In this document: positions 1-59,564 of the stretch, one piece after another
Layout: every line of letters begins with the position of its first letter
Numbering within the stretch: the stretch's first letter is position 1
From: Oceaniglobus ichthyenteri
GTDB lineage: Bacteria; Pseudomonadota; Alphaproteobacteria; Rhodobacterales; Rhodobacteraceae
Assembly: GCF_003057885.1 (NCBI RefSeq)
Contig: NZ_QAGK01000016.1
Coordinates: forward strand, 1-59,564
Length of the DNA stretch: 59,564 bases
Reading direction: 5' to 3'
Notes under the pieces: model-generated
What the model was told of the DNA's origin: nothing
Seen by the model: only the letters and a program-made list of their open reading frames with translations
Database searches by the model: none
Translations under genes and position numbers: made by a program

Positions 1-127
1 TCCAAGCACACCCCCCTCCAAGCTAACGAACTGACGTCCGCGAACGTCGATGGCGCTAACGTTTACGGCCCCGATGACAGCCACATCGGTGACGTGTCGC
101 ATTTCCATGGCACGGGTCATTCCGCGC
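1..127. repeat. Terminal direct repeat, left copy (circular closure)
   Basis: The first 127 bases are repeated exactly as the last 127 bases of the window. The repeat lies inside a reading frame that is only complete when the two ends are joined. A 127-base identical overlap is what a k-mer assembler leaves at the ends of a circular contig, so this is read as an assembly overlap on a circular plasmid and not as a biological repeat. Confidence 0.9.
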
Positions 128-288
128 AGGCCATTGTAGATGTCGGTGGATTTCTCGGCCTGGGTGCAAAGCCGGTGTCCCTGCCTGTTTCAAATCTGAA
201 CTTCATGCGCGACGAAGGTGGCAAGGTTCACGCAACGACCGCCATGACGAAGGACCAGTTGAAAGATCTGCCTGAGCACAAGCACTGA
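1..288 (+). CDS. PRC-barrel domain protein, 3' part (gene crosses the circular junction)
   Basis: Codons 4-98 of a 98-residue protein whose ATG lies at 59429, just before the terminal repeat. The frame is open from base 1 and stops with TGA at 286-288. The product carries the PRC-barrel pattern DGANVYGPDDSHIGD followed by VDVGGFLGLGAKPV, closely matching the second PRC-barrel protein of this plasmid at 35777-36130 (NGTDVYGNDGAHIGT and GFGGFLGLGEDHHPV). PRC-barrel proteins of this short type are cytoplasmic, often stress induced, and of unknown biochemical role. This copy is shorter than its paralogue and has lost part of the strand region between the two motifs. The C-terminus is EHKH. A hairpin follows the stop codon. 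An EcfG-like promoter lies upstream of the start at 59364-59388. Confidence 0.85.
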   Translation, partial: SKHTPLQANELTSANVDGANVYGPDDSHIGDVSHFHGTGHSAQAIVDVGGFLGLGAKPVSLPVSNLNFMRDEGGKVHATTAMTKDQLKDLPEHKH

Positions 289-292
289 CTAT

Positions 293-339
293 TCTGCATT
301 TCGCAGAAAATGGGGCCAGCATATCTATATGTGCTGGCC
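293..339 (+). terminator. Tandem hairpins after the PRC-barrel gene
   Basis: Two stems follow the stop at 288: TTCTGC/GCAGAA (293-309) and GGCCAGCA/TGCTGGCC (314-321 with 332-339), the second followed by TTCTC. They probably terminate the junction-spanning PRC-barrel transcript. The T-run is weak. Confidence 0.5.
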
Positions 340-427
340 TTCTCACTGTCTGATATCGCCTGTCTTTCACCCAAGATCATATGGAACGATCCTTCGTGGC
401 GACCACTCCATCAAGTTAAGATTTGTC

Positions 428-1105
428 ATGTGTAACCTTTACTCAAACACCATGCCGCCAGCCGCGATGCGCCAACTCTTCGCGGTAGACGCGCAGCACG
501 ATCAGCTCGGCAACGCAGAGCCTCTGCCCGCGATTTTCCCGAAAGGGACTGCCCCGGTTGTTGCCCTGAACGATGACGGCGACCGTGCGCTCTGGAAAAC
601 GCACTGGGGCTTCGTGCTGCCGCAGGTCTCGAAAAAGACCGGCGATCCGATCCAGCCAAAGGCGGTCAACAACGCCCGCGATGACAAGCTGCAGACATCA
701 TCTTTTTGGAAGAAAAGCTTTGTTGAACGCCGATGCCTGATCCCGGCGACGAGCTTCTGCGAGGCCAAGGGGCGCAACCCAGCCACCTATGTCTGGTTTG
801 GCGTCAACGGCGAAGATGCGCGCCCACCCTTCGCCCTCGCTGGTGTCTGGCGGGCATTCAACGGGAATTATGGCGGCGAGCACTGCGATCTGATCACCTC
901 TTCCATGATCACCACGACACCGAACGAGCTGGTGGGGGATACTCATCCGGACCGTATGCCCGCAATCCTGCATCCGGAAGACTATGAAGAATGGCTCACA
1001 AGCGAGCCGGAAGTAGCATTTAAACTGATACGACCGTTTCCGACTGAGAAAATGGTCATTTATCAATCGGGCGAAGGGCTCAAATCCGACTGGGGCGATC
1101 TTTAA
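428..1105 (+). CDS. yedK: SRAP-family protein (YedK/HMCES, abasic-site DNA-protein crosslinker)
   Basis: A 225-residue SOS-response-associated peptidase family protein. Members crosslink through their N-terminal cysteine to abasic sites in single-stranded DNA and shield them. The ATG at 428 is chosen over the in-frame start at 329 because it places the essential cysteine at position 2 (MCNLYS). Other family residues are present: N81/N82 with R84 (NNARDD), E112 (SFCEAKG) and H173 in THPDRMP. Length is typical. It lies just upstream of the SOS-controlled umuDC genes on the same strand, but the SOS box is between them, so it has its own promoter. I see no SOS box in front of this gene. With umuDC and Ku-LigD it makes DNA damage tolerance a clear theme of this plasmid. 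The symbol follows the family, and the plasmid copy may carry another name. Confidence 0.92.
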   Translation: MCNLYSNTMPPAAMRQLFAVDAQHDQLGNAEPLPAIFPKGTAPVVALNDDGDRALWKTHWGFVLPQVSKKTGDPIQPKAVNNARDDKLQTSSFWKKSFVERRCLIPATSFCEAKGRNPATYVWFGVNGEDARPPFALAGVWRAFNGNYGGEHCDLITSSMITTTPNELVGDTHPDRMPAILHPEDYEEWLTSEPEVAFKLIRPFPTEKMVIYQSGEGLKSDWGDL

Positions 1106-1161
1106 TTTCAGGGCCGCCAGCCGGATCAATCTTGACAGTCACGGGGCATATGACAGATTAA

Positions 1162-1176
1162 GAACAAAATAAGAAC
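1162..1176 (+). promoter_or_regulatory. Alphaproteobacterial LexA box for umuDC
   Basis: GAAC-AAAATAA-GAAC is an exact match to the direct-repeat SOS box GAAC/GTTC-N7-GAAC/GTTC used by alphaproteobacterial LexA. It ends 14 bases before the umuD start codon, a position where bound LexA would block transcription. The same box was not found before the other repair genes on the plasmid. Confidence 0.85.
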
Positions 1177-1190
1177 CACTAAGGATTTCC

Positions 1191-1625
1191 ATGCCTCTGC
1201 ACCGCGTCGAACAACCTGTCACTGCCAACGGTTTTCCGATGCGCCTCGTCACCATGCCTGCCAGTGCGGGGTTTCCATCACCTGCTGGGGACGACCTTGA
1301 GGACGAAATCGACCCTATGGCTTGGGTCGTGCGCCATCCGGCGTCCACCTTTTGGTGGCGTGTGGAGGGGGACTGCCTCTGGGACGTGGGGATCCGGGAT
1401 GGTGACATCATTGCTGTGGATCGCGCGGGCAAGAAGCGCCTCGGCCGCGCCGTCTTGGCCGTTGTCGAGGGTGCCGTGACGGCAAAGATCCTGCGCAAAC
1501 GCGGGGACAGGTATTATTTGGCTCCGGCAAACAGCCGGGAGAAGTTCCCCGACATCGAACTGACCGAAGACAGCGAGATCTGGGGTGTGATCGCAGGCGT
1601 CGTGCGGCGATATGATCTGGCGTGA
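1191..1625 (+). CDS. umuD: UmuD-like S24 family protein with Cys in place of the catalytic Ser
   Basis: A 144-residue UmuD homologue, the regulatory subunit of DNA polymerase V. UmuD cleaves itself on RecA filaments to UmuD', which binds UmuC. The cleavage segment is conserved as [11 protein letters not shown], with a predicted cut at A26-G27. The active-site region reads [17 protein letters not shown]: the usual GDSM serine is Cys62 (codon TGC at 1374-1376), and the Met after it is Leu. The partner lysine is present (K99 in VTAKIL). A TCC-to-TGC change would explain the Cys. A thiol may still attack, so the protein could be active, slow or non-cleavable. The ATG at 1191 has AAGGA upstream and an SOS box at 1162. 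It overlaps umuC by GTGA, so the two are translationally coupled. Confidence 0.9.
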
Positions 1626-2893
1626 AGCGGCCCATCGCGATCAGCGACAGCGCGAACTTTTATGTCAGCGCTGAACGGATCTTCGATCCGACCCTGAAAA
1701 ATGTGCCTGTCATCGTGCTGTCGAACAATGACGGCTGCGCCGTGGCACGCAGCGACGAGGCCAAAGCACTTGGCATCAGGATGGGCGAGCCTTTGCATTT
1801 GATCCGCGACAAGATCGCGGCGCATGGCGTGCGGGTGTTCAGTTCCAACTACACGCTGTATGGCGACATCTCCCGGCGGGTTGTCGAGGTCTATGAAGAT
1901 TTCACACCAAACGTGGAAATCTACTCGATCGACGAGTGTTTTCTGGATTTCACCGGCTTTAAAGATCGTGTGGCCCACGCTCGCGCTATGCGGTCTGAGG
2001 TTCTGCAACGTATCGGCGTCCCGGTGCGGGTCGGCATTGCATCTTCCAAAACTCTGGCGAAATGCGCGAACGATGTCGCTAAGAAAAACCCGATTTTCGC
2101 GGGGGTTCTGGACATGATGGATGAAGCGCTTGCGGATCTCATCCTGCCCATGGTGCCGGTTGGAGACATCTGGGGCGTCGGACGACAGACACAAAAGAAG
2201 CTGCATGGTGTAGGAATCCACACGGCTGCAGAACTGCGGGACATGCCACTGCGGCAAGCCCGTGCCGTTGGCACTGTTGTGCTTGAGCGCACGATTTTGG
2301 AGCTGCAGGGCGAGGCCTGCCTGTCTTTCGACGAGGTAGAGCCTCAACGTAAAGGCATGGCGGTCACGCGCTCCTCAGGGACACCAATGACGGACTTCGA
2401 TACGTTGTTTCAGGCGATCACCGCACATGCGACACGAGCGGCAGAAAAGCTTCGCAGACATGGGCTCGTCGCCGGAACACTGACGGTCTTCTATCATACT
2501 AACAGGCATCGACCGGACCGACCTCAGTATTCGGGGTCGCGTTCTACCCGGATGATGCCGATGTCGTCGGATACCTTCGATCTTGTCGAAGCGGCACGGC
2601 GCTGCGCACAGGCGGCTTGGCCAAAGGCGCACGTCGGGACCTTCGGATTTACGAAAGCCGGCGTGCTCTTGGACGATCTGGTGCGGCTCGAAGACCGGCC
2701 GCAGACCTTGTTTGACGTCGCACGTCCAAAGTCTGCAGCGCTCATGACCGCGCTTGATCAAGTGAATGATCGGTTCGGGAAGAAGACGATGGTGCTGGCG
2801 AGTGAAGGCATGCAGAGGCCATGGCAGCTGCGGGCGGATCATCGCAGCCCGCGTTATACCACTCGGATGTCTGATCTACCTGTGGTGCGCTAA
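1622..2893 (+). CDS. umuC: UmuC-like Y-family DNA polymerase V catalytic subunit
   Basis: A 423-residue Y-family polymerase that performs mutagenic translesion synthesis with UmuD'2. It starts with GTG at 1622 inside the umuD stop. The metal-binding acidic residues are seen: D9 in [15 protein letters not shown] and D104-E105 in [10 protein letters not shown]. Next come the helix-hairpin-helix region ([15 protein letters not shown], about 180) and the little-finger and C-terminal UmuC region (about 240-420). Full length for the family. It is controlled with umuD by the LexA box at 1162. Plasmid-borne umuDC pairs are common and raise survival and mutation after DNA damage. Nothing suggests the polymerase itself is broken, so the altered UmuD is the weak point of the pair. 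Confidence 0.93.
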
Positions 2894-2954
2894 TCGACAG
2901 CATCCCAATCTGTCTGAAGCAGCGCTGGTGCAGAAATAATATGCCTCAGTTCAC

Positions 2955-2982
2955 TTGACACTATTGCGTGCGAGGTAGTGTA
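2955..2982 (+). promoter_or_regulatory. Sigma-70-like promoter with overlapping inverted repeat
   Basis: TTGACA at 2955-2960 is followed about 17 bases later by a TAGTGT/TGTAGT -10 candidate. The inverted repeat ACACTA (2958-2963)/TAGTGT (2976-2981) sits across both elements, as an operator would. It precedes the gene at 3027, which may encode its own repressor. Confidence 0.45.
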
Positions 2983-3026
2983 GTAAGTCAGAAAATTAAG
3001 GTTACTTCTAACCAATCAGGGAATAA

Positions 3027-3392
3027 ATGTCATATTCTGAAAGTAAGAAACACTCTATGCGAACTGCGTCTGCAGAACGTCGCGGGCGCCTGAAAGATGC
3101 GGGCCTCGTGCAACGGTCTGTCTGGATCCGGGAAGAAGACAGCGAAGCTTTTGACGCCGCTACTGCTGCTCTGACCGATCACGCCCGTATTATCTCATAT
3201 CTGATCGGATATGATCTTGGCATGACGCCGAAAGAAATTTTCGCTGCGATAAAGAAGCACGGCTTGGCCTATACCCCCGAAGATATGCAACTGCTGTTAT
3301 CTCGCGGTTGGATCCATGATGATGATGATGCAACCGAGGCAGTGCTCCGGAAATACAATATGTCGATAACGCTTGATGCATTGAGATCGTGA
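3027..3392 (+). CDS. Hypothetical protein, possible ribbon-helix-helix-like N-terminus
   Basis: A 121-residue soluble protein that I do not recognise as a named family. The N-terminal third (LVQRSVWIREEDSEAFDAA) has the strand-then-helix pattern of ribbon-helix-helix DNA binders, where a short strand with alternating residues precedes an amphipathic helix. The middle contains GMTPKEIFAAIKKHG and a poly-Asp stretch (HDDDDA, about 93-97). AGGGA lies a few bases before the ATG. It stands alone, with a promoter plus inverted repeat upstream (2955-2982) and a strong terminator downstream (3404-3431), which fits an autoregulated single gene. Function unknown. The DNA-binding idea is inference. Confidence 0.65.
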   Translation: MSYSESKKHSMRTASAERRGRLKDAGLVQRSVWIREEDSEAFDAATAALTDHARIISYLIGYDLGMTPKEIFAAIKKHGLAYTPEDMQLLLSRGWIHDDDDATEAVLRKYNMSITLDALRS

Positions 3393-3403
3393 CCCTCAAA
3401 TGA

Positions 3404-3431
3404 AAAGGGGCTGCGTTACCACAGCCCCTTT
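3404..3431 (+). terminator. Rho-independent terminator
   Basis: Perfect 10-bp stem AAAGGGGCTG (3404-3413) / CAGCCCCTTT (3422-3431) with an 8-base loop, 11 bases after the stop of the 121-residue gene. Confidence 0.75.
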
Positions 3432-3438
3432 CTGATAT

Positions 3439-3454
3439 CCCCGCATGTGCGGGG
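3439..3454. repeat. Short palindrome CCCCGCA-TG-TGCGGGG, copy 1
   Basis: Perfect 7-bp inverted repeat in the context TATCCCCGCATGTGCGGGGC. A near-identical copy lies 109 bases downstream at 3548-3563. The function is unknown. It could be a protein-binding site or a small stem. Confidence 0.5.
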
Positions 3455-3547
3455 CTAAAACGCCCGTTACTGCCTGTAAGCACAGACAAGACGTTTCGAT
3501 CAATCGATCACATCTAAGTATACACTAAGATGATTAGTCTGATCTAT

Positions 3548-3563
3548 CCCCGCATTTGCGGGG
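3548..3563. repeat. Short palindrome CCCCGCA-TT-TGCGGGG, copy 2
   Basis: Second copy of the palindrome at 3439-3454, differing only in the loop (TT for TG) and sharing the flanking TAT and C. Confidence 0.5.
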
Positions 3564-3568
3564 CACGT

Positions 3569-3680
3569 CCTCAACTTTCGCTGAGGGCGGCCTCAGGGAC
3601 AAACGTTGTTAAGTTAAGTTAACATCGAGTGTCTTCTCAGCCGCCTATCCGGCGGTAGACTGTCCCTGAGACAACTTAAC
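3569..3680. other. Highly structured non-coding segment
   Basis: No gene is seen between 3393 and 3804. This part can form an outer 10-bp stem CTCAGGGACA (3592-3601) / TGTCCCTGAG (3661-3670), an inner hairpin CCGCC/GGCGG (around 3641-3655), and a separate hairpin CCTCA/TGAGG (3569-3586). CTCAG/CTGAG segments occur four times and could pair in alternative ways. It might be a small structured RNA, a terminator cluster or a recombination site. No known class was recognised. Confidence 0.4.
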
Positions 3681-3804
3681 CATACCTTCTCTCAACGAGG
3701 CTTGCAAGCAATAATTTTAGCAAGCTTACATTTTTGTTTACTTGCAACCAATATGCTGAAGGATCGCTCCCATTTGCAAACCTTCGAGTGTTCTCTTTGC
3801 GACC

Positions 3805-4674
3805 TCATATCGCATTCAGCAGCACCTCCGTGACAGCAGCAGGTTTCTCCCGATGAGCAAAATGCCCCACATCCGGCCAGGTGATTTTCTGCTTGATCGA
3901 TGTGAAGAACACTTCATCCCGGGCGACATAGGCGGGGGGCTCCAGTGGATCCTGCCCTCCCCGGATTATTGTCGTCGGCACCGTAACCCTGGGTCTTGCC
4001 GAAAGTGTCGTCTGGATATCAGAAAGGCGCGCATCGTGTCCCTTTCCCGTGTAGGCGGACAGAACAATCTCAACAAAATCCTGGGTCATAAACGATTTCA
4101 CAACGCCGGCGAGAGCGATTTCACGTTCTGTCGCACACCAGCCCGGTGACCAGATGCTCCAAAGATATCTGGCGAACCGGTCCATATCATCCTCGAGGAT
4201 TCTCTCGGCAAACGGCGTTTTCAGCAGGAGCTCATACCAATTTTCCTGCAGGATTGAGTAGGTCGGCAACAGGTCTTTGTTTGGCGGCGCGATGGCATAG
4301 CTGCCAAACGTCACAAGGCGCTCCACGTGCTCGGAGTAAAGTGCCGCAAGACCCTGCGCGGTCCGCGCGCCCAGACCGTGACCGACAAATGTCGCGCGAT
4401 CAATGCAAAGCACGTCCATGATCTCGAGCACATCCATGATCAGTGACGCGGTATCTCCCGAACGCAGCATTGATCCGTCGCGAAAAGTCGTAAGGCCAAA
4501 ACCCCTCATGTAGGGGGCCAGCGTGCGGATGCCCTTATCGGCGAGCAGGTTCATGACCGGAAGAAATCCCGTGGCATCGTCCGGAAAACCATGCAGGAAG
4601 ATGATAACCCGGCCATCTGCAGGCCCGCGTTCGAGGAATGCGACCTCAAGAGAAGGGGTGTAAAGTTTGTTCAT
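3805..4674 (-). CDS. Alpha/beta hydrolase-fold protein lacking the catalytic nucleophile
   Basis: A 289-residue alpha/beta hydrolase resembling epoxide hydrolases and haloalkane dehalogenases. The oxyanion-hole segment LHGFPDD (28-34) is present, as are a candidate acid (GGQDPLEPP, about 245) and the final histidine (VGHFAHREKP, about 272). The nucleophile elbow, however, reads VGHGLGA: position 100 is Gly (GGT on the coding strand, 4377-4375) where the family has Ser or Asp. One base change would restore either AGT or GAT. The protein is otherwise full length and well conserved, so it may be a recently inactivated enzyme or a binding protein. It has no signal peptide and stands alone between a structured region and an unrelated gene. 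Confidence 0.85.
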   Translation of the reverse strand: MNKLYTPSLEVAFLERGPADGRVIIFLHGFPDDATGFLPVMNLLADKGIRTLAPYMRGFGLTTFRDGSMLRSGDTASLIMDVLEIMDVLCIDRATFVGHGLGARTAQGLAALYSEHVERLVTFGSYAIAPPNKDLLPTYSILQENWYELLLKTPFAERILEDDMDRFARYLWSIWSPGWCATEREIALAGVVKSFMTQDFVEIVLSAYTGKGHDARLSDIQTTLSARPRVTVPTTIIRGGQDPLEPPAYVARDEVFFTSIKQKITWPDVGHFAHREKPAAVTEVLLNAI

Positions 4675-4767
4675 GACAGCGCCCTCCGCTGCGGGTGCGG
4701 ATCAAGCGCGAATGAACGCGGCGGGAGCAGTGTAAGCAGAAGCAACATCATTGCATTATTACTCCAA

Positions 4768-5148
4768 TCACGCTGCACTCAGGGCATATGACACCGCATT
4801 TTTGGCGATAGTGTCCCGCTGTGCTTCGGTCAGTTCCACATGCACACGCTGCGGGGTTTTCGGATAGCGTTTTTCCCGCGTAATCTGGTCGATCCGGATA
4901 CCCTTGGTCGTCAACATGGCCACAACCTTGATACCGTTTACCGGAAACCGATATGCCATAGCATCAGCACCCGCAGACAAATATGTGACACGTGCTCCCG
5001 ACCGCTTATTTTGCGGCAAATGCGTAAGGCGATCACGAACAGCCCTCACGATAGCAGCCTCGATCTCCGTGAGATTTGGAGTATTTACGCCAGCGATATT
5101 TGCATGTGTTGCGACCGCGTCGAGGCGGCGATTGTAGGAAATCTTCAT
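4768..5148 (-). CDS. Hypothetical protein
   Basis: A 126-residue soluble protein that I do not recognise. It is basic at the N-terminus (MKISYNRRLDAVATHANIAG), has a helical middle and ends in a helix (LTEAQRDTIAKNAVSYALSAA). It has no signal peptide or membrane segment. It lies between the hydrolase and the secreted protein on the same strand, 93 bases upstream of the hydrolase start, so co-transcription with it is possible. Codon use is similar to its neighbours. No function can be offered. Confidence 0.55.
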   Translation of the reverse strand: MKISYNRRLDAVATHANIAGVNTPNLTEIEAAIVRAVRDRLTHLPQNKRSGARVTYLSAGADAMAYRFPVNGIKVVAMLTTKGIRIDQITREKRYPKTPQRVHVELTEAQRDTIAKNAVSYALSAA

Positions 5149-5298
5149 TAGTCCATCCTTCTAATGCCAACAGATTTTCTGCGGCTCTAGAGCATTTCTT
5201 AAGTAGGACTTTTGATCGCGCTAGGTCTGAAAGAAAGAATATTGGGGAAAACCCGAAATATTACAACTTCGTGAACAGACAGTATCATGGAATTGCCA

Positions 5299-5333
5299 AA
5301 ATCTGGCAAATTATTGAAAAGATTGCCAGATTT
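5299..5333. repeat. 11-bp inverted repeat in AT-rich spacer
   Basis: AAATCTGGCAA (5299-5309) and TTGCCAGATTT (5323-5333) are perfect inverted copies 13 bases apart, and a third half-copy TTGCCA lies just before. The repeat sits between the stop of the secreted-protein gene (5388, minus strand) and the next gene, so it may act as that gene's terminator or as a binding site. The surrounding 5149-5387 is AT-rich and holds no gene. Confidence 0.45.
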
Positions 5334-5387
5334 CGGAAGCTTTAAACGATGCCCGAAAAAAAAGGCGGCACCGCGTGACCAAGACAC

Positions 5388-6008
5388 CTATGGCACGCGA
5401 CACTCGAACGTGTCGCCGCTTTGCGGAGAATACCACGTGAAGGATGTCGTTGTGACGTCGAAAGCGGCAAAACGGTATCCATCGGTCAACGCCACCAGAT
5501 AATCGTCCCCCATTCGCTCGATGGTATCGACAGGTTTGCCCTGATAGTGCCTCGCGCTGATGGTTGTGCTGGCTCCACCACATATCCACTCGCCGAAAAT
5601 CGGCAGGGCTCCTTCTGCAGCCACAGCGCACAGGTGGAATCCGGCATCGCCCAGGCAAACTCCTTGCGCGGCCAGCTCCTCGCGCGCGGCGTTCCTCTTG
5701 GCACACCAGCCGTCGATGTTGGCCTGACCTACAGCGCCACGGCATTCTTCAGAGTAGACCTTGTATTGCGTCAGCAGGCGGGAGGTTTCCTCAGTTGGGC
5801 CCTGATAGATGTGGCCGTTCGGCGCGGGCCCAAAGGTCTCGGTCGCAGCGCATGCGCCAAAACCGGACTGGGTTAGGCACTCTCCGGCGGCGATCGCCTC
5901 GTGCCACTCCGGTGTGATGGTAACGAGACCATTAATTTGAGTCTCCGTTTGAGCGGCCGACGCGACCAGCGCGCTTGACATCAATACGGTATTAAAAAAT
6001 TTCATCAA
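5388..6008 (-). CDS. Secreted cysteine-rich hypothetical protein
   Basis: A 206-residue protein with a clear Sec signal peptide (MMKFFNTVLMSSALVASAAQ, cut near 20). The mature part contains about eight cysteines (GECLTQSGFGACA, SEECRGA, DGWCAKR, GVCLGDAGFHLCA, WICGG, TFECRVP), an even number that suits disulfide bonds in the periplasm. Two cysteine-pair segments, CLTQSGFGAC and CLGDAGFHLC, look like a duplicated unit. It is probably an exported structural or binding protein. I do not recognise the family, and no enzymatic motif is visible. It stands alone with its own presumed promoter. Confidence 0.7.
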   Translation of the reverse strand: MMKFFNTVLMSSALVASAAQTETQINGLVTITPEWHEAIAAGECLTQSGFGACAATETFGPAPNGHIYQGPTEETSRLLTQYKVYSEECRGAVGQANIDGWCAKRNAAREELAAQGVCLGDAGFHLCAVAAEGALPIFGEWICGGASTTISARHYQGKPVDTIERMGDDYLVALTDGYRFAAFDVTTTSFTWYSPQSGDTFECRVP

Positions 6009-6188
6009 AATATCCTTGTTTTACAGAGAACACATTAGCCATGGCCTTGAAGAGGCCTGCAAGCGCGGTTTCAGGTGTTCCAGAGAGTGCTGTCAGGGCC
6101 GTGCGCCGATCACCAAGGCGCGACCTGAAATTTCAAATTCCAGCTTCAGGCTGCAGCCATCCATCAGGCCGACTGCAGCTTTCAGTAT

Positions 6189-6572
6189 TCAAAGTTCGTG
6201 TGCATAGAGCAGCCGGACGGCGTAATACGACGCGGCTACATAGAGAGTCAGGCCCACAAAAGAAATTGCCAGACTCGGGTGTCCATTGAACAACGCGATG
6301 AAGGTCATGACCGGATATACACCCGTCACCCATGCGGGGATCAGAACGATGGCGAGCACTGCAGCGAGATAACTGGACAGCGCCAAGGCCACGAAACGGA
6401 GGCCATCCGGCGCAATTGAAGCTGCGGCCACCTGCCCGAGGGCTTGCCATTTCAGGATATCGATTATGCTCCAGGCATCATCCAGAACGTCTGCCTCAAG
6501 TTGGTTGAGCAGGACGTAGACTTGTGCCGCGATAACGCAGATGGCACCGATAATTTGGGCGGGGATTTGCAT
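6189..6572 (-). CDS. Small integral membrane protein, unknown
   Basis: A 127-residue protein starting MQIPAQIIGAICVIAAQ. The ATG at 6572 is preferred to the one 27 bases upstream because GGAG lies 7 bases before it. About four hydrophobic segments are visible: IIGAICVIAAQVYVLL near the start, FVALALSSYLAAVLAIVLIPAW, PVMTFIALF and LAISFVGLTLYVAASYY. It is an inner-membrane protein with no recognised domain. It lies in tandem upstream of the secreted protein gene (5388-6008) but 180 bases away, so an operon is uncertain. Confidence 0.6.
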   Translation of the reverse strand: MQIPAQIIGAICVIAAQVYVLLNQLEADVLDDAWSIIDILKWQALGQVAAASIAPDGLRFVALALSSYLAAVLAIVLIPAWVTGVYPVMTFIALFNGHPSLAISFVGLTLYVAASYYAVRLLYAHEL

Positions 6573-6871
6573 CTTTTTTCTCCATAAATTTTCATGCAAA
6601 TTTCCCTTTTCATAATTTATTTCAGTTACTTATATTACCACCCCACTGCCACCTGCGTCAAACAAACTTCGGAAAAAATATTTCCAAATCCGCACTTTTT
6701 CTTGGCATTGTCAGTGACGTTGATTGAGATAAGGATTGCTGGGTCAAGTCGCGCCGCGAAACGGACCAATGTTGCACACACGAAACTTTAATCCGCGTAA
6801 TGTTCCATGTGTGCTACATCATCATGCCGACCAGGTGATCTTTCACGCCCTGCCCGCCTCAGGTCCATAAT
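6573..6871. other. Intergenic region without a recognised gene
   Basis: AT-rich spacer between the small membrane protein gene (start at 6572, minus strand) and the end of the AAA+ ATPase gene. Short open frames here have no ribosome-binding site and no recognisable product. I see nothing beyond likely promoter sequence for the membrane protein gene. Confidence 0.4.
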
Positions 6872-6927
6872 GTTCAACACAGTTAACATTTCAGCTGGTT
6901 TTGCCAAAAATGTTAAATGCGTTGAAC
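6872..6927. terminator. Long imperfect inverted repeat after the AAA+ gene
   Basis: GTTCAAC (6872-6878) pairs with GTTGAAC (6921-6927), and inside it GTTAACATTT (6882-6891) pairs with AAATGTTAA near 6907. It lies directly downstream of the AAA+ ATPase stop codon (6935, minus strand), so it is probably a terminator, though an operator is possible. Confidence 0.45.
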
Positions 6928-6934
6928 TTTTCTG

Positions 6935-8095
6935 TCAGTGCAGCATTGGCCGATCGGCCGCCTCCTCTACTCTGTCCAGCAATCGCACCACATGCCGAAG
7001 CGATAGCCGATACCCTCGCCTTAGACATCTCTCGGCTTGCTCAACGACGGCCCCAACGATCTCTTCATCGAAGCGCTTTTTTGCTTCGCGTTCAGCAAAA
7101 CCTAAGAGCTGTTGGTGCGTCAGGTTTGGTATCTCGATCACGGTCATGCGATCGAGGAGCGCTTGCTCGATATGCGCAAAATCATTGGTAGAGGCGACCC
7201 ACGATGTGTGGCGCAGGTCGACTGGGACTTGAAAATACGGACACGTCCACGCGGCGGCTGTCGAAGGCTCGATCATACCCATCAGGATTTTCGACAAGCC
7301 AGGGATGGATCCGCGGGTCGTTCCTGCGGTGCTGCTGCCGGCATCCAGCTCGTCAAGGATGATCAGCGGGTTGCCAAGACGCTCAGCCACCATCACTGAA
7401 ACGACTTTACCTTTACTTGCTGACCCCCAGCCCTGTGCGATCCCTTGAACGTCGAAAACGCCGCCTGTTGCACCGACATCGATCTCCACCGAGGGCACCT
7501 CCAGCACCTGGGCGACAGCACGGGCCCAGGCGCTTTTACCCAGACCTGGCGCGCCGGACAGCAGCATGGCCCCTACTCCGACCGGCAATCCTGATTGCGA
7601 ACGGCGCAGAGCAATCCGCCATGCTTTTTCCGTGACCGCTACGAGCCACGGAAAATCTTTATGCACGGCCGCAAAAGCCTCATCGATCTGATGCTCGGTC
7701 AGATAAACTGCGCGCATGCCACGCGCCGCCGCAGTAAGCGCCTCTCGTTCTTCCAAGGGGATTTTAGCAGATAGCGGGCTTCCAGCGGGTATCGCAGCGA
7801 CCCTTTTTTGCACCCAAGCCGTGATCCGGGTTCGCTCCGCTGACGACAGCCGGGTCGGGTAATGCGGAAAATCCTCGACGGTTGGCTTGCTGATTAGGCC
7901 ACTGATGCTGTCGTCATCGCCGCCCTGCCGCATGCGCCACATTGCGGTCGCAACATCAAGCCAGTCCGAAACCGGTTGGCTTTGCTCCATCTGGTGGCGG
8001 ATCCGCGCAAGCCGACGCTGGATCAGCTCCACACCGAGCTTTTCAGGGTCCGGCTTTTCGGGCCGCACCTGAAATAAGGAAATACTTTTTTGCAT
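6935..8095 (-). CDS. AAA+ family ATPase (plasmid-associated, role unknown)
   Basis: A 386-residue single AAA+ module. Walker A is GAPGLGKSAWA (about 180-190), Walker B LIILDELDAG (about 243-252) and sensor 1 WVASTND; a helical C-terminal lid region follows. The AAA core resembles Lon-type ATPases, but no protease domain or catalytic Ser/Lys dyad follows, so it is an ATPase alone. An N-terminal helical domain of about 150 residues precedes it. The ATG at 8095 has GGAG 7 bases upstream, while the frame remains open to 8272 without a good site. It sits next to the mobilisation and replication block and a GTTACA repeat array, so a plasmid maintenance role is possible but unproven. Confidence 0.8.
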   Translation of the reverse strand: MQKSISLFQVRPEKPDPEKLGVELIQRRLARIRHQMEQSQPVSDWLDVATAMWRMRQGGDDDSISGLISKPTVEDFPHYPTRLSSAERTRITAWVQKRVAAIPAGSPLSAKIPLEEREALTAAARGMRAVYLTEHQIDEAFAAVHKDFPWLVAVTEKAWRIALRRSQSGLPVGVGAMLLSGAPGLGKSAWARAVAQVLEVPSVEIDVGATGGVFDVQGIAQGWGSASKGKVVSVMVAERLGNPLIILDELDAGSSTAGTTRGSIPGLSKILMGMIEPSTAAAWTCPYFQVPVDLRHTSWVASTNDFAHIEQALLDRMTVIEIPNLTHQQLLGFAEREAKKRFDEEIVGAVVEQAERCLRRGYRLSLRHVVRLLDRVEEAADRPMLH

Positions 8096-8488
8096 CTTCA
8101 TTCTCCAGCCTGACCTGCGCCGAATGAGAAGATATTTTGAGGGATGGGAGATCAGGCTAAAAAACGCTCGATGGCGCTCACCCCCGGCCGGGGGACTGTT
8201 GAGGATTGCGAATGGAAATATTTTATACGGTGATGAAAGCATCTGCAACGGGGTCTCGCAGCCCCCTAGCAAAACATTATATCACTGTGGTTAGCAGCAG
8301 TGGATGTTTCCGATGGGACAACGGCTCTGAAAAAGGACCGCTGTCGGATTGATACGGGTCACGAAATGTCGACATCGGCATCAGTCGCAACCGGACAGTG
8401 GCAAAATGATCAAAATCGCCTGAATTTTGAAACCCCGGCACCCCGAAGAGCCGCATTGGCCTGCTATAAGCATGATCGCTCAGGTTGC
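8096..8488. other. Region without a recognised gene
   Basis: About 390 bases upstream of the AAA+ gene. Open frames on both strands (for example 8300-8533) lack ribosome-binding sites and recognisable sequence. It presumably holds the AAA+ gene promoter, and nothing else is apparent. Confidence 0.4.
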
Positions 8489-8866
8489 GTTACAGCGCGG
8501 CAAACCCGCCTTCTCGGCATCTGTGACGGGTAAATTTCTCCCTTTTTGGAGCTTCTTTTCGGAAAAGATTGAATTTTATTGTTTAGAAACAACGGTGTAA
8601 CGAGGTTACACTCCGTTACAGGAAGTTTACAGATGAGGTTACACCCGTAAGCACCTGTAAAATATACCTTTTATTACTATCTATCTATCTATGTAACTTA
8701 AATATAAATAAATATATATATACGTATACGCACGCTCTCATACGCATGCACCATTACATATATGTTTGACGGTTACGGGGTTACAGCGTTACAAATTCAT
8801 ATTGTTAAATGATATCAATAGACTATCTGTAACCATGGCTCGTTACAGCCAAAACTCAGCGTTACA
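8489..8866. repeat. Array of GTTACA repeats flanking an AT-rich core
   Basis: Eleven exact copies of GTTACA occur within 378 bases. Direct copies are at 8489, 8605, 8615, 8638, 8780, 8788, 8842 and 8861; inverted copies (TGTAAC) are at 8596, 8692 and 8828. Most are preceded by C or G and followed by G or C. They flank a strongly AT-rich, TATC/TATA-rich stretch (about 8674-8740). Repeats around an AT-rich core are typical of iteron origins, centromere sites or regulator arrays. No gene overlaps most of it. These repeats differ from the iterons in front of rep. Confidence 0.6.
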
Positions 8867-9083
8867 TTGGCAGAGGAGCAGAGCCTATAACTCCGCCGCG
8901 GCGGAGCCGCAAAAGAGGCTCATACAGCGCCATAAGGTAGTTTGCGCTACCCATGGCAGCAAATACCCTCGACAGGCCACGAGAGGCGCCTCCCATCGCC
9001 CCTGAGGCACGTTCTATGATGATTGTCGGCTGCTCTAAGCGCTCCGCTTGGAAATAGTCTGGAAAATGACCATAATCCCCCAT
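8862..9083 (-). CDS. Possible small protein downstream of the relaxase
   Basis: A 73-residue frame (starting MGDYGHFPDYFQAERLEQPT) on the relaxase strand, 60 bases after the relaxase stop. The sequence looks protein-like, with a mixed hydrophobic and charged composition and a segment FAAMGSANYLMALYEPLL that could be an amphipathic helix. No strong ribosome-binding site precedes the ATG. It may be a mobilisation accessory gene read with the relaxase, or it may not be coding. Its end overlaps the last GTTACA repeat. Confidence 0.4.
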   Translation of the reverse strand: MGDYGHFPDYFQAERLEQPTIIIERASGAMGGASRGLSRVFAAMGSANYLMALYEPLLRLRRGGVIGSAPLPM

Positions 9084-9143
9084 TCTGGCAGTATCGCCCG
9101 TGAGACCAATGTTGACAGATCTCTCACCCCATCCCCGATGCGA

Positions 9144-10256
9144 TCACATTCTTGGATCAGAGTCCCCATCGCCTTGTGGCTCTGACACGGATCGTGTCTG
9201 GTCGGGCAAGCTCGTGATCAAAAGCTCGATCTTGTCGACCATTGCGGTCATGCCATCGGGCCACCTGACGTCCAAGGTCGTCCCCACTGCGTCAATAACT
9301 CCCTGCAATGCACGCATCGCGCTCTGGATGGTATCGCGATCCCTTTCGATTTTCGTTCGCATCTGCTCCAGTGCGAGCTTCTCACGCGCCAGCATCGAAC
9401 TTTTTCTTTGCTGGTGGGCTTTAATTTTTTCAGCTTCACCTCTGTGTTTCAGGCGATACTCATCAGCTTCTACGATCTCAGCGTCGAGAGCAGCACGATC
9501 TGAGCTGAAATGGGCACGGTCTTCCGCTACCCGTGCCGCCTCTTCCCTCACCCATTTTGCAGTTGTTTTGTTCTGGGGTGATGGTTGGCCGGCTGCGACA
9601 AAATCCCGACCATAACCGATGCCCAGATGCTCGACAGCTGCATGATAGGATTTTCGCGCGTCGCGCCGGACCGAGATTTTCGACCAGTATTTGTTGCTGG
9701 ATCGGCTGACTGTTCGTGTCGTCTTACCGGTTTGTGCAGCAAAAATGCGGGCATCGAATTCTGGGAGCGTTTCGTTTTTTGCAGGCTTCCCAGGTCTACG
9801 AGGTCTGCGTTCGTAGGTAGGCACGATTAGGATGTGGAGATGTGGCGTGTCTTCGTCCAAGTGCAGGGCGACATGCGCCAGATCCGGCCCATATTCTTTT
9901 CGCAGCCAAGCCATTGTGACCTCAATCCACTTTTTGAGACGCGCTTCGTTCCACTCCCCTACGCCTTGGCTTTCATCTCGGAAAAAGTTTGGTGATGCGC
10001 TGATGACCGTCTGAACATATGGACGCTCGGCTTGTGCTGTCGGCCTCCTTACCCCTGAATCCCAGAGCTTTTTCAGCGCAAGATGTTGCGTAGCAGGCCC
10101 ATGCAGAATCTTGTTCAGATGCGTTCTTGTTTCGTCAATCGCAGAGAAACCGTCAGGTGTCCGGTTCCGCTCATGATTGGTCATCTGCCCGATTTCTGAT
10201 GCCCCGACATAACGTGTCGTCATCACTAGATCCGGGCCGTTTCTCCCATGTGCCAT
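9144..10256 (-). CDS. MobV/Pre-family relaxase
   Basis: A 370-residue plasmid recombination/mobilisation enzyme that nicks at oriT and pilots a DNA strand during mobilisation. The ATG at 10256 is chosen because GAGGAG lies 4-9 bases before it. The N-terminal relaxase domain contains a MobV motif I-like NHERNR (27-32) and the metal-binding motif III HLDEDTPHLH (132-141), the HxDExxPHxH pattern of the family. The C-terminal third (about 220-340) is a charged coiled coil typical of MobV proteins. No mating-pair or type IV secretion genes are on the plasmid, so it would be mobilisable, not self-transmissible. The likely oriT is the inverted-repeat region just upstream (10365-10438). Confidence 0.9.
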   Translation of the reverse strand: MAHGRNGPDLVMTTRYVGASEIGQMTNHERNRTPDGFSAIDETRTHLNKILHGPATQHLALKKLWDSGVRRPTAQAERPYVQTVISASPNFFRDESQGVGEWNEARLKKWIEVTMAWLRKEYGPDLAHVALHLDEDTPHLHILIVPTYERRPRRPGKPAKNETLPEFDARIFAAQTGKTTRTVSRSSNKYWSKISVRRDARKSYHAAVEHLGIGYGRDFVAAGQPSPQNKTTAKWVREEAARVAEDRAHFSSDRAALDAEIVEADEYRLKHRGEAEKIKAHQQRKSSMLAREKLALEQMRTKIERDRDTIQSAMRALQGVIDAVGTTLDVRWPDGMTAMVDKIELLITSLPDQTRSVSEPQGDGDSDPRM

Positions 10257-10364
10257 GTTACTCTCCTCATCAGTCGTCATAGATAAACGAAAAATGAGAA
10301 AAAGTCTTTCTGCTCATATGGGGACTTTTTATCATTCTGTTTTATAATTGCCGCATTTTGTGGA

Positions 10365-10438
10365 GTTTTGTTTTACGAACACCTTCAAGAAGGTGTTCGT
10401 AAAACAAAACTGTTAGGTCTGACCGTTCGTAAAACAAA
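10365..10438. repeat. Perfect 22-bp inverted repeat plus half-site: candidate oriT or rep dyad
   Basis: Arms at 10365-10386 and 10389-10410 are perfect reverse complements separated by only AA. The core reads TTTTACGAACACCTTC on the left. A further half-site GTTCGTAAAACAAA lies at 10425-10438. It sits 109 bases upstream of the relaxase start and about 250 bases before the rep iterons, with no gene between 10257 and 10663 apart from these sites. This position fits an oriT nicked by the relaxase. A dyad bound by the initiator is the alternative. Confidence 0.6.
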
Positions 10439-10663
10439 GTTACGCCTTTCCAGTATTGGTAAAACCTAAGCGTGCCGGTCGCATGCTCTGCCGCTCATGA
10501 CATATTTGATGAAATTATTCTGAAGGATGAAGGGAAGCCGTTGATCGCTTTTCAAGCGACGCGAAGGTGTGTGTTATATTTGTGTTAATACTAGTGTTAC
10601 GAGAATCGGAGAAACCCTAAGCATATGATATAAAACATTAAAATGACCACATTCTGAGGGGCT

Positions 10664-10781
10664 GGTGTGTAGAGTATCGAAGAATGGTGGGTAGACTATC
10701 GAGGAAAGGTGTGTAGAGTATCGAAGAACTTGCCCAAAGGTGGGTAGACTGTCGAAGAACGGTGTGTAGAGTATCGAATAA
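10664..10781 (+). repeat. Five iterons of the replication origin, two alternating types
   Basis: Five 21-base direct repeats lie at 10664, 10686, 10708, 10739 and 10761, spaced 22, 22, 31 and 22 bases. Copies 1, 3 and 5 read GGTGTGTAGAGTATCGA, while copies 2 and 4 read GGTGGGTAGACTATCGA or the same with GTCGA. The last copy runs into the rep start codon. They are initiator-binding sites that define oriV and must also repress rep when bound. Confidence 0.92.
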
Positions 10782-11833
10782 TGGCTAGACCAAGAAAACG
10801 CACGGCTCTCCTACCAGAAAGGCACGCTGAACCGGATCTGTTCGTGTGCGATATTCTCGACGCTACGCCGAAAAGCGATCGAGCATCGATGGAGTATCCC
10901 CTCTTCTCGTTATCGGTCAAAAAGGACATGGTAGCGTTTCAGTATGAGCAGGGTAATGTTAAAGTGAAAATTACGCCGGCCGCTGAAGAGGGCCGCGCAA
11001 ACGTCTTTGACCGGGATATCTTGATATATGTTCTCAGTCAGCTGATGGCAGCAAAAAATGAAGGCCAAGAGATCGGGCGCCGCGTCCAGATCTCGGCTCA
11101 TGACCTCCTGAAGGCAACCAACCGGCACACGACTGGACAAGCCTATGCAACACTGCGTCGTGCCCTCACCCGGCTTCAGTTCACGCAGATCGAAACAAAT
11201 ATTCATGACCACGGCATAGGCGAATGGCGCTCGATTTCGTTCATTACAGACGCTCGTATCGTCAAAGAAGACTCGACGGGACGGCTTCTGAGCGTTGAGC
11301 TAGAAATGGGTGACTGGCTGGTAAAAGCAATTGAAAACAAGAACGTTCTTACCCTTCACAAAGCTTACTTCCAGTTAAGGAAGCCTCTGGAACGTCGTCT
11401 CTATGAACTCGCCCGGAAGCATTGCGGGAAGCAAGAGGTTTGGCGGATAGGTTTGGATAAATTGCAACTCAAAACCGGCTCGACATCGACGTCCAAGGAA
11501 TTCAAACGGCTGGTAAAAACCATCTGCAAGGCCGACGAAGATTCGTCACACATGCCGGATTATCGCTTTCGATTACTACACGATGTTCTGGAGATTACCC
11601 CAAAGCCTGAATTTCTTGACATTTACGGGGATCAGCCCGCTTCAAATCTCACGGATACAGTTCGCCTATCTGGCGAGGCTTATGAGAAAGCACGTGAGGC
11701 GGCTCCGACATGGGATGTATATTTCCTTGAGCAAGAGTGGCGGATGTGGATGAGTGAAGCCCCGCGTCACGCTGACGGTGCTTTTGTCGGTTTTTGTCGA
11801 AAGTGGTATGAACGAAAGGGCAATGCACCATAA
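10781..11833 (+). CDS. repA: Plasmid replication initiator (RPA family)
   Basis: A 350-residue initiator of the RPA/RepA type found on alphaproteobacterial plasmids. It has the family's opening YPLFSLSVKKDMVAFQYE (about 39-56), then winged-helix domains (for example ISAHDLLKATNRHTTGQAYA and LRRALTRLQFTQIETN). It binds the iterons to open oriV and recruits the host replisome. The ATG at 10781 follows the fifth iteron directly, leaving no room for a normal Shine-Dalgarno site, so translation is probably weak or leaderless and repressed by Rep itself. parA and a parB-like gene follow on the same strand. Full length, with no sign of damage. Assignment to a finer compatibility group cannot be made by eye. 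Confidence 0.9.
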   Translation: MARPRKRTALLPERHAEPDLFVCDILDATPKSDRASMEYPLFSLSVKKDMVAFQYEQGNVKVKITPAAEEGRANVFDRDILIYVLSQLMAAKNEGQEIGRRVQISAHDLLKATNRHTTGQAYATLRRALTRLQFTQIETNIHDHGIGEWRSISFITDARIVKEDSTGRLLSVELEMGDWLVKAIENKNVLTLHKAYFQLRKPLERRLYELARKHCGKQEVWRIGLDKLQLKTGSTSTSKEFKRLVKTICKADEDSSHMPDYRFRLLHDVLEITPKPEFLDIYGDQPASNLTDTVRLSGEAYEKAREAAPTWDVYFLEQEWRMWMSEAPRHADGAFVGFCRKWYERKGNAP

Positions 11834-11895
11834 CAAATAACAGTTATGGCTTACCTGTTATCAGGTAAGTGTTGACTGTTAGGTGTTACCTGTTA
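11828..11895. repeat. Repeats between rep and parA: candidate centromere/operator
   Basis: Stem CCATAAC/GTTATGG (11828-11834 with 11843-11849) overlaps the rep stop. The palindrome CTTACCTG-TTAT-CAGGTAAG spans 11850-11869. The 10-mer TTACCTGTTA occurs at 11851-11860 and again at 11886-11895. CTGTTA recurs here and again after the parB-like gene. They are likely binding sites for the small partition protein (parS and par promoter operator). Confidence 0.6.
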
Positions 11896-11920
11896 ATTGT
11901 TGTGGAAACAGGAGTGCTTC

Positions 11921-12589
11921 ATGACGCAAGTTATTAGCGTAGTTCAGGAAAAAGGTGGCGCGGGCAAGACGACGCTACTGACGGCGCTTGCCAGCCTGAT
12001 GGTCGCTGACGGTGCCAAAATTGCTGTTATCGACACCGACCCTCAACGCCATCTCGAGGCCTGGGCGAAAAAGGAACGGACTGACTTGGACTGGTTGTCC
12101 GAAGAAGACGATGAAAAGCTTTTGCCTACGGTCAGGGCTCTAAAGAAATCCGACCCCGCGTATGACGCAATTTTCGTGGATACCGCAGGCTTCAAGTCAG
12201 CGATGGCAATGCACGCCATCGCTGCTGCCAACCTGATCCTCATTCCATCAAAGGCCAATGAAGCGGATGCCAAGGGGGCTCGGCGCACCTTTTCCCATGT
12301 CCAGAGCGTTGCCGATACGATGGAAAAGGACATTCCGGCGCTTGTCGTGATGATGGACGTGGATGCGCACACCAATATCACGCAGGCAATTGTGGACGCC
12401 TTGGATGCCCAGAATATTCCGCGACTGAAGGCGATGTGCGCACATCGCACGGGTTTCAAGGAAATGACCTCAACAGGCATGGCCCCGCAAGGCGCGGCCA
12501 AGACCTCTGCGCAGACCGTCCTAGCAGATCTGCAAAGTAGAGGCCTTATCGATTATTACAGGAGCGGATCATGGCAAAAGTCAGTGTAA
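11921..12589 (+). CDS. parA: ParA family partition ATPase
   Basis: A 222-residue short (type Ib) ParA ATPase that moves plasmid copies apart with a centromere-binding partner. The deviant Walker A motif EKGGAGKTT lies at 9-17. Walker A' is VIDTDPQRHLEAW and Walker B is DAIFVDTAG. There is no N-terminal DNA-binding extension, which fits partners of the ribbon-helix-helix type. The ATG at 11921 has AGGAG 8 bases upstream. It overlaps the next gene by 19 bases, so the two are coupled. Repeats on both sides of the pair (11850-11895 and 12861-12937) are the likely centromere. Confidence 0.93.
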   Translation: MTQVISVVQEKGGAGKTTLLTALASLMVADGAKIAVIDTDPQRHLEAWAKKERTDLDWLSEEDDEKLLPTVRALKKSDPAYDAIFVDTAGFKSAMAMHAIAAANLILIPSKANEADAKGARRTFSHVQSVADTMEKDIPALVVMMDVDAHTNITQAIVDALDAQNIPRLKAMCAHRTGFKEMTSTGMAPQGAAKTSAQTVLADLQSRGLIDYYRSGSWQKSV

Positions 12590-12864
12590 GTCTTGAAGAC
12601 GATTTTGATGGCGATGACAGCGCTCGCAAGATCAAGGAGATGGCGGCCCCCCTCCCGAGCGTAAGCAGGGCCAAATCCTCAGCGTTGAAGGATGCGCCGC
12701 GCGTCCAGTTCTCGTTTACGAATGTCCCTAAACCAATAAAGGAGGCATTTGCTGCGGAAGCAAAAAAGCGACGGCTGACACAAAAAGAGCTGCTGTATGA
12801 GTGCCTGAGAGCCGGCGGCCTGGACATTCCGGCCAACGCTGAAATTGATGGTCGCAGAAGATAA
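12571..12864 (+). CDS. Small ParB-like centromere-binding protein (ribbon-helix-helix type)
   Basis: A 97-residue basic protein directly after and overlapping parA, with AGGAG before its ATG. The C-terminal part (RVQFSFTNVPKPIKEAF then KKRRLTQKELLYECLRAGG) shows the short strand followed by two helices of a ribbon-helix-helix dimer. The N-terminal 40 residues are acidic then flexible, as in ParG/Omega-type partition proteins, where this tail stimulates ParA. Expected to bind the CTGTTA-containing repeats flanking the operon and repress the par promoter. Family assignment rests on size, position and helix pattern. Confidence 0.75.
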   Translation: MAKVSVSLEDDFDGDDSARKIKEMAAPLPSVSRAKSSALKDAPRVQFSFTNVPKPIKEAFAAEAKKRRLTQKELLYECLRAGGLDIPANAEIDGRRR

Positions 12865-12937
12865 CAGATAATAGGTAACCGATAAGCGTTATCTGTTATC
12901 TGTTGGGTATGGTCGCTTACTCAATACATCACTGTTA
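12861..12937. repeat. Inverted and direct CTGTTA repeats after the par genes
   Basis: ATAACAGATAA (12861-12871) is a perfect inverse of TTATCTGTTAT (12889-12899), with GATAA-GCG-TTATC nested at its right side. A further CTGTTA lies at 12932-12937. The shared hexamer with the rep-parA spacer suggests the same protein binds both. They lie in front of the methyltransferase gene, whose promoter they may also touch. Confidence 0.5.
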
Positions 12938-12977
12938 CTAAGCCACGCCACATTTCCGATTGCATAAAGGGTGACGC

Positions 12978-15728
12978 ATGAACGCTGTTGAAATCGAAGA
13001 GGCCATATCCGATTTGGCCGAGCAGCCGTTCGATGATGACGAATTTCCTTATGCCTTTCTGCTGGCTTTCGGCAACAAAGAGACCACCATCAAACGCCTG
13101 CGCACCGGCGCGTCGAACAAGTCCGACCTTGGCGGCGTTCTTCAAACCAACAACATCCACCTTAAGACCTGCGCCAAGGGCGAGGTGGCCCAGACTCTCG
13201 CAGCCCTCAAAGCCAGCGGGGCCACCACCAAGGCCAAGGCGAAGTTCATCCTTACCACCGATGGCATTGACCTTGAGGCCGAGGACATCACCACCGGCGA
13301 CACCATCGCCTGCGCCTATGCCGATTTCCCTGATCACTTCGGCTTCTTCCTGCCGCTGGCGGGCATCTCCACCGTCAAACAGATCCGCGAAAGCGCTTTT
13401 GACATCCGCGCAACCAGCCGCCTCAACCGGCTTTATGTCAAACTGATCGAGGACAACCCCGACTGGGGCACCGCCGCGCGCCGCCATGACATGAACCATT
13501 TCATGGCGCGGCTGATCTTTTGCTTCTTCGCCGAAGACACCGATATCTTTGTCAGCGACAACCTGTTCACCGCGACGATCGACCAGATGTCGAACCGCGA
13601 TGGCTCCAACACACACGAAATCATCAGCGAAGTCTTCCGCGCGATGAACACCGCTATTGCGGATAGGGCAGGGGCCAAGCTGCCCCGCTGGGCCGATGCC
13701 TTCCCCTATGTGAACGGCGGCTTGTTCTCCGGCAGCACCGAGGCGCCGCGCTTTTCCAAGATCGCGCAGCGCTACCTCAGCCATATCGGCTCGCTGGACT
13801 GGACCCAGATCAATCCGGATATCTTCGGCTCGATGATCCAGGCCGTGGCGGATGATGAGGAGCGCGGCGCACTGGGGATGCATTACACCTCCGTGCCGAA
13901 CATCCTGAAGGTGCTGAACCCGCTGTTCCTTGATGATCTGCGCGAGGCGCTGGAGGCGGCGGGGGACAATGCCCGCAAGCTGGCAAACCTGCGCGCGCGC
14001 ATGGCCAAGATACGGGTGTTCGATCCCGCCTGCGGGTCGGGCAACTTTCTGGTCATTGCCTACAAGGAAATCCGCGCGATTGAGTTCGCGCTGAACAAAC
14101 GCATCGGCACGCCCGGGCGGCGCAGTGACATTCCCCTGACCAACTACCGCGGGATTGAGCTGCGGGATTTCTCGGCCGAGATCGCCCGCCTTGCGCTGAT
14201 CATCGCGGAGTATCAGTGCGATGTGACCTATCTGGGCCAGAAAGAGGCGCTGGCCGAATTCCTGCCGCTGGATGCGCGCAACTGGATCACCTGCGCTAAT
14301 GCGCTACGGCTCGACTGGCTGTCGATCTGTCCGCCCACGGGGACGGGGGTGAAGTTTCAGTCGGATGATCTGTTCATGTCGCCGCTGGAGCAAGCGCAGA
14401 TTGATTTCGAGAATGAAGGGGGCGAGACGTATATTTGCGGCAACCCGCCCTATCTTGGCAGCGCATGGCAAACAAAAGAGCAGAAAGAAGATCTAAAGCG
14501 CATTTTTGACGGGCGCACCAAAAGCTGGAAGTCGTTGGATTATGTCGCGGGTTGGTTCATGAAGGCTGCTGACTACGGGCTACACACGCCAACTGTGTCG
14601 GCCTTTGTGTCCACCAATTCCATCTGTCAGGGAGAGCAGGTGCCGATCCTCTGGCCGCTGATGTTCGAAACAGGGCACGAGATCGTATTTGCACACACAA
14701 ACTTTAAATGGGCAAATTTGGCCAGCCACAACGCAGGCGTGACGGTAGTCATTGTGGCTGTCTCCAACCACGTCGGCTCGGTGCGTAGGCTTTATGCGTT
14801 AAATAGTGACGGTGAAACCGTTCTGAAAGAAGTCGAAAACATCAACGCCTATCTAGTGGCCGGTCCGAACGTTATAGTGAGTAAAATTGCACGCACACCC
14901 GAAGGCAGAGGAAAGATGCTGCGTGGTAACATGCCTACCGATGGCGGTAATTTCCTGATGACAGCGCAGGAAGCGCGTGAGTGGATTTCAAATAATGTTT
15001 TGCCTGAACAGTTTGTTCGCCCATTTATGGGAGCAAATGAAGTTCTCAATGCGTTGCCAAGATATTGCATATGGATTGAGGATGAAAAACTAACCGAGGC
15101 TCTAACGATCCCGTTCATTGCCGAGAGAATTGATCGCGTGCGCGAAATGCGTTTGAACAGTAGCGCACCGACTACGAGAAACACAAAAGTCCCACCACAC
15201 AGGTTTATGCAGATAGAAGGAACGGCAGAGGAGTTTACAATCTCTGTCCCTGCAATCACTTCGGAAAACAGAGAGTTTCTACCGGTAACCCTGTTGCCAG
15301 GGAATGTTGTCTTTTCAAATAAGTGTTACGCTATCTACGATGCTCCCCTATGGAACATGGCGCTAGTCGCCTCGCGTCTGCACTGGGTTTGGATCGGCAC
15401 GGTCTGCGTGCGACTTGAGATGCGTTTCAGCTATTCCAACACCATCGGTTGGCATACCTTCCCGATTCCGAAACTCACCGAGAAGAACAAAGCCGATCTG
15501 ACGCGATGCGCCGAGGACATCCTGCTCGCCCGCGAGGCGCATTTCCCCGCCACCATCGCCGATCTCTACAATCCCGACACCATGCCTGAAAACCTGCGCG
15601 CCGCCCACGCCCGCAATGACGAGGTGCTGGAACGCATCTACATCGGCCGCCGCTTTCGCAACGACACCGAGCGGCTCGAAAAGCTGTTTCAGATGTATAC
15701 GAAGATGACCACCAAGGTGCCCGCATGA
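12978..15728 (+). CDS. MmeI-like N6-adenine DNA methyltransferase without nuclease domain (defence island gene 1)
   Basis: A 916-residue class I DNA methyltransferase. The SAM-binding motif FDPACGSGNFL lies at 348-358 and the catalytic motif NPPY at 489-492, as in N6-adenine gamma-type enzymes. The helical segment before it (MARLIFCFFAEDTDIF, AFPYVNGGLF, SLDWTQINPDIFGS) matches the connector of type IIG enzymes of the MmeI family. The N-terminal 150 residues show no PD-(D/E)xK nuclease and differ from MmeI. The target-recognition region follows at about 540-790. Cleavage, if any, must come from the partner genes downstream. It overlaps the next gene by ATGA, so they form an operon. The target-recognition part is visibly lower in GC than the rest, suggesting domain exchange. 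Confidence 0.88.
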   Translation: MNAVEIEEAISDLAEQPFDDDEFPYAFLLAFGNKETTIKRLRTGASNKSDLGGVLQTNNIHLKTCAKGEVAQTLAALKASGATTKAKAKFILTTDGIDLEAEDITTGDTIACAYADFPDHFGFFLPLAGISTVKQIRESAFDIRATSRLNRLYVKLIEDNPDWGTAARRHDMNHFMARLIFCFFAEDTDIFVSDNLFTATIDQMSNRDGSNTHEIISEVFRAMNTAIADRAGAKLPRWADAFPYVNGGLFSGSTEAPRFSKIAQRYLSHIGSLDWTQINPDIFGSMIQAVADDEERGALGMHYTSVPNILKVLNPLFLDDLREALEAAGDNARKLANLRARMAKIRVFDPACGSGNFLVIAYKEIRAIEFALNKRIGTPGRRSDIPLTNYRGIELRDFSAEIARLALIIAEYQCDVTYLGQKEALAEFLPLDARNWITCANALRLDWLSICPPTGTGVKFQSDDLFMSPLEQAQIDFENEGGETYICGNPPYLGSAWQTKEQKEDLKRIFDGRTKSWKSLDYVAGWFMKAADYGLHTPTVSAFVSTNSICQGEQVPILWPLMFETGHEIVFAHTNFKWANLASHNAGVTVVIVAVSNHVGSVRRLYALNSDGETVLKEVENINAYLVAGPNVIVSKIARTPEGRGKMLRGNMPTDGGNFLMTAQEAREWISNNVLPEQFVRPFMGANEVLNALPRYCIWIEDEKLTEALTIPFIAERIDRVREMRLNSSAPTTRNTKVPPHRFMQIEGTAEEFTISVPAITSENREFLPVTLLPGNVVFSNKCYAIYDAPLWNMALVASRLHWVWIGTVCVRLEMRFSYSNTIGWHTFPIPKLTEKNKADLTRCAEDILLAREAHFPATIADLYNPDTMPENLRAAHARNDEVLERIYIGRRFRNDTERLEKLFQMYTKMTTKVPA

Positions 15729-17197
15729 CGCTTGATCCGGTGATGAGCGCGGATCGCACCCGCAAACTGGTCGATGACCTGCGCGCCAAACCGGCGGAAA
15801 CCGCGTGGATCGAATTCAAGGAAAACAATGCCGATGGGCCGCTGATCGGCAAGCTGATCTCGGCCCTGTCCAACGCCGCACGTCTGGCCGATCAGCATTT
15901 CGCCTATGTCATCTGGGGCGTGCGCGACAGTGACCATGCCGCCGTAGGCACGACGTTCGACCCGACGGTGAAAAAGGAGAAGGGCCAGCCGCTGGAACTG
16001 TGGATCGCCAACCACCTGCAACCCGGCATCGAGTTCCGTTTTGAAGAGGTGGATCATGACGGGGCGCGCCTGATCCTGCTTACCATCCCCGCCGCCGCCA
16101 CGGCCCCCGTAGAATTTGACCGCACAGCCTATCTGCGCATCGGCAGCGCCACACCTCGCCTGTCCGCCCATCCCGAGCGCCTGCGCGCCCTCTGGGCCAA
16201 GCTACAGCCCTATGCGTGGGAAACAGGCATCGCCGCGCAGTTCCTCACCGGTGACGAGGTTCTGGCGCGGCTGGACTACGCCATCTATTTCGATCTGACC
16301 GCACAACCCTTACCTGATAACAGACAGGGGATATTCGATAAGCTGCTGGCGGATCGTCTGATCCAGCGGGACGTCAGCGACCATTGGAACATCACCAATC
16401 TCGGGGCGATCCTCTATGCCAAAAAGCTGGCCGATTTCGGTCCTTCGGTAGAGCGTAAAGGCGTCCGCTTCGTCGCCTATGCAGGCACTGGCCGCGCAGA
16501 TGATGTGAGCCACCGTCAGGACGGCCAGCGCGGCTATGCAGCGGGGTTTCAGGGGTTGGTGGATTACATCGACGGCCTTCTGCCCCGAAACGAGCTGATC
16601 GGAAAAGCTTTCCGCGAGGAACGCCCGCTTTACCCGTCAATCGCGATCCGTGAGTTGATCGCCAACGCGCTGATCCACCAGGACATGACGATCACCGGCG
16701 CAGGCCCGCTGATCGAGCTGTTCAGCGACCGCATGGAAATCACGAACCCCGGCGCGCCATTGATGAGCCCGGACCGGTTTCTGGATACACCACCCCGCTC
16801 CCGCAACGAGGCCCTCGCATCCCTGATGCGCCGCATGAAGCTGTGCGAAGAGCAAGGCACCGGCATCGACAAGGTGATCACGGCAGTTGAGCTGCACCAG
16901 CTGCCACCCCCGGATTTCCGCATGGAAGGCGACGCTGTGCGCGTGGTCCTGTTTGCGCCGCGCCGCTTTGCCGACATGACACCGGAAGAGGCCGTGCGTG
17001 CATGTTTCCAGCATGCCGCACTGAAATACGTAGGCGGTCAGAAGATGACGAACGCCACACTGCGCGAACGGCTCGGCATCGACGATCAGAACGCAGCGCA
17101 GGCGTCACGGGTTATCCGCGCGACACTGGACGCCGGCCTGATCCGGCCAGCAGATGCAGAGCGCCCGCGTGCCGGCTATGTGCCTGCATGGGCGTAG
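15725..17197 (+). CDS. AlbA_2/Schlafen-type ATP-binding protein with GHKL-like domain (defence island gene 2)
   Basis: A 490-residue protein. The N-terminal AlbA_2 (Schlafen-like) domain has WIEFKENN (E30, K32), SALSNAARL and YVIWGVRD. A HATPase_c_4-like domain carries RELIANALIHQDM (N314) and IELFSDRMEITNPG. A C-terminal winged helix ends near AGYVPAWA. Such proteins are annotated as putative transcriptional regulators or ATP-dependent helix-turn-helix proteins, and they often sit in phage-defence loci as nucleic-acid sensors or effectors. Its ATG overlaps the methyltransferase stop. A 175-base gap separates it from the helicase gene, so the downstream three genes may have their own promoter. 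The exact role is inference. Confidence 0.85.
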   Translation: MTLDPVMSADRTRKLVDDLRAKPAETAWIEFKENNADGPLIGKLISALSNAARLADQHFAYVIWGVRDSDHAAVGTTFDPTVKKEKGQPLELWIANHLQPGIEFRFEEVDHDGARLILLTIPAAATAPVEFDRTAYLRIGSATPRLSAHPERLRALWAKLQPYAWETGIAAQFLTGDEVLARLDYAIYFDLTAQPLPDNRQGIFDKLLADRLIQRDVSDHWNITNLGAILYAKKLADFGPSVERKGVRFVAYAGTGRADDVSHRQDGQRGYAAGFQGLVDYIDGLLPRNELIGKAFREERPLYPSIAIRELIANALIHQDMTITGAGPLIELFSDRMEITNPGAPLMSPDRFLDTPPRSRNEALASLMRRMKLCEEQGTGIDKVITAVELHQLPPPDFRMEGDAVRVVLFAPRRFADMTPEEAVRACFQHAALKYVGGQKMTNATLRERLGIDDQNAAQASRVIRATLDAGLIRPADAERPRAGYVPAWA

Positions 17198-17372
17198 CTT
17201 GGAAAAGAATTGATCGGGTTTTGATTATGACGACGGGGGCAGGAGGGTGAGATTTGAAAAACAAATATAAATCATGCTGTTATGATGTCTGTATCGCGGC
17301 ATTATCATTTGATCGGGTCTTGATCGCCTACCTTGGAACGGAAGATGTCGCAGACGCCAGAAAGAAAACAAC

Positions 17373-19421
17373 ATGAAAAACCAAGTCCCCTCCGTCTCCG
17401 TCAAATATGAAGCCAATGGCGCATCGACCAAATCCAACGAGATGGGCATGCGCCAGATGCAGGAGCGCGTGTATCAAAAGCGGGGCGAACAATATCTGTT
17501 GATTAAGTCGCCCCCCGCTTCCGGCAAATCCCGCGCACTGATGTTCATCGCGCTGGACAAGCTGCACAACCAAGGGGTCAAACAGGCCATCGTGGTGGTG
17601 CCGGAAAAGTCGATTGGAGCCAGTTTCAATGACGAGCCGCTGAGCAGGTTCGGCTTCTGGGCCGATTGGCAGGTCGAGCCGAAATGGAACTTGTGTAACT
17701 CGCCCGGAACGGATGGCGGCAAGGTCAAATCGGTCGGCGCGTTCCTTGAAAGCAGCGACCAGATATTGGTCTGCACCCATGCCACATTCCGGTTTGCCGT
17801 GGAGAAGTTTGGAATCGAGGCATTCGACGATCGGCTGATTGCCGTAGACGAATTCCACCATGTTTCATCCAGCGAGGACAACATTCTCGGCAAACAGCTC
17901 AATGACTTCATCACCCGCGACAGCGTGCATGTCGTGGCGATGACCGGCAGCTATTTCCGCGGCGATGCGGCGCCGATCCTGGTGCCTGAAAACGAGGCCA
18001 AGTTCGATACGGTCACCTACACCTACTATGAGCAGTTGAACGGCTACAAATATTTAAAAACCCTTGATATTGGTTATTTCTTCTACTCCGGCTCCTATGC
18101 TGACGACATCCTGAAGGTGCTTGATCCGAATGAGAAGACGATCCTGCACATCCCTAACGTGAATGCACGCGAAAGCACGAAGGACAAACACAAAGAAGTA
18201 GAGCACATTATCGAGGCTCTGGGGAAATGGCAGAAAATGGACCCTATTACCGGGTTTCATCTCGTGAAAACCCCCGAGGGGCGGGTTCTGAAGATCGCCG
18301 ATCTGGTGGATGATGAGGCTGTGAAGCGCGAAAAAGTTTCTGCCGCGTTGAGAGACCCTGCTCAGAAGAACAACCGTGACCATGTAGACATCATCATCGC
18401 CCTAGGGATGGCCAAAGAGGGTTTTGACTGGGTCTGGTGTGAACACGCGCTGACGGTCGGCTATCGCGCCAGCCTGACTGAAATCGTGCAGATCATTGGC
18501 CGCACTACCCGTGACGCGGTCGGCAAATCACGCGCCCGTTTCACCAACTTGATTGCCGAGCCGGATGCTGCTGAAGCGGCAGTCACCGAGGCTGTGAACG
18601 ACACGCTCAAGGCTATTGCAGCAAGTTTGCTCATGGAGCAGGTGCTTGCTCCCCGGTTTAATTTCACAGCAAAGAGCGCCAAAAGTGGACCTGTCGAGGG
18701 ATTTGATTATGGCGAAAACGGCTATGATCCGAAGAAGGAAAATGTTGGCTTTGACAAGCACAGTGGTCAATTCCAGATCGAGATCAAAGGCCTCGCTGAA
18801 CCTAAAAGTGAATTTGCACAACGGATCTGCAATGACGACCTGAACGAGGTGATCACTGCTTTTGTTCAGGACAAGACAGCAATCGAACGCGGGCTGTTTG
18901 ATCCCGAACTTGTGCCTGAGGAGTTGACCCAGGTCCGAATGGGCAAAATCGTCGGGGCGAAGTTTCCCGAGCTAGATGCTGAGGATCAGGAGGCGGTGCG
19001 CCAGCATGCGGTCGCTGCCCTGAACCTGACCCAGAAGGCAAAGGAGATAGCGCTTTCCGCTTCAAACGATCCAGAGACAAACGGCAACACGGCACTGATT
19101 GACGGTGTGCGCAAGTTTGCAATGGACGTGCGCGAACTCGATATCGACCTGATCGACCGGATTAATCCCTTTGGTGAAGCCTATGCCATCCTTGCCGAAA
19201 GCATGAATGAGGAAAGCCTCAAGCAGGTTGCAGCGGTAATCTCCGCCAAGAAAGTGCAGCTGTCCCCTGAAGAGGCACGCGATCTGGCGCGCCGCGCAGT
19301 GAAGTTTAAGCAGGAGCGGGGGCGGTTACCGTCCATCACATCGGCTGATGCATGGGAAAAGAAGATGGCTGAAGGTGTCGCTTTTCTTGCCCGTATGAAG
19401 CAGGAGGCCGCCAATGGTTAA
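17373..19421 (+). CDS. SF2 DEAD/DEAH-type helicase (defence island gene 3)
   Basis: A 682-residue superfamily 2 helicase. Motif I is PPASGKS (47-53), motif II DEFH (159-162), motif III-like MTGSY and motif VI QIIGRTTRDAVGKSR (373 onward). The C-terminal 200 residues are helical and of unknown function (VQLSPEEARDLARRAVKFKQERGRLPS). The arrangement resembles type III and type I restriction helicases but lacks a fused nuclease. It overlaps the next gene by 8 bases (ATGGTTAA), so helicase and GIY-YIG protein are probably made together and may act as a complex. AAGAAAAC precedes the ATG, a weak ribosome-binding site. Confidence 0.88.
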   Translation: MKNQVPSVSVKYEANGASTKSNEMGMRQMQERVYQKRGEQYLLIKSPPASGKSRALMFIALDKLHNQGVKQAIVVVPEKSIGASFNDEPLSRFGFWADWQVEPKWNLCNSPGTDGGKVKSVGAFLESSDQILVCTHATFRFAVEKFGIEAFDDRLIAVDEFHHVSSSEDNILGKQLNDFITRDSVHVVAMTGSYFRGDAAPILVPENEAKFDTVTYTYYEQLNGYKYLKTLDIGYFFYSGSYADDILKVLDPNEKTILHIPNVNARESTKDKHKEVEHIIEALGKWQKMDPITGFHLVKTPEGRVLKIADLVDDEAVKREKVSAALRDPAQKNNRDHVDIIIALGMAKEGFDWVWCEHALTVGYRASLTEIVQIIGRTTRDAVGKSRARFTNLIAEPDAAEAAVTEAVNDTLKAIAASLLMEQVLAPRFNFTAKSAKSGPVEGFDYGENGYDPKKENVGFDKHSGQFQIEIKGLAEPKSEFAQRICNDDLNEVITAFVQDKTAIERGLFDPELVPEELTQVRMGKIVGAKFPELDAEDQEAVRQHAVAALNLTQKAKEIALSASNDPETNGNTALIDGVRKFAMDVRELDIDLIDRINPFGEAYAILAESMNEESLKQVAAVISAKKVQLSPEEARDLARRAVKFKQERGRLPSITSADAWEKKMAEGVAFLARMKQEAANG

Positions 19422-20607
19422 AGAATTTACCCCGGATGATGATGCTTTACTGGCCGAGCTTGGCATTGAGATCGAGCCAAAAAAGACCGTCAGCCGCACG
19501 CCGCGAGAAGAGCGTATCATCGCCGGCTTTGAAGAGATACAGCGCTTTACCGAAGAGCAGGGGCGACAGCCGCAACATGGCGAAGACGGGGATTTTTTTG
19601 AGCGCCTCTACGCCGTCCGGCTGGATCGTATGCGCGAAGTGCAGGAATGTCGTGATCTGGTGGAGCCGCTGGACCATCAAGGGCTTCTGAGAGGGTCTGA
19701 GCCAACTTTGCCTGCTGCCAGCGATGAACTCGATGATGATGCTCTTTTGGCGGAGCTCGGGATCGACGTTGATGCCCTCCCGATCACAGAACTGAGGCAC
19801 GTTCGTTCAACTGCAGAAAAGAAGGCGGCAGAAGACATCGCGAACCGCGACAAATGTGAGGATTTCGACACATTCAAACCGCTCTTCGAACAGGTGCAAA
19901 ATGAGTTGAATAGTGGCCTGCGCGAAACACGTCCGTTCGAGATGAAGGCCGAGATCGAAAAGGGGCGTTTCTTCATCGTCAGCGGTCAGAAGGCCTATGT
20001 CGCAGAAAAGGGTGAGATCACCATCACTGATCAAGGGCGCACTGATGCCCGGTTGCGAGTGATCTTTGACAATGGCACCGAGAGCAACATGCTGATGCGC
20101 TCGCTTCAGCGTGCGTTGAACAAGGATGAGGCTGGCCGCCGGATCACAGAACCAACCGCTGGTCCATTGTTTTCCGACCAAACGATCGACGGCGATGAGG
20201 CGAGCGGCACAATCTATGTGCTGCGCAGCAAGGCCGATCATCCGCTTATCGCGGAAAATCGAGAGCTGGTGCATAAGATCGGTGTGACCAACATGAGCGT
20301 GGAAAAGCGCATTGCAGGAGCGCATCTCCAGCCGACATTCTTAATGGCCAATGTAGAGATCGTGGCGACCTATGAACTCTATAATATCAACCGAACGAAG
20401 CTGGAAAACCTGATCCATCGCATCTTCGAACCCACACGGCTTGAGATTGAGATCTTGGATCGCTTTGGGCGGCCGGTTGTGCCGCGTGAGTGGTTTTTCG
20501 TGCCGCTTTTTGTGATCAAGGAGGCGGTCGAGCGGATTAAAGACGGCACGATTGCGAGGTATGTTTATGATCCACAAAACGCGCAACTCGTGAAGCGTTC
20601 GATATAA
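19414..20607 (+). CDS. GIY-YIG nuclease family protein (defence island gene 4)
   Basis: A 397-residue protein. Two acidic segments at the N-terminus share the motif DDDALLAELGI (near 9 and 108), an internal duplication. The C-terminal half is a GIY-YIG-type nuclease domain: GTIYVL (265-270), VHKIGVTNMSVEKRIAGA (from 286), a central YELYNINRTKLENLIHRIF with the expected conserved Glu, and a closing VPREWFFV. This variant, with the helicase in front, recurs in restriction-like clusters to my knowledge. It is the best candidate for the DNA-cutting subunit together with the next gene. The repeated DDDALLAELGI segments could be docking motifs for the helicase. It overlaps the next gene at TAATG. 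Confidence 0.85.
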   Translation: MVKEFTPDDDALLAELGIEIEPKKTVSRTPREERIIAGFEEIQRFTEEQGRQPQHGEDGDFFERLYAVRLDRMREVQECRDLVEPLDHQGLLRGSEPTLPAASDELDDDALLAELGIDVDALPITELRHVRSTAEKKAAEDIANRDKCEDFDTFKPLFEQVQNELNSGLRETRPFEMKAEIEKGRFFIVSGQKAYVAEKGEITITDQGRTDARLRVIFDNGTESNMLMRSLQRALNKDEAGRRITEPTAGPLFSDQTIDGDEASGTIYVLRSKADHPLIAENRELVHKIGVTNMSVEKRIAGAHLQPTFLMANVEIVATYELYNINRTKLENLIHRIFEPTRLEIEILDRFGRPVVPREWFFVPLFVIKEAVERIKDGTIARYVYDPQNAQLVKRSI

Positions 20608-22058
20608 TGGGGAAAATAAGCAACCCAATCAGATTTTCAGAGCACTATGGGATTGATTCCAAAGAGCTCGAAAGTCGGGGCATCCTCGACCCGACTTTAA
20701 ATTCTGATACGAAGCTTTTTATCGACCCGCTACTACTCGCAGAATCAAGTCACGCGGAGATTTCAAGCGGGGCACGTATTACCTACGAGACGCATTTCGG
20801 GAAAATCATAAAATTTCTTGTCAGAGCGAAGAATCCCACTGACGTAGCCTGGAAGAGTGCAGCGCGACTTCTGACGTTCCCAGAGATCCAATGGACCTGC
20901 CTAGGCTATGGTTCTCAATCGGTTTCTGGGAGCGGATCGGGATCAGACATGACAGGGCAGTATATCGAAACAGCACGACAGATTGTAGAACTTGGTATCG
21001 AAGACCCTGACCTTTTTGTCGCTATGGCCTTGTTCGAAAACGGCGTAGGCCCTGATCGCATAAGCGATATGACCACAAACGTTATCTTGGGTGATCTTCT
21101 GAGGCTTAACGAGCGTATCCTTCCGGAACTTGGCATCCCGACCCAAGAAATGACCCTCAATTTGAAGAACGGGAAGAGCTATACCGCGCAATTGGCGATT
21201 AACCCTTATGTGGGGCCTTGTGACCCGGTTATCCTCGTTCCCAGTGACATACTTCGCGACCTTCCGATTGCGACGGATTGGTCGGATGTGGCGGATGCTG
21301 CATCGAAGAACGCGGAGCTGCGGTCTCGGGTGAATGTTCAGATTGCTCGGATGTGGCGGGTAAAGAGTAAGAAGGATAAGGGTGAAATCCGCCGATGGGC
21401 ACTTTCGGATAAGTCCTCATTCGAAACTTTCATGGAAATGCTGCGAGGTGCCAATCCAACGGCCTACGACATGCATGGCGATCCTCTGGGCGAGGTGTTC
21501 TGGCGGAAAATCGCCGCCACTTTGGCTCAGCAAGAGCCTTTGGAAATATCAGCTCCACCGAAAATGGACCTTGCAGGCGTCGAAACCGTTGTCAGAATAA
21601 TTATCGAGCAATTCCGCTTTTTGATCGAAGATCGTCGGTTTTCAGAAGAGCTTTATCATCAAGGGAAGCCTCGACCCGAGATTTCTGCGCAGCGGCTATT
21701 TTTTGCGGTCGCGCACGCCTACTGTAAAGCGAATAACCTCGATCTGACGCCCGAAGCTGAGACGGGCAACGGACCAGTTGATTTCAAAGTATCGGCAGGA
21801 TTTTTGGGGAGAGCAGTCGTAGAGATCAAGCTATCGCGAAATCCCAAGATAGTTGATGGCTATACCAAGCAACTGGAAACCTACAAGGTGGCCGAAGAAA
21901 CCGTGAGCGGTTTCTATGTCATTGTGGACGTAGGGCATATGGGCAAGAAGGATGAGCGATTAATTGCGACCAAGAACGCGGCTGCATCCGAAGGTAAAAT
22001 CACCTCGCCAATTATTTTTGTTGATGGATCGCGTCGCGCGTCAGCAAGTAAGCTCTAA
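20607..22058 (+). CDS. Predicted PD-(D/E)xK nuclease-like protein (defence island gene 5)
   Basis: A 483-residue protein that I do not recognise as a named family. The C-terminal domain has a PD-(D/E)xK signature: D392 in GPVDFKV, then E406-x-K408 in VVEIKLS on a following strand, then a helix with YTKQLETYK. The spacing of 14 residues and the order fit restriction-like endonucleases. The N-terminal 350 residues are mixed alpha/beta with a Ser/Gly stretch (SVSGSGSGSD, about 103-112). It starts within the stop of the GIY-YIG gene. GC content is lower than in the first two island genes, suggesting that the island was assembled from parts. It may be the effector nuclease or a second subunit. Confidence 0.75.
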   Translation: MGKISNPIRFSEHYGIDSKELESRGILDPTLNSDTKLFIDPLLLAESSHAEISSGARITYETHFGKIIKFLVRAKNPTDVAWKSAARLLTFPEIQWTCLGYGSQSVSGSGSGSDMTGQYIETARQIVELGIEDPDLFVAMALFENGVGPDRISDMTTNVILGDLLRLNERILPELGIPTQEMTLNLKNGKSYTAQLAINPYVGPCDPVILVPSDILRDLPIATDWSDVADAASKNAELRSRVNVQIARMWRVKSKKDKGEIRRWALSDKSSFETFMEMLRGANPTAYDMHGDPLGEVFWRKIAATLAQQEPLEISAPPKMDLAGVETVVRIIIEQFRFLIEDRRFSEELYHQGKPRPEISAQRLFFAVAHAYCKANNLDLTPEAETGNGPVDFKVSAGFLGRAVVEIKLSRNPKIVDGYTKQLETYKVAEETVSGFYVIVDVGHMGKKDERLIATKNAAASEGKITSPIIFVDGSRRASASKL

Positions 22059-22088
22059 ACGTGCAGAAACCGTGTGTAAAATAGCTGT

Positions 22089-22205
22089 ATGAAAATGATC
22101 GGCTACGCGCATGTTTCCACCTCCGGCCAAATCCTCGATGCTCAGTTCGAATAGCTTGCGGGACCGGAAAGCGATCTCGTGTTAAAAGAGAAGATGAGCG
22201 GGCAT
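22089..22205 (+). pseudogene. Degraded serine resolvase remnant
   Basis: The start MKMIGYAHVSTSGQILDAQF matches the N-terminus of Tn3-type resolvases (catalytic Ser in the YARVST motif). It hits TAG at 22152-22154 and then continues in frame with LAGPES and KEKMSG, another resolvase hallmark, before homology fades. It marks the right edge of the defence island and suggests past transposon or resolvase activity there. Bases 22206-22346 hold nothing recognised. Confidence 0.75.
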
Positions 22206-22346
22206 GGAACGATTATCCCAGCTGAAGAAAGCCTTGACCGTCATCTCGCAAGGGGGCGTGCTGATTATGACGCGGCTCTGGTGCTTGAGGGCGAGGTTTC
22301 TGTTTCAACGGCTTATGGATCAACCTCTGACATGCGGGCACAGCCC

Positions 22347-23096
22347 CTAAGGTTTATCTTTTGGGCGGGGCAGGTCGATCACGGGCGCAAGGCGCTGCTC
22401 TAATGCGTCCATACGAGACCATGCTTGGTCGGCCCGATCTTCCGCCTTTTTGACGGCTGCATCTGACACGGCTTGCAGATCCAGGGCCGACTTTTGCAGT
22501 GCTTCGATCTCTGACTTGAGGGCTTCCCGTGTAGCGTTGTCGTCTTTGATCTTCTGGGCGAGCCTTTGAATTTCCCCTGCCTGATCCTCAGTTCGTGCGG
22601 TCACGCGTTGCAATTCATCTTCCGCATTATCCGCACGCGTGGATTCTTCCTGCGCCTCTGTTGCCAGGCCATCATTCTCTGCGCTAATGGCGTCGATCGT
22701 TGCTGTCAGCTGTGCGATCTGCTTTTCGTGCAGATCCCGCTCGTCGGCTCTGATCCGATCGGATTTTTTGCGTTCATCTGCGACTGCACGGTCAATTTCG
22801 TCCGTGACTGCTGTGCGCATGGCTTTTAGTGCTCCCGCGATGCTGGTCAGACCTTCGTCTATGATCGATGCACGATCCTCGACAACCTCGTTGGCGGGGG
22901 CTTCTACATCACCCTCTTCTTCTTGCTTCGTTGCACGCCATGCGCTGATCACCTTAGTGAAGGTGGAGAGAGAGCCGCCAACATTCATGTGTTCATGGAC
23001 AGCCTTGGCATAGACCGTTCGCCAACCTTTCTCCGCTGCCAAATGATCTGCTGCTTCAATTATCTGTTCGTCTGATGCTGCGCGTGGTCGTGCCAT
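22347..23096 (-). CDS. kfrA: KfrA-like DNA-binding coiled-coil protein
   Basis: A 249-residue protein with an N-terminal KfrA-type helix-turn-helix domain (ARPRAASDEQIIEAADHL to SLSTFTKVISAWRA, about 1-55). A very long coiled coil follows (about 80-230, with many Glu, Lys and Gln residues and heptads such as EDELQRV). KfrA proteins of broad-host-range plasmids repress their own promoter and help stable inheritance, probably through filament-like assembly. The ATG at 23096 is preferred; another lies 9 bases upstream. An AT-rich palindromic region at 23120-23162 lies directly before the gene and is the likely operator. Confidence 0.85.
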   Translation of the reverse strand: MARPRAASDEQIIEAADHLAAEKGWRTVYAKAVHEHMNVGGSLSTFTKVISAWRATKQEEEGDVEAPANEVVEDRASIIDEGLTSIAGALKAMRTAVTDEIDRAVADERKKSDRIRADERDLHEKQIAQLTATIDAISAENDGLATEAQEESTRADNAEDELQRVTARTEDQAGEIQRLAQKIKDDNATREALKSEIEALQKSALDLQAVSDAAVKKAEDRADQAWSRMDALEQRLAPVIDLPRPKDKP

Positions 23097-23119
23097 TTTA
23101 TCCATCCAATCGTAATATT

Positions 23120-23162
23120 GTATCGTATTTAATATTGTATTACGTAATATAGATTACGATAC
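23120..23162. promoter_or_regulatory. Candidate KfrA operator
   Basis: GTATCGTA (23120-23127) and TACGATAC (23155-23162) are inverted, and the perfect palindrome TATTACGTAATA lies between them at 23138-23149. Position and symmetry fit autoregulation by KfrA. Confidence 0.5.
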
Positions 23163-23339
23163 GTTACTAATCAAACGTGATTGGCCACTTATGTTTGAGC
23201 TTTTAACTGTTTGTGTGAACAACCACCTGATGATTCACTTTTATCACGTGCAAGAAGATCTAAAGCAGACAATCGAGGGTATCCCACTGGAGCGCATGTG
23301 GGGTGCGAAAGCGTCACATTTGGGCACACCCACAGGTGA

Positions 23340-23435
23340 CGGCCAGTTGTGACAGAACGAAATGTCGCAATTGAGTGGCGCGACAGCATTTGTGACAGTA
23401 TCAGGGCGTTAGCCACCCTAATGTGATAGATTGCC
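23340..23435. other. Candidate res site of the serine resolvase
   Basis: Upstream of the resolvase gene are direct repeats TTGTGACAG (23347-23355 and 23390-23398) and the inverted pair TGTCGC (23363-23368)/GCGACA (23380-23385). Resolvases of this class act on sites next to their genes, and the same sites repress the gene. The rest of 23163-23339 shows nothing. Confidence 0.5.
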
Positions 23436-24008
23436 ATGCCCCGGATCGGATACGCCCGCGTCAGCACCACGAGTCAGGACCTCGAAATCCAGAAAACCAG
23501 GTTGAAGGTGGCAGGGTGCGAAATCATCCGCGCCGAGACGGGCTCCGGGGCCTCCCGCGACGACCGAACCGAGCTGGCCACCGTTCTAGAATTTCTGCGC
23601 GACGGTGACGAGCTGGTCGTGCATCGCCTCGACCGGCTTGGCCGCTCGACACGCGACGTTCTGAATCTGGTGCATGAGCTTGATGCCAAAGGAGCGTCGC
23701 TGCGCGTTCTGGAACCCGAAGTCACCACCGCGGGCGATATGGGCCGCATAGTCATTACCGTTCTCGGCATGGTGGCTGACATGGAGTTGAAATTCATCCG
23801 TGACCGTCAGCGCGCGGGTATCGACGCCGCAAAAAGCAAAGGCGTCTACAAGGGGCGGCAGAAACGAGTGGACGATGGCGAAATCTGCAGGCTGGCATCG
23901 GAGGGCGTGTCGAAGGCCAAGATCGCTCGCGATCTCGGCGTGTCGCGCATGACAGTCTATCGGGCCCTGGAGGCCAACGCACCTGAAGCGGACACTGGAT
24001 CTGGCTGA
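23436..24008 (+). CDS. Serine recombinase, resolvase/invertase type
   Basis: A 190-residue Tn3-type resolvase. The catalytic serine is Ser10 in IGYARVSTTSQD. The arginine motif is VVHRLDRLGRSTRD, and a C-terminal helix-turn-helix lies at SKAKIARDLGVSRMTVYRAL (about 155-176). It resolves plasmid dimers or transposon cointegrates at a res site. It is isolated here, with no transposase gene beside it, so it most likely serves as a multimer resolution system of the plasmid next to kfrA. Its homology to the dead copy at 22089 suggests two invasions of this area. An inverted-repeat element starts 22 bases downstream. Confidence 0.92.
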   Translation: MPRIGYARVSTTSQDLEIQKTRLKVAGCEIIRAETGSGASRDDRTELATVLEFLRDGDELVVHRLDRLGRSTRDVLNLVHELDAKGASLRVLEPEVTTAGDMGRIVITVLGMVADMELKFIRDRQRAGIDAAKSKGVYKGRQKRVDDGEICRLASEGVSKAKIARDLGVSRMTVYRALEANAPEADTGSG

Positions 24009-24030
24009 AGCGAATAACCGCAGTGCGGGA

Positions 24031-24251
24031 CGATTGTGTTGAAAAACTCCGATTTTGGCCAAAACTGTTAGAAAAGTGGTCCATGGAAAGCTTGTCGGAA
24101 AATTCCACGAGGGGGTCGGCCAAACCGCTGACTTGGCAATGTGAGAGGTCGTCATGGCCTGCACTGATCGTTCAGCGCCGACTTGAATGAATCAATGGAT
24201 TTCGGCGGAAAAATGTGCCGGTCGAATTTTCGAGTTTTTCAACACAATCGG
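24031..24251. mobile_element. Small inverted-repeat element (MITE-like or transposon remnant)
   Basis: Perfect 19-bp terminal inverted repeats CGATTGTGTTGAAAAACTC (24031-24049) and its reverse complement (24233-24251) enclose 183 bases without a gene. Similarity continues outward imperfectly to about 24008 and 24275, with a 3-base gap. No target-site duplication is obvious. The rest of 24252-24432 holds nothing recognised. Confidence 0.6.
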
Positions 24252-24432
24252 ACCTTACTGCCGTTCGCTGCCACAGCGCAGTTTCCGTGCAGTTGAAAAG
24301 GCATCTTGGAGGAACGGCGGATTCCGGACTTTCTCTGCAATTGCGACCATGTCCTACCGGACTGTTGAAAGCTGACATCCATGTGGGATTTTCCCAAGGT
24401 CTGTCATTTGAAATACTGGGTGCGGTTTTTTC

Positions 24433-25035
24433 TCAAGGGAGCGGAATGCTACCCCTATTGACCACCTGCTGAAGCTCGAAACGTGCGCTCAGCGGCAGGA
24501 TGTCTTTTGGATTGTGGCCGATGTCATAGCTTTGCTGACCTGACATCTCACCCTCGGCCGTCGCGATGATCGCCAAGGTGTCGTCCTCAAGTCTGGTCAC
24601 GCTTTCGATCTGGAAACTGCCTTTCGTCAACGCATAGTAGACATCCGTGTCCATGTCTGCCGGATGGTAGGTCAGGGTTGCCGCCGGATCGGTCTTGAGA
24701 TCAAGCGTGACAGGATCGAGCGAGAATTCGACCCGCATTTCGGGCTGCCCGGATTCCGGCGAAACCGTGTCACGCGTGGTCAGCGTGACAAACACATCAT
24801 CGGGAGAGATGTTCACGCCGCCCAACAGCATCGGCTTGAGGATCAACCAGCTTGCCGTATGCACCTGACGGGTCGCATCACCGGGGACGGTATTCCATGC
24901 GGTGTAATGGGTCGCTTCTTCCGTCCCGAGCGTCATCGTGATGACACCGGTTTCCTGATAGACAGGCACACCCTGCGCCATAGCGGCGCCGACGAAACAG
25001 CTGGCCACAATCAGGCCGAATCTGAGGTTCTTCAT
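24433..25035 (-). CDS. Secreted hypothetical protein
   Basis: A 200-residue protein with a signal peptide (MKNLRFGLIVASCFVGAAMA, cut near 20). The mature part is rich in beta-type sequence (HTASWLILKPMLLGG, VFVTLTTRD, EMRVEFSLDPVTLDL). I do not recognise the family. It is the last of three minus-strand genes (26214 to 24433) separated by short gaps (15 and 18 bases), probably one operon of periplasmic or surface proteins. The operon's promoter was probably replaced when the IS3 element inserted upstream. Confidence 0.65.
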   Translation of the reverse strand: MKNLRFGLIVASCFVGAAMAQGVPVYQETGVITMTLGTEEATHYTAWNTVPGDATRQVHTASWLILKPMLLGGVNISPDDVFVTLTTRDTVSPESGQPEMRVEFSLDPVTLDLKTDPAATLTYHPADMDTDVYYALTKGSFQIESVTRLEDDTLAIIATAEGEMSGQQSYDIGHNPKDILPLSARFELQQVVNRGSIPLP

Positions 25036-25050
25036 TGTCTTGCCTTCAGG

Positions 25051-25542
25051 TTATTTGTTGCAGTCGATACGCAGGCTGGCACTGGGATCCACCGGTTCGC
25101 TCTGCCCGTCGACAAGGTTGAGGCCTGTCACCGATATAATGCCGTCCGAGACGTCGACTTCGAACGGGGTCGAGACATACTGACCGGCCTGGAGTTTTCG
25201 GCCCACCGATTCATAGGGCTCGTCCACCCCCAGCTCGATCGTCATCTCGTTCGCGGTTGAGGAGAAATCAAAATAGAAGCTCTCACCATCGGTTGCCAAA
25301 CCCGGTCCCTGAACTTCGATATCCGGGACGCCATCCTCAACGTAGATGACGCAGGTGACTGGCGTGAACTCGTAGGTCGCGGTGGTGGTTTCGAGAACAC
25401 CAGGACTCGTGGCCTCAACGTCAGGTGAAGCGACTTTGGCCTCCTCGGCCATGGAGGCAAGGGGCGTCACCATCAGGATGCAGGCGGCAAGGGCGACCGC
25501 GAGACGCTGTGCTCCTGCCATTGAGGAGTGGTTCAAGGTCAT
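25051..25542 (-). CDS. Secreted hypothetical protein
   Basis: A 163-residue exported protein. The signal peptide includes LAVALAACILMVTPLASMA (cut near 32). The mature part is acidic and beta-rich (TATYEFTPVTCVIYVEDG, FYFDFSSTANEMTIEL), with two cysteines (PVTCVI and RIDCNK at the very end) that could form one disulfide. It may be a pilus-like, fimbrial or adhesion subunit, but no family was recognised. It lies in the middle of a three-gene minus-strand cluster. Confidence 0.65.
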   Translation of the reverse strand: MTLNHSSMAGAQRLAVALAACILMVTPLASMAEEAKVASPDVEATSPGVLETTTATYEFTPVTCVIYVEDGVPDIEVQGPGLATDGESFYFDFSSTANEMTIELGVDEPYESVGRKLQAGQYVSTPFEVDVSDGIISVTGLNLVDGQSEPVDPSASLRIDCNK

Positions 25543-25560
25543 GTCTTAATTCTCCGAATG

Positions 25561-26214
25561 TTACGGGTAGGACCAGCCGTCATGCTCGACGTTGAATATC
25601 CGGAAGGGCGCGCCGGGCTTGGTCGTGTCGGCCCGGAGGTAAAATACCGCGCGCTGCGGCTGGCCAAAGTTGGTGAAGTCGACATTGATCGTCACCATGC
25701 CGCGGAACATCGGCCGGTCGGGATCGGGTCTCGCCGACTGAACAGAACCGTCGAAATCCTGTGCCCCGAACAAGGGATGCGCCTGCACGTTTCCGGAGTT
25801 GAGCCAAGCGACGATATCGTCGGTGAAATACATGAACGAGTTCACAGGGTCCAAGGGCCCGGGCCCGCCTGCGGCATCGGCCTCTATCTGGTGATAGTAG
25901 AGTTCATCAACCAGAGCGCGCGCACCCTCTACAACGTCATCGGAGTCACCCTGATCAAATTGCGGCGCATTGCCGTGTGGCGCTTGATAACCCTGTGACG
26001 GGACTTGGGCCTGATCCTCGCCCGACTGATCGGGTGTGATAAAGCGTTGCGCCACCCATCCTGCCTTATCCATTCCTGCGGTGCGCATCAGACACCAGCG
26101 CGGCGGCAGTGCCGCAATCTGGGCTTGGGTCAGCGCATTATACTGGCTGGTGTCTGACGTCAGCACCCTTGGGACAGATTTGAGGATTTGAATAGCGGAG
26201 GATTTCTGGTTCAT
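25561..26214 (-). CDS. Hypothetical protein, N-terminus replaced by IS sequence
   Basis: A 217-residue frame whose first 22 codons (from 26214 to 26149) lie inside or at the left end of the IS3 element. The native gene enters only from about S23 (SQYNALTQAQIAALPPRWCL). The native part reads as a soluble domain (PPRWCLMRTAGMDKAGW; VFYLRADTTKPGAPFRIFNVEHDGW), perhaps exported originally. It is therefore 5'-truncated and possibly expressed as a chimera. It lies first in the cluster with two secreted proteins. Function unknown. Confidence 0.6.
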   Translation of the reverse strand: MNQKSSAIQILKSVPRVLTSDTSQYNALTQAQIAALPPRWCLMRTAGMDKAGWVAQRFITPDQSGEDQAQVPSQGYQAPHGNAPQFDQGDSDDVVEGARALVDELYYHQIEADAAGGPGPLDPVNSFMYFTDDIVAWLNSGNVQAHPLFGAQDFDGSVQSARPDPDRPMFRGMVTINVDFTNFGQPQRAVFYLRADTTKPGAPFRIFNVEHDGWSYP

Positions 26215-26235
26215 CTTATCGATTAGGAGATTGAG

Positions 26236-26610
26236 ATGACAAAGAAACCGCAGACATCGAAAGACGCCGCCGAGAAGGTGGTCAAGAACATTCGCCGCAA
26301 GACCCGCCAGACTTATTCTGCGGAGGAGAAGATCCGCATTGTTTTGGCAGGCCTGCGCGGCGGGGAAAGCATCTCGGTGCTATGCCGCCGTGAGGGTATT
26401 GCTGAGAGCCTGTATTATAGCTGGTCGAAGGAATTTCTCGAAGCGGGCAAGCGCCGGTTATCTGGCGACACGGCGCGGCAGGCCACATCGCCTGAGGTAA
26501 AGGATTTGCGTTCTGAGTCCTTGGCCCTGAAGGAATGCGTCGCCGACCTGACGCTTGAGAACCGTCTGCTCAAAAAAAGCATGACAGGGGCTGGGGATTT
26601 CGGGGAATGA
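26236..26610 (+). CDS. IS3-family transposase OrfA
   Basis: A 124-residue DNA-binding subunit: helix-turn-helix (RQTYSAEEKIRIVLAGLRGG, SISVLCRREGIAESLYYSW, about 26-65) and a C-terminal leucine-zipper-like helix (SLALKECVADLTLENRLLKK). It binds the IS ends. Its stop overlaps the OrfB start (ATGA at 26607-26610), so OrfB is probably made by coupling or by frameshifting. A purine-rich GATTAGGAGATTGAG precedes the ATG. Confidence 0.9.
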   Translation: MTKKPQTSKDAAEKVVKNIRRKTRQTYSAEEKIRIVLAGLRGGESISVLCRREGIAESLYYSWSKEFLEAGKRRLSGDTARQATSPEVKDLRSESLALKECVADLTLENRLLKKSMTGAGDFGE

Positions 26611-27587
26611 GATACCCTGCATCCGAGAAACTGGAGATCATCCGCACCGTTGAGGGATCACATCTGCCGGTTAAGCAGACCCTCGACATGCTGGGCGTCC
26701 CTCGAACGACATTCTATCGATGGTATGATCGATACGTCGACGGTGGGTTCGATGCGCTGGCAGACATAGCCCCGCGCCCAAGATCGGTCTGGAACCGCAT
26801 CCCTGATGCCCGCCGTGACGACTTGATTGAGTTTGCGCTGGAACATGAAGCGCTGACCGCACGGGAACTGGCCGTCAAATACACCGATGAGAAGCGGTAT
26901 TTTGTCTCTGAATCATCGGCTTACCGTATTTTGAAAGCGGCTGATCTAATCACCGCACCGGATTACGTGGTGATCAAAGCGGACGATGAGTTCAAAGATA
27001 AGACAACGGCCATCAACGAGATGTGGCAGACTGACTTCACCTACTTCAAGATCATTGGCTGGGGGTGGTATTATCTCAGCACGATCCTGGACGATTACAG
27101 CCGCTACATCATCGCCTGGAAGCTCTGCACAAATATGCGGGCCGAAGATGTGACGGACACGATTGAACTGGCTCTCACAGCGTCAGGCTGCGACCGGGCG
27201 GTTGTGCGGCACAAGCCACGTCTGCTCAGCGACAACGGCTCATGCTACATCTCAGGCGATCTGGCCAAGTGGTTGGAGGATCAGAAAATGACGCATGTCC
27301 GCGGCGCGCCATTCCACCCACAGACCCAAGGCAAGATCGAACGCTGGCACCAGACCATGAAGAACAGGGTTCTGCTGGAGAACTACTACCTACCCGGTGA
27401 TCTCGAACGCCAAATCGGGGCCTTCGTCGATTACTACAACAACCAGCGTTACCACGAGAGCCTGAACAACGTCACACCAGCTGACGTCTACTTCGGCCGC
27501 GACAAAGCCATTCTCAGGGAAAGGAAGAAGATCAAGAAACAGACAATCCAACAACGTCGCTTGCAACATCAAAAACAAGCAGCATAA
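26607..27587 (+). CDS. IS3-family transposase OrfB (DDE integrase)
   Basis: A 326-residue catalytic subunit. Helix-turn-helix segments at the N-terminus (LPVKQTLDMLGVPRTTFYRW) are followed by an rve integrase core with the DDE residues in WQTDFTYFK, LLSDNGSCY and QGKIERWHQ, and by the usual C-terminal QRYHESLNNVTPADVYFGR. The frame is complete and undamaged, so the element may still be able to move. Confidence 0.92.
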   Translation: MRYPASEKLEIIRTVEGSHLPVKQTLDMLGVPRTTFYRWYDRYVDGGFDALADIAPRPRSVWNRIPDARRDDLIEFALEHEALTARELAVKYTDEKRYFVSESSAYRILKAADLITAPDYVVIKADDEFKDKTTAINEMWQTDFTYFKIIGWGWYYLSTILDDYSRYIIAWKLCTNMRAEDVTDTIELALTASGCDRAVVRHKPRLLSDNGSCYISGDLAKWLEDQKMTHVRGAPFHPQTQGKIERWHQTMKNRVLLENYYLPGDLERQIGAFVDYYNNQRYHESLNNVTPADVYFGRDKAILRERKKIKKQTIQQRRLQHQKQAA

Positions 27588-27660
27588 TCAATCACACAAA
27601 CGAGCCAGAGCCTCTAATGCTCAAGCCGCTCTGATGTCCCATTTTATATGATGACGGACA

Positions 27661-28420
27661 TGCCGGGTCGGAACGGCTGGCGGGAAAGGTCGCGCTGATA
27701 ACGGGTGGGGATTCCGGGATCGGGCGGGCTACGGCGGTTCTTTATGCGCGTGAGGGCGCGAAGGTGGCCATCGTTTACCTGGACGAAGACCGCGATGCGG
27801 AGAAAACTAGGGAACTGGTCGAAAATGAGGGTAGCGAGGCCCTGCTGATCCGCGGCGACATCGGTGAAAAATCGTTCTGTCAGGATGCGGTGAAGCAAAC
27901 GATCGGGAAATTCGGCCAGCTTGACATCTTGGTCAACAATGCAGGCGAGCAGCATGCTCAGGAGGACCCGGAGGACATTGAGGAAGCGCAGATAGAGCGG
28001 ACTTTCCGCACGAACATTTTCGGCATGATTTTCATGACGCAGTCGGCATTGTCACACCTGAAAAAAGATGCGCGCATCATCTGCCTGACGTCGATCACTG
28101 CTTACAAGGGGCAAGACCTGCTGATCGATTATGCGTCGACAAAGGGCGCGATCCTCGCGTTCCTGCGGGCAATGTCGAGCAAGCTGGCCTCGAAGGGCAT
28201 TTTGGTCAACGGGGTGGCACCCGGACCGATCTGGACCCCCTTGATTCCAGCATCCTTTCCGAAAGAGGCGGTCGACGATTTCGGTCAGGACGCACCTCTT
28301 GGCCGCCCCGGCCAACCGAATGAGGTTGCACCGTGTCTGCTGTTTCTCGCCTGTGAGGATTCGTCTTACATGAGCGGTCAAGTGCTGCATCCGAATGGCG
28401 GGACGTTGGTCGGGGGCTGA
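27661..28420 (+). pseudogene. Short-chain dehydrogenase, 5' end removed by the IS3 element
   Basis: Open from the IS right end: SERLAGKVALITGGDSGIG carries the NAD(P)-binding motif, NNAGEQH and the active site follow (Ser in LTSITAYKG, YASTK), and the C-terminus is NGGTLVGG. It matches the glucose-dehydrogenase-like, YhdF/YghA-type general-stress SDRs of about 285 residues, whose first 40-50 residues are missing. No in-frame ATG precedes the TGGDSGIG motif. A GTG start at 27764 would lose the cofactor site, so a functional enzyme is unlikely. Members of this SDR group are often in stress regulons, which fits the neighbouring genes. Confidence 0.8.
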
Positions 28421-28437
28421 GGGTCAAACCAGCCGTC

Positions 28438-28463
28438 GGAACTGTTTAGGTCCCTCATATGTT
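28438..28463 (+). promoter_or_regulatory. EcfG-like promoter candidate
   Basis: GGAAC (28438-28442), 17 bases, TGTT (28460-28463), 34 bases before the Crp/Fnr start codon. The alphaproteobacterial EcfG consensus is GGAAC-N16/17-CGTT, so the -10 matches in three of four bases. Confidence 0.5.
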
Positions 28464-28496
28464 GACCTCACAAATAGTTGCCGTCGGGGAAAGGAA

Positions 28497-29291
28497 ATGT
28501 CTAGTCTGCCAGATATCGACAGAAAGAAGGCGATCACCCGTGTCGCTGGAGATTTAAATTCCGCTCTGCGTAAATGGAATGTCGAACCGATTTTTTTTGA
28601 ATCACAAACTGATATTCAGCACGAAGGCGACCGCTCAAAAGCAATGTATTTGGTGAAATCAGGCTGGGTCTATTCTTACGCGTCCCTTGCCGACGGGCAG
28701 CGGCAAATTCTGTTTCTGTATCAGGCGGGCGACATTGCTGGTCTGGCTGATTTCTGCGTGGAACAGGTAAGTTGTTCAATGCGTAGTCTGGGCGGCTGCG
28801 AGGTTTTGCCAATTCCGATAGGGGCCATCACAACAACCGATTTTATGACACCGGAAATCATCACATACTTCTTACGGAAATCTGCACAAATGCAGTCCAT
28901 CCTCATGCGAACGCTGACAGCGGTCGGGCGCATGGAAGCACGGAACCGGATAGTCTGGCTCATACTTATGCTACATGATCGTCTGCCTCACACCGGAAAT
29001 GGGATGCCGACTATAGAAATCCCCTTTAACCAGTCCGAAATCGGGGACCTTATTGGTTTAACAAATGTTTCGGTCAGTAAAACGCTCTGCCAGCTCTCAG
29101 ACGAGGGATTTATCGAACGGAAGGGCAACAAAATCTTGATCCGGCGACCGGCCGACCTGCAGACCATGATCAATTATGAATCGATGGGTTTCTCAGAAGG
29201 TTCTTTTCTTAACGTGAAAGATATCCCCGGACAGAAGGATGGCAGATCGCGGGTTCTTCGCAGTAGGAAAGAGCTTTCGGGTTTAAACTGA
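28497..29291 (+). CDS. Crp/Fnr family transcription regulator
   Basis: A 264-residue regulator. The cyclic-nucleotide-binding-like barrel (about 30-140) includes AMYLVKSGWVYSYASLADGQRQILFLYQAGDIAGLADF. A dimerisation helix follows, then a Crp-type winged helix with FNQSEIGDLIGLTNVSVSKTLCQLSDEGFI. No Fnr iron-sulfur cysteine cluster is seen at the N-terminus. The ATG at 28497 follows AAAGGAA. It resembles a second Crp/Fnr protein on this plasmid (48284-49021; both have SGWVYSY/HGWAFSY and DGRRQI-type signatures). The signal and target genes are unknown. The GGAAC-type promoter upstream suggests stress control. Confidence 0.88.
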   Translation: MSSLPDIDRKKAITRVAGDLNSALRKWNVEPIFFESQTDIQHEGDRSKAMYLVKSGWVYSYASLADGQRQILFLYQAGDIAGLADFCVEQVSCSMRSLGGCEVLPIPIGAITTTDFMTPEIITYFLRKSAQMQSILMRTLTAVGRMEARNRIVWLILMLHDRLPHTGNGMPTIEIPFNQSEIGDLIGLTNVSVSKTLCQLSDEGFIERKGNKILIRRPADLQTMINYESMGFSEGSFLNVKDIPGQKDGRSRVLRSRKELSGLN

Positions 29292-29310
29292 CTTACGATC
29301 TGCGACATGA

Positions 29311-29337
29311 AAAAGGCTACGCTCTGCGAGCGTAGCC
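29311..29337 (-). terminator. Terminator of the BON-domain gene
   Basis: GGCTACGCTC (29315-29324) / GAGCGTAGCC (29328-29337) with a 3-base loop. On the minus strand the stem is followed by TTTT, so it ends the BON-domain transcript. It could also slow plus-strand readthrough from the Crp/Fnr gene. Confidence 0.75.
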
Positions 29338-29367
29338 TGACCTGCTGAAAATTGATTGGTGCTTAAA

Positions 29368-30225
29368 TTATTTGGACTTCGACTTGTTTGCACTGTCGTC
29401 ATCTCGCCCAGACTGCGATTTCTTCACACGCAGATTGTTCTGAACATGTTCCACACCGGAGCAGGAGTCTGCACAATCTTCGGCATGACGCTTGGCCTGT
29501 TTGGAATCGACCTCTCCGGACAGGGTAACCTCTCGGTTGGAAACAGAAACGTCGATATTGGAGGCATCAATGTCATGATCGTCCGACAGACGGTCGCAGA
29601 CATCGTCACAGATGCGCTCGTCGGAACGTTGATAGTTCTTCGGTCCGCGCCCGCGGTGGGACTGGCCACCCTCGTAGCCTCCCTGCATGCCCCGCGAACC
29701 ATTTTGGTTCCAAGACGAGCCACCTTGCTGACCGGACTGCTGATAGCCGCCCTGATTGGAGCCATATTGGCCTTGCCCGCGGTCATACCCGCCGCCGTAG
29801 TTGCCCCGCTGGTAGCCGTCTTGTTGATAGCCGCCCTGCTGGTAGCCTCCTTGCTGGTAGCCGCCCTGACCGCCTTGCGCGTAACCGGAATCATACTGGC
29901 CACGCTCCGATCTGTAGTTCTGGCCGGATTGACCGCCGCGATCACGGCTCCAGCCGCCCTGATCACGTCCACCACTCTGATTATGGCGGTAATCGCTCTG
30001 GCCATAGTTACCTTGCCCGCGGTAGTCTTGGCCGTAATTGCCTTGGTCCCAGTCCTGTCGGCCGCCGCGTCCTTGCTCACCACGCGAGCGATAGTCGTCG
30101 CGATCCTGATGCTGGTCCCGTCCACGCGACCCTTGCCAATCACGATCGTTTTCCCAGTCGTCACGGCCCTGCTGGCCGCGCTCATCATTGCGGGAATGTT
30201 CTTGGCGATAATTTTGATTGCTCAT
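29368..30225 (-). CDS. BON-domain protein with long Gly/Gln/Tyr-rich low-complexity region
   Basis: A 285-residue protein. Residues 1-195 are low complexity: first charged (Arg/Asp/Gln rich), then a repeated GGYQQ unit (about 115-180). The C-terminal BON domain (about 205-270) is recognisable by RICDDVCDRLSDDHDIDASNIDVSVSN and REVTLSGEVDSKQAKRHAED. BON domains bind membranes or surfaces and are common in stress proteins such as OsmY. There is no signal peptide, so it should be cytoplasmic unless exported otherwise. The GGYQQ tract resembles condensate-forming prion-like regions. The ATG at 30225 has GGAGGAGGA upstream, and the longer frame from 30276 is not needed. Single gene with its own terminator. 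Confidence 0.85.
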   Translation of the reverse strand: MSNQNYRQEHSRNDERGQQGRDDWENDRDWQGSRGRDQHQDRDDYRSRGEQGRGGRQDWDQGNYGQDYRGQGNYGQSDYRHNQSGGRDQGGWSRDRGGQSGQNYRSERGQYDSGYAQGGQGGYQQGGYQQGGYQQDGYQRGNYGGGYDRGQGQYGSNQGGYQQSGQQGGSSWNQNGSRGMQGGYEGGQSHRGRGPKNYQRSDERICDDVCDRLSDDHDIDASNIDVSVSNREVTLSGEVDSKQAKRHAEDCADSCSGVEHVQNNLRVKKSQSGRDDDSANKSKSK

Positions 30226-30430
30226 TTTGATATTCCTCCTCCAGGTGAGTCGTCTGCAAAATGCCGACCGACCCATTCAGGGTTCGTTGTTTTGTGACAA
30301 CGCTCATTAAAGTGTTTTAAGCAATTTTCTGATCCGGTGGGTTAGGACGAGAGATGCGCCAATATCCGCGCATCAGCATCGGAGCAGTCCCTTGTGGATT
30401 TCGGCACAGCAAAACCGTAGCGTGGCCCGT

Positions 30431-33400
30431 ATGAATACTGATTTGCCACTCATCGTTGGTGTTGGAGCCTCTGCCGGGGGTATTGATGCGATATCGCATC
30501 TTTTAGAAGGAGTCCCTTCGCAGTGCGGGATGGCCTTCATCGTCGTGACCCATCTCAATCCGGATCGGGAAAGCCTGTTGCATACGGTGCTGGCCCGAAA
30601 AACCGGGATGGATGTTAAAGTCGCGCAAGACGGTGAACGGGTCGAAGCGGACACTGTCTATGTCATGCCCGAAAAGGTGTTCCTGCTGATGAAGAATGGC
30701 CGGTTGCATTTGATGGAAAGCGCAAGGGGCAGCCGCGAACACAAACCCATCGATATTTTTTTCAGCTCTCTGGCAGAGGACCAGAAGGAAAACGCCGCCG
30801 CCATTGTGCTGTCGGGGGGCGACGGCGACGGAACGCTCGGCGTCAAGGTCATCAAGGAACAGGGCGGCGTGACTTTCGCCCAGATTGCGGACGGCAATCC
30901 GCCTCTCAACCCTGAAATGCCGCAAAGTGCCATTGCCACAGGGCTTGTTGATTTTGCCATTCCCGCGGCCCAGATGGGCGAAAAGCTGATTGAAATCCGT
31001 GATGGCCGCGCGACGCTGGATGCACTGGTCATGGCTGACGATCCGGATCACGATGCTGATCCTTCGAAAGCTCAACAGACGATTTGCGAAATACTTCTGA
31101 AGCAAACCGGCCATGATTTTTCTGGCTACAAGAGCAAGACGTTTTTCCGCCGCGTCGCTCGCCGCATGCAGGTTCGGCAGATCGGCGAGCTGAAAGAATA
31201 TTGTGTTTTGCTGTCTCGGGATGAGGATGAGATCAGCGCCTTGTTCAGCGACCTGTTGATCAGTGTCACCAATTTTTTCCGCGACACCGATGCTTTCAAG
31301 ATCCTTGCCGACAAGGTCATTCCCCAGATATGCGAGAACCGGGATGCGAAGAATCCGGTGCGTGTCTGGGTGCCGGCCTGCACCACCGGCGAAGAGGTCT
31401 ATTCCCTCGCCATCCTGATCAGCGAGCATCTGGAAGAAAACGCCATCTCTGCGCCCGTGCAGATATTCGCCACCGACATCGACGATCCGGCACTCGCCGT
31501 CGCACGGCAGGGCCGGTATCCCGAACAATTGCTGCGTCAGGTCAGCAAGGAGCGGCTGGAGAAATACTTCCACCGCGACGGGCTCAGCTATGTCGTGTGC
31601 AAGAAGGTGCGCGAGATGTGCATCTTTTCGCCTCACAACGTGATCAGCGATCCGCCGTTCTCGCGCATGGACATGGTGTCGTGCCGCAACCTTCTGATTT
31701 ACTTCGGGCCCGAACTTCAACGCCAGGTGATCCCGACCTTCCATTACGCGCTGAAACCGGATGGATATCTGTTTCTGGGAACTTCAGAGAGTATAAGCCA
31801 GTATGCCGACCTGTTTCGCACCGTAGACAAGCAAAGCCGTATTTTTCAGGCGATCGAACGCTCCGACCGGCGTTGGAACCCGGCCGGCATGATGAACCGG
31901 ATTGCCGACAGGAGAGCAGGCACCACCAACGAACAGGGGCTGTCCGATATCCAGCTGCGCCACAAGGTTGAACGGCACATTCTTGAACAGCATACCCCTG
32001 CCCATGCCGTTGTGCGCGAAGACGGTGAAATTGTCTTTGTGTCGGGCGGCACCGGCGGTTTGCTGGAACTGCCACGAGGCGCCCCGTCCCATCACCTTCT
32101 GGATATGGTGCCGCGTGATGTGCGATTCGAACTGCGCGCCGCTTTGCGGCAGGTGGTCGACAGCAGGCGATCGACTGTTCGGCGCGACCTTTCGATGCTG
32201 ACGGCCACAGGGGAGTTGAAACGCCTGAATCTGACCGTGGAACCTCTGCGGGGCACGGGTGAGCGGGACCCACTCTTCATCGTGTTTTTCGAACCTGTTG
32301 AAACTGCTCTTCCGAGTTCCGATGCGGACACCACCGATCACAGCAGACGAAGCGAGGCGGCCGAGAACGAAGTGCGCGAGATGCGCGAGCGTCTGCAATC
32401 CACCGTCGAGGAATACGAGACAGCCCTTGAAGAACTGAAATCGTCGAACGAGGAACTGGTATCCGTCAACGAAGAGGCTCAGTCCACCAATGAGGAACTT
32501 GAGGCCTCTAAAGAGGAGATGCAGTCCCTGAATGAGGAATTGAACACGATCAATTCCGAGCTGAGCGGCAAGATCGAGGAACTTGATCACGCTAATGCCG
32601 ATCTACGCAACCTTTTTGACGCAACCCAGATCGCGACAGTCTTCCTGGATGCCGACCTGGTCATCCGCAATTTCACGCCTGCGGCGGCAGAGCTGTTCAA
32701 TCTTCGCGCCGCGGATCTCGGGCGACCGCTTTCAGAGTTGTCCAGCGTCAGCGATTATCCGGAACTCAGGGAGCATATACGTGAAGTCTTCCAGTCGGGG
32801 GCGATCTATGAACATCGTCTCTCGCGCTCCGAATTGAGGACCAACTATCTGGTGCGGATCACCCCTTATCTTGGTGCGGATGAAACGGTCGAGGGCGCGG
32901 TAGTCACGCTGGTGGATGTCACGTCGCTCACGCAGGCAGAAGAGCATCAGAAAGTCCTGATCGCGGAACTGAACCATCGCGTCAAGAACATGCTGGCGGT
33001 GATCATCACCATCGTGAAGACGTCGCTCCGGGGAAAAAACATACCGCCCGACGCGCTGGAAACGCTGATCAACAGGTTACACGGCATGGCACGGGCCTAC
33101 AGCCTGTTGTCCGAACGCTCCTGGACCACGGTCGGGATGCGGGACCTCATTCAGGCAGAAACCGAACCGTTCGAACAGGACCGGATCCACGTCAGCGGAC
33201 CGAACGTGAACCTGCAGCCTTCCCAGGCATTGGCCATCAGCATGGTCATCCATGAGCTCGTGACCAATGCGATCAAATACGGTGCGCTTTCCAACAGCCA
33301 CGGCACCCTGGAAGTAAGGTGGAGTTTGGTAGGCAACCGATTGGCTCTCGAATGGCGGGAACGTGACGGACCGGAGACGACCAAGCCGGAACGAAACGGC

Positions 33401-33508
33401 TTCGGATACGTTCTTATTGAAGGTCAGGTAGAGCAACAGCTTAATGGCAGACTGGAAACAAAATTCGACCCCGAGGGTTTGAGCTTAACAATGGAGTTTC
33501 CCTTGTAA
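30431..33508 (+). CDS. CheB-CheR-PAS-HWE histidine kinase hybrid
   Basis: A 1025-residue multidomain sensor. The CheB methylesterase domain (about 5-190) has S14 in GASAGG, H41 in THLNP and the GGDGDGT aspartate. The CheR methyltransferase domain (about 205-480) has VWVPACTTGEEVYS. A coiled coil rich in SNEEL/NEE repeats spans about 645-720, then a PAS domain (about 725-840). An HWE-type kinase follows, with H850 in ELNHRVKNMLAVI and ATP-binding IHELVTNAIKYGAL. It has no membrane segment. The single receiver gene 16 bases downstream is the likely partner. HWE kinases often feed the alphaproteobacterial general stress response, which fits the plasmid's stress load. An alternative TTG start at 30392 has GGAG upstream; the ATG keeps the typical CheB start. 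Confidence 0.9.
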   Translation: MNTDLPLIVGVGASAGGIDAISHLLEGVPSQCGMAFIVVTHLNPDRESLLHTVLARKTGMDVKVAQDGERVEADTVYVMPEKVFLLMKNGRLHLMESARGSREHKPIDIFFSSLAEDQKENAAAIVLSGGDGDGTLGVKVIKEQGGVTFAQIADGNPPLNPEMPQSAIATGLVDFAIPAAQMGEKLIEIRDGRATLDALVMADDPDHDADPSKAQQTICEILLKQTGHDFSGYKSKTFFRRVARRMQVRQIGELKEYCVLLSRDEDEISALFSDLLISVTNFFRDTDAFKILADKVIPQICENRDAKNPVRVWVPACTTGEEVYSLAILISEHLEENAISAPVQIFATDIDDPALAVARQGRYPEQLLRQVSKERLEKYFHRDGLSYVVCKKVREMCIFSPHNVISDPPFSRMDMVSCRNLLIYFGPELQRQVIPTFHYALKPDGYLFLGTSESISQYADLFRTVDKQSRIFQAIERSDRRWNPAGMMNRIADRRAGTTNEQGLSDIQLRHKVERHILEQHTPAHAVVREDGEIVFVSGGTGGLLELPRGAPSHHLLDMVPRDVRFELRAALRQVVDSRRSTVRRDLSMLTATGELKRLNLTVEPLRGTGERDPLFIVFFEPVETALPSSDADTTDHSRRSEAAENEVREMRERLQSTVEEYETALEELKSSNEELVSVNEEAQSTNEELEASKEEMQSLNEELNTINSELSGKIEELDHANADLRNLFDATQIATVFLDADLVIRNFTPAAAELFNLRAADLGRPLSELSSVSDYPELREHIREVFQSGAIYEHRLSRSELRTNYLVRITPYLGADETVEGAVVTLVDVTSLTQAEEHQKVLIAELNHRVKNMLAVIITIVKTSLRGKNIPPDALETLINRLHGMARAYSLLSERSWTTVGMRDLIQAETEPFEQDRIHVSGPNVNLQPSQALAISMVIHELVTNAIKYGALSNSHGTLEVRWSLVGNRLALEWRERDGPETTKPERNGFGYVLIEGQVEQQLNGRLETKFDPEGLSLTMEFPL

Positions 33509-33524
33509 GACAGGAGTTTCGATC

Positions 33525-33896
33525 ATGTCCCGGCCAGAAAACTCTCACAATATTCTGGTCGTGGAAGACGAATGGCTCATTGCCATCGATATGCAGATGA
33601 TGATCGAAGATCTCGGATACCGTGTTGTCGGACCGGCCAGTAATGTTGCGGCTGCAATGAACCTGATAGAAAATCACAAAATCGACGCCGCCTTCCTTGA
33701 TATCACCCTCGGACCAGAGACCTCATTTACTATCGCCGAGAAGTTGGATGCCTTGGCTGTTCCTATTACGTTTGTGAGCGCTTACGCAAAAAAGGAAATC
33801 CCTCTGCAGTTTCGTCAGTTCGACCTGAAATCGAAACCCATCACGCTCCACGTGTTAGCGCGTCAATTGCGCAAGATGCTCGGTAAAAAGACCTAG
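33525..33896 (+). CDS. Single-domain response regulator (receiver)
   Basis: A 123-residue CheY-like receiver with no output domain. Acidic pocket residues are E14-D15 (VVEDEW), the phosphoacceptor is D59 (AAFLDITLG), and the conserved lysine lies in LKSKP, with the Thr/Ser in VSAY before it. It is 16 bases after the CheB-CheR-HWE kinase and surely its partner. It may act as a phosphate shuttle or sink, as single receivers do next to HWE kinases in stress signalling. AGGAG lies 8 bases before the ATG. Confidence 0.92.
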   Translation: MSRPENSHNILVVEDEWLIAIDMQMMIEDLGYRVVGPASNVAAAMNLIENHKIDAAFLDITLGPETSFTIAEKLDALAVPITFVSAYAKKEIPLQFRQFDLKSKPITLHVLARQLRKMLGKKT

Positions 33897-34044
33897 GTCA
33901 CCAACACTCATGTGCGAAAATTCGCCTAAGCGGGCGCATCTTAAAATAGATTGAAGGCCGCTTTTCCTAGGACGCTTAGCATCCTTCTGAACGATGAGGG
34001 CTTACGCCTCGCCGTTCACATCACATTTATCAGGAGGAAAAGTA

Positions 34045-34359
34045 ATGAAGATCATCACAAACACTGCCTGTGCTCTACTGTTGTTGACCGGAACCGCCGT
34101 GTTTGCGCAGGATTCTACCATGGACACCGATGCTGACGGCAATATCAATATGGATCAGTTCAGCACCGGATTCAGCCAGACCGGAAATTTCACGTCCTGC
34201 GATTCCGATGGCGATTCCATGCTGAGCGAGGATGAATACAACTCTTGTGTATTCAGGGGATATGATCGCAATCAGGATGAAAAGATCGATGCTGATGAGC
34301 GCACAACCATGGACGAAGACATGGGCGAAGGCGGTCGCTACAAGAACATCGACTCCTGA
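34045..34359 (+). CDS. Secreted EF-hand calcium-binding protein
   Basis: A 104-residue exported protein. The ATG at 34045 has AGGAGGAAAAGTA upstream, a strong site. The signal peptide is MKIITNTACALLLLTGTAVFA (cut near 21). The mature part has EF-hand loops DTDADGNINMDQF and DSDGDSMLSEDEY and a third, DRNQDEKIDADE. It is probably a periplasmic calcium buffer or sensor of unknown partner. It is followed by a strong terminator. No operon partner is evident. Confidence 0.88.
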   Translation: MKIITNTACALLLLTGTAVFAQDSTMDTDADGNINMDQFSTGFSQTGNFTSCDSDGDSMLSEDEYNSCVFRGYDRNQDEKIDADERTTMDEDMGEGGRYKNIDS

Positions 34360-34376
34360 TTTTCTGGAGCCCTCAG

Positions 34377-34402
34377 GCGGCCCTCGCAGAGGGCCGCTTT
34401 TT
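34377..34402 (+). terminator. Rho-independent terminator of the EF-hand gene
   Basis: GCGGCCCTC (34377-34385) / GAGGGCCGC (34389-34397), a 3-base loop, then TTTTT. Confidence 0.85.
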
Positions 34403-34499
34403 CCGTGCAGACGTTGCGAAGAGGCAATGCAGTAATACCATGGCAAGCCGGTAAGGAAATGATGCTGCCCCCGACTGAAGAATCCCTTGGCGAGGGTTA

Positions 34500-34667
34500 C
34501 TAAAGTGGAGGGACTTCACGCGGTGGTTCAGGGGGTGCCTCATCTGGGTCCCTGACCGGATCTTCGGTCGGATCATTCACCGGGTTTTCTATGGGCGGGC
34601 GCGCTGGGGTTTCGAATGGCTCACGGACAGGAACTTCAGTAGGGGATGGGTCTGGATTGTCTGTCAT
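34500..34667 (-). CDS. Small proline-rich protein (55 residues)
   Basis: Begins MTDNPDPSPTEVPVREPFE and is composed largely of Pro, Glu and Asp with recurring DP/EP pairs (NDPTEDPVRDPDEAPPEP). It is disordered, acidic and has no signal peptide. It starts 2 bases after the stop of the preceding small gene (34670-34807), suggesting coupling. It is too short for any family assignment. Being tandem and similar in composition to its neighbour supports it as real. Confidence 0.5.
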   Translation of the reverse strand: MTDNPDPSPTEVPVREPFETPARPPIENPVNDPTEDPVRDPDEAPPEPPREVPPL

Positions 34668-34669
34668 GA

Positions 34670-34807
34670 TCAGTCCGCCACTCGTGATCGCTCGGTGGGC
34701 TTCGGATCACTTGCCGGTGCATCACCAAGCGTTTTTTCTGGCCTGTGCAGGTCATCCTGAGGTTTTTCAGGCGGTTTTTTCTTTTTGTCGTCATTTGGCT
34801 TTGACAT
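34670..34807 (-). CDS. Small Lys/Pro/Asp-rich protein (45 residues)
   Basis: Starts MSKPNDDKKKKPPEKPQDDL, with AGGAG 5 bases before the ATG. Disordered and highly charged. First gene of a two-gene minus-strand pair with the proline-rich frame at 34500. The strong ribosome-binding site and the codon pattern support translation. Bases 34808-35055 upstream contain no recognised gene. Confidence 0.55.
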   Translation of the reverse strand: MSKPNDDKKKKPPEKPQDDLHRPEKTLGDAPASDPKPTERSRVAD

Positions 34808-35055
34808 GATCTTCTCCTGAACGTCGTTACGAGGATATTAGCTCAACTGTCAGACCCTGTTGGAGGTTCCGAGCGTCCAGACTGAATGCCGTGTGCCGGA
34901 TGATCCACAAATGGATGATCGCACCCCGAAGGATCAATTTTTTGAACCCGTCTTGACAAGATTTTGAGCCATTTTCAGATATTTGAATACGGGATGCCGG
35001 CTTTAAGGCCTTCGCGAATACCTGCCCCTGCTACGGACCGAGGCAGGTCCTATCA

Positions 35056-35673
35056 TCAGCTTTTCAAATTTTCCTGTAGCTCCCGCTTGAGCTTGTAGCG
35101 ACCCCACCAAGACCGAATTTGCGCGGCATACAGCGTCTTCGGTCGAAGCTGGCAGTTGTCCCCGACACACTCAACGTAAAACTGCCGCTTCGATGCTACC
35201 ACGGCGGAACTGGCGGCTGAAATCGCTGCAACTTTTACCTCCACGCGTTTGATCGCACCGGGATCCAGGTCGTCCGAGGTGTTCCAGCGGGCACGTTTCA
35301 GAAGGTCTTCAAAGCTGCCGATATCGATAAACTCCCCGCTTTTCAGAGGCCCCTGAAAGGTGGTGGCGCTCGGGTTGGACAGATCCTCTTTCGCCATCTC
35401 GGTGCGATCGGCGATGGAGGTCTCGCGCTCGCCGTCCGTGGACCAGATTGTCAGAAGAATCTCTAAAACGTAAATCGGCTCGAAACCGAGGTTGCTGATG
35501 AAAGCGCGCGCATCGAGGCTTTGACTGCCACCGAGGTGTATCAGTAATTCGGTGCGGCGTTGGCGACGCAGCCCTGAGACAAGGATCTGTAGATAGACGA
35601 CCCAGACCAGAGCGGTGATTGCACCTACAGCCGCTTGGATAGGTGACGCATTCTCGGCCAGCCAGTTCCACAT
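35056..35673 (-). CDS. Membrane-anchored hypothetical protein
   Basis: A 205-residue protein with one N-terminal membrane helix (IQAAVGAITALVWVVYLQIL, about 12-31) followed by a basic stop (RRQRR), so the soluble domain faces the cytoplasm. The domain has beta-rich segments (LLIHLGGSQSLDARAFISNLG; VEVKVAAISAASSAV) and two cysteines near VECVGDNCQL. I do not recognise the family. It stands alone on the minus strand. Confidence 0.6.
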   Translation of the reverse strand: MWNWLAENASPIQAAVGAITALVWVVYLQILVSGLRRQRRTELLIHLGGSQSLDARAFISNLGFEPIYVLEILLTIWSTDGERETSIADRTEMAKEDLSNPSATTFQGPLKSGEFIDIGSFEDLLKRARWNTSDDLDPGAIKRVEVKVAAISAASSAVVASKRQFYVECVGDNCQLRPKTLYAAQIRSWWGRYKLKRELQENLKS

Positions 35674-35723
35674 GATGCCTCACAAGCTCAAGGGAGTATT
35701 ATCAAAAAGTTATCAGCTGTATA

Positions 35724-35751
35724 AAAATGGCGGCTCTCTCAGAGAGCCGCC
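35724..35751 (-). terminator. Terminator of the PRC-barrel gene
   Basis: GGCGGCTC/GAGCCGCC stem (35729-35751), followed on the minus strand by ATTTTTATA, 26 bases after the PRC-barrel stop. Confidence 0.8.
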
Positions 35752-35776
35752 GCCGATGTTTTCGGTGTATTCGTCA

Positions 35777-36130
35777 TCAAATCCAATAGTGTGGAACGCC
35801 ATAATGATCGTGGGTCCGGCGCTCCCAGTCTCGGTCCCCATACCAGTTGTCGTTACGGGCAGGCGCACCCTTGACCTCTTGCTCCGTGATGTCCGTCACG
35901 AAGCCGTTTCTGGACGTATCGTAACGCAATTTTCCCCACGGGACCGGATGATGGTCTTCGCCCAGCCCCAGAAAGCCACCAAAGCCCATTACCGCGTAGG
36001 CGACCCTGCCGGATTGCTTGTCGATCATGAGGTGGTCGATTGTGCCGATGTGGGCACCATCATTACCATAGACGTCAGTTCCGTTTACGTCATTCGATGA
36101 GACGAGGCTTGCATGTGCAGAATTGTCCAT
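35777..36130 (-). CDS. PRC-barrel domain protein
   Basis: A 117-residue protein. The ATG at 36130 has GGAGG upstream. The PRC-barrel covers about 15-80 (NGTDVYGNDGAHIGTIDHLMIDKQ, then VAYAVMGFGGFLGLG). A His/Trp/Tyr-rich tail follows (WYGDRDWERRTHDHYG). It is related to the junction-spanning PRC-barrel gene (59429/1-288). Such proteins are often strongly induced under osmotic or desiccation stress, and their role is not known. It has an EcfG-like promoter with both halves in good position and a matching terminator, so it is a single-gene stress unit. Confidence 0.88.
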   Translation of the reverse strand: MDNSAHASLVSSNDVNGTDVYGNDGAHIGTIDHLMIDKQSGRVAYAVMGFGGFLGLGEDHHPVPWGKLRYDTSRNGFVTDITEQEVKGAPARNDNWYGDRDWERRTHDHYGVPHYWI

Positions 36131-36157
36131 TTGTTTTCCTCCATTTTCTAAGAGGAA

Positions 36158-36183
36158 AACCGAGAAGCACGCAAAGTGGTTCC
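36158..36183 (-). promoter_or_regulatory. EcfG-like promoter of the PRC-barrel gene
   Basis: On the minus strand GGAAC (36183-36179), 17 bases, GGTT (36161-36158), 27 bases before the start codon. It is close to GGAAC-N16/17-CGTT. Confidence 0.6.
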
Positions 36184-36247
36184 GTTGCACAGGTGCGGCT
36201 GGCAGCATTTTGCTGATTTGGTGCCGATTATTCCAAGAGAATGCAGT

Positions 36248-38710
36248 TTATTCTTCCGACAGGGCTTGAAGCGCGTCGATCACGCCGTCGTTGAGGGTCT
36301 GCAGATTTTCCCGCACCTGCGCTCCGGGGCAGCCCGTTTTCAGCCGCGCCGCCATGTCCGACATGGAAAACTGGTTGGCACTGTCCAGTTTCTTCAATTC
36401 GCCCCAGGTCACAGGCATCGCGACCGGAGCACCGGGGCGGGCGCGCAGAGAGTAGGGGGCGATCGCCGTCGCACCGCGCTCATTGCGCAGCCAGTCGATG
36501 AAGATGCGGCCTTTGCGCTTGGATTTAGACATGGTGGCGGTGTAGCGGCCAGGCGCGCGTTCGGCCATCACATGGGCAAAGGTCTTCGCAAAGAGCTTGA
36601 CCGTGTCCCAGCCCCGGGTGCGCCGCAGCGCCAGCCAGACATGCACGCCCTTGCCACCGGTGACGATGGCACCGCTTTGCAGGCCGAGATCGGCCAGCGT
36701 GTCGCGCACATCAAAGGCCGCAGCCTGCACATCGGCCCAGTCCAGCCCTTCGTCGGGGTCGAGGTCGAACACCAGCCGGTCGGGCCGCTCCAGCCGGTCG
36801 GTGCGCGCGCCCCAGATGTGGAACTCGATACTGCCCATCTGCGCCGCAGCGATCAGGCTTTCGGGGCGCGTGGCAAAGAGGTAATCGGCGCTGTCGCCGT
36901 CACTTTCCTCTATGCTGATGCGGGACAGCTCGCCGGGCATCCCGCCGCCGTCGTGTTTCTGGAAGAAACACGGATCGGCGATGCCGGACGGACAGCGGAA
37001 CAGCGACAGTGGGCGGTGCCCCGCCAGCGCGATCAGCCGTTCGCCCACGTGCGCATAATAGTGCGCCACGTCGCCCTTGGTGCAGCCTGCGTCGGGGAAA
37101 ACGGGCCGATCCGCGTTGCTGATGCGGATGCCCTGAACGGTGGTTTCGGTCTCGTGGTCCATCATCGGTTCCTCCAGCCGCACGTCATCGGCTTTCTTGT
37201 CATCGCGCAGGCCGAGGAAACTGGCGTGGCGCACATAGCCTTCGCCGGTGAATTCGGCGAACTCAACCTCGGCCACCAGATCGGCGCGCACCCACTTCGC
37301 GTCTCGCGCGATGTCGTCCGGGACATCGTCGCAGGGCGGCGTCTTGCGCGGGGTCATCGCACGGGCCACGTCCTCCATCACCGCGTCGGAAAACCCAGTG
37401 CCGACCCGGCCCTTGTAGCGCAGCGCGTCGCCCTCGTGGCTGGCCAGCAGGAGCGAGGCAAAGGGCCGCCCCGCCTTGTCGGACGGAGAATAGCCGATGA
37501 TCACGAATTCCTGCCGGCGCGTGCATTTGACCTTGCGCCAAGCCTTGCTGCGGGTGCCGCGATACGGCGCGTCGATGCGTTTGCTGATGATCCCCTCGGC
37601 CCCGGCCTTGCAGGCATGGGCGAAGACCTCCGGCCCGTTTCCGACGATATGCTCGCTTAGTCGCAGCAGGCCGCCGGAGGGCACGCCGGACAGCAGCTTT
37701 GCCAGCCGTTCGCGGCGCTCGATCTGGGGCTGCTTGCGCAGATCCTCGCCGTCGATGCCAAGCAGGTCAAAGGCGAAAAAGACCAGCGCGTTGCCCTCTT
37801 TCAGCGCCTTTTGCAGCGAGGAAAAGGCCGAGCCGTGAATGCGTGCCGCCATCACCTCGCCGTCGATCAGCGCAGCGTCGCAGGGCAGGGGGTCGAACGC
37901 GCCATCCAGCGCGTGGAACCTGTCGGTCCAGTCGTTGCCCGACCTTGTATAAAGCCGCATGCCGCCTTTGCCGAGCGCGGCAAGACAGCGATAGCCGTCG
38001 AACTTTGTTTCGTGCAGCCAATCGTCGCCTTCGGGGGCCTCGGCCACAAGAGTAGCCAACTGCGGTTTGACGAAAGCGGGACGTTTGCGGGTCCGGTCGG
38101 GGGTGGCCTCGGACGGGGCTTTGGCGGGCGCATCGTCGGCAATTTCTTTCATGGTGCGGCCGGTCTTGACCGAGACCGCCTCGCCCTTGGTGAAACCGTC
38201 AGGATCATCGCGGGCATAATCGTCGCGTTCCTTAATCAGCAGCCAGTTCTCGCGTTTCTCGCCCGATTTCCCGCGCATCCGCACCAGCGCCCAGCCGCCC
38301 TTCATCCGTTGGCCTTGCAGGGTGAATTTCAGCTTACCATCCGCGAGGCCTTTTTCGAAATCTTCTTGCGGCACCCAGCCTCCGGTATCCCACAGCATCA
38401 CCGTGCCGCCGCCATATTCGCCTTTCGGGATCGTGCCCTCGAAATCACCGTAGTCCAGCGGGTGATCCTCGGTGCGCACAGCGAGACGCTTCTCGCCCGG
38501 ATCGGGGGATGGCCCCTTGGTCACCGCCCAGCTGAGCAGCACGCCGTTCCATTCCAGCCGGAAATCATAATGCAGGCGGGAGGCGGCATGTTTCTGCACC
38601 AGAAACCGCCGTTTCGTGCGCGCTTCGCCCACTTGTCCGTGTGGCTCCTTGGTGCGGGAAAAGTCCCGCATCCGGTTGTAATCAGCCAGTGGATCGGGAT
38701 GCTTGGCCAT
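36248..38710 (-). CDS. ligD: LigD: three-domain ATP-dependent DNA ligase for end joining
   Basis: An 820-residue LigD in the order phosphoesterase, ligase, polymerase. The phosphoesterase domain (about 30-190) has H41, H47 and H83 (KHAASRLHYDF, TEDHPLDYGDFEG). The ligase (about 215-520) has the nucleophile K236 in ETKFDGYR. The C-terminal primase-like polymerase (about 545-815) has VFDLDPDEGLDW and the RIFIDWLRNERGATA region. It repairs double-strand breaks with Ku by non-homologous end joining. The ATG lies directly after the ku stop (TAGATG), so the two are one operon. Full length and intact. Confidence 0.95.
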   Translation of the reverse strand: MAKHPDPLADYNRMRDFSRTKEPHGQVGEARTKRRFLVQKHAASRLHYDFRLEWNGVLLSWAVTKGPSPDPGEKRLAVRTEDHPLDYGDFEGTIPKGEYGGGTVMLWDTGGWVPQEDFEKGLADGKLKFTLQGQRMKGGWALVRMRGKSGEKRENWLLIKERDDYARDDPDGFTKGEAVSVKTGRTMKEIADDAPAKAPSEATPDRTRKRPAFVKPQLATLVAEAPEGDDWLHETKFDGYRCLAALGKGGMRLYTRSGNDWTDRFHALDGAFDPLPCDAALIDGEVMAARIHGSAFSSLQKALKEGNALVFFAFDLLGIDGEDLRKQPQIERRERLAKLLSGVPSGGLLRLSEHIVGNGPEVFAHACKAGAEGIISKRIDAPYRGTRSKAWRKVKCTRRQEFVIIGYSPSDKAGRPFASLLLASHEGDALRYKGRVGTGFSDAVMEDVARAMTPRKTPPCDDVPDDIARDAKWVRADLVAEVEFAEFTGEGYVRHASFLGLRDDKKADDVRLEEPMMDHETETTVQGIRISNADRPVFPDAGCTKGDVAHYYAHVGERLIALAGHRPLSLFRCPSGIADPCFFQKHDGGGMPGELSRISIEESDGDSADYLFATRPESLIAAAQMGSIEFHIWGARTDRLERPDRLVFDLDPDEGLDWADVQAAAFDVRDTLADLGLQSGAIVTGGKGVHVWLALRRTRGWDTVKLFAKTFAHVMAERAPGRYTATMSKSKRKGRIFIDWLRNERGATAIAPYSLRARPGAPVAMPVTWGELKKLDSANQFSMSDMAARLKTGCPGAQVRENLQTLNDGVIDALQALSEE

Positions 38711-39538
38711 CTATGACGCCTTTTTGGCCGGTTTCTTCTTTTTCTTGCCGTCGGCATCCTTGAGGCTCTGTTTCAGCGCGCTCATCAGATCGACGACATT
38801 GTCGCCACTTGTGCTGTCATCGTCGTCGGTCCGCACGCGCGGTGTCTTCTTGTTCTTGATTTTGGCTTCCAGAAGATCCTGCATCGCCTCGGCATATTTG
38901 TCGTGATAGGCGCCAGCATCAAAGGGCGCGCTTTTACGGTCGATCAGGGATGTGGCGACCTCCAGTAGCTCCTTGTCGACCTTATCATCCTCGATATCGG
39001 TGAAGATCTGGTCGGCCTCGCGCAACTCGTCTTCGTAATGCAGCGTCTCCATCAGCAACCCGTCGCCGCAGGGTTTGACGGCCGCCAAGTATTCCTTGCC
39101 GCGCATCGTCACCTGCCCCAGTCCCACCTTGCCCGCGTCGCGCAAGGCGTCACGCACCACGCGGTAGGCGTCCTGCGCGAGGTCGTCTGATGCAGTGATA
39201 TAATAGGGTTTGTCGAAATAAAGCGGCGAAATCTCGCAGGCGTCGACAAACTGCACCAGTTCGAAGGTCTTTTTCGTCTCCAGCTTGATCGCGTCGATCT
39301 CGTCGGGGTCGAGCAGGATGTATTCGTCGTCCTCGACCTCGTAGCCCTTGACGATGTCGTCGGTCTTGACCGGACCGATGCCGGGCACGGATTTTTCATA
39401 GCGGATGCGCTTGCCTGACGGTTTGTGAATCTGGCGGAACGACACCCGCGCGCCCGATTTGGTGGCCGAAAAAATCTCGACCGGAATGGAGACGAGCGAC
39501 AGGCGAAGCTGTCCTTTCCAGAGTGCGCGCGGTGCCAT
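38711..39538 (-). CDS. ku: Ku protein of bacterial end joining
   Basis: A 275-residue Ku homodimer subunit. The typical start APRALWKGQLRLSLVSIPVEIFSATKS is followed by the core beta-barrel with RIRYEKSVPG and KGYEVEDDEYILLDPDEI, and the C-terminal lysine-rich tail (DGKKKKKPAKKAS) that binds LigD and DNA. It threads onto broken DNA ends and recruits LigD. It is the first gene of the operon with ligD. Its upstream region is shared with the divergent lipoprotein gene, but no clear GGAAC promoter was found on its own strand. Confidence 0.95.
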   Translation of the reverse strand: MAPRALWKGQLRLSLVSIPVEIFSATKSGARVSFRQIHKPSGKRIRYEKSVPGIGPVKTDDIVKGYEVEDDEYILLDPDEIDAIKLETKKTFELVQFVDACEISPLYFDKPYYITASDDLAQDAYRVVRDALRDAGKVGLGQVTMRGKEYLAAVKPCGDGLLMETLHYEDELREADQIFTDIEDDKVDKELLEVATSLIDRKSAPFDAGAYHDKYAEAMQDLLEAKIKNKKTPRVRTDDDDSTSGDNVVDLMSALKQSLKDADGKKKKKPAKKAS

Positions 39539-39632
39539 GTCGGTCCTCTCCTTGCGGGTGCGCCGCCATGTTCAAAGACGGGATAATGAAGATATAGATT
39601 TGAAACGACAAGCGTTCCACATTTTTAGACTC

Positions 39633-39657
39633 GGAACCTATTTTCAAACGTTTGGTT
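39633..39657 (+). promoter_or_regulatory. EcfG-like promoter candidate
   Basis: GGAAC (39633-39637), 16 bases, GGTT (39654-39657), 53 bases before the lipoprotein start. Confidence 0.55.
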
Positions 39658-39709
39658 TAGAAAGGAAGTGTATTTCCTCGGCGACGGGGCCGGATTTGCA
39701 GGAAGATCC

Positions 39710-40162
39710 ATGCGCGCAACAGCTATCTCTTCGCAATCCTGGCGCACCCTCATGGCAGGGCTGGCCATGTCCCTGTTAATTGCTTGTAAAGTCCCGGATG
39801 ATCCGGAAGGAACGACAGAGGAAGTGACGGGTGGTATCCTCAGAGTCGGGGCGTTGGTAGAACCACTCGACCAGGCGGATAGCGATGCAGTCGCGCGGGT
39901 TGCCAGTGCCATGCAAGCAGAGACAGAACTCGTGACAGGTGATCCGCACACGCTTTTTGTGCAGTTGGAAAACGGGAAGTTACACATTATCGCCGGACGT
40001 ATTCCAGCCAATACACCCTTTGCCGCCGACGTCGGGCTGAGCAATCCGCTGGGCCGCGTAACACTTGGAAATGAAACCGAAGACCGGGTTTTGGCCATTC
40101 GCAAGGGCGAAAACAGGTTTCTGATTACGGTAAACCGCGCAATCCGGGGGATGGTCGAATGA
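39710..40162 (+). CDS. Predicted lipoprotein
   Basis: A 150-residue protein. The ATG at 39710 follows GGAAG. A type II signal peptide ends in the lipobox LLIAC (Cys about 26), so it should be anchored to a membrane in the periplasm. The mature domain is unknown, with EEVTGGILRVGALVEPL and KGENRFLITVNRAIRGMVE. It overlaps the CDF transporter gene by ATGA, so the two are coupled and the lipoprotein may help its function at the membrane. An EcfG-like promoter lies upstream. Confidence 0.75.
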   Translation: MRATAISSQSWRTLMAGLAMSLLIACKVPDDPEGTTEEVTGGILRVGALVEPLDQADSDAVARVASAMQAETELVTGDPHTLFVQLENGKLHIIAGRIPANTPFAADVGLSNPLGRVTLGNETEDRVLAIRKGENRFLITVNRAIRGMVE

Positions 40163-41094
40163 GCCACGACCTTCCCGACGAAATCAAGCGCAAGCTGCGC
40201 CGTGCCGCCAGACTGGAGTGGTGGTCAATTTTCTGGCTGCTAACCATTATTGTGGTGATGTATTTTGCGATGGGATCCAGCCAGGCAATGAAGACAGCGT
40301 GGATCGAGGACACGCTCAGCCTGCTGCCGCCCATCCTGTTCCTGCTGGCGCGAAAGTTCGAGAACAAGCCCGCGACCGAGCAATATCCGTTTGGATTTCA
40401 CCGTGTCGGGTCGCTGGCTTTTCTTCTGGCTGCTGGCGCGCTGACCGCCATGGGAGGATTCCTGCTCTATGACGCGACCAGTGCTCTGATCCTGCAGGAG
40501 CACCCCACCATCGGAAACGTCACGATCCTCGGCTGGGATGTCTGGCTGGGCTGGCTGATGGTCGCCGCACTTGTCTATTCCATCATTCCCCCTGTCATCC
40601 TTGGCCACATGAAGAAACCGCTGGCCTGTGCGGCGATGGACAAGATCCTCTACACAGATGCGGATATGAACGCAGCCGACTGGAAGACGGGCTTGGCAGG
40701 TATTGCGGGTATCGTGGGCATTGGTTTCGGATTCTGGTGGGCTGATGCGGCCGCGGCAGGGCTGATTTCCTTCGACATCCTGCGGGACGGACTGCGCAAC
40801 CTTCGCATTGCGGTTGCCGAGCTGCTGGACGGAGCACCCCGAGAACTGGACTCGACCGATGTTCATCCGATCGTCGACACGCTTTCGGCCGAGTTACGTA
40901 AGCGGTTTCCGGGCCATGACGTGCAGGTGCGTGAAACCGGACGGTTTGTGCGGGCCAATGTGGTTCCCTTCAAGGGTGCAGAGCTGAACATCGGTGAAGC
41001 GCGCAAATTGTTATCAGATGATCAGGCGTGGCGGCTGATGGCGCTCGGGCGGCAACTACAAGATCTGCCTGATCCTTCGGAGGACAGCGAATGA
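40159..41094 (+). CDS. Cation diffusion facilitator (CDF) family transporter
   Basis: A 311-residue CDF transporter with about six membrane helices (for example WWSIFWLLTIIVVMYF, VGSLAFLLAAGALTAMGGFL, WLGWLMVAALVYSIIPPVIL, GLAGIAGIVGIGFGFWW) and a C-terminal cytoplasmic domain. The metal sites read WIEDTLSLLPP in helix 2 and YTDADMNAADW in helix 5, an Asp/Glu-rich version in place of the common His-Asp zinc site. This is closer to iron/manganese-type or proton-coupled subfamilies, so the ion is uncertain. It overlaps the lipoprotein gene by 4 bases. Probably exports a divalent metal during stress. Confidence 0.85.
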   Translation: MSHDLPDEIKRKLRRAARLEWWSIFWLLTIIVVMYFAMGSSQAMKTAWIEDTLSLLPPILFLLARKFENKPATEQYPFGFHRVGSLAFLLAAGALTAMGGFLLYDATSALILQEHPTIGNVTILGWDVWLGWLMVAALVYSIIPPVILGHMKKPLACAAMDKILYTDADMNAADWKTGLAGIAGIVGIGFGFWWADAAAAGLISFDILRDGLRNLRIAVAELLDGAPRELDSTDVHPIVDTLSAELRKRFPGHDVQVRETGRFVRANVVPFKGAELNIGEARKLLSDDQAWRLMALGRQLQDLPDPSEDSE

Positions 41095-41431
41095 TGGACG
41101 CTACGAGACCCGTCGAATGACGAAATTTATCGGCTTGTGGATAATGCCGATACATTTGTTTTGCAGCGATTAAAAAGGTCTATTCGCTGATGAACCAATA
41201 GTCGAAGCCGGAGTTAAACCAGGACATGTCCGTTGCATGTCAATCGGACACGACGGTATGGAGAACAGGGCGATTTTTCCGATTTCCCGTTCTGGCCAAC
41301 GCAAAGGCAGACGAGCTTCTCGTCCCGTCTGCAACGGACATGTTGCCAGCCATAAACAAGCAGGCGGCGAAACGGCGGACCCCGGTAGGTGAATACCGGG
41401 GTTTCTTATATTTCAGAGCTTGTGAGGTCAG
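41095..41431. other. Intergenic region before the esterase gene
   Basis: Contains the palindrome GGACATGTCC (41222-41231) and a terminator-like stem at 41379-41402. The frame 41226-41480 on the plus strand runs through the stem and lacks a start signal, so it is not called. Nothing else is seen. Confidence 0.45.
41379..41402 (+). terminator. Terminator-like stem before the esterase gene
   Basis: ACCCCGGTA (41379-41387) / TACCGGGGT (41394-41402), then TTTCTTATATTT. It ends 29 bases before the esterase start, so it either terminates upstream transcription or attenuates the esterase transcript. Confidence 0.6.
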
Positions 41432-42562
41432 ATGCACGATCCGTTCAGGCGCGCACGCGCGAAGACACAGCGCAAGCTAAGACGCGCGGGCGCTTCCGCA
41501 ATCACCGAAATGTGGAGCACACTCCTTGGCCCGTCCAAACCGAAAAAACGTAGAGCCAGAAAACCCGGAACGCCCGCGCGCAAAGCCGTGAAGCCTGCCA
41601 GCCCGTCGCGTGCAGCCGGCGGCGGAAGTGGTAAAGTCAAAGCCCGCGCGGCTGTTCCTGCCACTTCCAGATCCCAGGCAAAGACCCCGCGGGGCGCAAC
41701 GTTCAAGGCCGGACAGCATGAGACCGCTTTTGGCACCCGTTCATACAAGCTCTATGTGCCGGTCGCTGCGAACACGGCAACGACGCCGCTTCCGCTGCTC
41801 GTCATGCTGCACGGGTGTGGGCAATCGTCGAAGGATTTTGCGCGTGGCACCGGGATGAATACACTGGCAGAGGAATTCGGTTTTCTGGTTCTTTATCCGG
41901 ATCAGGCGCGGGACGCCCATCATTATCGGTGCTGGAACTGGTATAGACGGGGCGATCAGAAACGGGGCGCGGGAGAGCCCGCTTTGCTGGCGGACATGAC
42001 GCGCAAGATCATTGCCGACTGGAACGCCGATCCCGCCAGAGTCTATGCCGCGGGCCTGTCTGCCGGGGCAGCAGCAGCGTTGATCCTGGCAACGGAATAT
42101 CCTGACATTTTTGCGGCAGTCGGTGTCCATTCGGGGTTAGCCACAGGTGCCGCGCATGATCCGGCGTCCGCACCGAGAGCGATGCAGCACGGCAATCCCG
42201 GCGAGCGTCATGATGCTCAGATGCCGACGATCATTTTTCATGGCGACGCGGATAAGGTCATCAATCCCCGCAACAGTCGTTTCATTGCCATTCGCGCACT
42301 CGAACCTTTCGCCCCCCTTGACCGGACAGAAAAGAAAGGGCGCGTTCACGGTGGCCGTGAATTTAGCCGCACCGTGCATCGGGTGGGGAGGGGACGTCCC
42401 TACATTGAGCAATGGGTCGTCCACGGGTCTGGACACGCCTGGTCCGGCGGACATGCGGCCGGAAGCTACACCGATCCCACAGGCCCTGATGCCTCGCGGG
42501 AGATGGTGCGCTTTTTTCTACGACACCGCACGACCAAGAAGCGTCGATTGACGCTACCTTAG
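41432..42562 (+). CDS. Polyhydroxyalkanoate-depolymerase-like esterase with cationic N-terminus
   Basis: A 376-residue alpha/beta esterase of the short-chain PHB depolymerase family. The oxyanion segment MLHGCGQ (about 122-128) is present, as are the nucleophile Ser in YAAGLSAGAA (about 210), the Asp in FHGDADKVI and the His in VHGSGHAWSGG. The first 95 residues are Lys/Arg/Ala/Pro-rich and disordered, with no signal peptide, so a cytoplasmic enzyme is expected; the tail could bind PHA granules or nucleic acid. Family members with signal peptides act outside the cell, so this one differs. A single gene, with a terminator-like stem just upstream. Confidence 0.8.
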   Translation: MHDPFRRARAKTQRKLRRAGASAITEMWSTLLGPSKPKKRRARKPGTPARKAVKPASPSRAAGGGSGKVKARAAVPATSRSQAKTPRGATFKAGQHETAFGTRSYKLYVPVAANTATTPLPLLVMLHGCGQSSKDFARGTGMNTLAEEFGFLVLYPDQARDAHHYRCWNWYRRGDQKRGAGEPALLADMTRKIIADWNADPARVYAAGLSAGAAAALILATEYPDIFAAVGVHSGLATGAAHDPASAPRAMQHGNPGERHDAQMPTIIFHGDADKVINPRNSRFIAIRALEPFAPLDRTEKKGRVHGGREFSRTVHRVGRGRPYIEQWVVHGSGHAWSGGHAAGSYTDPTGPDASREMVRFFLRHRTTKKRRLTLP

Positions 42563-42585
42563 TGAACCCCCGGTCATGCCACCAA

Positions 42586-43509
42586 TTACGGTGAGGCAGG
42601 ATCATTCACAATCAGATGTCCGGCATCCCACAGGGCGGGACAAACCTCCGCCTCGGCATGGCCGTTGCGCAGTCTGCGACAGGCACCGACGGGAATATCG
42701 ACAGCGGCCAGAACGTGGTCGGTCATCATGGCGGCAGTCTGGGGCGCGATTGCCCCGTGAATGCCGTCAAGTGAAACACCCACATCGCAGGGTAAAAATA
42801 CGCTGGCACCACCAACGCCGGTGTCCGTCAGCGCAAAACCGAAGGGCACACCGACTGCGCCCAGAACGCAGACAACCGTCTGAAGCTCGATGGCCCGGGC
42901 CCGCGCGCAACTGAACACCCTGTTGTAGCCGGTAATCATATCGGTTTTGGCAGGGATGATCACCAGATCAAGGTCGAGCGTGCCCAGCCGGGACCACAAA
43001 TCCGTAAATTCGCTGTCGAGGCAGATGATCATGGCAACCCGCAGCCCATTCCAATTGAAGACGTTAATCGATTCACCATGAACGGTAATGCCACCTGCGC
43101 CCTGGGCTTCGAGCGGAGTCAGGCTCAGTTTGTCCTGGCTGTGACGCTGACCATCGGGCGTGATCAACCAGGCACGGTTAAAATAGGTCGGGACACCGTC
43201 CACCGGTTCGGTCAGGAAGGGTATCGTGCCTGCAAGTATCGAAACACCATGTTTCGCAGACATCGCCGCAATCGCATCGAGCGCTACCTCCCCGCATTCG
43301 AACAGCCATTCAAGGGTGTCTGCCTCCGCCATATCTGCGGGCGCAAAGCTCAACCACTGGGCGCAGGCGAACTCCGGCAGGACAAGCATGTGACCGCCCC
43401 GAGCCACCGTCTGTGCGACCCGCATTTCCAGTGCAGCAAGCCAAACCTGCAAATCCGGCACCACCGGTTCAAGATTGGCGGCCCAGAGGTCGATCGAGAC
43501 AAATTCCAT
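42586..43509 (-). CDS. Carbon-nitrogen hydrolase (nitrilase superfamily)
   Basis: A 307-residue nitrilase-fold amidase. The catalytic triad is visible: Glu in LVLPEFACAQW, Lys in HSQDKLSLTP and Cys in MIICLDSEFTDL. It hydrolyses an amide or nitrile, substrate unknown. The ATG at 43509 has GGAAA upstream, and the longer frame to 43623 is unnecessary. It is divergent from katE across a 232-base gap and convergent with the esterase. The cysteine context differs from that of aliphatic nitrilases. It is closest in pattern to amidases of the Nit branch. Confidence 0.85.
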   Translation of the reverse strand: MEFVSIDLWAANLEPVVPDLQVWLAALEMRVAQTVARGGHMLVLPEFACAQWLSFAPADMAEADTLEWLFECGEVALDAIAAMSAKHGVSILAGTIPFLTEPVDGVPTYFNRAWLITPDGQRHSQDKLSLTPLEAQGAGGITVHGESINVFNWNGLRVAMIICLDSEFTDLWSRLGTLDLDLVIIPAKTDMITGYNRVFSCARARAIELQTVVCVLGAVGVPFGFALTDTGVGGASVFLPCDVGVSLDGIHGAIAPQTAAMMTDHVLAAVDIPVGACRRLRNGHAEAEVCPALWDAGHLIVNDPASP

Positions 43510-43741
43510 GGATTTTTCCAGTTTGGAAGGAGGGTGGGCGGTCTGGCAGATCTTCCGACGCTCGAGACAAGCTCGGACGTTCGTTTGAGGTCGCAGACGG
43601 CTTTCAATCAGATTGGTAGGCATGACTTTACGTCTCGTCGCATCAATCTAGATGGAAGCTATGGAATATTAACCGGCGTAGGATCTGCTTTGGTCGATAT
43701 TAGCCTGTCTGCGCGCGCACCAATTCCTTGGAGAAACACAA

Positions 43742-45850
43742 ATGTCTGAAAAATCACCGCAATTTCGTCCCTCAATCGAGACGCAGAAATCAAATGAGAC
43801 GACTGAGCGTCCCGAAAAAACGGGGCAAGGCGGCGAAACGCATCAGCAGTCATCCGATGGCGCGCGTTTGACCACAGCGCAGGGTGTGCCGGTTTCGGAC
43901 AATCAGAACACGTTGAAAGCGGGGCCGCGGGGTCCAGCCTTGCTTGAGGACTTCCATTTCCGCGAGAAGATGTTTCATTTCGACCACGAGCGTATCCCCG
44001 AGCGGGTGGTGCATGCCCGGGGCTATGGCGCGCGCGGATATTTCGAGACAACCGACGCGATCCCGGAGCTTACGTCCGCGCATCTTTTGCAGGAGAAGGG
44101 CCGCAAGGTGCCGGCATTCGTCCGGTTCTCGACCGTGGCGGGCAACAAGGGGTCGATGGATCTGGCCCGCGATGCACGCGGATTTGCCGTGAAACTCTAT
44201 ACCGAGGAAGGCAACTGGGACATCGTCGGCAACAACATCCCGGTGTTCTTCATCCAGGACGCGATGAAGTTTCCCGATCTGGTGCATTCGGTCAAGGAAG
44301 CGCCTGATCGCGCCTTTCCACAGGCGCAATCGGCGCATGACAACTTCTGGGATTTCATCTCGCTCATGCCCGAAGCCATGCACATGGTCATGTGGACCAT
44401 GTCGGACCGGGGCATTCCGCGGTCGTTCCGGTTCATGGAGGGGTTCGGAGTTCACACATTCCGCTTCGTCAACGCGGAGGGGGAGAGCCATTTCGTCAAG
44501 TTCCACTGGAAACCCAAGCAGGGTCTGCAATCGGTCCTGTGGGACGAGGCGGTCAAGATCAATGGCGCCGATCCCGACTTTCACCGACGCGACCTGTGGG
44601 GAGCCATTCAAGCGGGCGATTTCCCGGAATGGGAACTGGGCGTGCAGGTGTTTGACGACGCCTTTGCCGACACGTTCGACTTCGATGTGCTGGATGCGAC
44701 CAAGTTGATCCCCGAAGAGGACGTGCCCGTGCGTATAATCGGGCGGCTTGTGCTGGACAGCGTGGTCGACAACTTCTTTGCCGAAACCGAGCAGGTTGCG
44801 TTCTGCACCCAGAACATTGTGCCCGGTATCGATTTCACAAACGACCCGCTGTTGCAGGGGCGTAATTTTTCCTATCTCGATACGCAGATCAAACGTCTGG
44901 GCGGGCCGAATTTCACCCATATCCCCGTCAACGCGCCCAAATGCCCCTTTGCGCATTTCCAGCAGGACGGCCACATGGCGATGCACAACCCGGCGGGCCG
45001 CGCCAACTATGAGCCCAACAGCTGGAAAGACGGCGGCCCCCGCGCCGATCCGGAGACGGGCTTTACCTCGTTCCCAGAAGCCGTCGAGGGCGAGAAGCGC
45101 AAGGTGCGTGCGGAGCTTTTCGCGGATCACTACAGCCAGGCGCGCCAGTTCTATCAAAGCCAGACCGAGGTGGAGCAGGGCCACATCGCCGACGCGCTAA
45201 TCTTCGAGCTGTCGAAATGCGAGGTGCTGGACATCCGCGAACGTGTCGTGGCGCATCTACCGAACATCGACCCGGACCTCGCGCAAATGGTCGCAGATGG
45301 GCTGGGGTTTGAAAAAATGCCCAAGGCCCACACGCCCCGCCGCGAGGTTGTCGAGGGTCTCAAGCCATCGGACGCGCTTTCGATCCTCAAGAACGGGCCG
45401 GACAGCTTCAAGGGCCGCAAGCTGGGTATCCTAGTGACCCACGGTATTGACGGCGATCTGCTGGCTTCATTGCAGGACGCTGTCAAGGACGCGGGCGGGA
45501 TGGTCGAAATCGTCGCACCGACGATCGGCGGCATCAAGACGTCCGACGGAAAGCGCGTGCCGGCGGATCAGAAAGTCGATGGCGGGCCATCCGTGCTCTA
45601 TGATGCTGTGGCCGTGATGGCATCGGAAGACGGGATCAAAAAGTTGAAGTCCATGCACCCGGCCAAGGGCTTCGCTGCCGACGCATTTGCACATGCGAAG
45701 TTCATCGCACTCGCTGGTGAAGCCGAGGAATTGTTTCACGCAGCGGGCGTCGGCGATTTCGATGACGGCGTATTCCGGATTGCGAAAAAGGGCGACTGTG
45801 CGGCTTTCATCAAAGCCTGCGGGAAACTGAGATTCTGGCAGCGCAAATGA
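43742..45850 (+). CDS. katE: Large-subunit catalase, KatE/HPII type
   Basis: A 702-residue monofunctional clade 2 catalase that destroys hydrogen peroxide. It has the N-terminal extension, then catalytic His91 in [25 protein letters not shown], the Asn in [11 protein letters not shown] and the haem-binding region near [13 protein letters not shown]. The C-terminal flavodoxin-like (DJ-1/PfpI) domain (about 560-700) starts [17 protein letters not shown]. In enteric bacteria KatE is a general-stress enzyme. The strong start is preceded by GGAGAAACACAA. It is a single gene, and no GGAAC promoter was found upstream. Full length and intact. Confidence 0.95.
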
Positions 45851-45859
45851 AGAGCTTCT

Positions 45860-45886
45860 TTGCCGCTGGTGTGTGACCGGCGGCAA
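45860..45886. terminator. Bidirectional stem between katE and the antiporter
   Basis: TTGCCGCTGGT / ACCGGCGGCAA with a 5-base loop and one G-T mismatch, between convergent stops at 45850 and 45899. The T-runs are weak. Confidence 0.5.
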
Positions 45887-45898
45887 GAGACCCGACGA

Positions 45899-47140
45899 TC
45901 AGCGCCCGATCCTATCCATACTCCAGCCCACCGAGAAACCATGTAGGATGGTGGACAGGAAGATCGTCAGCGCGGTGATGATCCACAGGTCAGAGAGATG
46001 CGGCAGATCGGCATGGCTGGTGGCATAGGCGAGATAATAGATCGACCCGATCCCGCGCACCCCATAGACGGCAACCACCGCCCGGTCGGAACGGGCTAAC
46101 GCTCTTGCCGTCAGGGATACCCATCCCGCCAGCGGGCGCAGCACCACGATCAGCAGCACCGCGATGGCGACATGGTTCCAGGTCAGGTCCGCTGCCAGAG
46201 CGGGGAGCAGGCCACCCAGGGCAATCAGCAGAAGCGCCGTCAGGGCGTGTTCGATGGATTCCGAGAAATCGTGCAGATGCCGATGATAATGGTGTTCGCT
46301 CTCGATACGCCTCAGCGACAGGCCCATCGCGGCCACGGCGATGAAACCGTAGCCCTCGACCAGTTCGGTGGAGCCATAACACAGGAACACCCCGGCAATC
46401 GCGATCACCCCCGAGCCGGTATCGGCCAGCCGGGTTTCGCGGGGCAGGTTGAACAGGATCTGGCCCAGCAGCCAACCCCCGGCCCAGCCCATCGCGGCCC
46501 CGATGGATATCCGGTAGATCACGTCTTCCAGCAGCCAGCGCAGACCCCAGTCGCCGGGGGCCAGACCCTGCGCGATGACGAGCAGGCCGAGGTAGACGAA
46601 GGGAAAGGCCAGCCCGTCGTTCAGCGCGGCCTCCGTGGTCAGGGCAAAGCGCACCGGATGCTCCTGTCCCTCTTGGGGTGGTGCGATCTGCACATCGGCG
46701 GCGAGAACCGGGTCGGTCGGTGCCAGCACGGCGGCCAGCAGAAGCGCGGCGCCGACGGTCAGCCCACCCAGAACCACGCCCAGGAGCGCGACCGCCGCGA
46801 TGGTCAGGGGCATCCCGATCACGAGCAGCCGCAGCGTCGTTCCCCATTTTTCCAGCGGACCGAGGCTGTCGACCCGCATGCCGGCGGCGAAGAGCGCGAC
46901 GATGACGGTGATTTCCGCCACGACCTCCCACAGCAGGGGGGCGCTGCGGGGGTCGGGAGGTGCGGGCAGGCCGGGGACCGTCAGGACGGCCAGCGCGCCC
47001 AGCAGGATCATCAGCGGGGCGGCCGCCGGTTCCCGCGAGGAAACCAGCCGCGGAAACCAGCGCGCCAGGATCACGATGCATCCCGCCACCGCGAGGGTCA
47101 GGTGATAGGCGCTGAATTCGAAGAAGGCATCGGTTTCCAT
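45899..47140 (-). CDS. Na+/H+ antiporter (CPA1 type)
   Basis: A 413-residue membrane transporter with about 11-12 helices (for example AYHLTLAVAGCIVILARWF and VGAALLLAAVLAPTDPVLAADV). Signature residues are TDPVLAADV and EAALNDGLAFPFVYLGL, as in CPA1 cation/proton antiporters. It exchanges cytosolic Na+ or K+ for protons and controls pH. The ATG at 47140 is 1 base after the DUF421 stop, so the two are coupled. Loss of hydrophobicity before residue 1 argues against the longer frame from 47257. It has a long histidine-rich cytosolic loop (SEHHYHRHLHDF, about 300) that could be a pH or metal sensor. Confidence 0.85.
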   Translation of the reverse strand: METDAFFEFSAYHLTLAVAGCIVILARWFPRLVSSREPAAAPLMILLGALAVLTVPGLPAPPDPRSAPLLWEVVAEITVIVALFAAGMRVDSLGPLEKWGTTLRLLVIGMPLTIAAVALLGVVLGGLTVGAALLLAAVLAPTDPVLAADVQIAPPQEGQEHPVRFALTTEAALNDGLAFPFVYLGLLVIAQGLAPGDWGLRWLLEDVIYRISIGAAMGWAGGWLLGQILFNLPRETRLADTGSGVIAIAGVFLCYGSTELVEGYGFIAVAAMGLSLRRIESEHHYHRHLHDFSESIEHALTALLLIALGGLLPALAADLTWNHVAIAVLLIVVLRPLAGWVSLTARALARSDRAVVAVYGVRGIGSIYYLAYATSHADLPHLSDLWIITALTIFLSTILHGFSVGWSMDRIGR

Positions 47141-47141
47141 T

Positions 47142-47657
47142 TCAGGCGTCGGCAACCCCCTTGAACAGGGCCTCGTCCACATGATCGCCGTGCAGCACCG
47201 AGATATCGCCGGTTGTCTCCAGCACCACGGCACGAACGGATGAGAAATCAAGCGCATTGGCCTCCCGCAACTTTGCGATCAGGTCTTCCTCGGCAACACG
47301 CGTCGCGCGCAAGGCATCGTGCAGGATGACGCCGTCCTTCATCAGCAGGACCGGCGTATTCTGAACCAGCGCGTCGAGTCGCGGCGACCAGCGTCGCAGC
47401 CGGGAGACGCCATACTGGACGGCAAAGAGGCTGGCCATCGCCGTCAGCGTCTGAAGAAATCCCGTCCATTCCTGCGACTGAGACGCCCCGGCCAGAAGCG
47501 AGCCCATGGCAACAGTCATGACGAAGTCGAAATTGGTCATTTTCGAGAATGATCTCAATCCCACGATGCGGACCAGAAAAATGATCCAGGCAATACCGAT
47601 CACGCTCAGTAGGGAACCCTTGGCCAACGCATCGAGTATAGGTCCGTCAAAAAACAT
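47142..47657 (-). CDS. DUF421 (YetF-like) membrane protein
   Basis: A 171-residue protein with two or three N-terminal membrane helices (SLLSVIGIAWIIFLVRIVGL, NFDFVMTVAMGSLLAGASQSQ, LTAMASLFAVQYGVSRL) and a soluble C-terminal domain with VLLMKDGVILHDALR. It matches the DUF421/YetF family, whose members are linked to membrane or spore resistance, with no clear biochemical role. The ATG at 47657 is chosen for the MFFDGPILDALAKGSL start, with a site AAGGGA upstream. The antiporter is read with it. Confidence 0.85.
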   Translation of the reverse strand: MFFDGPILDALAKGSLLSVIGIAWIIFLVRIVGLRSFSKMTNFDFVMTVAMGSLLAGASQSQEWTGFLQTLTAMASLFAVQYGVSRLRRWSPRLDALVQNTPVLLMKDGVILHDALRATRVAEEDLIAKLREANALDFSSVRAVVLETTGDISVLHGDHVDEALFKGVADA

Positions 47658-47829
47658 CAATGTATCCCTTGTTTGAAGGTTCTTTTTGCATCCAAGACTT
47701 ATTCGTTCGAACGCGACCATAGCCGCGTGCGGAATACCCCGTTTCAATGCATATTAAATCCACGCAAGGCAGTCGGGTTTAAAGAAAGTATATGGCAAGG
47801 TAGGCACAAGAACAGGGAGTTCTCGGTTA

Positions 47830-48273
47830 GTGGTCGATTTCAGTGAATTTATACTTCGCGTCCTTTTTTCTGGGGGGTGTGGGTTAATCGTCGGGCTTGA
47901 TCGCGAGATCAAAGGAAAGCCTCTAGGGGCGGGTGTCTACGTTTTGGTTGCGATCGGCTCTGCCGCCTTAATGGCAGTTACCCTCAATTTTGCTCTGAGC
48001 AGCATGGCCGAGGATGAGGCCCTCAGTATTGACCCTACCCGCCTTATTCAGGGTATTGTCGGTGGCATCGGGTTCCTCGGAGCGGGCGCGATCATGTCGC
48101 CCAGTGACGACGGGCGACTAAAAGGTGTCCGCAGCGGAGCCGCAATCTGGGCTGTAGGATCGATTGGCATCGCTTGCGGGCTAGGTTTCCTGAAGGAAGC
48201 GGCATTTATTTCAGCGCTGATCTTCGTCGTTCTCAATATTTTCGACTGGCTTCATATCAGAGGCAACAAATAG
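47830..48273 (+). CDS. MgtC/SapB family membrane protein
   Basis: A 147-residue inner-membrane protein of the MgtC N-terminal domain with four helices and the family signature GLIVGLDREIKGKPLGAGVYVLVAIGSA. The second conserved part is GGIGFLGAGAIMS. It lacks the C-terminal MgtC ACT-like domain and so belongs to the short SapB class. MgtC-type proteins are linked to low-magnesium survival and ATP-synthase control. The GTG or nearby start at 47830 is preceded by AGGGAG. The Crp/Fnr gene starts 10 bases after its stop, so they form an operon. Confidence 0.85.
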   Translation: MVDFSEFILRVLFSGGCGLIVGLDREIKGKPLGAGVYVLVAIGSAALMAVTLNFALSSMAEDEALSIDPTRLIQGIVGGIGFLGAGAIMSPSDDGRLKGVRSGAAIWAVGSIGIACGLGFLKEAAFISALIFVVLNIFDWLHIRGNK

Positions 48274-48283
48274 AAAGATTTTC

Positions 48284-49021
48284 ATGTCCAGCACATCCAG
48301 TTGCCTCGTGACCAAGCTGTCGCACTATGTCTCACTTTCCGAGGCCGATTGTAATAGGTTAGCTACGCTTGAGAAAGCCGAACGCGTTTTCGATGCAGGA
48401 CGGGAAGTGTATCAGGGGGGCGACGAGAACAAGGACCTATACGTGGTTAAACATGGCTGGGCCTTCAGCTACACCGATCTTCCTGATGGCCGCCGCCAGA
48501 TCGTGAAAATCCATCATCCCGGCGACATCATCGGTTTTCCCGATGTCGCCCTCAAACACTCCACGACCACGCTGCGCACTGTCGAGGACGTGTGCCTGTG
48601 TCCGTTTCCAAAATCGTCGCTTGACGAAATTTTGCGCAAGTCTCCGAAGCTTTCAGCACTTTTGCTGTCGATAGCGCTTCGCGACCAGGTCGTTTTGATC
48701 GATGTGCTCCGTGCAATGGGCCGGATGAGTGCGCAGGAACGGGTCAGCTACATGCTGCTGGATCTGATCGCGCGGCTCAGGATCACCAACCGGGATATGA
48801 CCGACACCATCCGCCTGCCAATGACCCAGAGCCAGATCGCCGATTATCTGGGCCTTACCAACGTTTACATCAGCAAGACCTTCATCCGGATGGAAGAAGA
48901 CGGCTACATTCACCGCGATCAGAATCGCCTCCGGATTCTTAGAGAAGATGCGATGATCGAACTTACGGACTTCCACGATCGCTATGCCGACATGGATACT
49001 TCGTGGTTTCCGCAAGACTAG
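48284..49021 (+). CDS. Crp/Fnr family transcription regulator
   Basis: A 245-residue regulator with the sensing barrel (about 20-135; LYVVKHGWAFSYTDLPDGRRQIVKIHHPGDIIGFPD), a long dimer helix and a Crp-type winged helix (MTQSQIADYLGLTNVYISKTFIRMEEDGYI). It lacks the cysteine cluster of Fnr. It is 10 bases after the MgtC gene and may regulate it. It is similar in pattern to the other Crp/Fnr regulator of this plasmid (28497-29291). Signal unknown. Confidence 0.9.
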   Translation: MSSTSSCLVTKLSHYVSLSEADCNRLATLEKAERVFDAGREVYQGGDENKDLYVVKHGWAFSYTDLPDGRRQIVKIHHPGDIIGFPDVALKHSTTTLRTVEDVCLCPFPKSSLDEILRKSPKLSALLLSIALRDQVVLIDVLRAMGRMSAQERVSYMLLDLIARLRITNRDMTDTIRLPMTQSQIADYLGLTNVYISKTFIRMEEDGYIHRDQNRLRILREDAMIELTDFHDRYADMDTSWFPQD

Positions 49022-49222
49022 AGACGGAAAACCAATTCAATCCAGTTGAAAGCGGGTGTCGACGGTCTGACGCATTGTCAAAGCGTCGGCATGGATCCCG
49101 AATTGCCCTACGCGCGGGAACTAAACAGCAACGAGAGTTGTTTGCTTCTTCGGTAGCGTCCGAACCGGACAAACTACTGATTGTAAATAATATTTATCGA
49201 AATTTAACGCTTGGGGGCGAAT

Positions 49223-50680
49223 GTGGAAATACGGCTTGTCGCAATCTGTGGAATACTGATTCTGTCCGCTGCCGTTCCGACAGTGGGCATGTTTGTTTGC
49301 GCCGCCATCGTTGCAATTCAGGTCGCCCTGATGGCTCTTCGGCCAATTATCGCCTGTTTGCCCACGTCATTGACAGCAGGACAGAAGAGATCCGCTGCCC
49401 CGCGATTCTCAATTCATGTTGCGACCCATTCGGAACCGCCTCACTTGGTGATCCGCACCCTACGGGCCTTACTCGATCAGGACTGGCCGTCAGGTGGCTT
49501 CAAGATCGTCGTGATGGACAACAACACGGACGATCCGGCGCTGTGGGAGCCGGTCGAAAGGTTTTGCACGGCGCACTCCGACCGGATCACATTCCTGCAC
49601 CAGATGGGCGTCAGCGGTGCCAAGGCTGGCGCGCTCAACATTGCGCTGGAGCATACCGATGCAGACGCGACCCATGTGGTCACCGTCGATGCGGATTACG
49701 TGGTCAGTCGCGACTTCTTGAGCCATGCCGCAGAGGCGCTGCACCGGACGGGGGCGGATTATGTGCAGTTTCCGCAATCCTATGTCGCCACGACGATTGC
49801 CGCACCGGGCGTCGATGCCGAGCTGGAGGAATATTTCCGCACCAATGCCGCCGCCGCCGATGAGGCCGAGGCGGTGCTTTTGACCGGCACGCTTTGCGTG
49901 ATTTCCAAACCGGCGCTGGTTTCCGTCGGCGGGTGGTCGGGCGCCACCACGACCGAGGATGCGGACCTGGGCGTGCGGCTTTGCCATGCCGGATTTACCG
50001 GGCGCTTCATCAACCGGGTCGTGGGCAAGGGCCTACTGCCGCTGTCCCTGCGCGATCTTGAAAAGCAGCGGTATCGCTGGTGCAGCGGCAACGTCCAGAC
50101 CCTGCTGCGGCATGGGCGGACGATCCTCACCCCCGCAGGCGATTTCGACCTACACAAGCGGCTGGTGATTCTCACGCAACTGACCGCATGGTTCAGCCTC
50201 GCGCTGGTTCCTTTCGCGCTGCTGACGGTCTGGCTGCTGACCGGCCAGGGGCATACGGCCGCCGCCACGTTGGCTGCGGTGGCCATCCTGCTCGCGCTTT
50301 GCGACATCGTTTCACGCGTCGTGGCGCGCGGGATGCGCGACGGGCAGGCCCTTCCGGTCATCCTGCACGCGCTGGCCTGTCGCATCGCGCTGGCGCCGCA
50401 ATCGGCCAAGGCGACCTTCGATGCGCTCACGGGCTGCCGCCTGAAATTCGTGGTCACCGACAAATCGGGCGGCAAGGGCGCTGGTTCCCTGTCGGCCTGT
50501 CACCTCATGGTCTTCCTCACCGCGCTCCTGCTGCTGCTCGGCGTGCAGCCCACCGAGCCGCTGATCCACGCCGCGCTGCTTGTGCTTCTGCTGCCGCTGC
50601 CCGCCGCGCTGCTGACCGACAGGAGCCTGCGCGCCTATCGTGCCACCATCGCCTTACCTAAGAAGGAGGTTTCCGCATGA
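49223..50680 (+). CDS. Family 2 glycosyltransferase, cellulose-synthase-like (cluster gene 1)
   Basis: A 485-residue membrane glycosyltransferase. The GTG at 49223 has GGGGG 6 bases upstream; a TTG lies 12 bases earlier. An N-terminal helix leads into the GT2 core with VMDNNTDDP, the DxD in TVDADYV, TTEDADLG and the processive-type QRYRW (about 285), then three or four C-terminal membrane helices. It should transfer sugars from nucleotide-sugar donors at the inner membrane. It is the first of seven genes overlapping or within a few bases of each other to 56158. A 201-base gap with likely promoter sequence precedes it. The glycan is unknown. Confidence 0.85.
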   Translation: MEIRLVAICGILILSAAVPTVGMFVCAAIVAIQVALMALRPIIACLPTSLTAGQKRSAAPRFSIHVATHSEPPHLVIRTLRALLDQDWPSGGFKIVVMDNNTDDPALWEPVERFCTAHSDRITFLHQMGVSGAKAGALNIALEHTDADATHVVTVDADYVVSRDFLSHAAEALHRTGADYVQFPQSYVATTIAAPGVDAELEEYFRTNAAAADEAEAVLLTGTLCVISKPALVSVGGWSGATTTEDADLGVRLCHAGFTGRFINRVVGKGLLPLSLRDLEKQRYRWCSGNVQTLLRHGRTILTPAGDFDLHKRLVILTQLTAWFSLALVPFALLTVWLLTGQGHTAAATLAAVAILLALCDIVSRVVARGMRDGQALPVILHALACRIALAPQSAKATFDALTGCRLKFVVTDKSGGKGAGSLSACHLMVFLTALLLLLGVQPTEPLIHAALLVLLLPLPAALLTDRSLRAYRATIALPKKEVSA

Positions 50681-51645
50681 CATCCGATCCGCTTGCCCCC
50701 TTGGTCGATATCGTCATCCCGACCTGGAACCGCGCGCATCTGATCGCCGGGGCCATTCGCGCCGCGCTCGATCAAAGCTGGTGGAACATCCGCGTCACGG
50801 TCATCGACGACGCCAGCACGGACACGACCGAAAGCGCGGTGCAACCATTCCTCGCCAATCCGCGTTTCAACTACATCCGCCTGTCGCAGAACCTCGGCAC
50901 GGCAAACGCCAAGAACGCGGGCCTACTGCTGACCGCGGGCGATGCGGTCACCTTCCACGATTCCGACGACATCCCGCATCGTGACAAGGTTCTGCACCAG
51001 GTCCGCGTGCTGACCGCGCAGGATATCGGCGCCGATGCATGTCTGAACTGGCAACTGGCGGGCAAGGAGGCGGGGCAGAGGCTCGAGGTCAGCGCCGCGC
51101 TCACCCACCACGAGTTGATCCTGCCGGACGGGCGGCGCGTCGAGATCCGGCGCGACCTGTCCCTGCTCGATGACGTCTTCCCGAACCTTCAGATGGGCGC
51201 GCAGGTGCCGGGGGAGTGGACGCACATCAACTCCGGCCTGTTCCGCGCGGATGTGTTCCGCCGTCTCGGCGGGTTCGAGGATTGCATCGAGGAGGACCGC
51301 GAATTCCGCAACCGGCTGATCCTGAATGGCGAGATCATCTGGATCGTGCCGGAACTGTTGCTGACCAAGATCGAGACCCCCGACAGCCTGACGCAATCGG
51401 CGGTTTCGGATTACGACAGCGCCAGGCGCAAGGCGGACCGGCAGAAGGTCTGGGCCAAGGTCGAGGCGTGGCGGGAGGCGGGCAGGGTCGCCCCGGTGCC
51501 GGTGGATATCCCGACCCTGGGCATCAGCCATGTCAGCCGGCCCGACCTGTTGGCGCGGCGCAACATGCCCGCAATGCCCGACACATCGGCCCGGGTCGAG
51601 CGGATCCTCGCCTCCGCCCCGGTGACAGAAATGGCCGCGCAATGA
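50677..51645 (+). CDS. Family 2 glycosyltransferase (cluster gene 2)
   Basis: A 322-residue soluble GT-A transferase. VDIVIPTWNRAHLIAGAIRAAL opens the nucleotide-binding fold, with IDDASTDTT and the catalytic FHDSDDIPHRDK. A CIEEDREFRNRL segment follows at about 205. It overlaps gene 1 by ATGA and gene 3 by 4 bases. Presumed to add a sugar in the pathway encoded by this cluster. Confidence 0.88.
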   Translation: MTSDPLAPLVDIVIPTWNRAHLIAGAIRAALDQSWWNIRVTVIDDASTDTTESAVQPFLANPRFNYIRLSQNLGTANAKNAGLLLTAGDAVTFHDSDDIPHRDKVLHQVRVLTAQDIGADACLNWQLAGKEAGQRLEVSAALTHHELILPDGRRVEIRRDLSLLDDVFPNLQMGAQVPGEWTHINSGLFRADVFRRLGGFEDCIEEDREFRNRLILNGEIIWIVPELLLTKIETPDSLTQSAVSDYDSARRKADRQKVWAKVEAWREAGRVAPVPVDIPTLGISHVSRPDLLARRNMPAMPDTSARVERILASAPVTEMAAQ

Positions 51646-52688
51646 AAGTGCTTCGCAATGAGACTCGGCGTGTGCCTCTGATGATCGTGGACCCGTGCTC
51701 TGCTGCGGGTTACGACCTGCCCGATCTCGAGACCGGCGGGCTTGGCGGAACAGAAGCGACCGTGCTGCGGGTGGCCACCGCGCTTAGCCCCCGGTTCGAG
51801 ATCACGCATTACCAGAACGGTCGCAGCCATCGACACTTGTCGGGAGCGGGCCAGTTGCGATCGCTGCAAGACCTCGATGAGCAGCAAAGACCCGCTGCAC
51901 TTATCGTCATCAACCGCTGGAAGGTGGCGACCAAGCTGCGCAAGCGACATCCAGACACGCCGATCTTCCTCTGGCTGCACGTCTATCCCGGCCGTCACAA
52001 CCGCAAGATGGGCGCGGCGCTGAAGGCTGCCGATATCACGGTGATCTGCGTGTCCGAGACGCAGGCGCGTGCGCTTGCGGGGTTCCTCGGGGCGGAGGAT
52101 GTGCCGCCCATCCGGGTGATCTACAATCCGCTCGATGATGATCTGCACCCCGACGCCACGCCCCGCGATCCCGACCGGCTGCTCTTCGCCAGTTCGCCCC
52201 ACAAGGGGTTGGCCGAGGTGTTCGAACAATTCGCCGCCCTGCGCCGTGACATTCCGAACCTGACACTTACAGTCGCTGACCCCGGCTATCTGCGCTGGGA
52301 TACCGGGCCGGTGCCCGAGGGCGTGGTTTTTCTGGGGTCCCTGTCCCATGGCGCGCTCATCCGGCAGATGCGCCGTGCGCTTTGCCTGTTCTATCCGCAG
52401 ACCACATTCGCCGAAACCTTCGGCCTGGTCCTGGCCGAGGCAAACGCGGTCGGCACGCCGGTGCTGGTGCATGATGGGCTGGGTGCCAATGCCGAAATCG
52501 TGGCGGATGCCGCGCAGCGGGTCAACGGCCATGATTCCGCGCAGGTCCTTGCTCGCATTCAGGCGTGGCGGCGTGCGCCGCCGCAGGTCAGCGCCAATCC
52601 CGCGTTCCGGCTGGGCCGGGTCGCCGACGACTGGGTGCAGCTGCTGGAACACGCCCCCGGGATGCGCCCGCAATTGAGCGTGGTATAG
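51642..52688 (+). CDS. Family 4-type glycosyltransferase (cluster gene 3)
   Basis: A 348-residue GT-B transferase. The ATG at 51642 overlaps the gene 2 stop (ATGA). Features are the N-terminal donor/acceptor fold with ETGGLGGTEATVLRVA, the linker RVIYNPLDDDLHPD and the donor-binding part FYPQTTFAETFGLVLAEANAVGTPVLVHD with the conserved Glu residues. It transfers an activated sugar to an acceptor, unknown here. It differs from genes 1, 2 and 7 in fold, so the cluster uses several linkage types. Confidence 0.88.
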   Translation: MKVLRNETRRVPLMIVDPCSAAGYDLPDLETGGLGGTEATVLRVATALSPRFEITHYQNGRSHRHLSGAGQLRSLQDLDEQQRPAALIVINRWKVATKLRKRHPDTPIFLWLHVYPGRHNRKMGAALKAADITVICVSETQARALAGFLGAEDVPPIRVIYNPLDDDLHPDATPRDPDRLLFASSPHKGLAEVFEQFAALRRDIPNLTLTVADPGYLRWDTGPVPEGVVFLGSLSHGALIRQMRRALCLFYPQTTFAETFGLVLAEANAVGTPVLVHDGLGANAEIVADAAQRVNGHDSAQVLARIQAWRRAPPQVSANPAFRLGRVADDWVQLLEHAPGMRPQLSVV

Positions 52689-52693
52689 AGCAC

Positions 52694-53791
52694 ATGACAG
52701 CTTCCAGACCCCTTGCCGCGTTGCCGCCATCGAACATCGCCGAGCCAGTGCTGGCCGATGTTTCGAAGGCTCTGCGCGCCGCCGCCGCAAAAGAGGAACG
52801 CGGCGCGCGCCCGATCAGCCGCTCCATCGACCTGCTGCGACAGGCGGACCTTCTGACCGATGACGGCGCGAGCGATCCCGCCCGCGCCGCCCGCGCCCTG
52901 ATGCAGGTGGGCGCGGCAAACCTCGGCGTCGGGCGGCTGTTCGAAGGGCATGTCAACGCGCTGCATCTTGTGCGCCTTTATGGAACAAAGGTGCAGAAGG
53001 CGCGGGTCGACCGCCGGATCGCCGAGGGCGCCCTGCTGGGCGTCTGGGGGGCCGATGGCGCGGTGCCGGTGACGCTGGACGCCACGGGCAAGCATTTGCA
53101 GGGCGGCAAGTGCTTTGCCTCGGGACTGGGCACCGTGACCCATGCGCTGGTCACCGTCGATTCCGGTCCCGAGGTGCGGCTGGCGCTGGTCGATGTGACG
53201 GACGCCGCCCGCTCGGACCTCTCCGCATGGGACATGCAGGGGATGCGGGCGACCGCTTCGGGGACCTATGATTTCACGGGCCTGTCGACTGCACAGGTCG
53301 AATGGATCGGCAACCCCGGCGACTACCTGAAGGAGCCGCATTTCGTCGGCGGTGTCTGGCGGATCGCGGCCTTGCAGGCTGGCGCCACCGCGGGCCTGCT
53401 GGACGGGGCGGCGGCAGATCTTCGCATGGCAGGGCGGATGGACGCGGAGGCCCAGAAGGCGCGCCTGATGAGCGTGTTAATACAGGGCTGGGCCGGCATG
53501 GCCTTGGTCGAGCGCGCCGCCGACGCCGCTGCAGATCGCCGCATCGCGCAAGACGACATCGTTGCCACGTCGATTGCGGCGCGGCTCTTTACTGAAGAGG
53601 TCGGGCTCGACGCCATCCGGGCCGTCGAGCAGAGCATCGGCCTGCGGCATTTCGACACCGGTTCCGAAACCGGACGCATGGCCCGCGATCTGGCGGTCTA
53701 TCTGCGGCAGGCCGCGCGGGATGCGTTCCTGCAACGCGCGGCGCAGACGGCCCTCGGCGAAGACGGGCGCATCTGGGGGGTCTTCGGATGA
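52694..53791 (+). CDS. Acyl-CoA-dehydrogenase-like protein (cluster gene 4)
   Basis: A 365-residue protein of the acyl-CoA dehydrogenase fold: N-terminal helical domain, beta domain (GVWGADGAVPVTLDATGKHLQGGKCF pattern, with SGLGTVTHALVTV) and C-terminal helical domain. The usual ACAD catalytic base is not evident by eye, so it may be a flavin enzyme acting on a different carrier-bound substrate, or inactive. It sits between glycosyltransferase and deacetylase genes, which suggests that the cluster product contains a modified acyl or amino-sugar part. It overlaps gene 5 by ATGA. Confidence 0.75.
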   Translation: MTASRPLAALPPSNIAEPVLADVSKALRAAAAKEERGARPISRSIDLLRQADLLTDDGASDPARAARALMQVGAANLGVGRLFEGHVNALHLVRLYGTKVQKARVDRRIAEGALLGVWGADGAVPVTLDATGKHLQGGKCFASGLGTVTHALVTVDSGPEVRLALVDVTDAARSDLSAWDMQGMRATASGTYDFTGLSTAQVEWIGNPGDYLKEPHFVGGVWRIAALQAGATAGLLDGAAADLRMAGRMDAEAQKARLMSVLIQGWAGMALVERAADAAADRRIAQDDIVATSIAARLFTEEVGLDAIRAVEQSIGLRHFDTGSETGRMARDLAVYLRQAARDAFLQRAAQTALGEDGRIWGVFG

Positions 53792-54492
53792 ACATGGCAC
53801 ATGCGCCCTTGCTGCCGGACGTGTTCGAGGGTCGCGAAAGCCTCGTCGTGCTGGCCCCGCATCCCGACGATGAATCCCTCGGCTGCGGTGCGCTTCTGGC
53901 GCGGGGTTTCGCAGGCGCGGGCGCGCATGTCATCTGCCTGACGGATGGCAGTGCCAGCCACCCCGGATCGCGGCAATGGACACCGGAGCGACTGGCCCGC
54001 CAGCGACATGCGGAGATGGTCGAAGCGATCGAGTGTCTAGGCGGAACCGCGCGCGATCTGACTTGGCTGGGCATGGCCGACAGCCGTCTTTATCAGGCCG
54101 ATGCGACAGAGGTTGCCGCCCGGCTTGAACAGATCATCGAAGGTCATGGCGCGCGCCATGTCTTCGTGCCTGCCGCCGAGGATCACCACGAAGACCACCA
54201 GGCAACGGCGCGGTTCGCCGGCGCGTTGCGCAGCCGCCGCCCGGAGTGGGCGTTCTACAGCTATCCCGTCTGGTGCCGCTGGGACGATCCAAAGTTCCGC
54301 CAGACCGTCGCCGGCCACGCCCCTGTGTCCGTGCCCCCGGGGTGCCTGCGCGACAGGAAACGCGCGGCAATCCATGCCCATCGAAGCCAACTGGGCAGGG
54401 TCGTCACCGATGATCCATCGGGCTTCATTCTTCCGGCAGGGTTCATCGAGAAATTCGTGACCGAAGACGAGATCTTCTGGAGGATGCCGTGA
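53788..54492 (+). CDS. PIG-L family deacetylase (cluster gene 5)
   Basis: A 234-residue zinc-dependent N-deacetylase. The family motif AHPDDE appears as VLAPHPDDESLGCGALLARG (about 23-42), and the second zinc ligand is in AAEDHHEDHQATARFAGAL (about 131-149). It removes acetyl groups from N-acetyl sugars such as GlcNAc-lipids. It overlaps gene 6 by ATGA. Together with gene 6 it forms the deacetylase/methyltransferase pair found fused in some genomes, to my knowledge. Confidence 0.9.
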   Translation: MNMAHAPLLPDVFEGRESLVVLAPHPDDESLGCGALLARGFAGAGAHVICLTDGSASHPGSRQWTPERLARQRHAEMVEAIECLGGTARDLTWLGMADSRLYQADATEVAARLEQIIEGHGARHVFVPAAEDHHEDHQATARFAGALRSRRPEWAFYSYPVWCRWDDPKFRQTVAGHAPVSVPPGCLRDRKRAAIHAHRSQLGRVVTDDPSGFILPAGFIEKFVTEDEIFWRMP

Positions 54493-55055
54493 TGGGTGTG
54501 GGCCGCGATCACCTGCACGCGCTTTATGCCGACACCTCGGACCCCTGGGATTTCGAGCACAGCGGTTACGAACAGGCCAAGTTCGCCGCGACGCGGGCGG
54601 CGCTGACGCGGCCCCGCTACGCCTCGGCCTTCGAGCTGGGCTGCGGCAACGGGCAGCTTGCGCGGCATCTGGTGGACATCTGTGACCGCTATACCGGCAT
54701 GGATGCGGTAGCCATCGCGATCAAGGCAGCGCGCCGGGCCGTGCCGGATGCCACCTTCATCCACGACTTTTACCCTTGTCCGCTGCCAAGAGGCGATTTC
54801 GACCTGCTGATCCTGTCCGAGATCCTCTATTTCCTCGATGAGGGCAGCCTGCGTGGACTGGCCTCGGATATCGCCACCGCCTGGCCGAAGGCGGAGGTGC
54901 TCTGCGTGAGCTGGCTTGGCGAAACCGACCATGATTTGCAGGGGGCGGAGGCGCTGACGATCTTCACGGCGGCGCTGGACACCCATGATTTCGACTGCGT
55001 GGCGCAGACCGACGGGTATCGCATCGACCGCGGACTGCCGAGGGGCACGACATGA
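54489..55055 (+). CDS. SAM-dependent methyltransferase, NodS-like (cluster gene 6)
   Basis: A 188-residue class I methyltransferase. The SAM motif is FELGCGNGQLARHL (about 43-56), with the acidic residue after the next strand (YTGMDAVAIAI) and the post-motif segment FDLLILSEILYFLDE. It is similar in size and pattern to NodS-type enzymes that N-methylate a deacetylated sugar amine. Directly after the PIG-L gene, an N-methylation of the freed amine is a natural reading. It overlaps gene 7 by ATGA. Confidence 0.85.
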   Translation: MMGVGRDHLHALYADTSDPWDFEHSGYEQAKFAATRAALTRPRYASAFELGCGNGQLARHLVDICDRYTGMDAVAIAIKAARRAVPDATFIHDFYPCPLPRGDFDLLILSEILYFLDEGSLRGLASDIATAWPKAEVLCVSWLGETDHDLQGAEALTIFTAALDTHDFDCVAQTDGYRIDRGLPRGTT

Positions 55056-56158
55056 CCCGCCCCATCGCAAAAGACACCGCGATCGTCATACCCGCCCGCA
55101 ACGAGGAAGCCCGGATCGGTGCCTGTCTCACCGCCTTGGCCGGACAAGGCAGCGCGACGGTGATCCTCGTGGTCAACAACACCACCGACCGCACCGGCAG
55201 CGTGGCCCGCGGCATCGCCGCGCGGCATGACCTTGACCTGACGGTGCTGGAACGCGAACTCGCGCCACACGAAGGTGTCGGGTCGGCACGGAAAATCGGA
55301 TGCGATCACGCCCTGCAAACCATGCCCGCGCTTCACTACCTTTTGACCACGGACGCGGATTGCATCGTCGGCCCGGACTGGATCGCGCAGAACCTTGCAC
55401 ACCTGAAAACGGCGGACGCTGTCTGCGGCAAGGTCGATCTGATCGCGGATGAGGCCGATATCCTCGCTGGCATGGACCCCCACCTCGCCGAACTGGAAGG
55501 CATCTACAGGGCCTTAGTGCAGGACATCTACGCCCGCCACGCGCCGGGGTGTGTGGACATCGCTGACACTCACGGCGAAGCGGCGGGGGCGAGCCTCGCG
55601 TTCACCCGCACCGCGTATCTGGATATCGGAGGGTTCGCGCAGGTCAGGTGCGGCGAAGACCGCCGGATTGTGCGGGAACTCCGAACCGCAGGCTGCAAGG
55701 TGTGCCACGCCGACGACGTAAAGGTTCAGGCGTCCTGTCGCCTGACCGGTCGCGCGGCGGGGGGCATGTCGGACGCGCTGATGGCGCGGATCAGTGGCAT
55801 GGATTACCTGATCGACGACTGCCTGCCCTCGGCGAACTGGCTGGTCAGGCAGGCCAGCGGCAAGACGCTCGGCCCTTGGCCCCCGCATGTGCCTGCCCGC
55901 TTCCGCCTGCATGTGCAGGATCTCCCGCGACATATCGAAATACTGGAAAACTTTGAGAATTCGGAGCGGCTGATATCCGCCTCGATCGTTCGGGCTGCAG
56001 CTACGCCATGTTCCCACCTTGGCATGCCTGCGCCGAACAAGGGGTCAGCGATTGCCCTCGCTGACCCCGATCCGCAGACCTGTCGTGCCCCTGAGGAGCG
56101 CATGTCTGTCACCACTCAAACCAATGGGTCGGCCATACCGACCGCGAAAGGAGCGTAA
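55052..56158 (+). CDS. Family 2 glycosyltransferase, long C-terminal tail (cluster gene 7)
   Basis: A 368-residue GT-A transferase: TAIVIPARNEEARIGACLTAL, the metal motif LTTDADCIVGPDW and the acceptor segment DIGGFAQVRCGEDRRIV. The last 60 or so residues (from about 310) do not look like the family and run through a perfect 10-bp hairpin (56041-56068) and a second hairpin (56127-56143). The native end may be earlier, with a frameshift or readthrough extending the frame. It closes the seven-gene cluster. The DUF892 gene begins 2 bases after its stop. Confidence 0.82.
   Translation: MTRPIAKDTAIVIPARNEEARIGACLTALAGQGSATVILVVNNTTDRTGSVARGIAARHDLDLTVLERELAPHEGVGSARKIGCDHALQTMPALHYLLTTDADCIVGPDWIAQNLAHLKTADAVCGKVDLIADEADILAGMDPHLAELEGIYRALVQDIYARHAPGCVDIADTHGEAAGASLAFTRTAYLDIGGFAQVRCGEDRRIVRELRTAGCKVCHADDVKVQASCRLTGRAAGGMSDALMARISGMDYLIDDCLPSANWLVRQASGKTLGPWPPHVPARFRLHVQDLPRHIEILENFENSERLISASIVRAAATPCSHLGMPAPNKGSAIALADPDPQTCRAPEERMSVTTQTNGSAIPTAKGA
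56041..56068 (+). other. Perfect hairpin inside the 3' end of the glycosyltransferase frame
   Basis: GGGGTCAGCG (56041-56050) / CGCTGACCCC (56059-56068), loop of 8, followed by no T-run. A second stem GGTCGG/CCGACC lies at 56127-56143. Both are unusual inside a coding region and suggest an old intergenic segment. Confidence 0.55.
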
Positions 56159-56159
56159 A

Positions 56160-56648
56160 ATGACAACGTTGAAAGACCTTTACATCGAAGAACTACAGGA
56201 TCTCTGGTCCGCGAATGATCAGATGTCGGACGTGGTGTCGGCCATGGCTGACAAGGCGTCCGACAGCAAGCTGGCTGATCGGCTGAGTTCGGCCAAAAAC
56301 GGGATCGATCAGCACACCCGCCTTCTGAAATCCCTGCTTGAGGACACAGGTGCCGACGTGAAGAAAGAACATTGCAAGGGCATGGAAGGACTCGTGAAGG
56401 AGGCCAAAAAGCACGCGCTCGACAGCGACATGAGTGGTGCCGCGCTCGACGTGGCGATCATCGCGCAATACCAGCGCATGTGCCATTACGGCATCGCCGG
56501 TTTTGGAACAACCAAGGCCTTCGCCGAGGCGCTTGGCAATGACGAGGCGGCGCGCAAGCTCGACCAGGCATTGGACAACATCTACGAGTCCGACGATTTC
56601 ATGACCGAACTTGCCGAGAGATCCAGAAACGTCGACGCCAAAGCGTGA
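56160..56648 (+). CDS. DUF892 (YciE/YciF) ferritin-like protein
   Basis: A 162-residue four-helix protein of the YciF/DUF892 family, cytoplasmic, stress induced in enterics and other bacteria. Helix 1 is LKDLYIEELQDLWSANDQM. Later EEL/H/E positions (HTRLLKSLLEDTG, YQRMCHYGIAGFG) provide the ferritin-like metal site, though its use is unknown. GGAG lies 7 bases before the ATG at 56160. Next to the small proteins and LEA-like set, it fits a desiccation/osmotic-stress block. Confidence 0.88.
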   Translation: MTTLKDLYIEELQDLWSANDQMSDVVSAMADKASDSKLADRLSSAKNGIDQHTRLLKSLLEDTGADVKKEHCKGMEGLVKEAKKHALDSDMSGAALDVAIIAQYQRMCHYGIAGFGTTKAFAEALGNDEAARKLDQALDNIYESDDFMTELAERSRNVDAKA

Positions 56649-56724
56649 ACGCCGTGACCTGATGGTGAGGCGGAATTCTTTGCCTCACTATTTTACTTCA
56701 TTTTCCAATTGGAGGACGAGAAAG

Positions 56725-56805
56725 ATGACTGTCTCCAAAGACAGCTTGACGAACCTCGATCATCCCCTCTTCGAAAGAGGCACCTCGGGAACTGGAGAGC
56801 AATGA
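56725..56805 (+). CDS. Very small protein (26 residues)
   Basis: MTVSKDSLTNLDHPLFERGT and six more residues, with GGAGG 9 bases before the ATG. Hydrophilic, function unknown. Its end overlaps the EcfG-like promoter of the next small gene. The strong ribosome-binding site is the main argument. Confidence 0.45.
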   Translation: MTVSKDSLTNLDHPLFERGTSGTGEQ

Positions 56806-56812
56806 AGCGGTT
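56788..56812 (+). promoter_or_regulatory. EcfG-like promoter of the small-protein/LEA-like operon
   Basis: GGAAC (56788-56792), 16 bases, GGTT (56809-56812), with the same architecture as the site at 39633. The start of transcription would be just before the 22-residue protein gene. Confidence 0.6.
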
Positions 56813-56854
56813 AAATCTTCAATATCGGAAAGTTGAACCATCAGGAGAAACCAC

Positions 56855-56923
56855 ATGCACAACGTTTTTTATCTCATCGGCCTCGTAGTGGTCGTTCTCG
56901 CCGTTCTTTCCTTTGTCTTTTAA
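56855..56923 (+). CDS. Very small membrane protein (22 residues)
   Basis: One hydrophobic helix, MHNVFYLIGLVVVVLAVLSF plus VF, with AGGAG before the ATG. It resembles single-helix stress peptides reported beside YciE-like and CsbD-like genes in alphaproteobacteria. Probably inserted in the inner membrane. It lies 15 bases before the next gene and is likely in the same transcript. Confidence 0.65.
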   Translation: MHNVFYLIGLVVVVLAVLSFVF

Positions 56924-56938
56924 CTCAAGGAGATCATC

Positions 56939-57502
56939 ATGACGAATACGAACAAAACCGAATCCGGCACAGACAAGCCTATTGGTGAGAAAGCTAAAGA
57001 AGCTGCAACTGCAGCTACGCAAGAAGCCAAAGCAACCGCCCAGGGCGTAGCCGACACCGTTGCAATCGAAGCCGGAAACTATGCGGGTCAGGCGAAAGAT
57101 GCTGCCGCCGATGAGGTAAAGGGCGTCGCCTCGGCCTTGCGGACTGCGGCGGAGGAGATGCGCAGTGGTTCCCCGCAGGAGCGGACATTCAGCCAAATTG
57201 CCGAAGGTCTCGCCGATGCATCGGATGCCATGCGCGACAAGGATCTGGGCGAGATGGTGGGAGCCGTCACCGACTTTGCAAAGCGGAATCCGATGGTCTT
57301 TCTCGGCTCTGCCGCCTTGATCGGGTTTGCGGCCACAAGGTTTGCTAAGGCGTCCAGCGACAGCACGTCAAACAGGACGAGCAGCGGTCAACAAGAGCGC
57401 CGAATGGATCGTCCAAGTGCCGCTCACCGCTCTGACATCGCAGGTGCAGGCAGCGTGCAAAGCCCAGCAGTCTCAACTTCGCATGAAAGGAGCAAACTAT
57501 GA
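56939..57502 (+). CDS. Membrane-anchored, LEA-like/nutrient-deprivation-induced-type protein
   Basis: A 187-residue protein. The first 60 residues are Ala/Lys/Glu-rich (EKAKEAATAATQEAKATAQG) in an amphipathic LEA-like pattern. A membrane helix lies at about 117-135 (PMVFLGSAALIGFAATRFA), and a disordered tail follows. This arrangement matches proteins annotated as nutrient-deprivation-induced in Rhizobiales and others. Its stop overlaps the next gene start by 4 bases. First of a set of three with the holin-fold and DUF3618 proteins. Confidence 0.75.
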   Translation: MTNTNKTESGTDKPIGEKAKEAATAATQEAKATAQGVADTVAIEAGNYAGQAKDAAADEVKGVASALRTAAEEMRSGSPQERTFSQIAEGLADASDAMRDKDLGEMVGAVTDFAKRNPMVFLGSAALIGFAATRFAKASSDSTSNRTSSGQQERRMDRPSAAHRSDIAGAGSVQSPAVSTSHERSKL

Positions 57503-57897
57503 CTACCGATCCGAATAAATCCACCGGGGGTCTGCTCGGTGATGCACTGACGCATGTCAGCTCCCTTGTGCGTAGTGAGGTCGATCTGGCCCGTGCCGAA
57601 GTAAATGAAAACCTCAAAAGCGCTGGGGTTGCTATAGGCATGATTGTCGGAGCGATTGTCGTTGCCCTGACAGCACTCAATGTCCTTTCAGCAGCGCTGG
57701 TCGCGGCGCTGACAGAGGCTGGCATTCCTGCGGGCTGGTCGGCGCTGATCGTGGGCGTGGTCTTTGCGATCATCGCTTACGTGATGCTCAACAAGGGGAC
57801 GAATGATCTGAAACTCAGCAGTCTTGCTCCGACGCGGACCGCTAAAAACGTCAAGCGCGATGCACAAGCCGTAAAGGAGGTTTACGATGACAAATGA
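57499..57897 (+). CDS. Phage-holin-superfamily III (DUF1469-like) membrane protein
   Basis: A 132-residue protein with a short N-terminal amphipathic part (LTHVSSLVRSEVDLARAEVNENL) and two membrane helices (SAGVAIGMIVGAIVVALTALNVLSAALV and WSALIVGVVFAIIAYVML). Despite the family name these are not phage lysis proteins. They accompany DUF3618 proteins in alphaproteobacterial envelope-stress gene sets. It overlaps the DUF3618 gene by 11 bases. Confidence 0.82.
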   Translation: MTTDPNKSTGGLLGDALTHVSSLVRSEVDLARAEVNENLKSAGVAIGMIVGAIVVALTALNVLSAALVAALTEAGIPAGWSALIVGVVFAIIAYVMLNKGTNDLKLSSLAPTRTAKNVKRDAQAVKEVYDDK

Positions 57898-59110
57898 TAC
57901 ACGCAGCCCCGAAGAAATCGAACGCGATATCGAACGTGAACGCGCCGGTCTGACGGACACGCTGGACGATCTTCAGGACAGATTTTCGATCGAGCATGTT
58001 GCACGGCAATTCTCGGACCAATTCCGTGAACATGGCGGCGATATCGGACGATCCGTATCTGAGGCGGTCAAACGCAACCCAGTTGCGCTGGCCCTGACTG
58101 GTGTCGGGCTTGCCTGGCTGATGATGGGCGACAGGTCCGATGGCCGTGACCGTTATGATCGTGACCGCCGCTTTGGTCGGTCCGACTACGATGACCGCTA
58201 TGATGATTCTCGTCGCGATCGCGATGAAGTCGGTCGAACTCGGTTACCAAGTCGTGCTTCGACCGCCCCGCAAGGTCGGAAAATGGGCCCACAGCCAGGT
58301 GACCCCTCAAAGCCCTACTATTCTGGCCGCTACGGAAGTCACGACAACACACCTTCTTGGGCGCGAACGTCCGATGATGATCAGGAAGGGTTGGGAACGA
58401 AAGTTAGCAATGCGGCATCCAGCGCAGGTGAAAGTGTTTCAGGCGCAGCCTCAAGCGCTGCCGGAACTGCACGAGATGCCGGGACGTCAGTCGCTGACAC
58501 GGCAAAAGGTGCCGCGAGTGCTGTAGCGAATGCTGGTAAATCCGTGGCTGACAGCGCCCAGAACCTTGCATCCTCCGCATCTGAGCGAGCCTCGGCATTG
58601 CGTGAACGCTTGGCCGAAGGCACTGAAAATCTCACTGAGGACGCACGTGATCGCGTGATCTCCGCCCGCGAGAGCGCTATCGAAGCCCGTGATGCAGCAG
58701 CATCATACGCGCGACAGGGGCGTGAACGCGCTGTGGATATCTTCGAAGAACAACCGCTTATTGCCGGTGCGCTTGCTGTCGCGCTAGGTGCGGCGTTAGG
58801 TGCCGCTCTGCCACGTAGCCGGATGGAGGATCAGTATCTGGGAGAGACGAGCGACCAACTGATGAACGAGGCGGAACGGATCTTCGACGAAGAAAAACAG
58901 AAGGTTGGTAAAGTCGTAAAAGCTGCCACGGACGAAGCCAAAGACATTGTGAGCGAAGCTAAGGACAATGCTGACGATGCTGCACCGGCGGATACGGCGG
59001 ATACGGCGGCTCAAGCGGTGGCCAACAAGACGAAATCCGCTGGAAAGCGCATAGCCGATGCTGCGCAATCCGAAGCTAAAAAGCAGAACGTGGGCGACGT
59101 GAAAAAGTAG
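57887..59110 (+). CDS. DUF3618 protein with long LEA-like repeats
   Basis: A 407-residue protein. The DUF3618 N-terminus is PEEIERDIERERAGLTDTLDDL, a first membrane helix lies at about 65-83 (PVALALTGVGLAWLMMG), and an Asp/Arg/Tyr-rich low-complexity stretch at about 85-120. A long Ala/Ser-rich LEA-like region with 11-residue-like periodicity follows (for example AGKSVADSAQNLASSASERA), and a second helix at about 285-303 (PLIAGALAVALGAALGAALP). The tail is Lys/Ala/Asp-rich. It is longer than typical DUF3618 members. Such LEA-like segments protect membranes during drying. Last gene of the operon; a hairpin follows. Confidence 0.8.
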   Translation: MTNDTRSPEEIERDIERERAGLTDTLDDLQDRFSIEHVARQFSDQFREHGGDIGRSVSEAVKRNPVALALTGVGLAWLMMGDRSDGRDRYDRDRRFGRSDYDDRYDDSRRDRDEVGRTRLPSRASTAPQGRKMGPQPGDPSKPYYSGRYGSHDNTPSWARTSDDDQEGLGTKVSNAASSAGESVSGAASSAAGTARDAGTSVADTAKGAASAVANAGKSVADSAQNLASSASERASALRERLAEGTENLTEDARDRVISARESAIEARDAAASYARQGRERAVDIFEEQPLIAGALAVALGAALGAALPRSRMEDQYLGETSDQLMNEAERIFDEEKQKVGKVVKAATDEAKDIVSEAKDNADDAAPADTADTAAQAVANKTKSAGKRIADAAQSEAKKQNVGDVKK

Positions 59111-59133
59111 TAAGCGTCATCTGCACTAACCAT

Positions 59134-59162
59134 ATCAGCCCGTGCGTGAAGTGCGGGCTGAT
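59134..59162 (+). terminator. Terminator-like stem after the DUF3618 gene
   Basis: ATCAGCCCG (59134-59142) / CGGGCTGAT (59154-59162), 11-base loop, then CTGTTT. The rest of 59163-59363 holds no recognised gene. Confidence 0.55.
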
Positions 59163-59363
59163 CTGTTTGCGTAGCGCAGCGAGGACACGGCTCTGTCTGA
59201 TAGCGTTGCCAAAGGGGGGAAGGCTGCTGCGCCTTCACCCTATTGAAGCAGGGTATCCAGCCTATCTAGATTCCATCTGCCAAAAATTGGCATGCGATTT
59301 CAAATCAATGTCTTTGAGCATCCGCAAATCCTGCGCGGCCTTTCGCGCGTTCAACTGGTGATT

Positions 59364-59388
59364 GGAACCAGCGTGTCTGAGGGAAGTT
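59364..59388 (+). promoter_or_regulatory. EcfG-like promoter of the junction PRC-barrel gene
   Basis: GGAAC (59364-59368), 16 bases, AGTT (59385-59388), 41 bases before the PRC-barrel start. The -10 matches in three of four bases. Confidence 0.5.
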
Positions 59389-59428
59389 GACTCAGTGAAC
59401 AGAAACACGAACCAAAGTGAGGTAACTA

Positions 59429-59564
59429 ATGGACCATTCCAAGCACACCCCCCTCCAAGCTAACGAACTGACGTCCGCGAACGTCGATGGCGCTAACGTT
59501 TACGGCCCCGATGACAGCCACATCGGTGACGTGTCGCATTTCCATGGCACGGGTCATTCCGCGC
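59429..59564 (+). CDS. PRC-barrel domain protein, 5' part (continues at base 1)
   Basis: Starts MDHSKHTPLQANELTSANVD. AGTGAGG lies a few bases before the ATG. Codons 1-3 (59429-59437) are the unique part; from 59438 the sequence repeats bases 1-127. After joining the ends, the gene reads to its stop at 288 and encodes 98 residues. The entry at 1-288 describes the protein. Confidence 0.85.
   Translation, partial: MDHSKHTPLQANELTSANVDGANVYGPDDSHIGDVSHFHGTGHSA
59438..59564. repeat. Terminal direct repeat, right copy (circular closure)
   Basis: Identical to bases 1-127. The joined circle is about 59,437 bp. Confidence 0.9.

Follow-up and report, generated by a model that had tools for sequence, protein, structure and literature searches.

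The window analysed here, a stretch of 59,564 nucleotides from Oceaniglobus ichthyenteri (contig NZ_QAGK01000016.1), carries a plasmid-borne island of five genes, all on the + strand (12978..22058; Table 1). Judged by domains, gene order and the product name in one record, its methylase, helicase and GIY-YIG/T5orf172 genes form a DnmA-YeeB-YeeC locus, a type of cluster described earlier as a putative split restriction-modification system (PMC7261158, PMC9973331). Exchangeable cargo, here the AlbA_2 and PD-(D/E)XK genes, occupies two fixed positions. The gap behind the first cargo gene, which encodes a Schlafen-type protein, contains two 16-bp direct repeats, each composed of two half-sites 11 bp apart. 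With about even confidence, we propose that the island combines the split core with exchangeable second-line effectors in the two slots, and that the Schlafen protein, a candidate RNase, would bind its own repeats and set expression or silence.

Table 1. Features of the island, with positions in the window.
Feature	Position	Strand	Basis or remark
DnmA/YeeA-like adenine methylase, MmeI family	12978..15728	+	Pfam MmeI_N/hel/Mtase/TRD/C
Cargo slot 1: Schlafen (AlbA_2) + GHKL-type ATPase protein, conserved C-terminal region, candidate back-up RNase	15725..17197	+	PF04326, PF13749
Intergenic region with phased repeat pair	17198..17372	.	175 bp, 43% G+C
Repeat copy 1, TTGATCGGGTTTTGAT	17210..17225	+	
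Repeat copy 2, TTGATCGGGTCTTGAT	17309..17324	+	99 bp from copy 1
YeeB-like SF2 helicase	17373..19421	+	PF00270/PF04851
YeeC-like GIY-YIG/T5orf172 protein	19414..20607	+	PF13455/PF10544
Cargo slot 2: PD-(D/E)XK-type protein, D392/E406/K408	20607..22058	+	residue motif

The five open reading frames were confirmed at the coordinates and on the strand given at first pass, and the joints between them measure -4, +175, -8 and -1 bp, i.e. three overlaps and one gap. The first-pass annotation, made from the sequence alone, was right about the overlaps and the 175-base gap but miscounted them as four overlapping joints plus one gap, when there are only four joints in all. Its methylase motifs were recovered (FDPACGSGNFL from residue 348 and NPPY at 489), and Pfam bore out its AlbA_2 and GHKL (HATPase_c_4), SF2 helicase (DEAD/ResIII) and GIY-YIG (MUG113/T5orf172) assignments. 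The nuclease-type and helicase genes are indeed separate from the methylase gene in a restriction-like locus, as it had proposed.

In a search of PDB sequences the methylase matched MmeI (5hr4, E 8e-140). It can be aligned with MmeI (type IIL) from its residue 80 to the end, through the methylase, target-recognition and C-terminal domains, but the D70/E80/K82 nuclease motif of MmeI is absent. The annotated lack of the family's N-terminal nuclease was thus only partly correct, as Pfam recognises the MmeI N-terminal domain (PF20464, E 1.8e-33) but residues 1-160 contain no (D/E)xK. The domain is thus retained without its catalytic motif. A looser pattern, D-x(7-14)-(D/E)xK, was seen in 10 of the 90 related methylases; its position varied, and these scattered matches are probably due to chance. 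The specificity residues K782, E814, R816 and S818 predict, by the code of PMC4833311, an asymmetric m6A site ending in C-mA-C. No match to a separate HsdS specificity subunit, as type I systems have, was found among the five proteins, and the methylase has its own target-recognition domain. It is also the only one of the five to match DISARM, BREX or MADS models (DrmMI 1.2e-30, mad2 7.5e-9, PglX 6.2e-6), and its match to the type IIG model PDLC03598 (E 1.5e-278) is far stronger.

The helicase gene is followed on the same strand by the T5orf172/GIY-YIG gene, as in DnmA-YeeB-YeeC loci, and among the 30 plasmid records listed, one gives the helicase the product name 'restriction/modification system component YeeB'. 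The Walker and helicase motifs of YeeB show at least 95% conservation across 108 aligned proteins, and the same level holds for Y268, R299 and E331 of YeeC across 107 proteins. Plasmid records and Pfam also label YeeB as pseudomurein-binding, which was taken as spurious.

The helicase gene does not directly follow the methylase gene in the window, where about 1.6 kb lie between them. The genome scan covered the best 80 of at least 553 confirmed relatives, so that its slot counts apply to loci whose YeeB is fairly close to that of the window. Across 105 loci, the window included, the methylase-helicase junction was either empty (10-95 bp; 37 loci) or filled with cargo (412-7008 bp; 68 loci), with none intermediate; hence, direct adjacency was not taken as defining. 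The helicase-GIY-YIG joint was tight in all 108 loci scored. Schlafen, HEPN, RhuM, BrnT, PD-(D/E)XK and Abi-type genes were found in the first slot, and the second cargo position lies after YeeC. Of 112 other loci, 8 have a close AlbA_2 gene (at least 78% identity) beside the core, including L027, which was hand-picked from a plasmid list, and 1 has the PD-(D/E)XK gene there.

The PD-(D/E)XK protein contains the D392/E406-x-K408 motif reported at first pass, which the window protein shares with all six homologues retained in the alignment (a seventh, L028, was lost from it). Its match to the PADLOC candidate PDC-M36A covers residues 9-222 only (E 6.7e-8). No relative was found in the PDB sequence search or in the viral contigs scanned, and the predicted structure (mean pLDDT 35.4) was too poor for use.

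The Schlafen protein combines an AlbA_2 domain (PF04326) with a GHKL-type ATPase domain (PF13749, E 1.2e-24). Its putative catalytic triad is conserved across homologues (E25 in 23/23, E30 in 23/23 and D68 in 20/23), and the 5/38 spacing of these residues is, by sequence, that of E205/E210/D248 in SLFN13. The C-terminal region, where SLFN-GHKL-wHTH proteins have a winged helix, is conserved and has no Pfam match; the structure predicted for the protein (mean pLDDT 34.6) was too poor for use. The PDB sequence search returned only 3lmm, over residues 287-412, and a single-protein scan of viral contigs found one relative, L181. The same gene also occurs inside type I loci and a DUF499/DUF1156 locus. 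Identity to six relatives at four-fold sites is 59-63% for the methylase, 51-54% for the Schlafen gene, 42-45% for YeeB and 31-34% for YeeC. These values do not support a recent move of the Schlafen gene as a cassette, its own value lying between those of the methylase and of YeeB and YeeC. Despite this divergence the Schlafen protein is 94-95% identical in the six relatives, versus 84-85% for YeeB, and on this comparison of sites the cargo gene is under strong purifying selection.

The repeats were found behind the Schlafen gene in all nine close copies at DnmA loci and in three close copies fetched from outside such loci. A lag-11 repeat lies behind 22 of 30 Schlafen homologues, as against 2 of 104 for YeeC and 1 of 80 for the other cargo (shuffles, mean 0.5), and the single case among other cargo is itself a distant AlbA_2 gene. 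For 19-bp pairs the corresponding counts are 21/30, 3/104 and 1/80. The window's own gene and four partial genes are among the 30 homologues; six near-identical copies of the window gene, all with both repeats, were left out. In most homologues the repeat is close behind the stop codon, and no upstream copy was detected in 19 Schlafen genes. The spacing between copies changes in steps of about 10.8 bp (p=0.0012, for unique distances and with shared ancestry ignored). Repeat sequence tracks Schlafen protein distance (r 0.69, n=18), which may reflect shared ancestry only. Among eight further plasmid homologues three reach the 15-of-19 threshold and L183, L185 and L190 give weak traces; the pair is absent behind the plasmid homologues L186 and L188, and also behind L155. 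No excess of sigma-70 promoter score was seen between the repeats (7.25 versus 7.44 for shuffles). An A+T peak of 0.72 lies about 35-45 bp before repeat copy 2.

Two observations bear on the role of the repeats. They are also present behind Schlafen genes that have no adjoining restriction gene, which indicates that control of restriction is not their sole role; in one type I locus the gene after them is hsdS, not hsdR. Furthermore, the viral contigs L182 (36,477 bp) and L192 (51,042 bp) carry the pair with no Schlafen gene anywhere in the record, although the records may be fragments, and this argues against an exclusive link. No viral contig matched the Providencia-type repeat pattern. No description of the phased element, or of a Schlafen-repeat switch, was found in the literature searched. 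The main text of PMC12839542 on Schlafen effectors contains none of the terms 'direct repeat', 'operator' and 'intergenic', and the passages available from it make no mention of a phased pair.

The proposed working starts from what is directly supported, namely the gene content, the cargo slots, the conserved catalytic residues and the strong linkage of the repeats to Schlafen genes; the biochemistry, self-binding, regulation and effect on phage would be as follows. DnmA would methylate its asymmetric adenine site and so mark plasmid and host, and YeeB, as helicase or translocase, would act with YeeC on unmarked DNA. The Schlafen-GHKL protein in slot 1 would be a back-up RNase. It would be freed once the core is inhibited or can no longer cope, in the way PrrC is alongside its type I system. 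The repeat pair, which lies after the modification gene and ahead of the restriction genes, is a putative DNA site for this protein, and binding would give a looped or wrapped complex. The complex might set yeeB-yeeC expression, keep the Schlafen protein silent, or both. A broader version, which we put forward tentatively and hold to be somewhat doubtful, is that bacterial Schlafen-GHKL genes are self-sited, each with a private, helically phased pair close behind its stop codon that the protein binds as a loop. In at least three kinds of locus (DnmA-YeeBC, type I and DUF499/DUF1156) the complex, placed before a downstream and often restriction gene, would tie expression of that gene to whether the Schlafen RNase is armed or silent. 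If so, the two phage contigs with the pair but without the gene would come from phages that carry decoy or trigger sites for it.

The locus could instead be a relic in which DnmA is an active orphan methylase, YeeB and YeeC have lost their restriction activity and the cargo is only carried along. Such a conclusion was published for B. subtilis (PMC9973331), where single deletions of dnmA, yeeB or yeeC left sensitivity to three phages unchanged and loss of dnmA left transformation unchanged (PMC9973331, PMC7261158); hence, the core may often be inactive. The conservation of helicase motifs and YeeC residues in more than 100 proteins each and the purifying selection on the Schlafen cargo speak against a relic, as do the V. 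crassostreae dnmA and yeeB deletions, which raise sensitivity to some phages (cited in PMC9973331), and we regard it as unlikely, though it is the strongest competitor. A dedicated five-subunit restriction or sensing machine, the uncharacterised five-gene system of the first-pass annotation, would account for the close coupling of the genes. However, both cargo genes adjoin the core in the window alone and in 0 of 112 other loci, so the expected conservation of the five genes together is not seen, and this reading is highly improbable. By domains and gene order, the methylase, helicase and GIY-YIG genes correspond to the published dnmA-yeeB-yeeC cluster, and the other two genes are cargo.

Two alternatives concern the repeats. 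They may function at the RNA level, as an element at the 3' end of the transcript that the Schlafen protein binds or cleaves in the manner of an RNA antitoxin, which would suit both the action of Schlafen domains on RNA (PMC5862951) and the position close behind the stop codon. Folding of the region in the window is nothing unusual (z +0.75), no Rfam match was obtained, and the spacing is quantised near the DNA helical repeat; we consider an RNA role rather unlikely. Less probable still is that they serve in recombination or attachment, or derive from a phage, with the Schlafen gene merely a frequent neighbour. Integrase arm sites are direct repeats too, and one of the two viral pairs, that of L182, immediately follows a holin gene and has a phage integrase gene nearby. 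But both copies lie 3' of the Schlafen gene, their sequence varies with the Schlafen protein, Schlafen genes alone among the cargo have them apart from the distant AlbA_2 case, and the strongly diverged synonymous sites give no sign of a recent cassette move.

With the split core and its plug-in slots as the preferred reading, an apparently new system is explained as a known core plus two plug-in positions, the parts of which can be tested separately. A candidate DNA partner is also gained for the back-up RNases of Schlafen type that are widespread in restriction and BREX loci, and a short conserved element beside the gene, present also in two phages, offers a direct handle on how nested effectors are silenced and released.

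By domains and gene order the core resembles B. subtilis dnmA(yeeA)-yeeB-yeeC, with an MmeI-like methylase lacking the nuclease motif, a helicase and a T5orf172/GIY-YIG gene in the same order and on the same strand, but the window has in addition cargo between methylase and helicase and a cargo gene after yeeC. In the parts of PMC12839542 available, Schlafen RNase-minimal histidine kinase-wHTH proteins are back-up effectors of BREX and BREX-related loci; they share with the window protein the domain order of the Pfam-recognised parts and a position within modification-restriction loci, whereas the host of the window gene is a DnmA-YeeBC core. PrrC inside the type Ic system PrrI, as portrayed in the passages available from PMC3710099, likewise targets RNA as a back-up effector within a restriction locus, but consists of a HEPN nuclease and an ABC ATPase instead of Schlafen and GHKL-type ATPase domains. 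The RptR-controlled type I/DarTG2 island, from what the available portions of PMC12255303 describe, also nests cargo in a restriction locus and is controlled via direct repeats, which are a candidate control here; RptR, however, is a small repressor at the first promoter of the operon, whereas the repeats of the window lie behind the Schlafen gene.

All five genes are present on the forward strand where the first-pass annotation had placed them, and their joints are -4, +175, -8 and -1 bp. The window is an entire contig of 59,564 bp (C8 of 38), and the neighbours of the island are plasmid genes for an RPA-family replication initiator, a ParA/VirC1 ATPase, a Mob_Pre relaxase and a resolvase; a KfrA_N match near the island is weak. 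Further plasmid genes are included in the table. The small gene that overlaps the ParA gene end has no Pfam match and is possibly the partition partner of ParA.

Coordinates of features in the window and in the loci and contigs compared
Record	Positions	Strand	Feature
Window	1622-2893		Y-family polymerase, plasmid gene
Window	12571-12864		small gene overlapping the ParA gene end
Window	12978-22058	+	five-gene island
Window	15725-17197	+	Schlafen gene (gene 2)
Window	17198-17372		175-bp gap with repeat element
Window	30392-33508		CheB/CheR/HWE histidine-kinase fusion, plasmid gene
Window	43742-45850		catalase, plasmid gene
L031	9268-9684	-	member of the commonest slot-1 cargo
L117	3867-7941		fragmented methylase gene
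L151	6611-11397		four-gene run with gene-5 homologue
L182	10808-10921		repeat pair in viral contig
L192	1124-1229		repeat pair in viral contig

Pfam domains and alignment to MmeI assign gene 1 to the MmeI methylase family, and by Pfam gene 3 (YeeB) is an SF2 helicase and gene 4 (YeeC) a T5orf172/GIY-YIG protein. Gene 1 had been described as lacking the N-terminal nuclease; the domain itself is kept, and it is the (D/E)xK motif that is absent from residues 1-160 (the catalytic residues of the MmeI nuclease are D70, E80 and K82; PMC4833311). YeeB was found in 33 genomes out of 292 in the order (that of the window counted) and matched 264 plasmid records, with at least 80% of the query covered in 154 of them. 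The order methylase, helicase, GIY-YIG is repeated across the loci read, apart from cuts at contig ends and some broken loci, such as L061 with only part of YeeB and L051 with YeeB in two pieces. In L117 the methylase gene is fragmented, with ~1.2 kb separating two pieces. Across 108 YeeB proteins the Walker and helicase motifs show ≥95% conservation, as do Y268, R299 and E331 across 107 YeeC proteins.

The least conserved part of the methylase is the target-recognition domain (mean column conservation 0.56, compared with 0.76-0.86 for the other domains; n=90). In the alignment to MmeI, positions 774, 810, 806 and 808 (MmeI numbering) are occupied in the window methylase by Lys, Ser, Glu and Arg, respectively. 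In the MmeI code, Lys774/Ser810 specify C at position 4 and Glu806/Arg808 C at position 6, adenine 5 being methylated (PMC4833311). Thus, an asymmetric site ending C-mA-C is predicted over positions 4-6.

Cargo between methylase and helicase (slot 1) was counted in 116 loci, window included, that carry fairly close relatives of the window YeeB; 11 were left out, 2 of them as duplicates and the others because the methylase end or YeeB was not readable. In 37 of the remaining 105 loci the methylase-helicase gap measures 10-95 bp and in the other 68 it measures 412-7008 bp; gaps of 150-300 bp are absent. The YeeB-YeeC joint is ≤24 bp in 108/108 loci, and three additional loci have no readable YeeC. 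The 94 slot-1 ORFs are spread over many unrelated clusters. Pfam assigned SLFN/AlbA_2 to 11 of the 89 same-strand ORFs, RhuM to 6, BrnT to 3, and YhcG, PDDEXK_4, HEPN, Abi_2 and the NgoFVII PLD domain to 2 each; more members were assigned by eye to the PLD, HEPN and T5orf172 types. The commonest cargo (16 copies, ~137-175 aa) has a GADF...QLKGR stretch that by eye looks PD-(D/E)XK-like; its L031 member, the one scanned singly, gave no Pfam match.

A second cargo position follows YeeC, where a same-strand ORF of ≥100 aa starts at -30 to +120 bp in 44/99 loci, window included, a count made without a shuffle control and containing some chance ORFs. Several start at -4 bp and, judged by eye, look like SIR2, ATPase, GHKL or PLD proteins. 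Gene 5 of the window occupies this position. The proposal that the five genes form one set did not hold: a close slot-1 Schlafen gene and a close gene 5 are joined in the window and in 0/112 other loci. Of these 112, 8 have a close slot-1 Schlafen gene, two more (L094 and L115) have a distant one (30-31%), and one has gene 5 beside the core. Relatives of genes 2 and 5 were found in 11 and 7, respectively, of the 292 genomes of the order, own included. In L151 the gene-5 homologue belongs to a four-gene run that also includes a PDC-M33A match and two unassigned genes and is a candidate for a separate defence module.

Gene 2 combines Schlafen/AlbA_2 and GHKL-type ATPase domains (Pfam). Among its homologues (n=23), E25 and E30 are invariant and position 68 is D in 20 and N in 3. 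The spacing of this triad, 5 and 38, is that of E205/E210/D248 in SLFN13, mutation of any of which diminished activity (PMC5862951). The G+C content of the gene, 62.5% as compared with 50-56% in the other four, suggests a separate history. Annotated type I loci (L163, L187, L189), a DUF499/DUF1156 locus (L184) and a viral contig (L181) encode the same protein, and it also occurs outside restriction loci (L160, L164, L152).

The 175-bp gap behind gene 2 contains TTGATCGGGTTTTGAT and, at a distance of 99 bp, a second copy that differs by one base; each copy is made of two half-sites at a lag of 11 bp. With ≤2 mismatches allowed, the pair follows the Schlafen gene in all 9 close copies at DnmA loci (window counted) and in three close copies retrieved from outside DnmA loci; elsewhere the scan gave single matches only, in five loci, one of them also with the pair. 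The window's genome has two perfect matches, both in the gap, and 16 others (1-2 mismatches) that are scattered. The representative set of 30 Schlafen homologues includes the window and four partial genes and leaves out six copies nearly identical to the window's. A 7-mer repeated at lag 11 follows 22/30 (shuffles: mean 0.5, maximum 3), a 19-bp pair (≥15 matches, copies 55-130 bp apart) follows 21/30 (shuffles 1/60), and one or the other follows 26/30. Among control regions, the lag-11 repeat was seen behind YeeC in 2/104 and behind other cargo in 1/80, the sole positive there being a distant AlbA_2 gene; the 19-bp pairs gave 3/104 and 1/80, respectively. No repeat was found upstream of the Schlafen gene (0/19). 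Of eight additional plasmid homologues, L184, L187 and L189 reach the 15-of-19 threshold, L183, L185 and L190 show weak traces, and L186 and L188 no trace. In L154 and L177 three copies, not two, lie downstream of the gene. In L094 and L115 the distant AlbA_2 cargo is followed by tandem 10- or 11-bp units and no spaced pair.

The distances between copies (66, 78, 87-89, 98-100, 109-110 and 126) have a period of ~10.8 bp (p 0.0012, unique values). Copies differ by 0.24 within a locus and 0.43 between loci, and repeat difference correlates with Schlafen protein distance (r 0.69, permutation p 0.0002, n=18), for which shared ancestry alone could be enough. In L163, the two half-sites of an element resemble each other (TTGCTTCAC twice, TTGTTTGAC twice) more than they do the other element, which would fit pairwise homogenisation.

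Because the phasing is near the DNA helical repeat, the window's repeat copy gives no RNA folding signal and the sequence changes with the homologue, a putative DNA site for the cognate Schlafen protein is the reading favoured, with binding perhaps via its conserved C-terminal region. A putative restriction gene comes immediately after the element at the DnmA loci, at L187 and L189 (hsdR) and at L184 (PLD-type anti-phage protein); hence control of restriction is its likely role inside such loci. The next gene is hsdS in L163 and nothing obvious in stand-alone copies, and a putative silencing of the Schlafen protein itself fits all contexts, including these. A consensus search gave no promoter in the repeat region.

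That the pair is exclusive to Schlafen genes is ruled out by two viral contigs. In L182 two perfect copies 98 bp apart (pattern scan) immediately follow a holin gene (PF11351), and a phage integrase gene (PF00589) is close by; in L192 a pair 90 bp apart (looser pattern) lies ~280 bp downstream of a terminase gene (PF04466). The whole records (36,477 and 51,042 bp, respectively) gave no Schlafen match in a search that does detect the gene in the L181 record. These pairs may serve as decoys for the Schlafen protein or be left over from a lost gene, or they may indicate that the element has another owner. No description of the element was found in the literature searched, part of which was available in excerpt; earlier notice is possible in the bioRxiv Schlafen work cited by PMC12839542.

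Cargo inside restriction loci is already known for R-M and BREX (PMC3710099, PMC12255303, PMC12839542), and for the DnmA locus the text available of PMC9973331 mentions uncharacterised neighbours only. The core of the island is itself already known. By the published description of the trio, it matches dnmA-yeeB-yeeC of B. subtilis, where DnmA, homologous to MmeI but lacking its nuclease motif, is followed by yeeB (helicase) and yeeC (T5orf172/GIY-YIG) (PMC7261158, PMC9973331). A type I-like system was suggested for the trio by Morgan et al. 2009 (as cited in PMC7261158). In B. subtilis, the available text of these reports gives no effect on transformation or three phages (PMC7261158, PMC9973331); in Vibrio crassostreae, deletions of dnmA and yeeB led to higher sensitivity to some phages (cited in PMC9973331).
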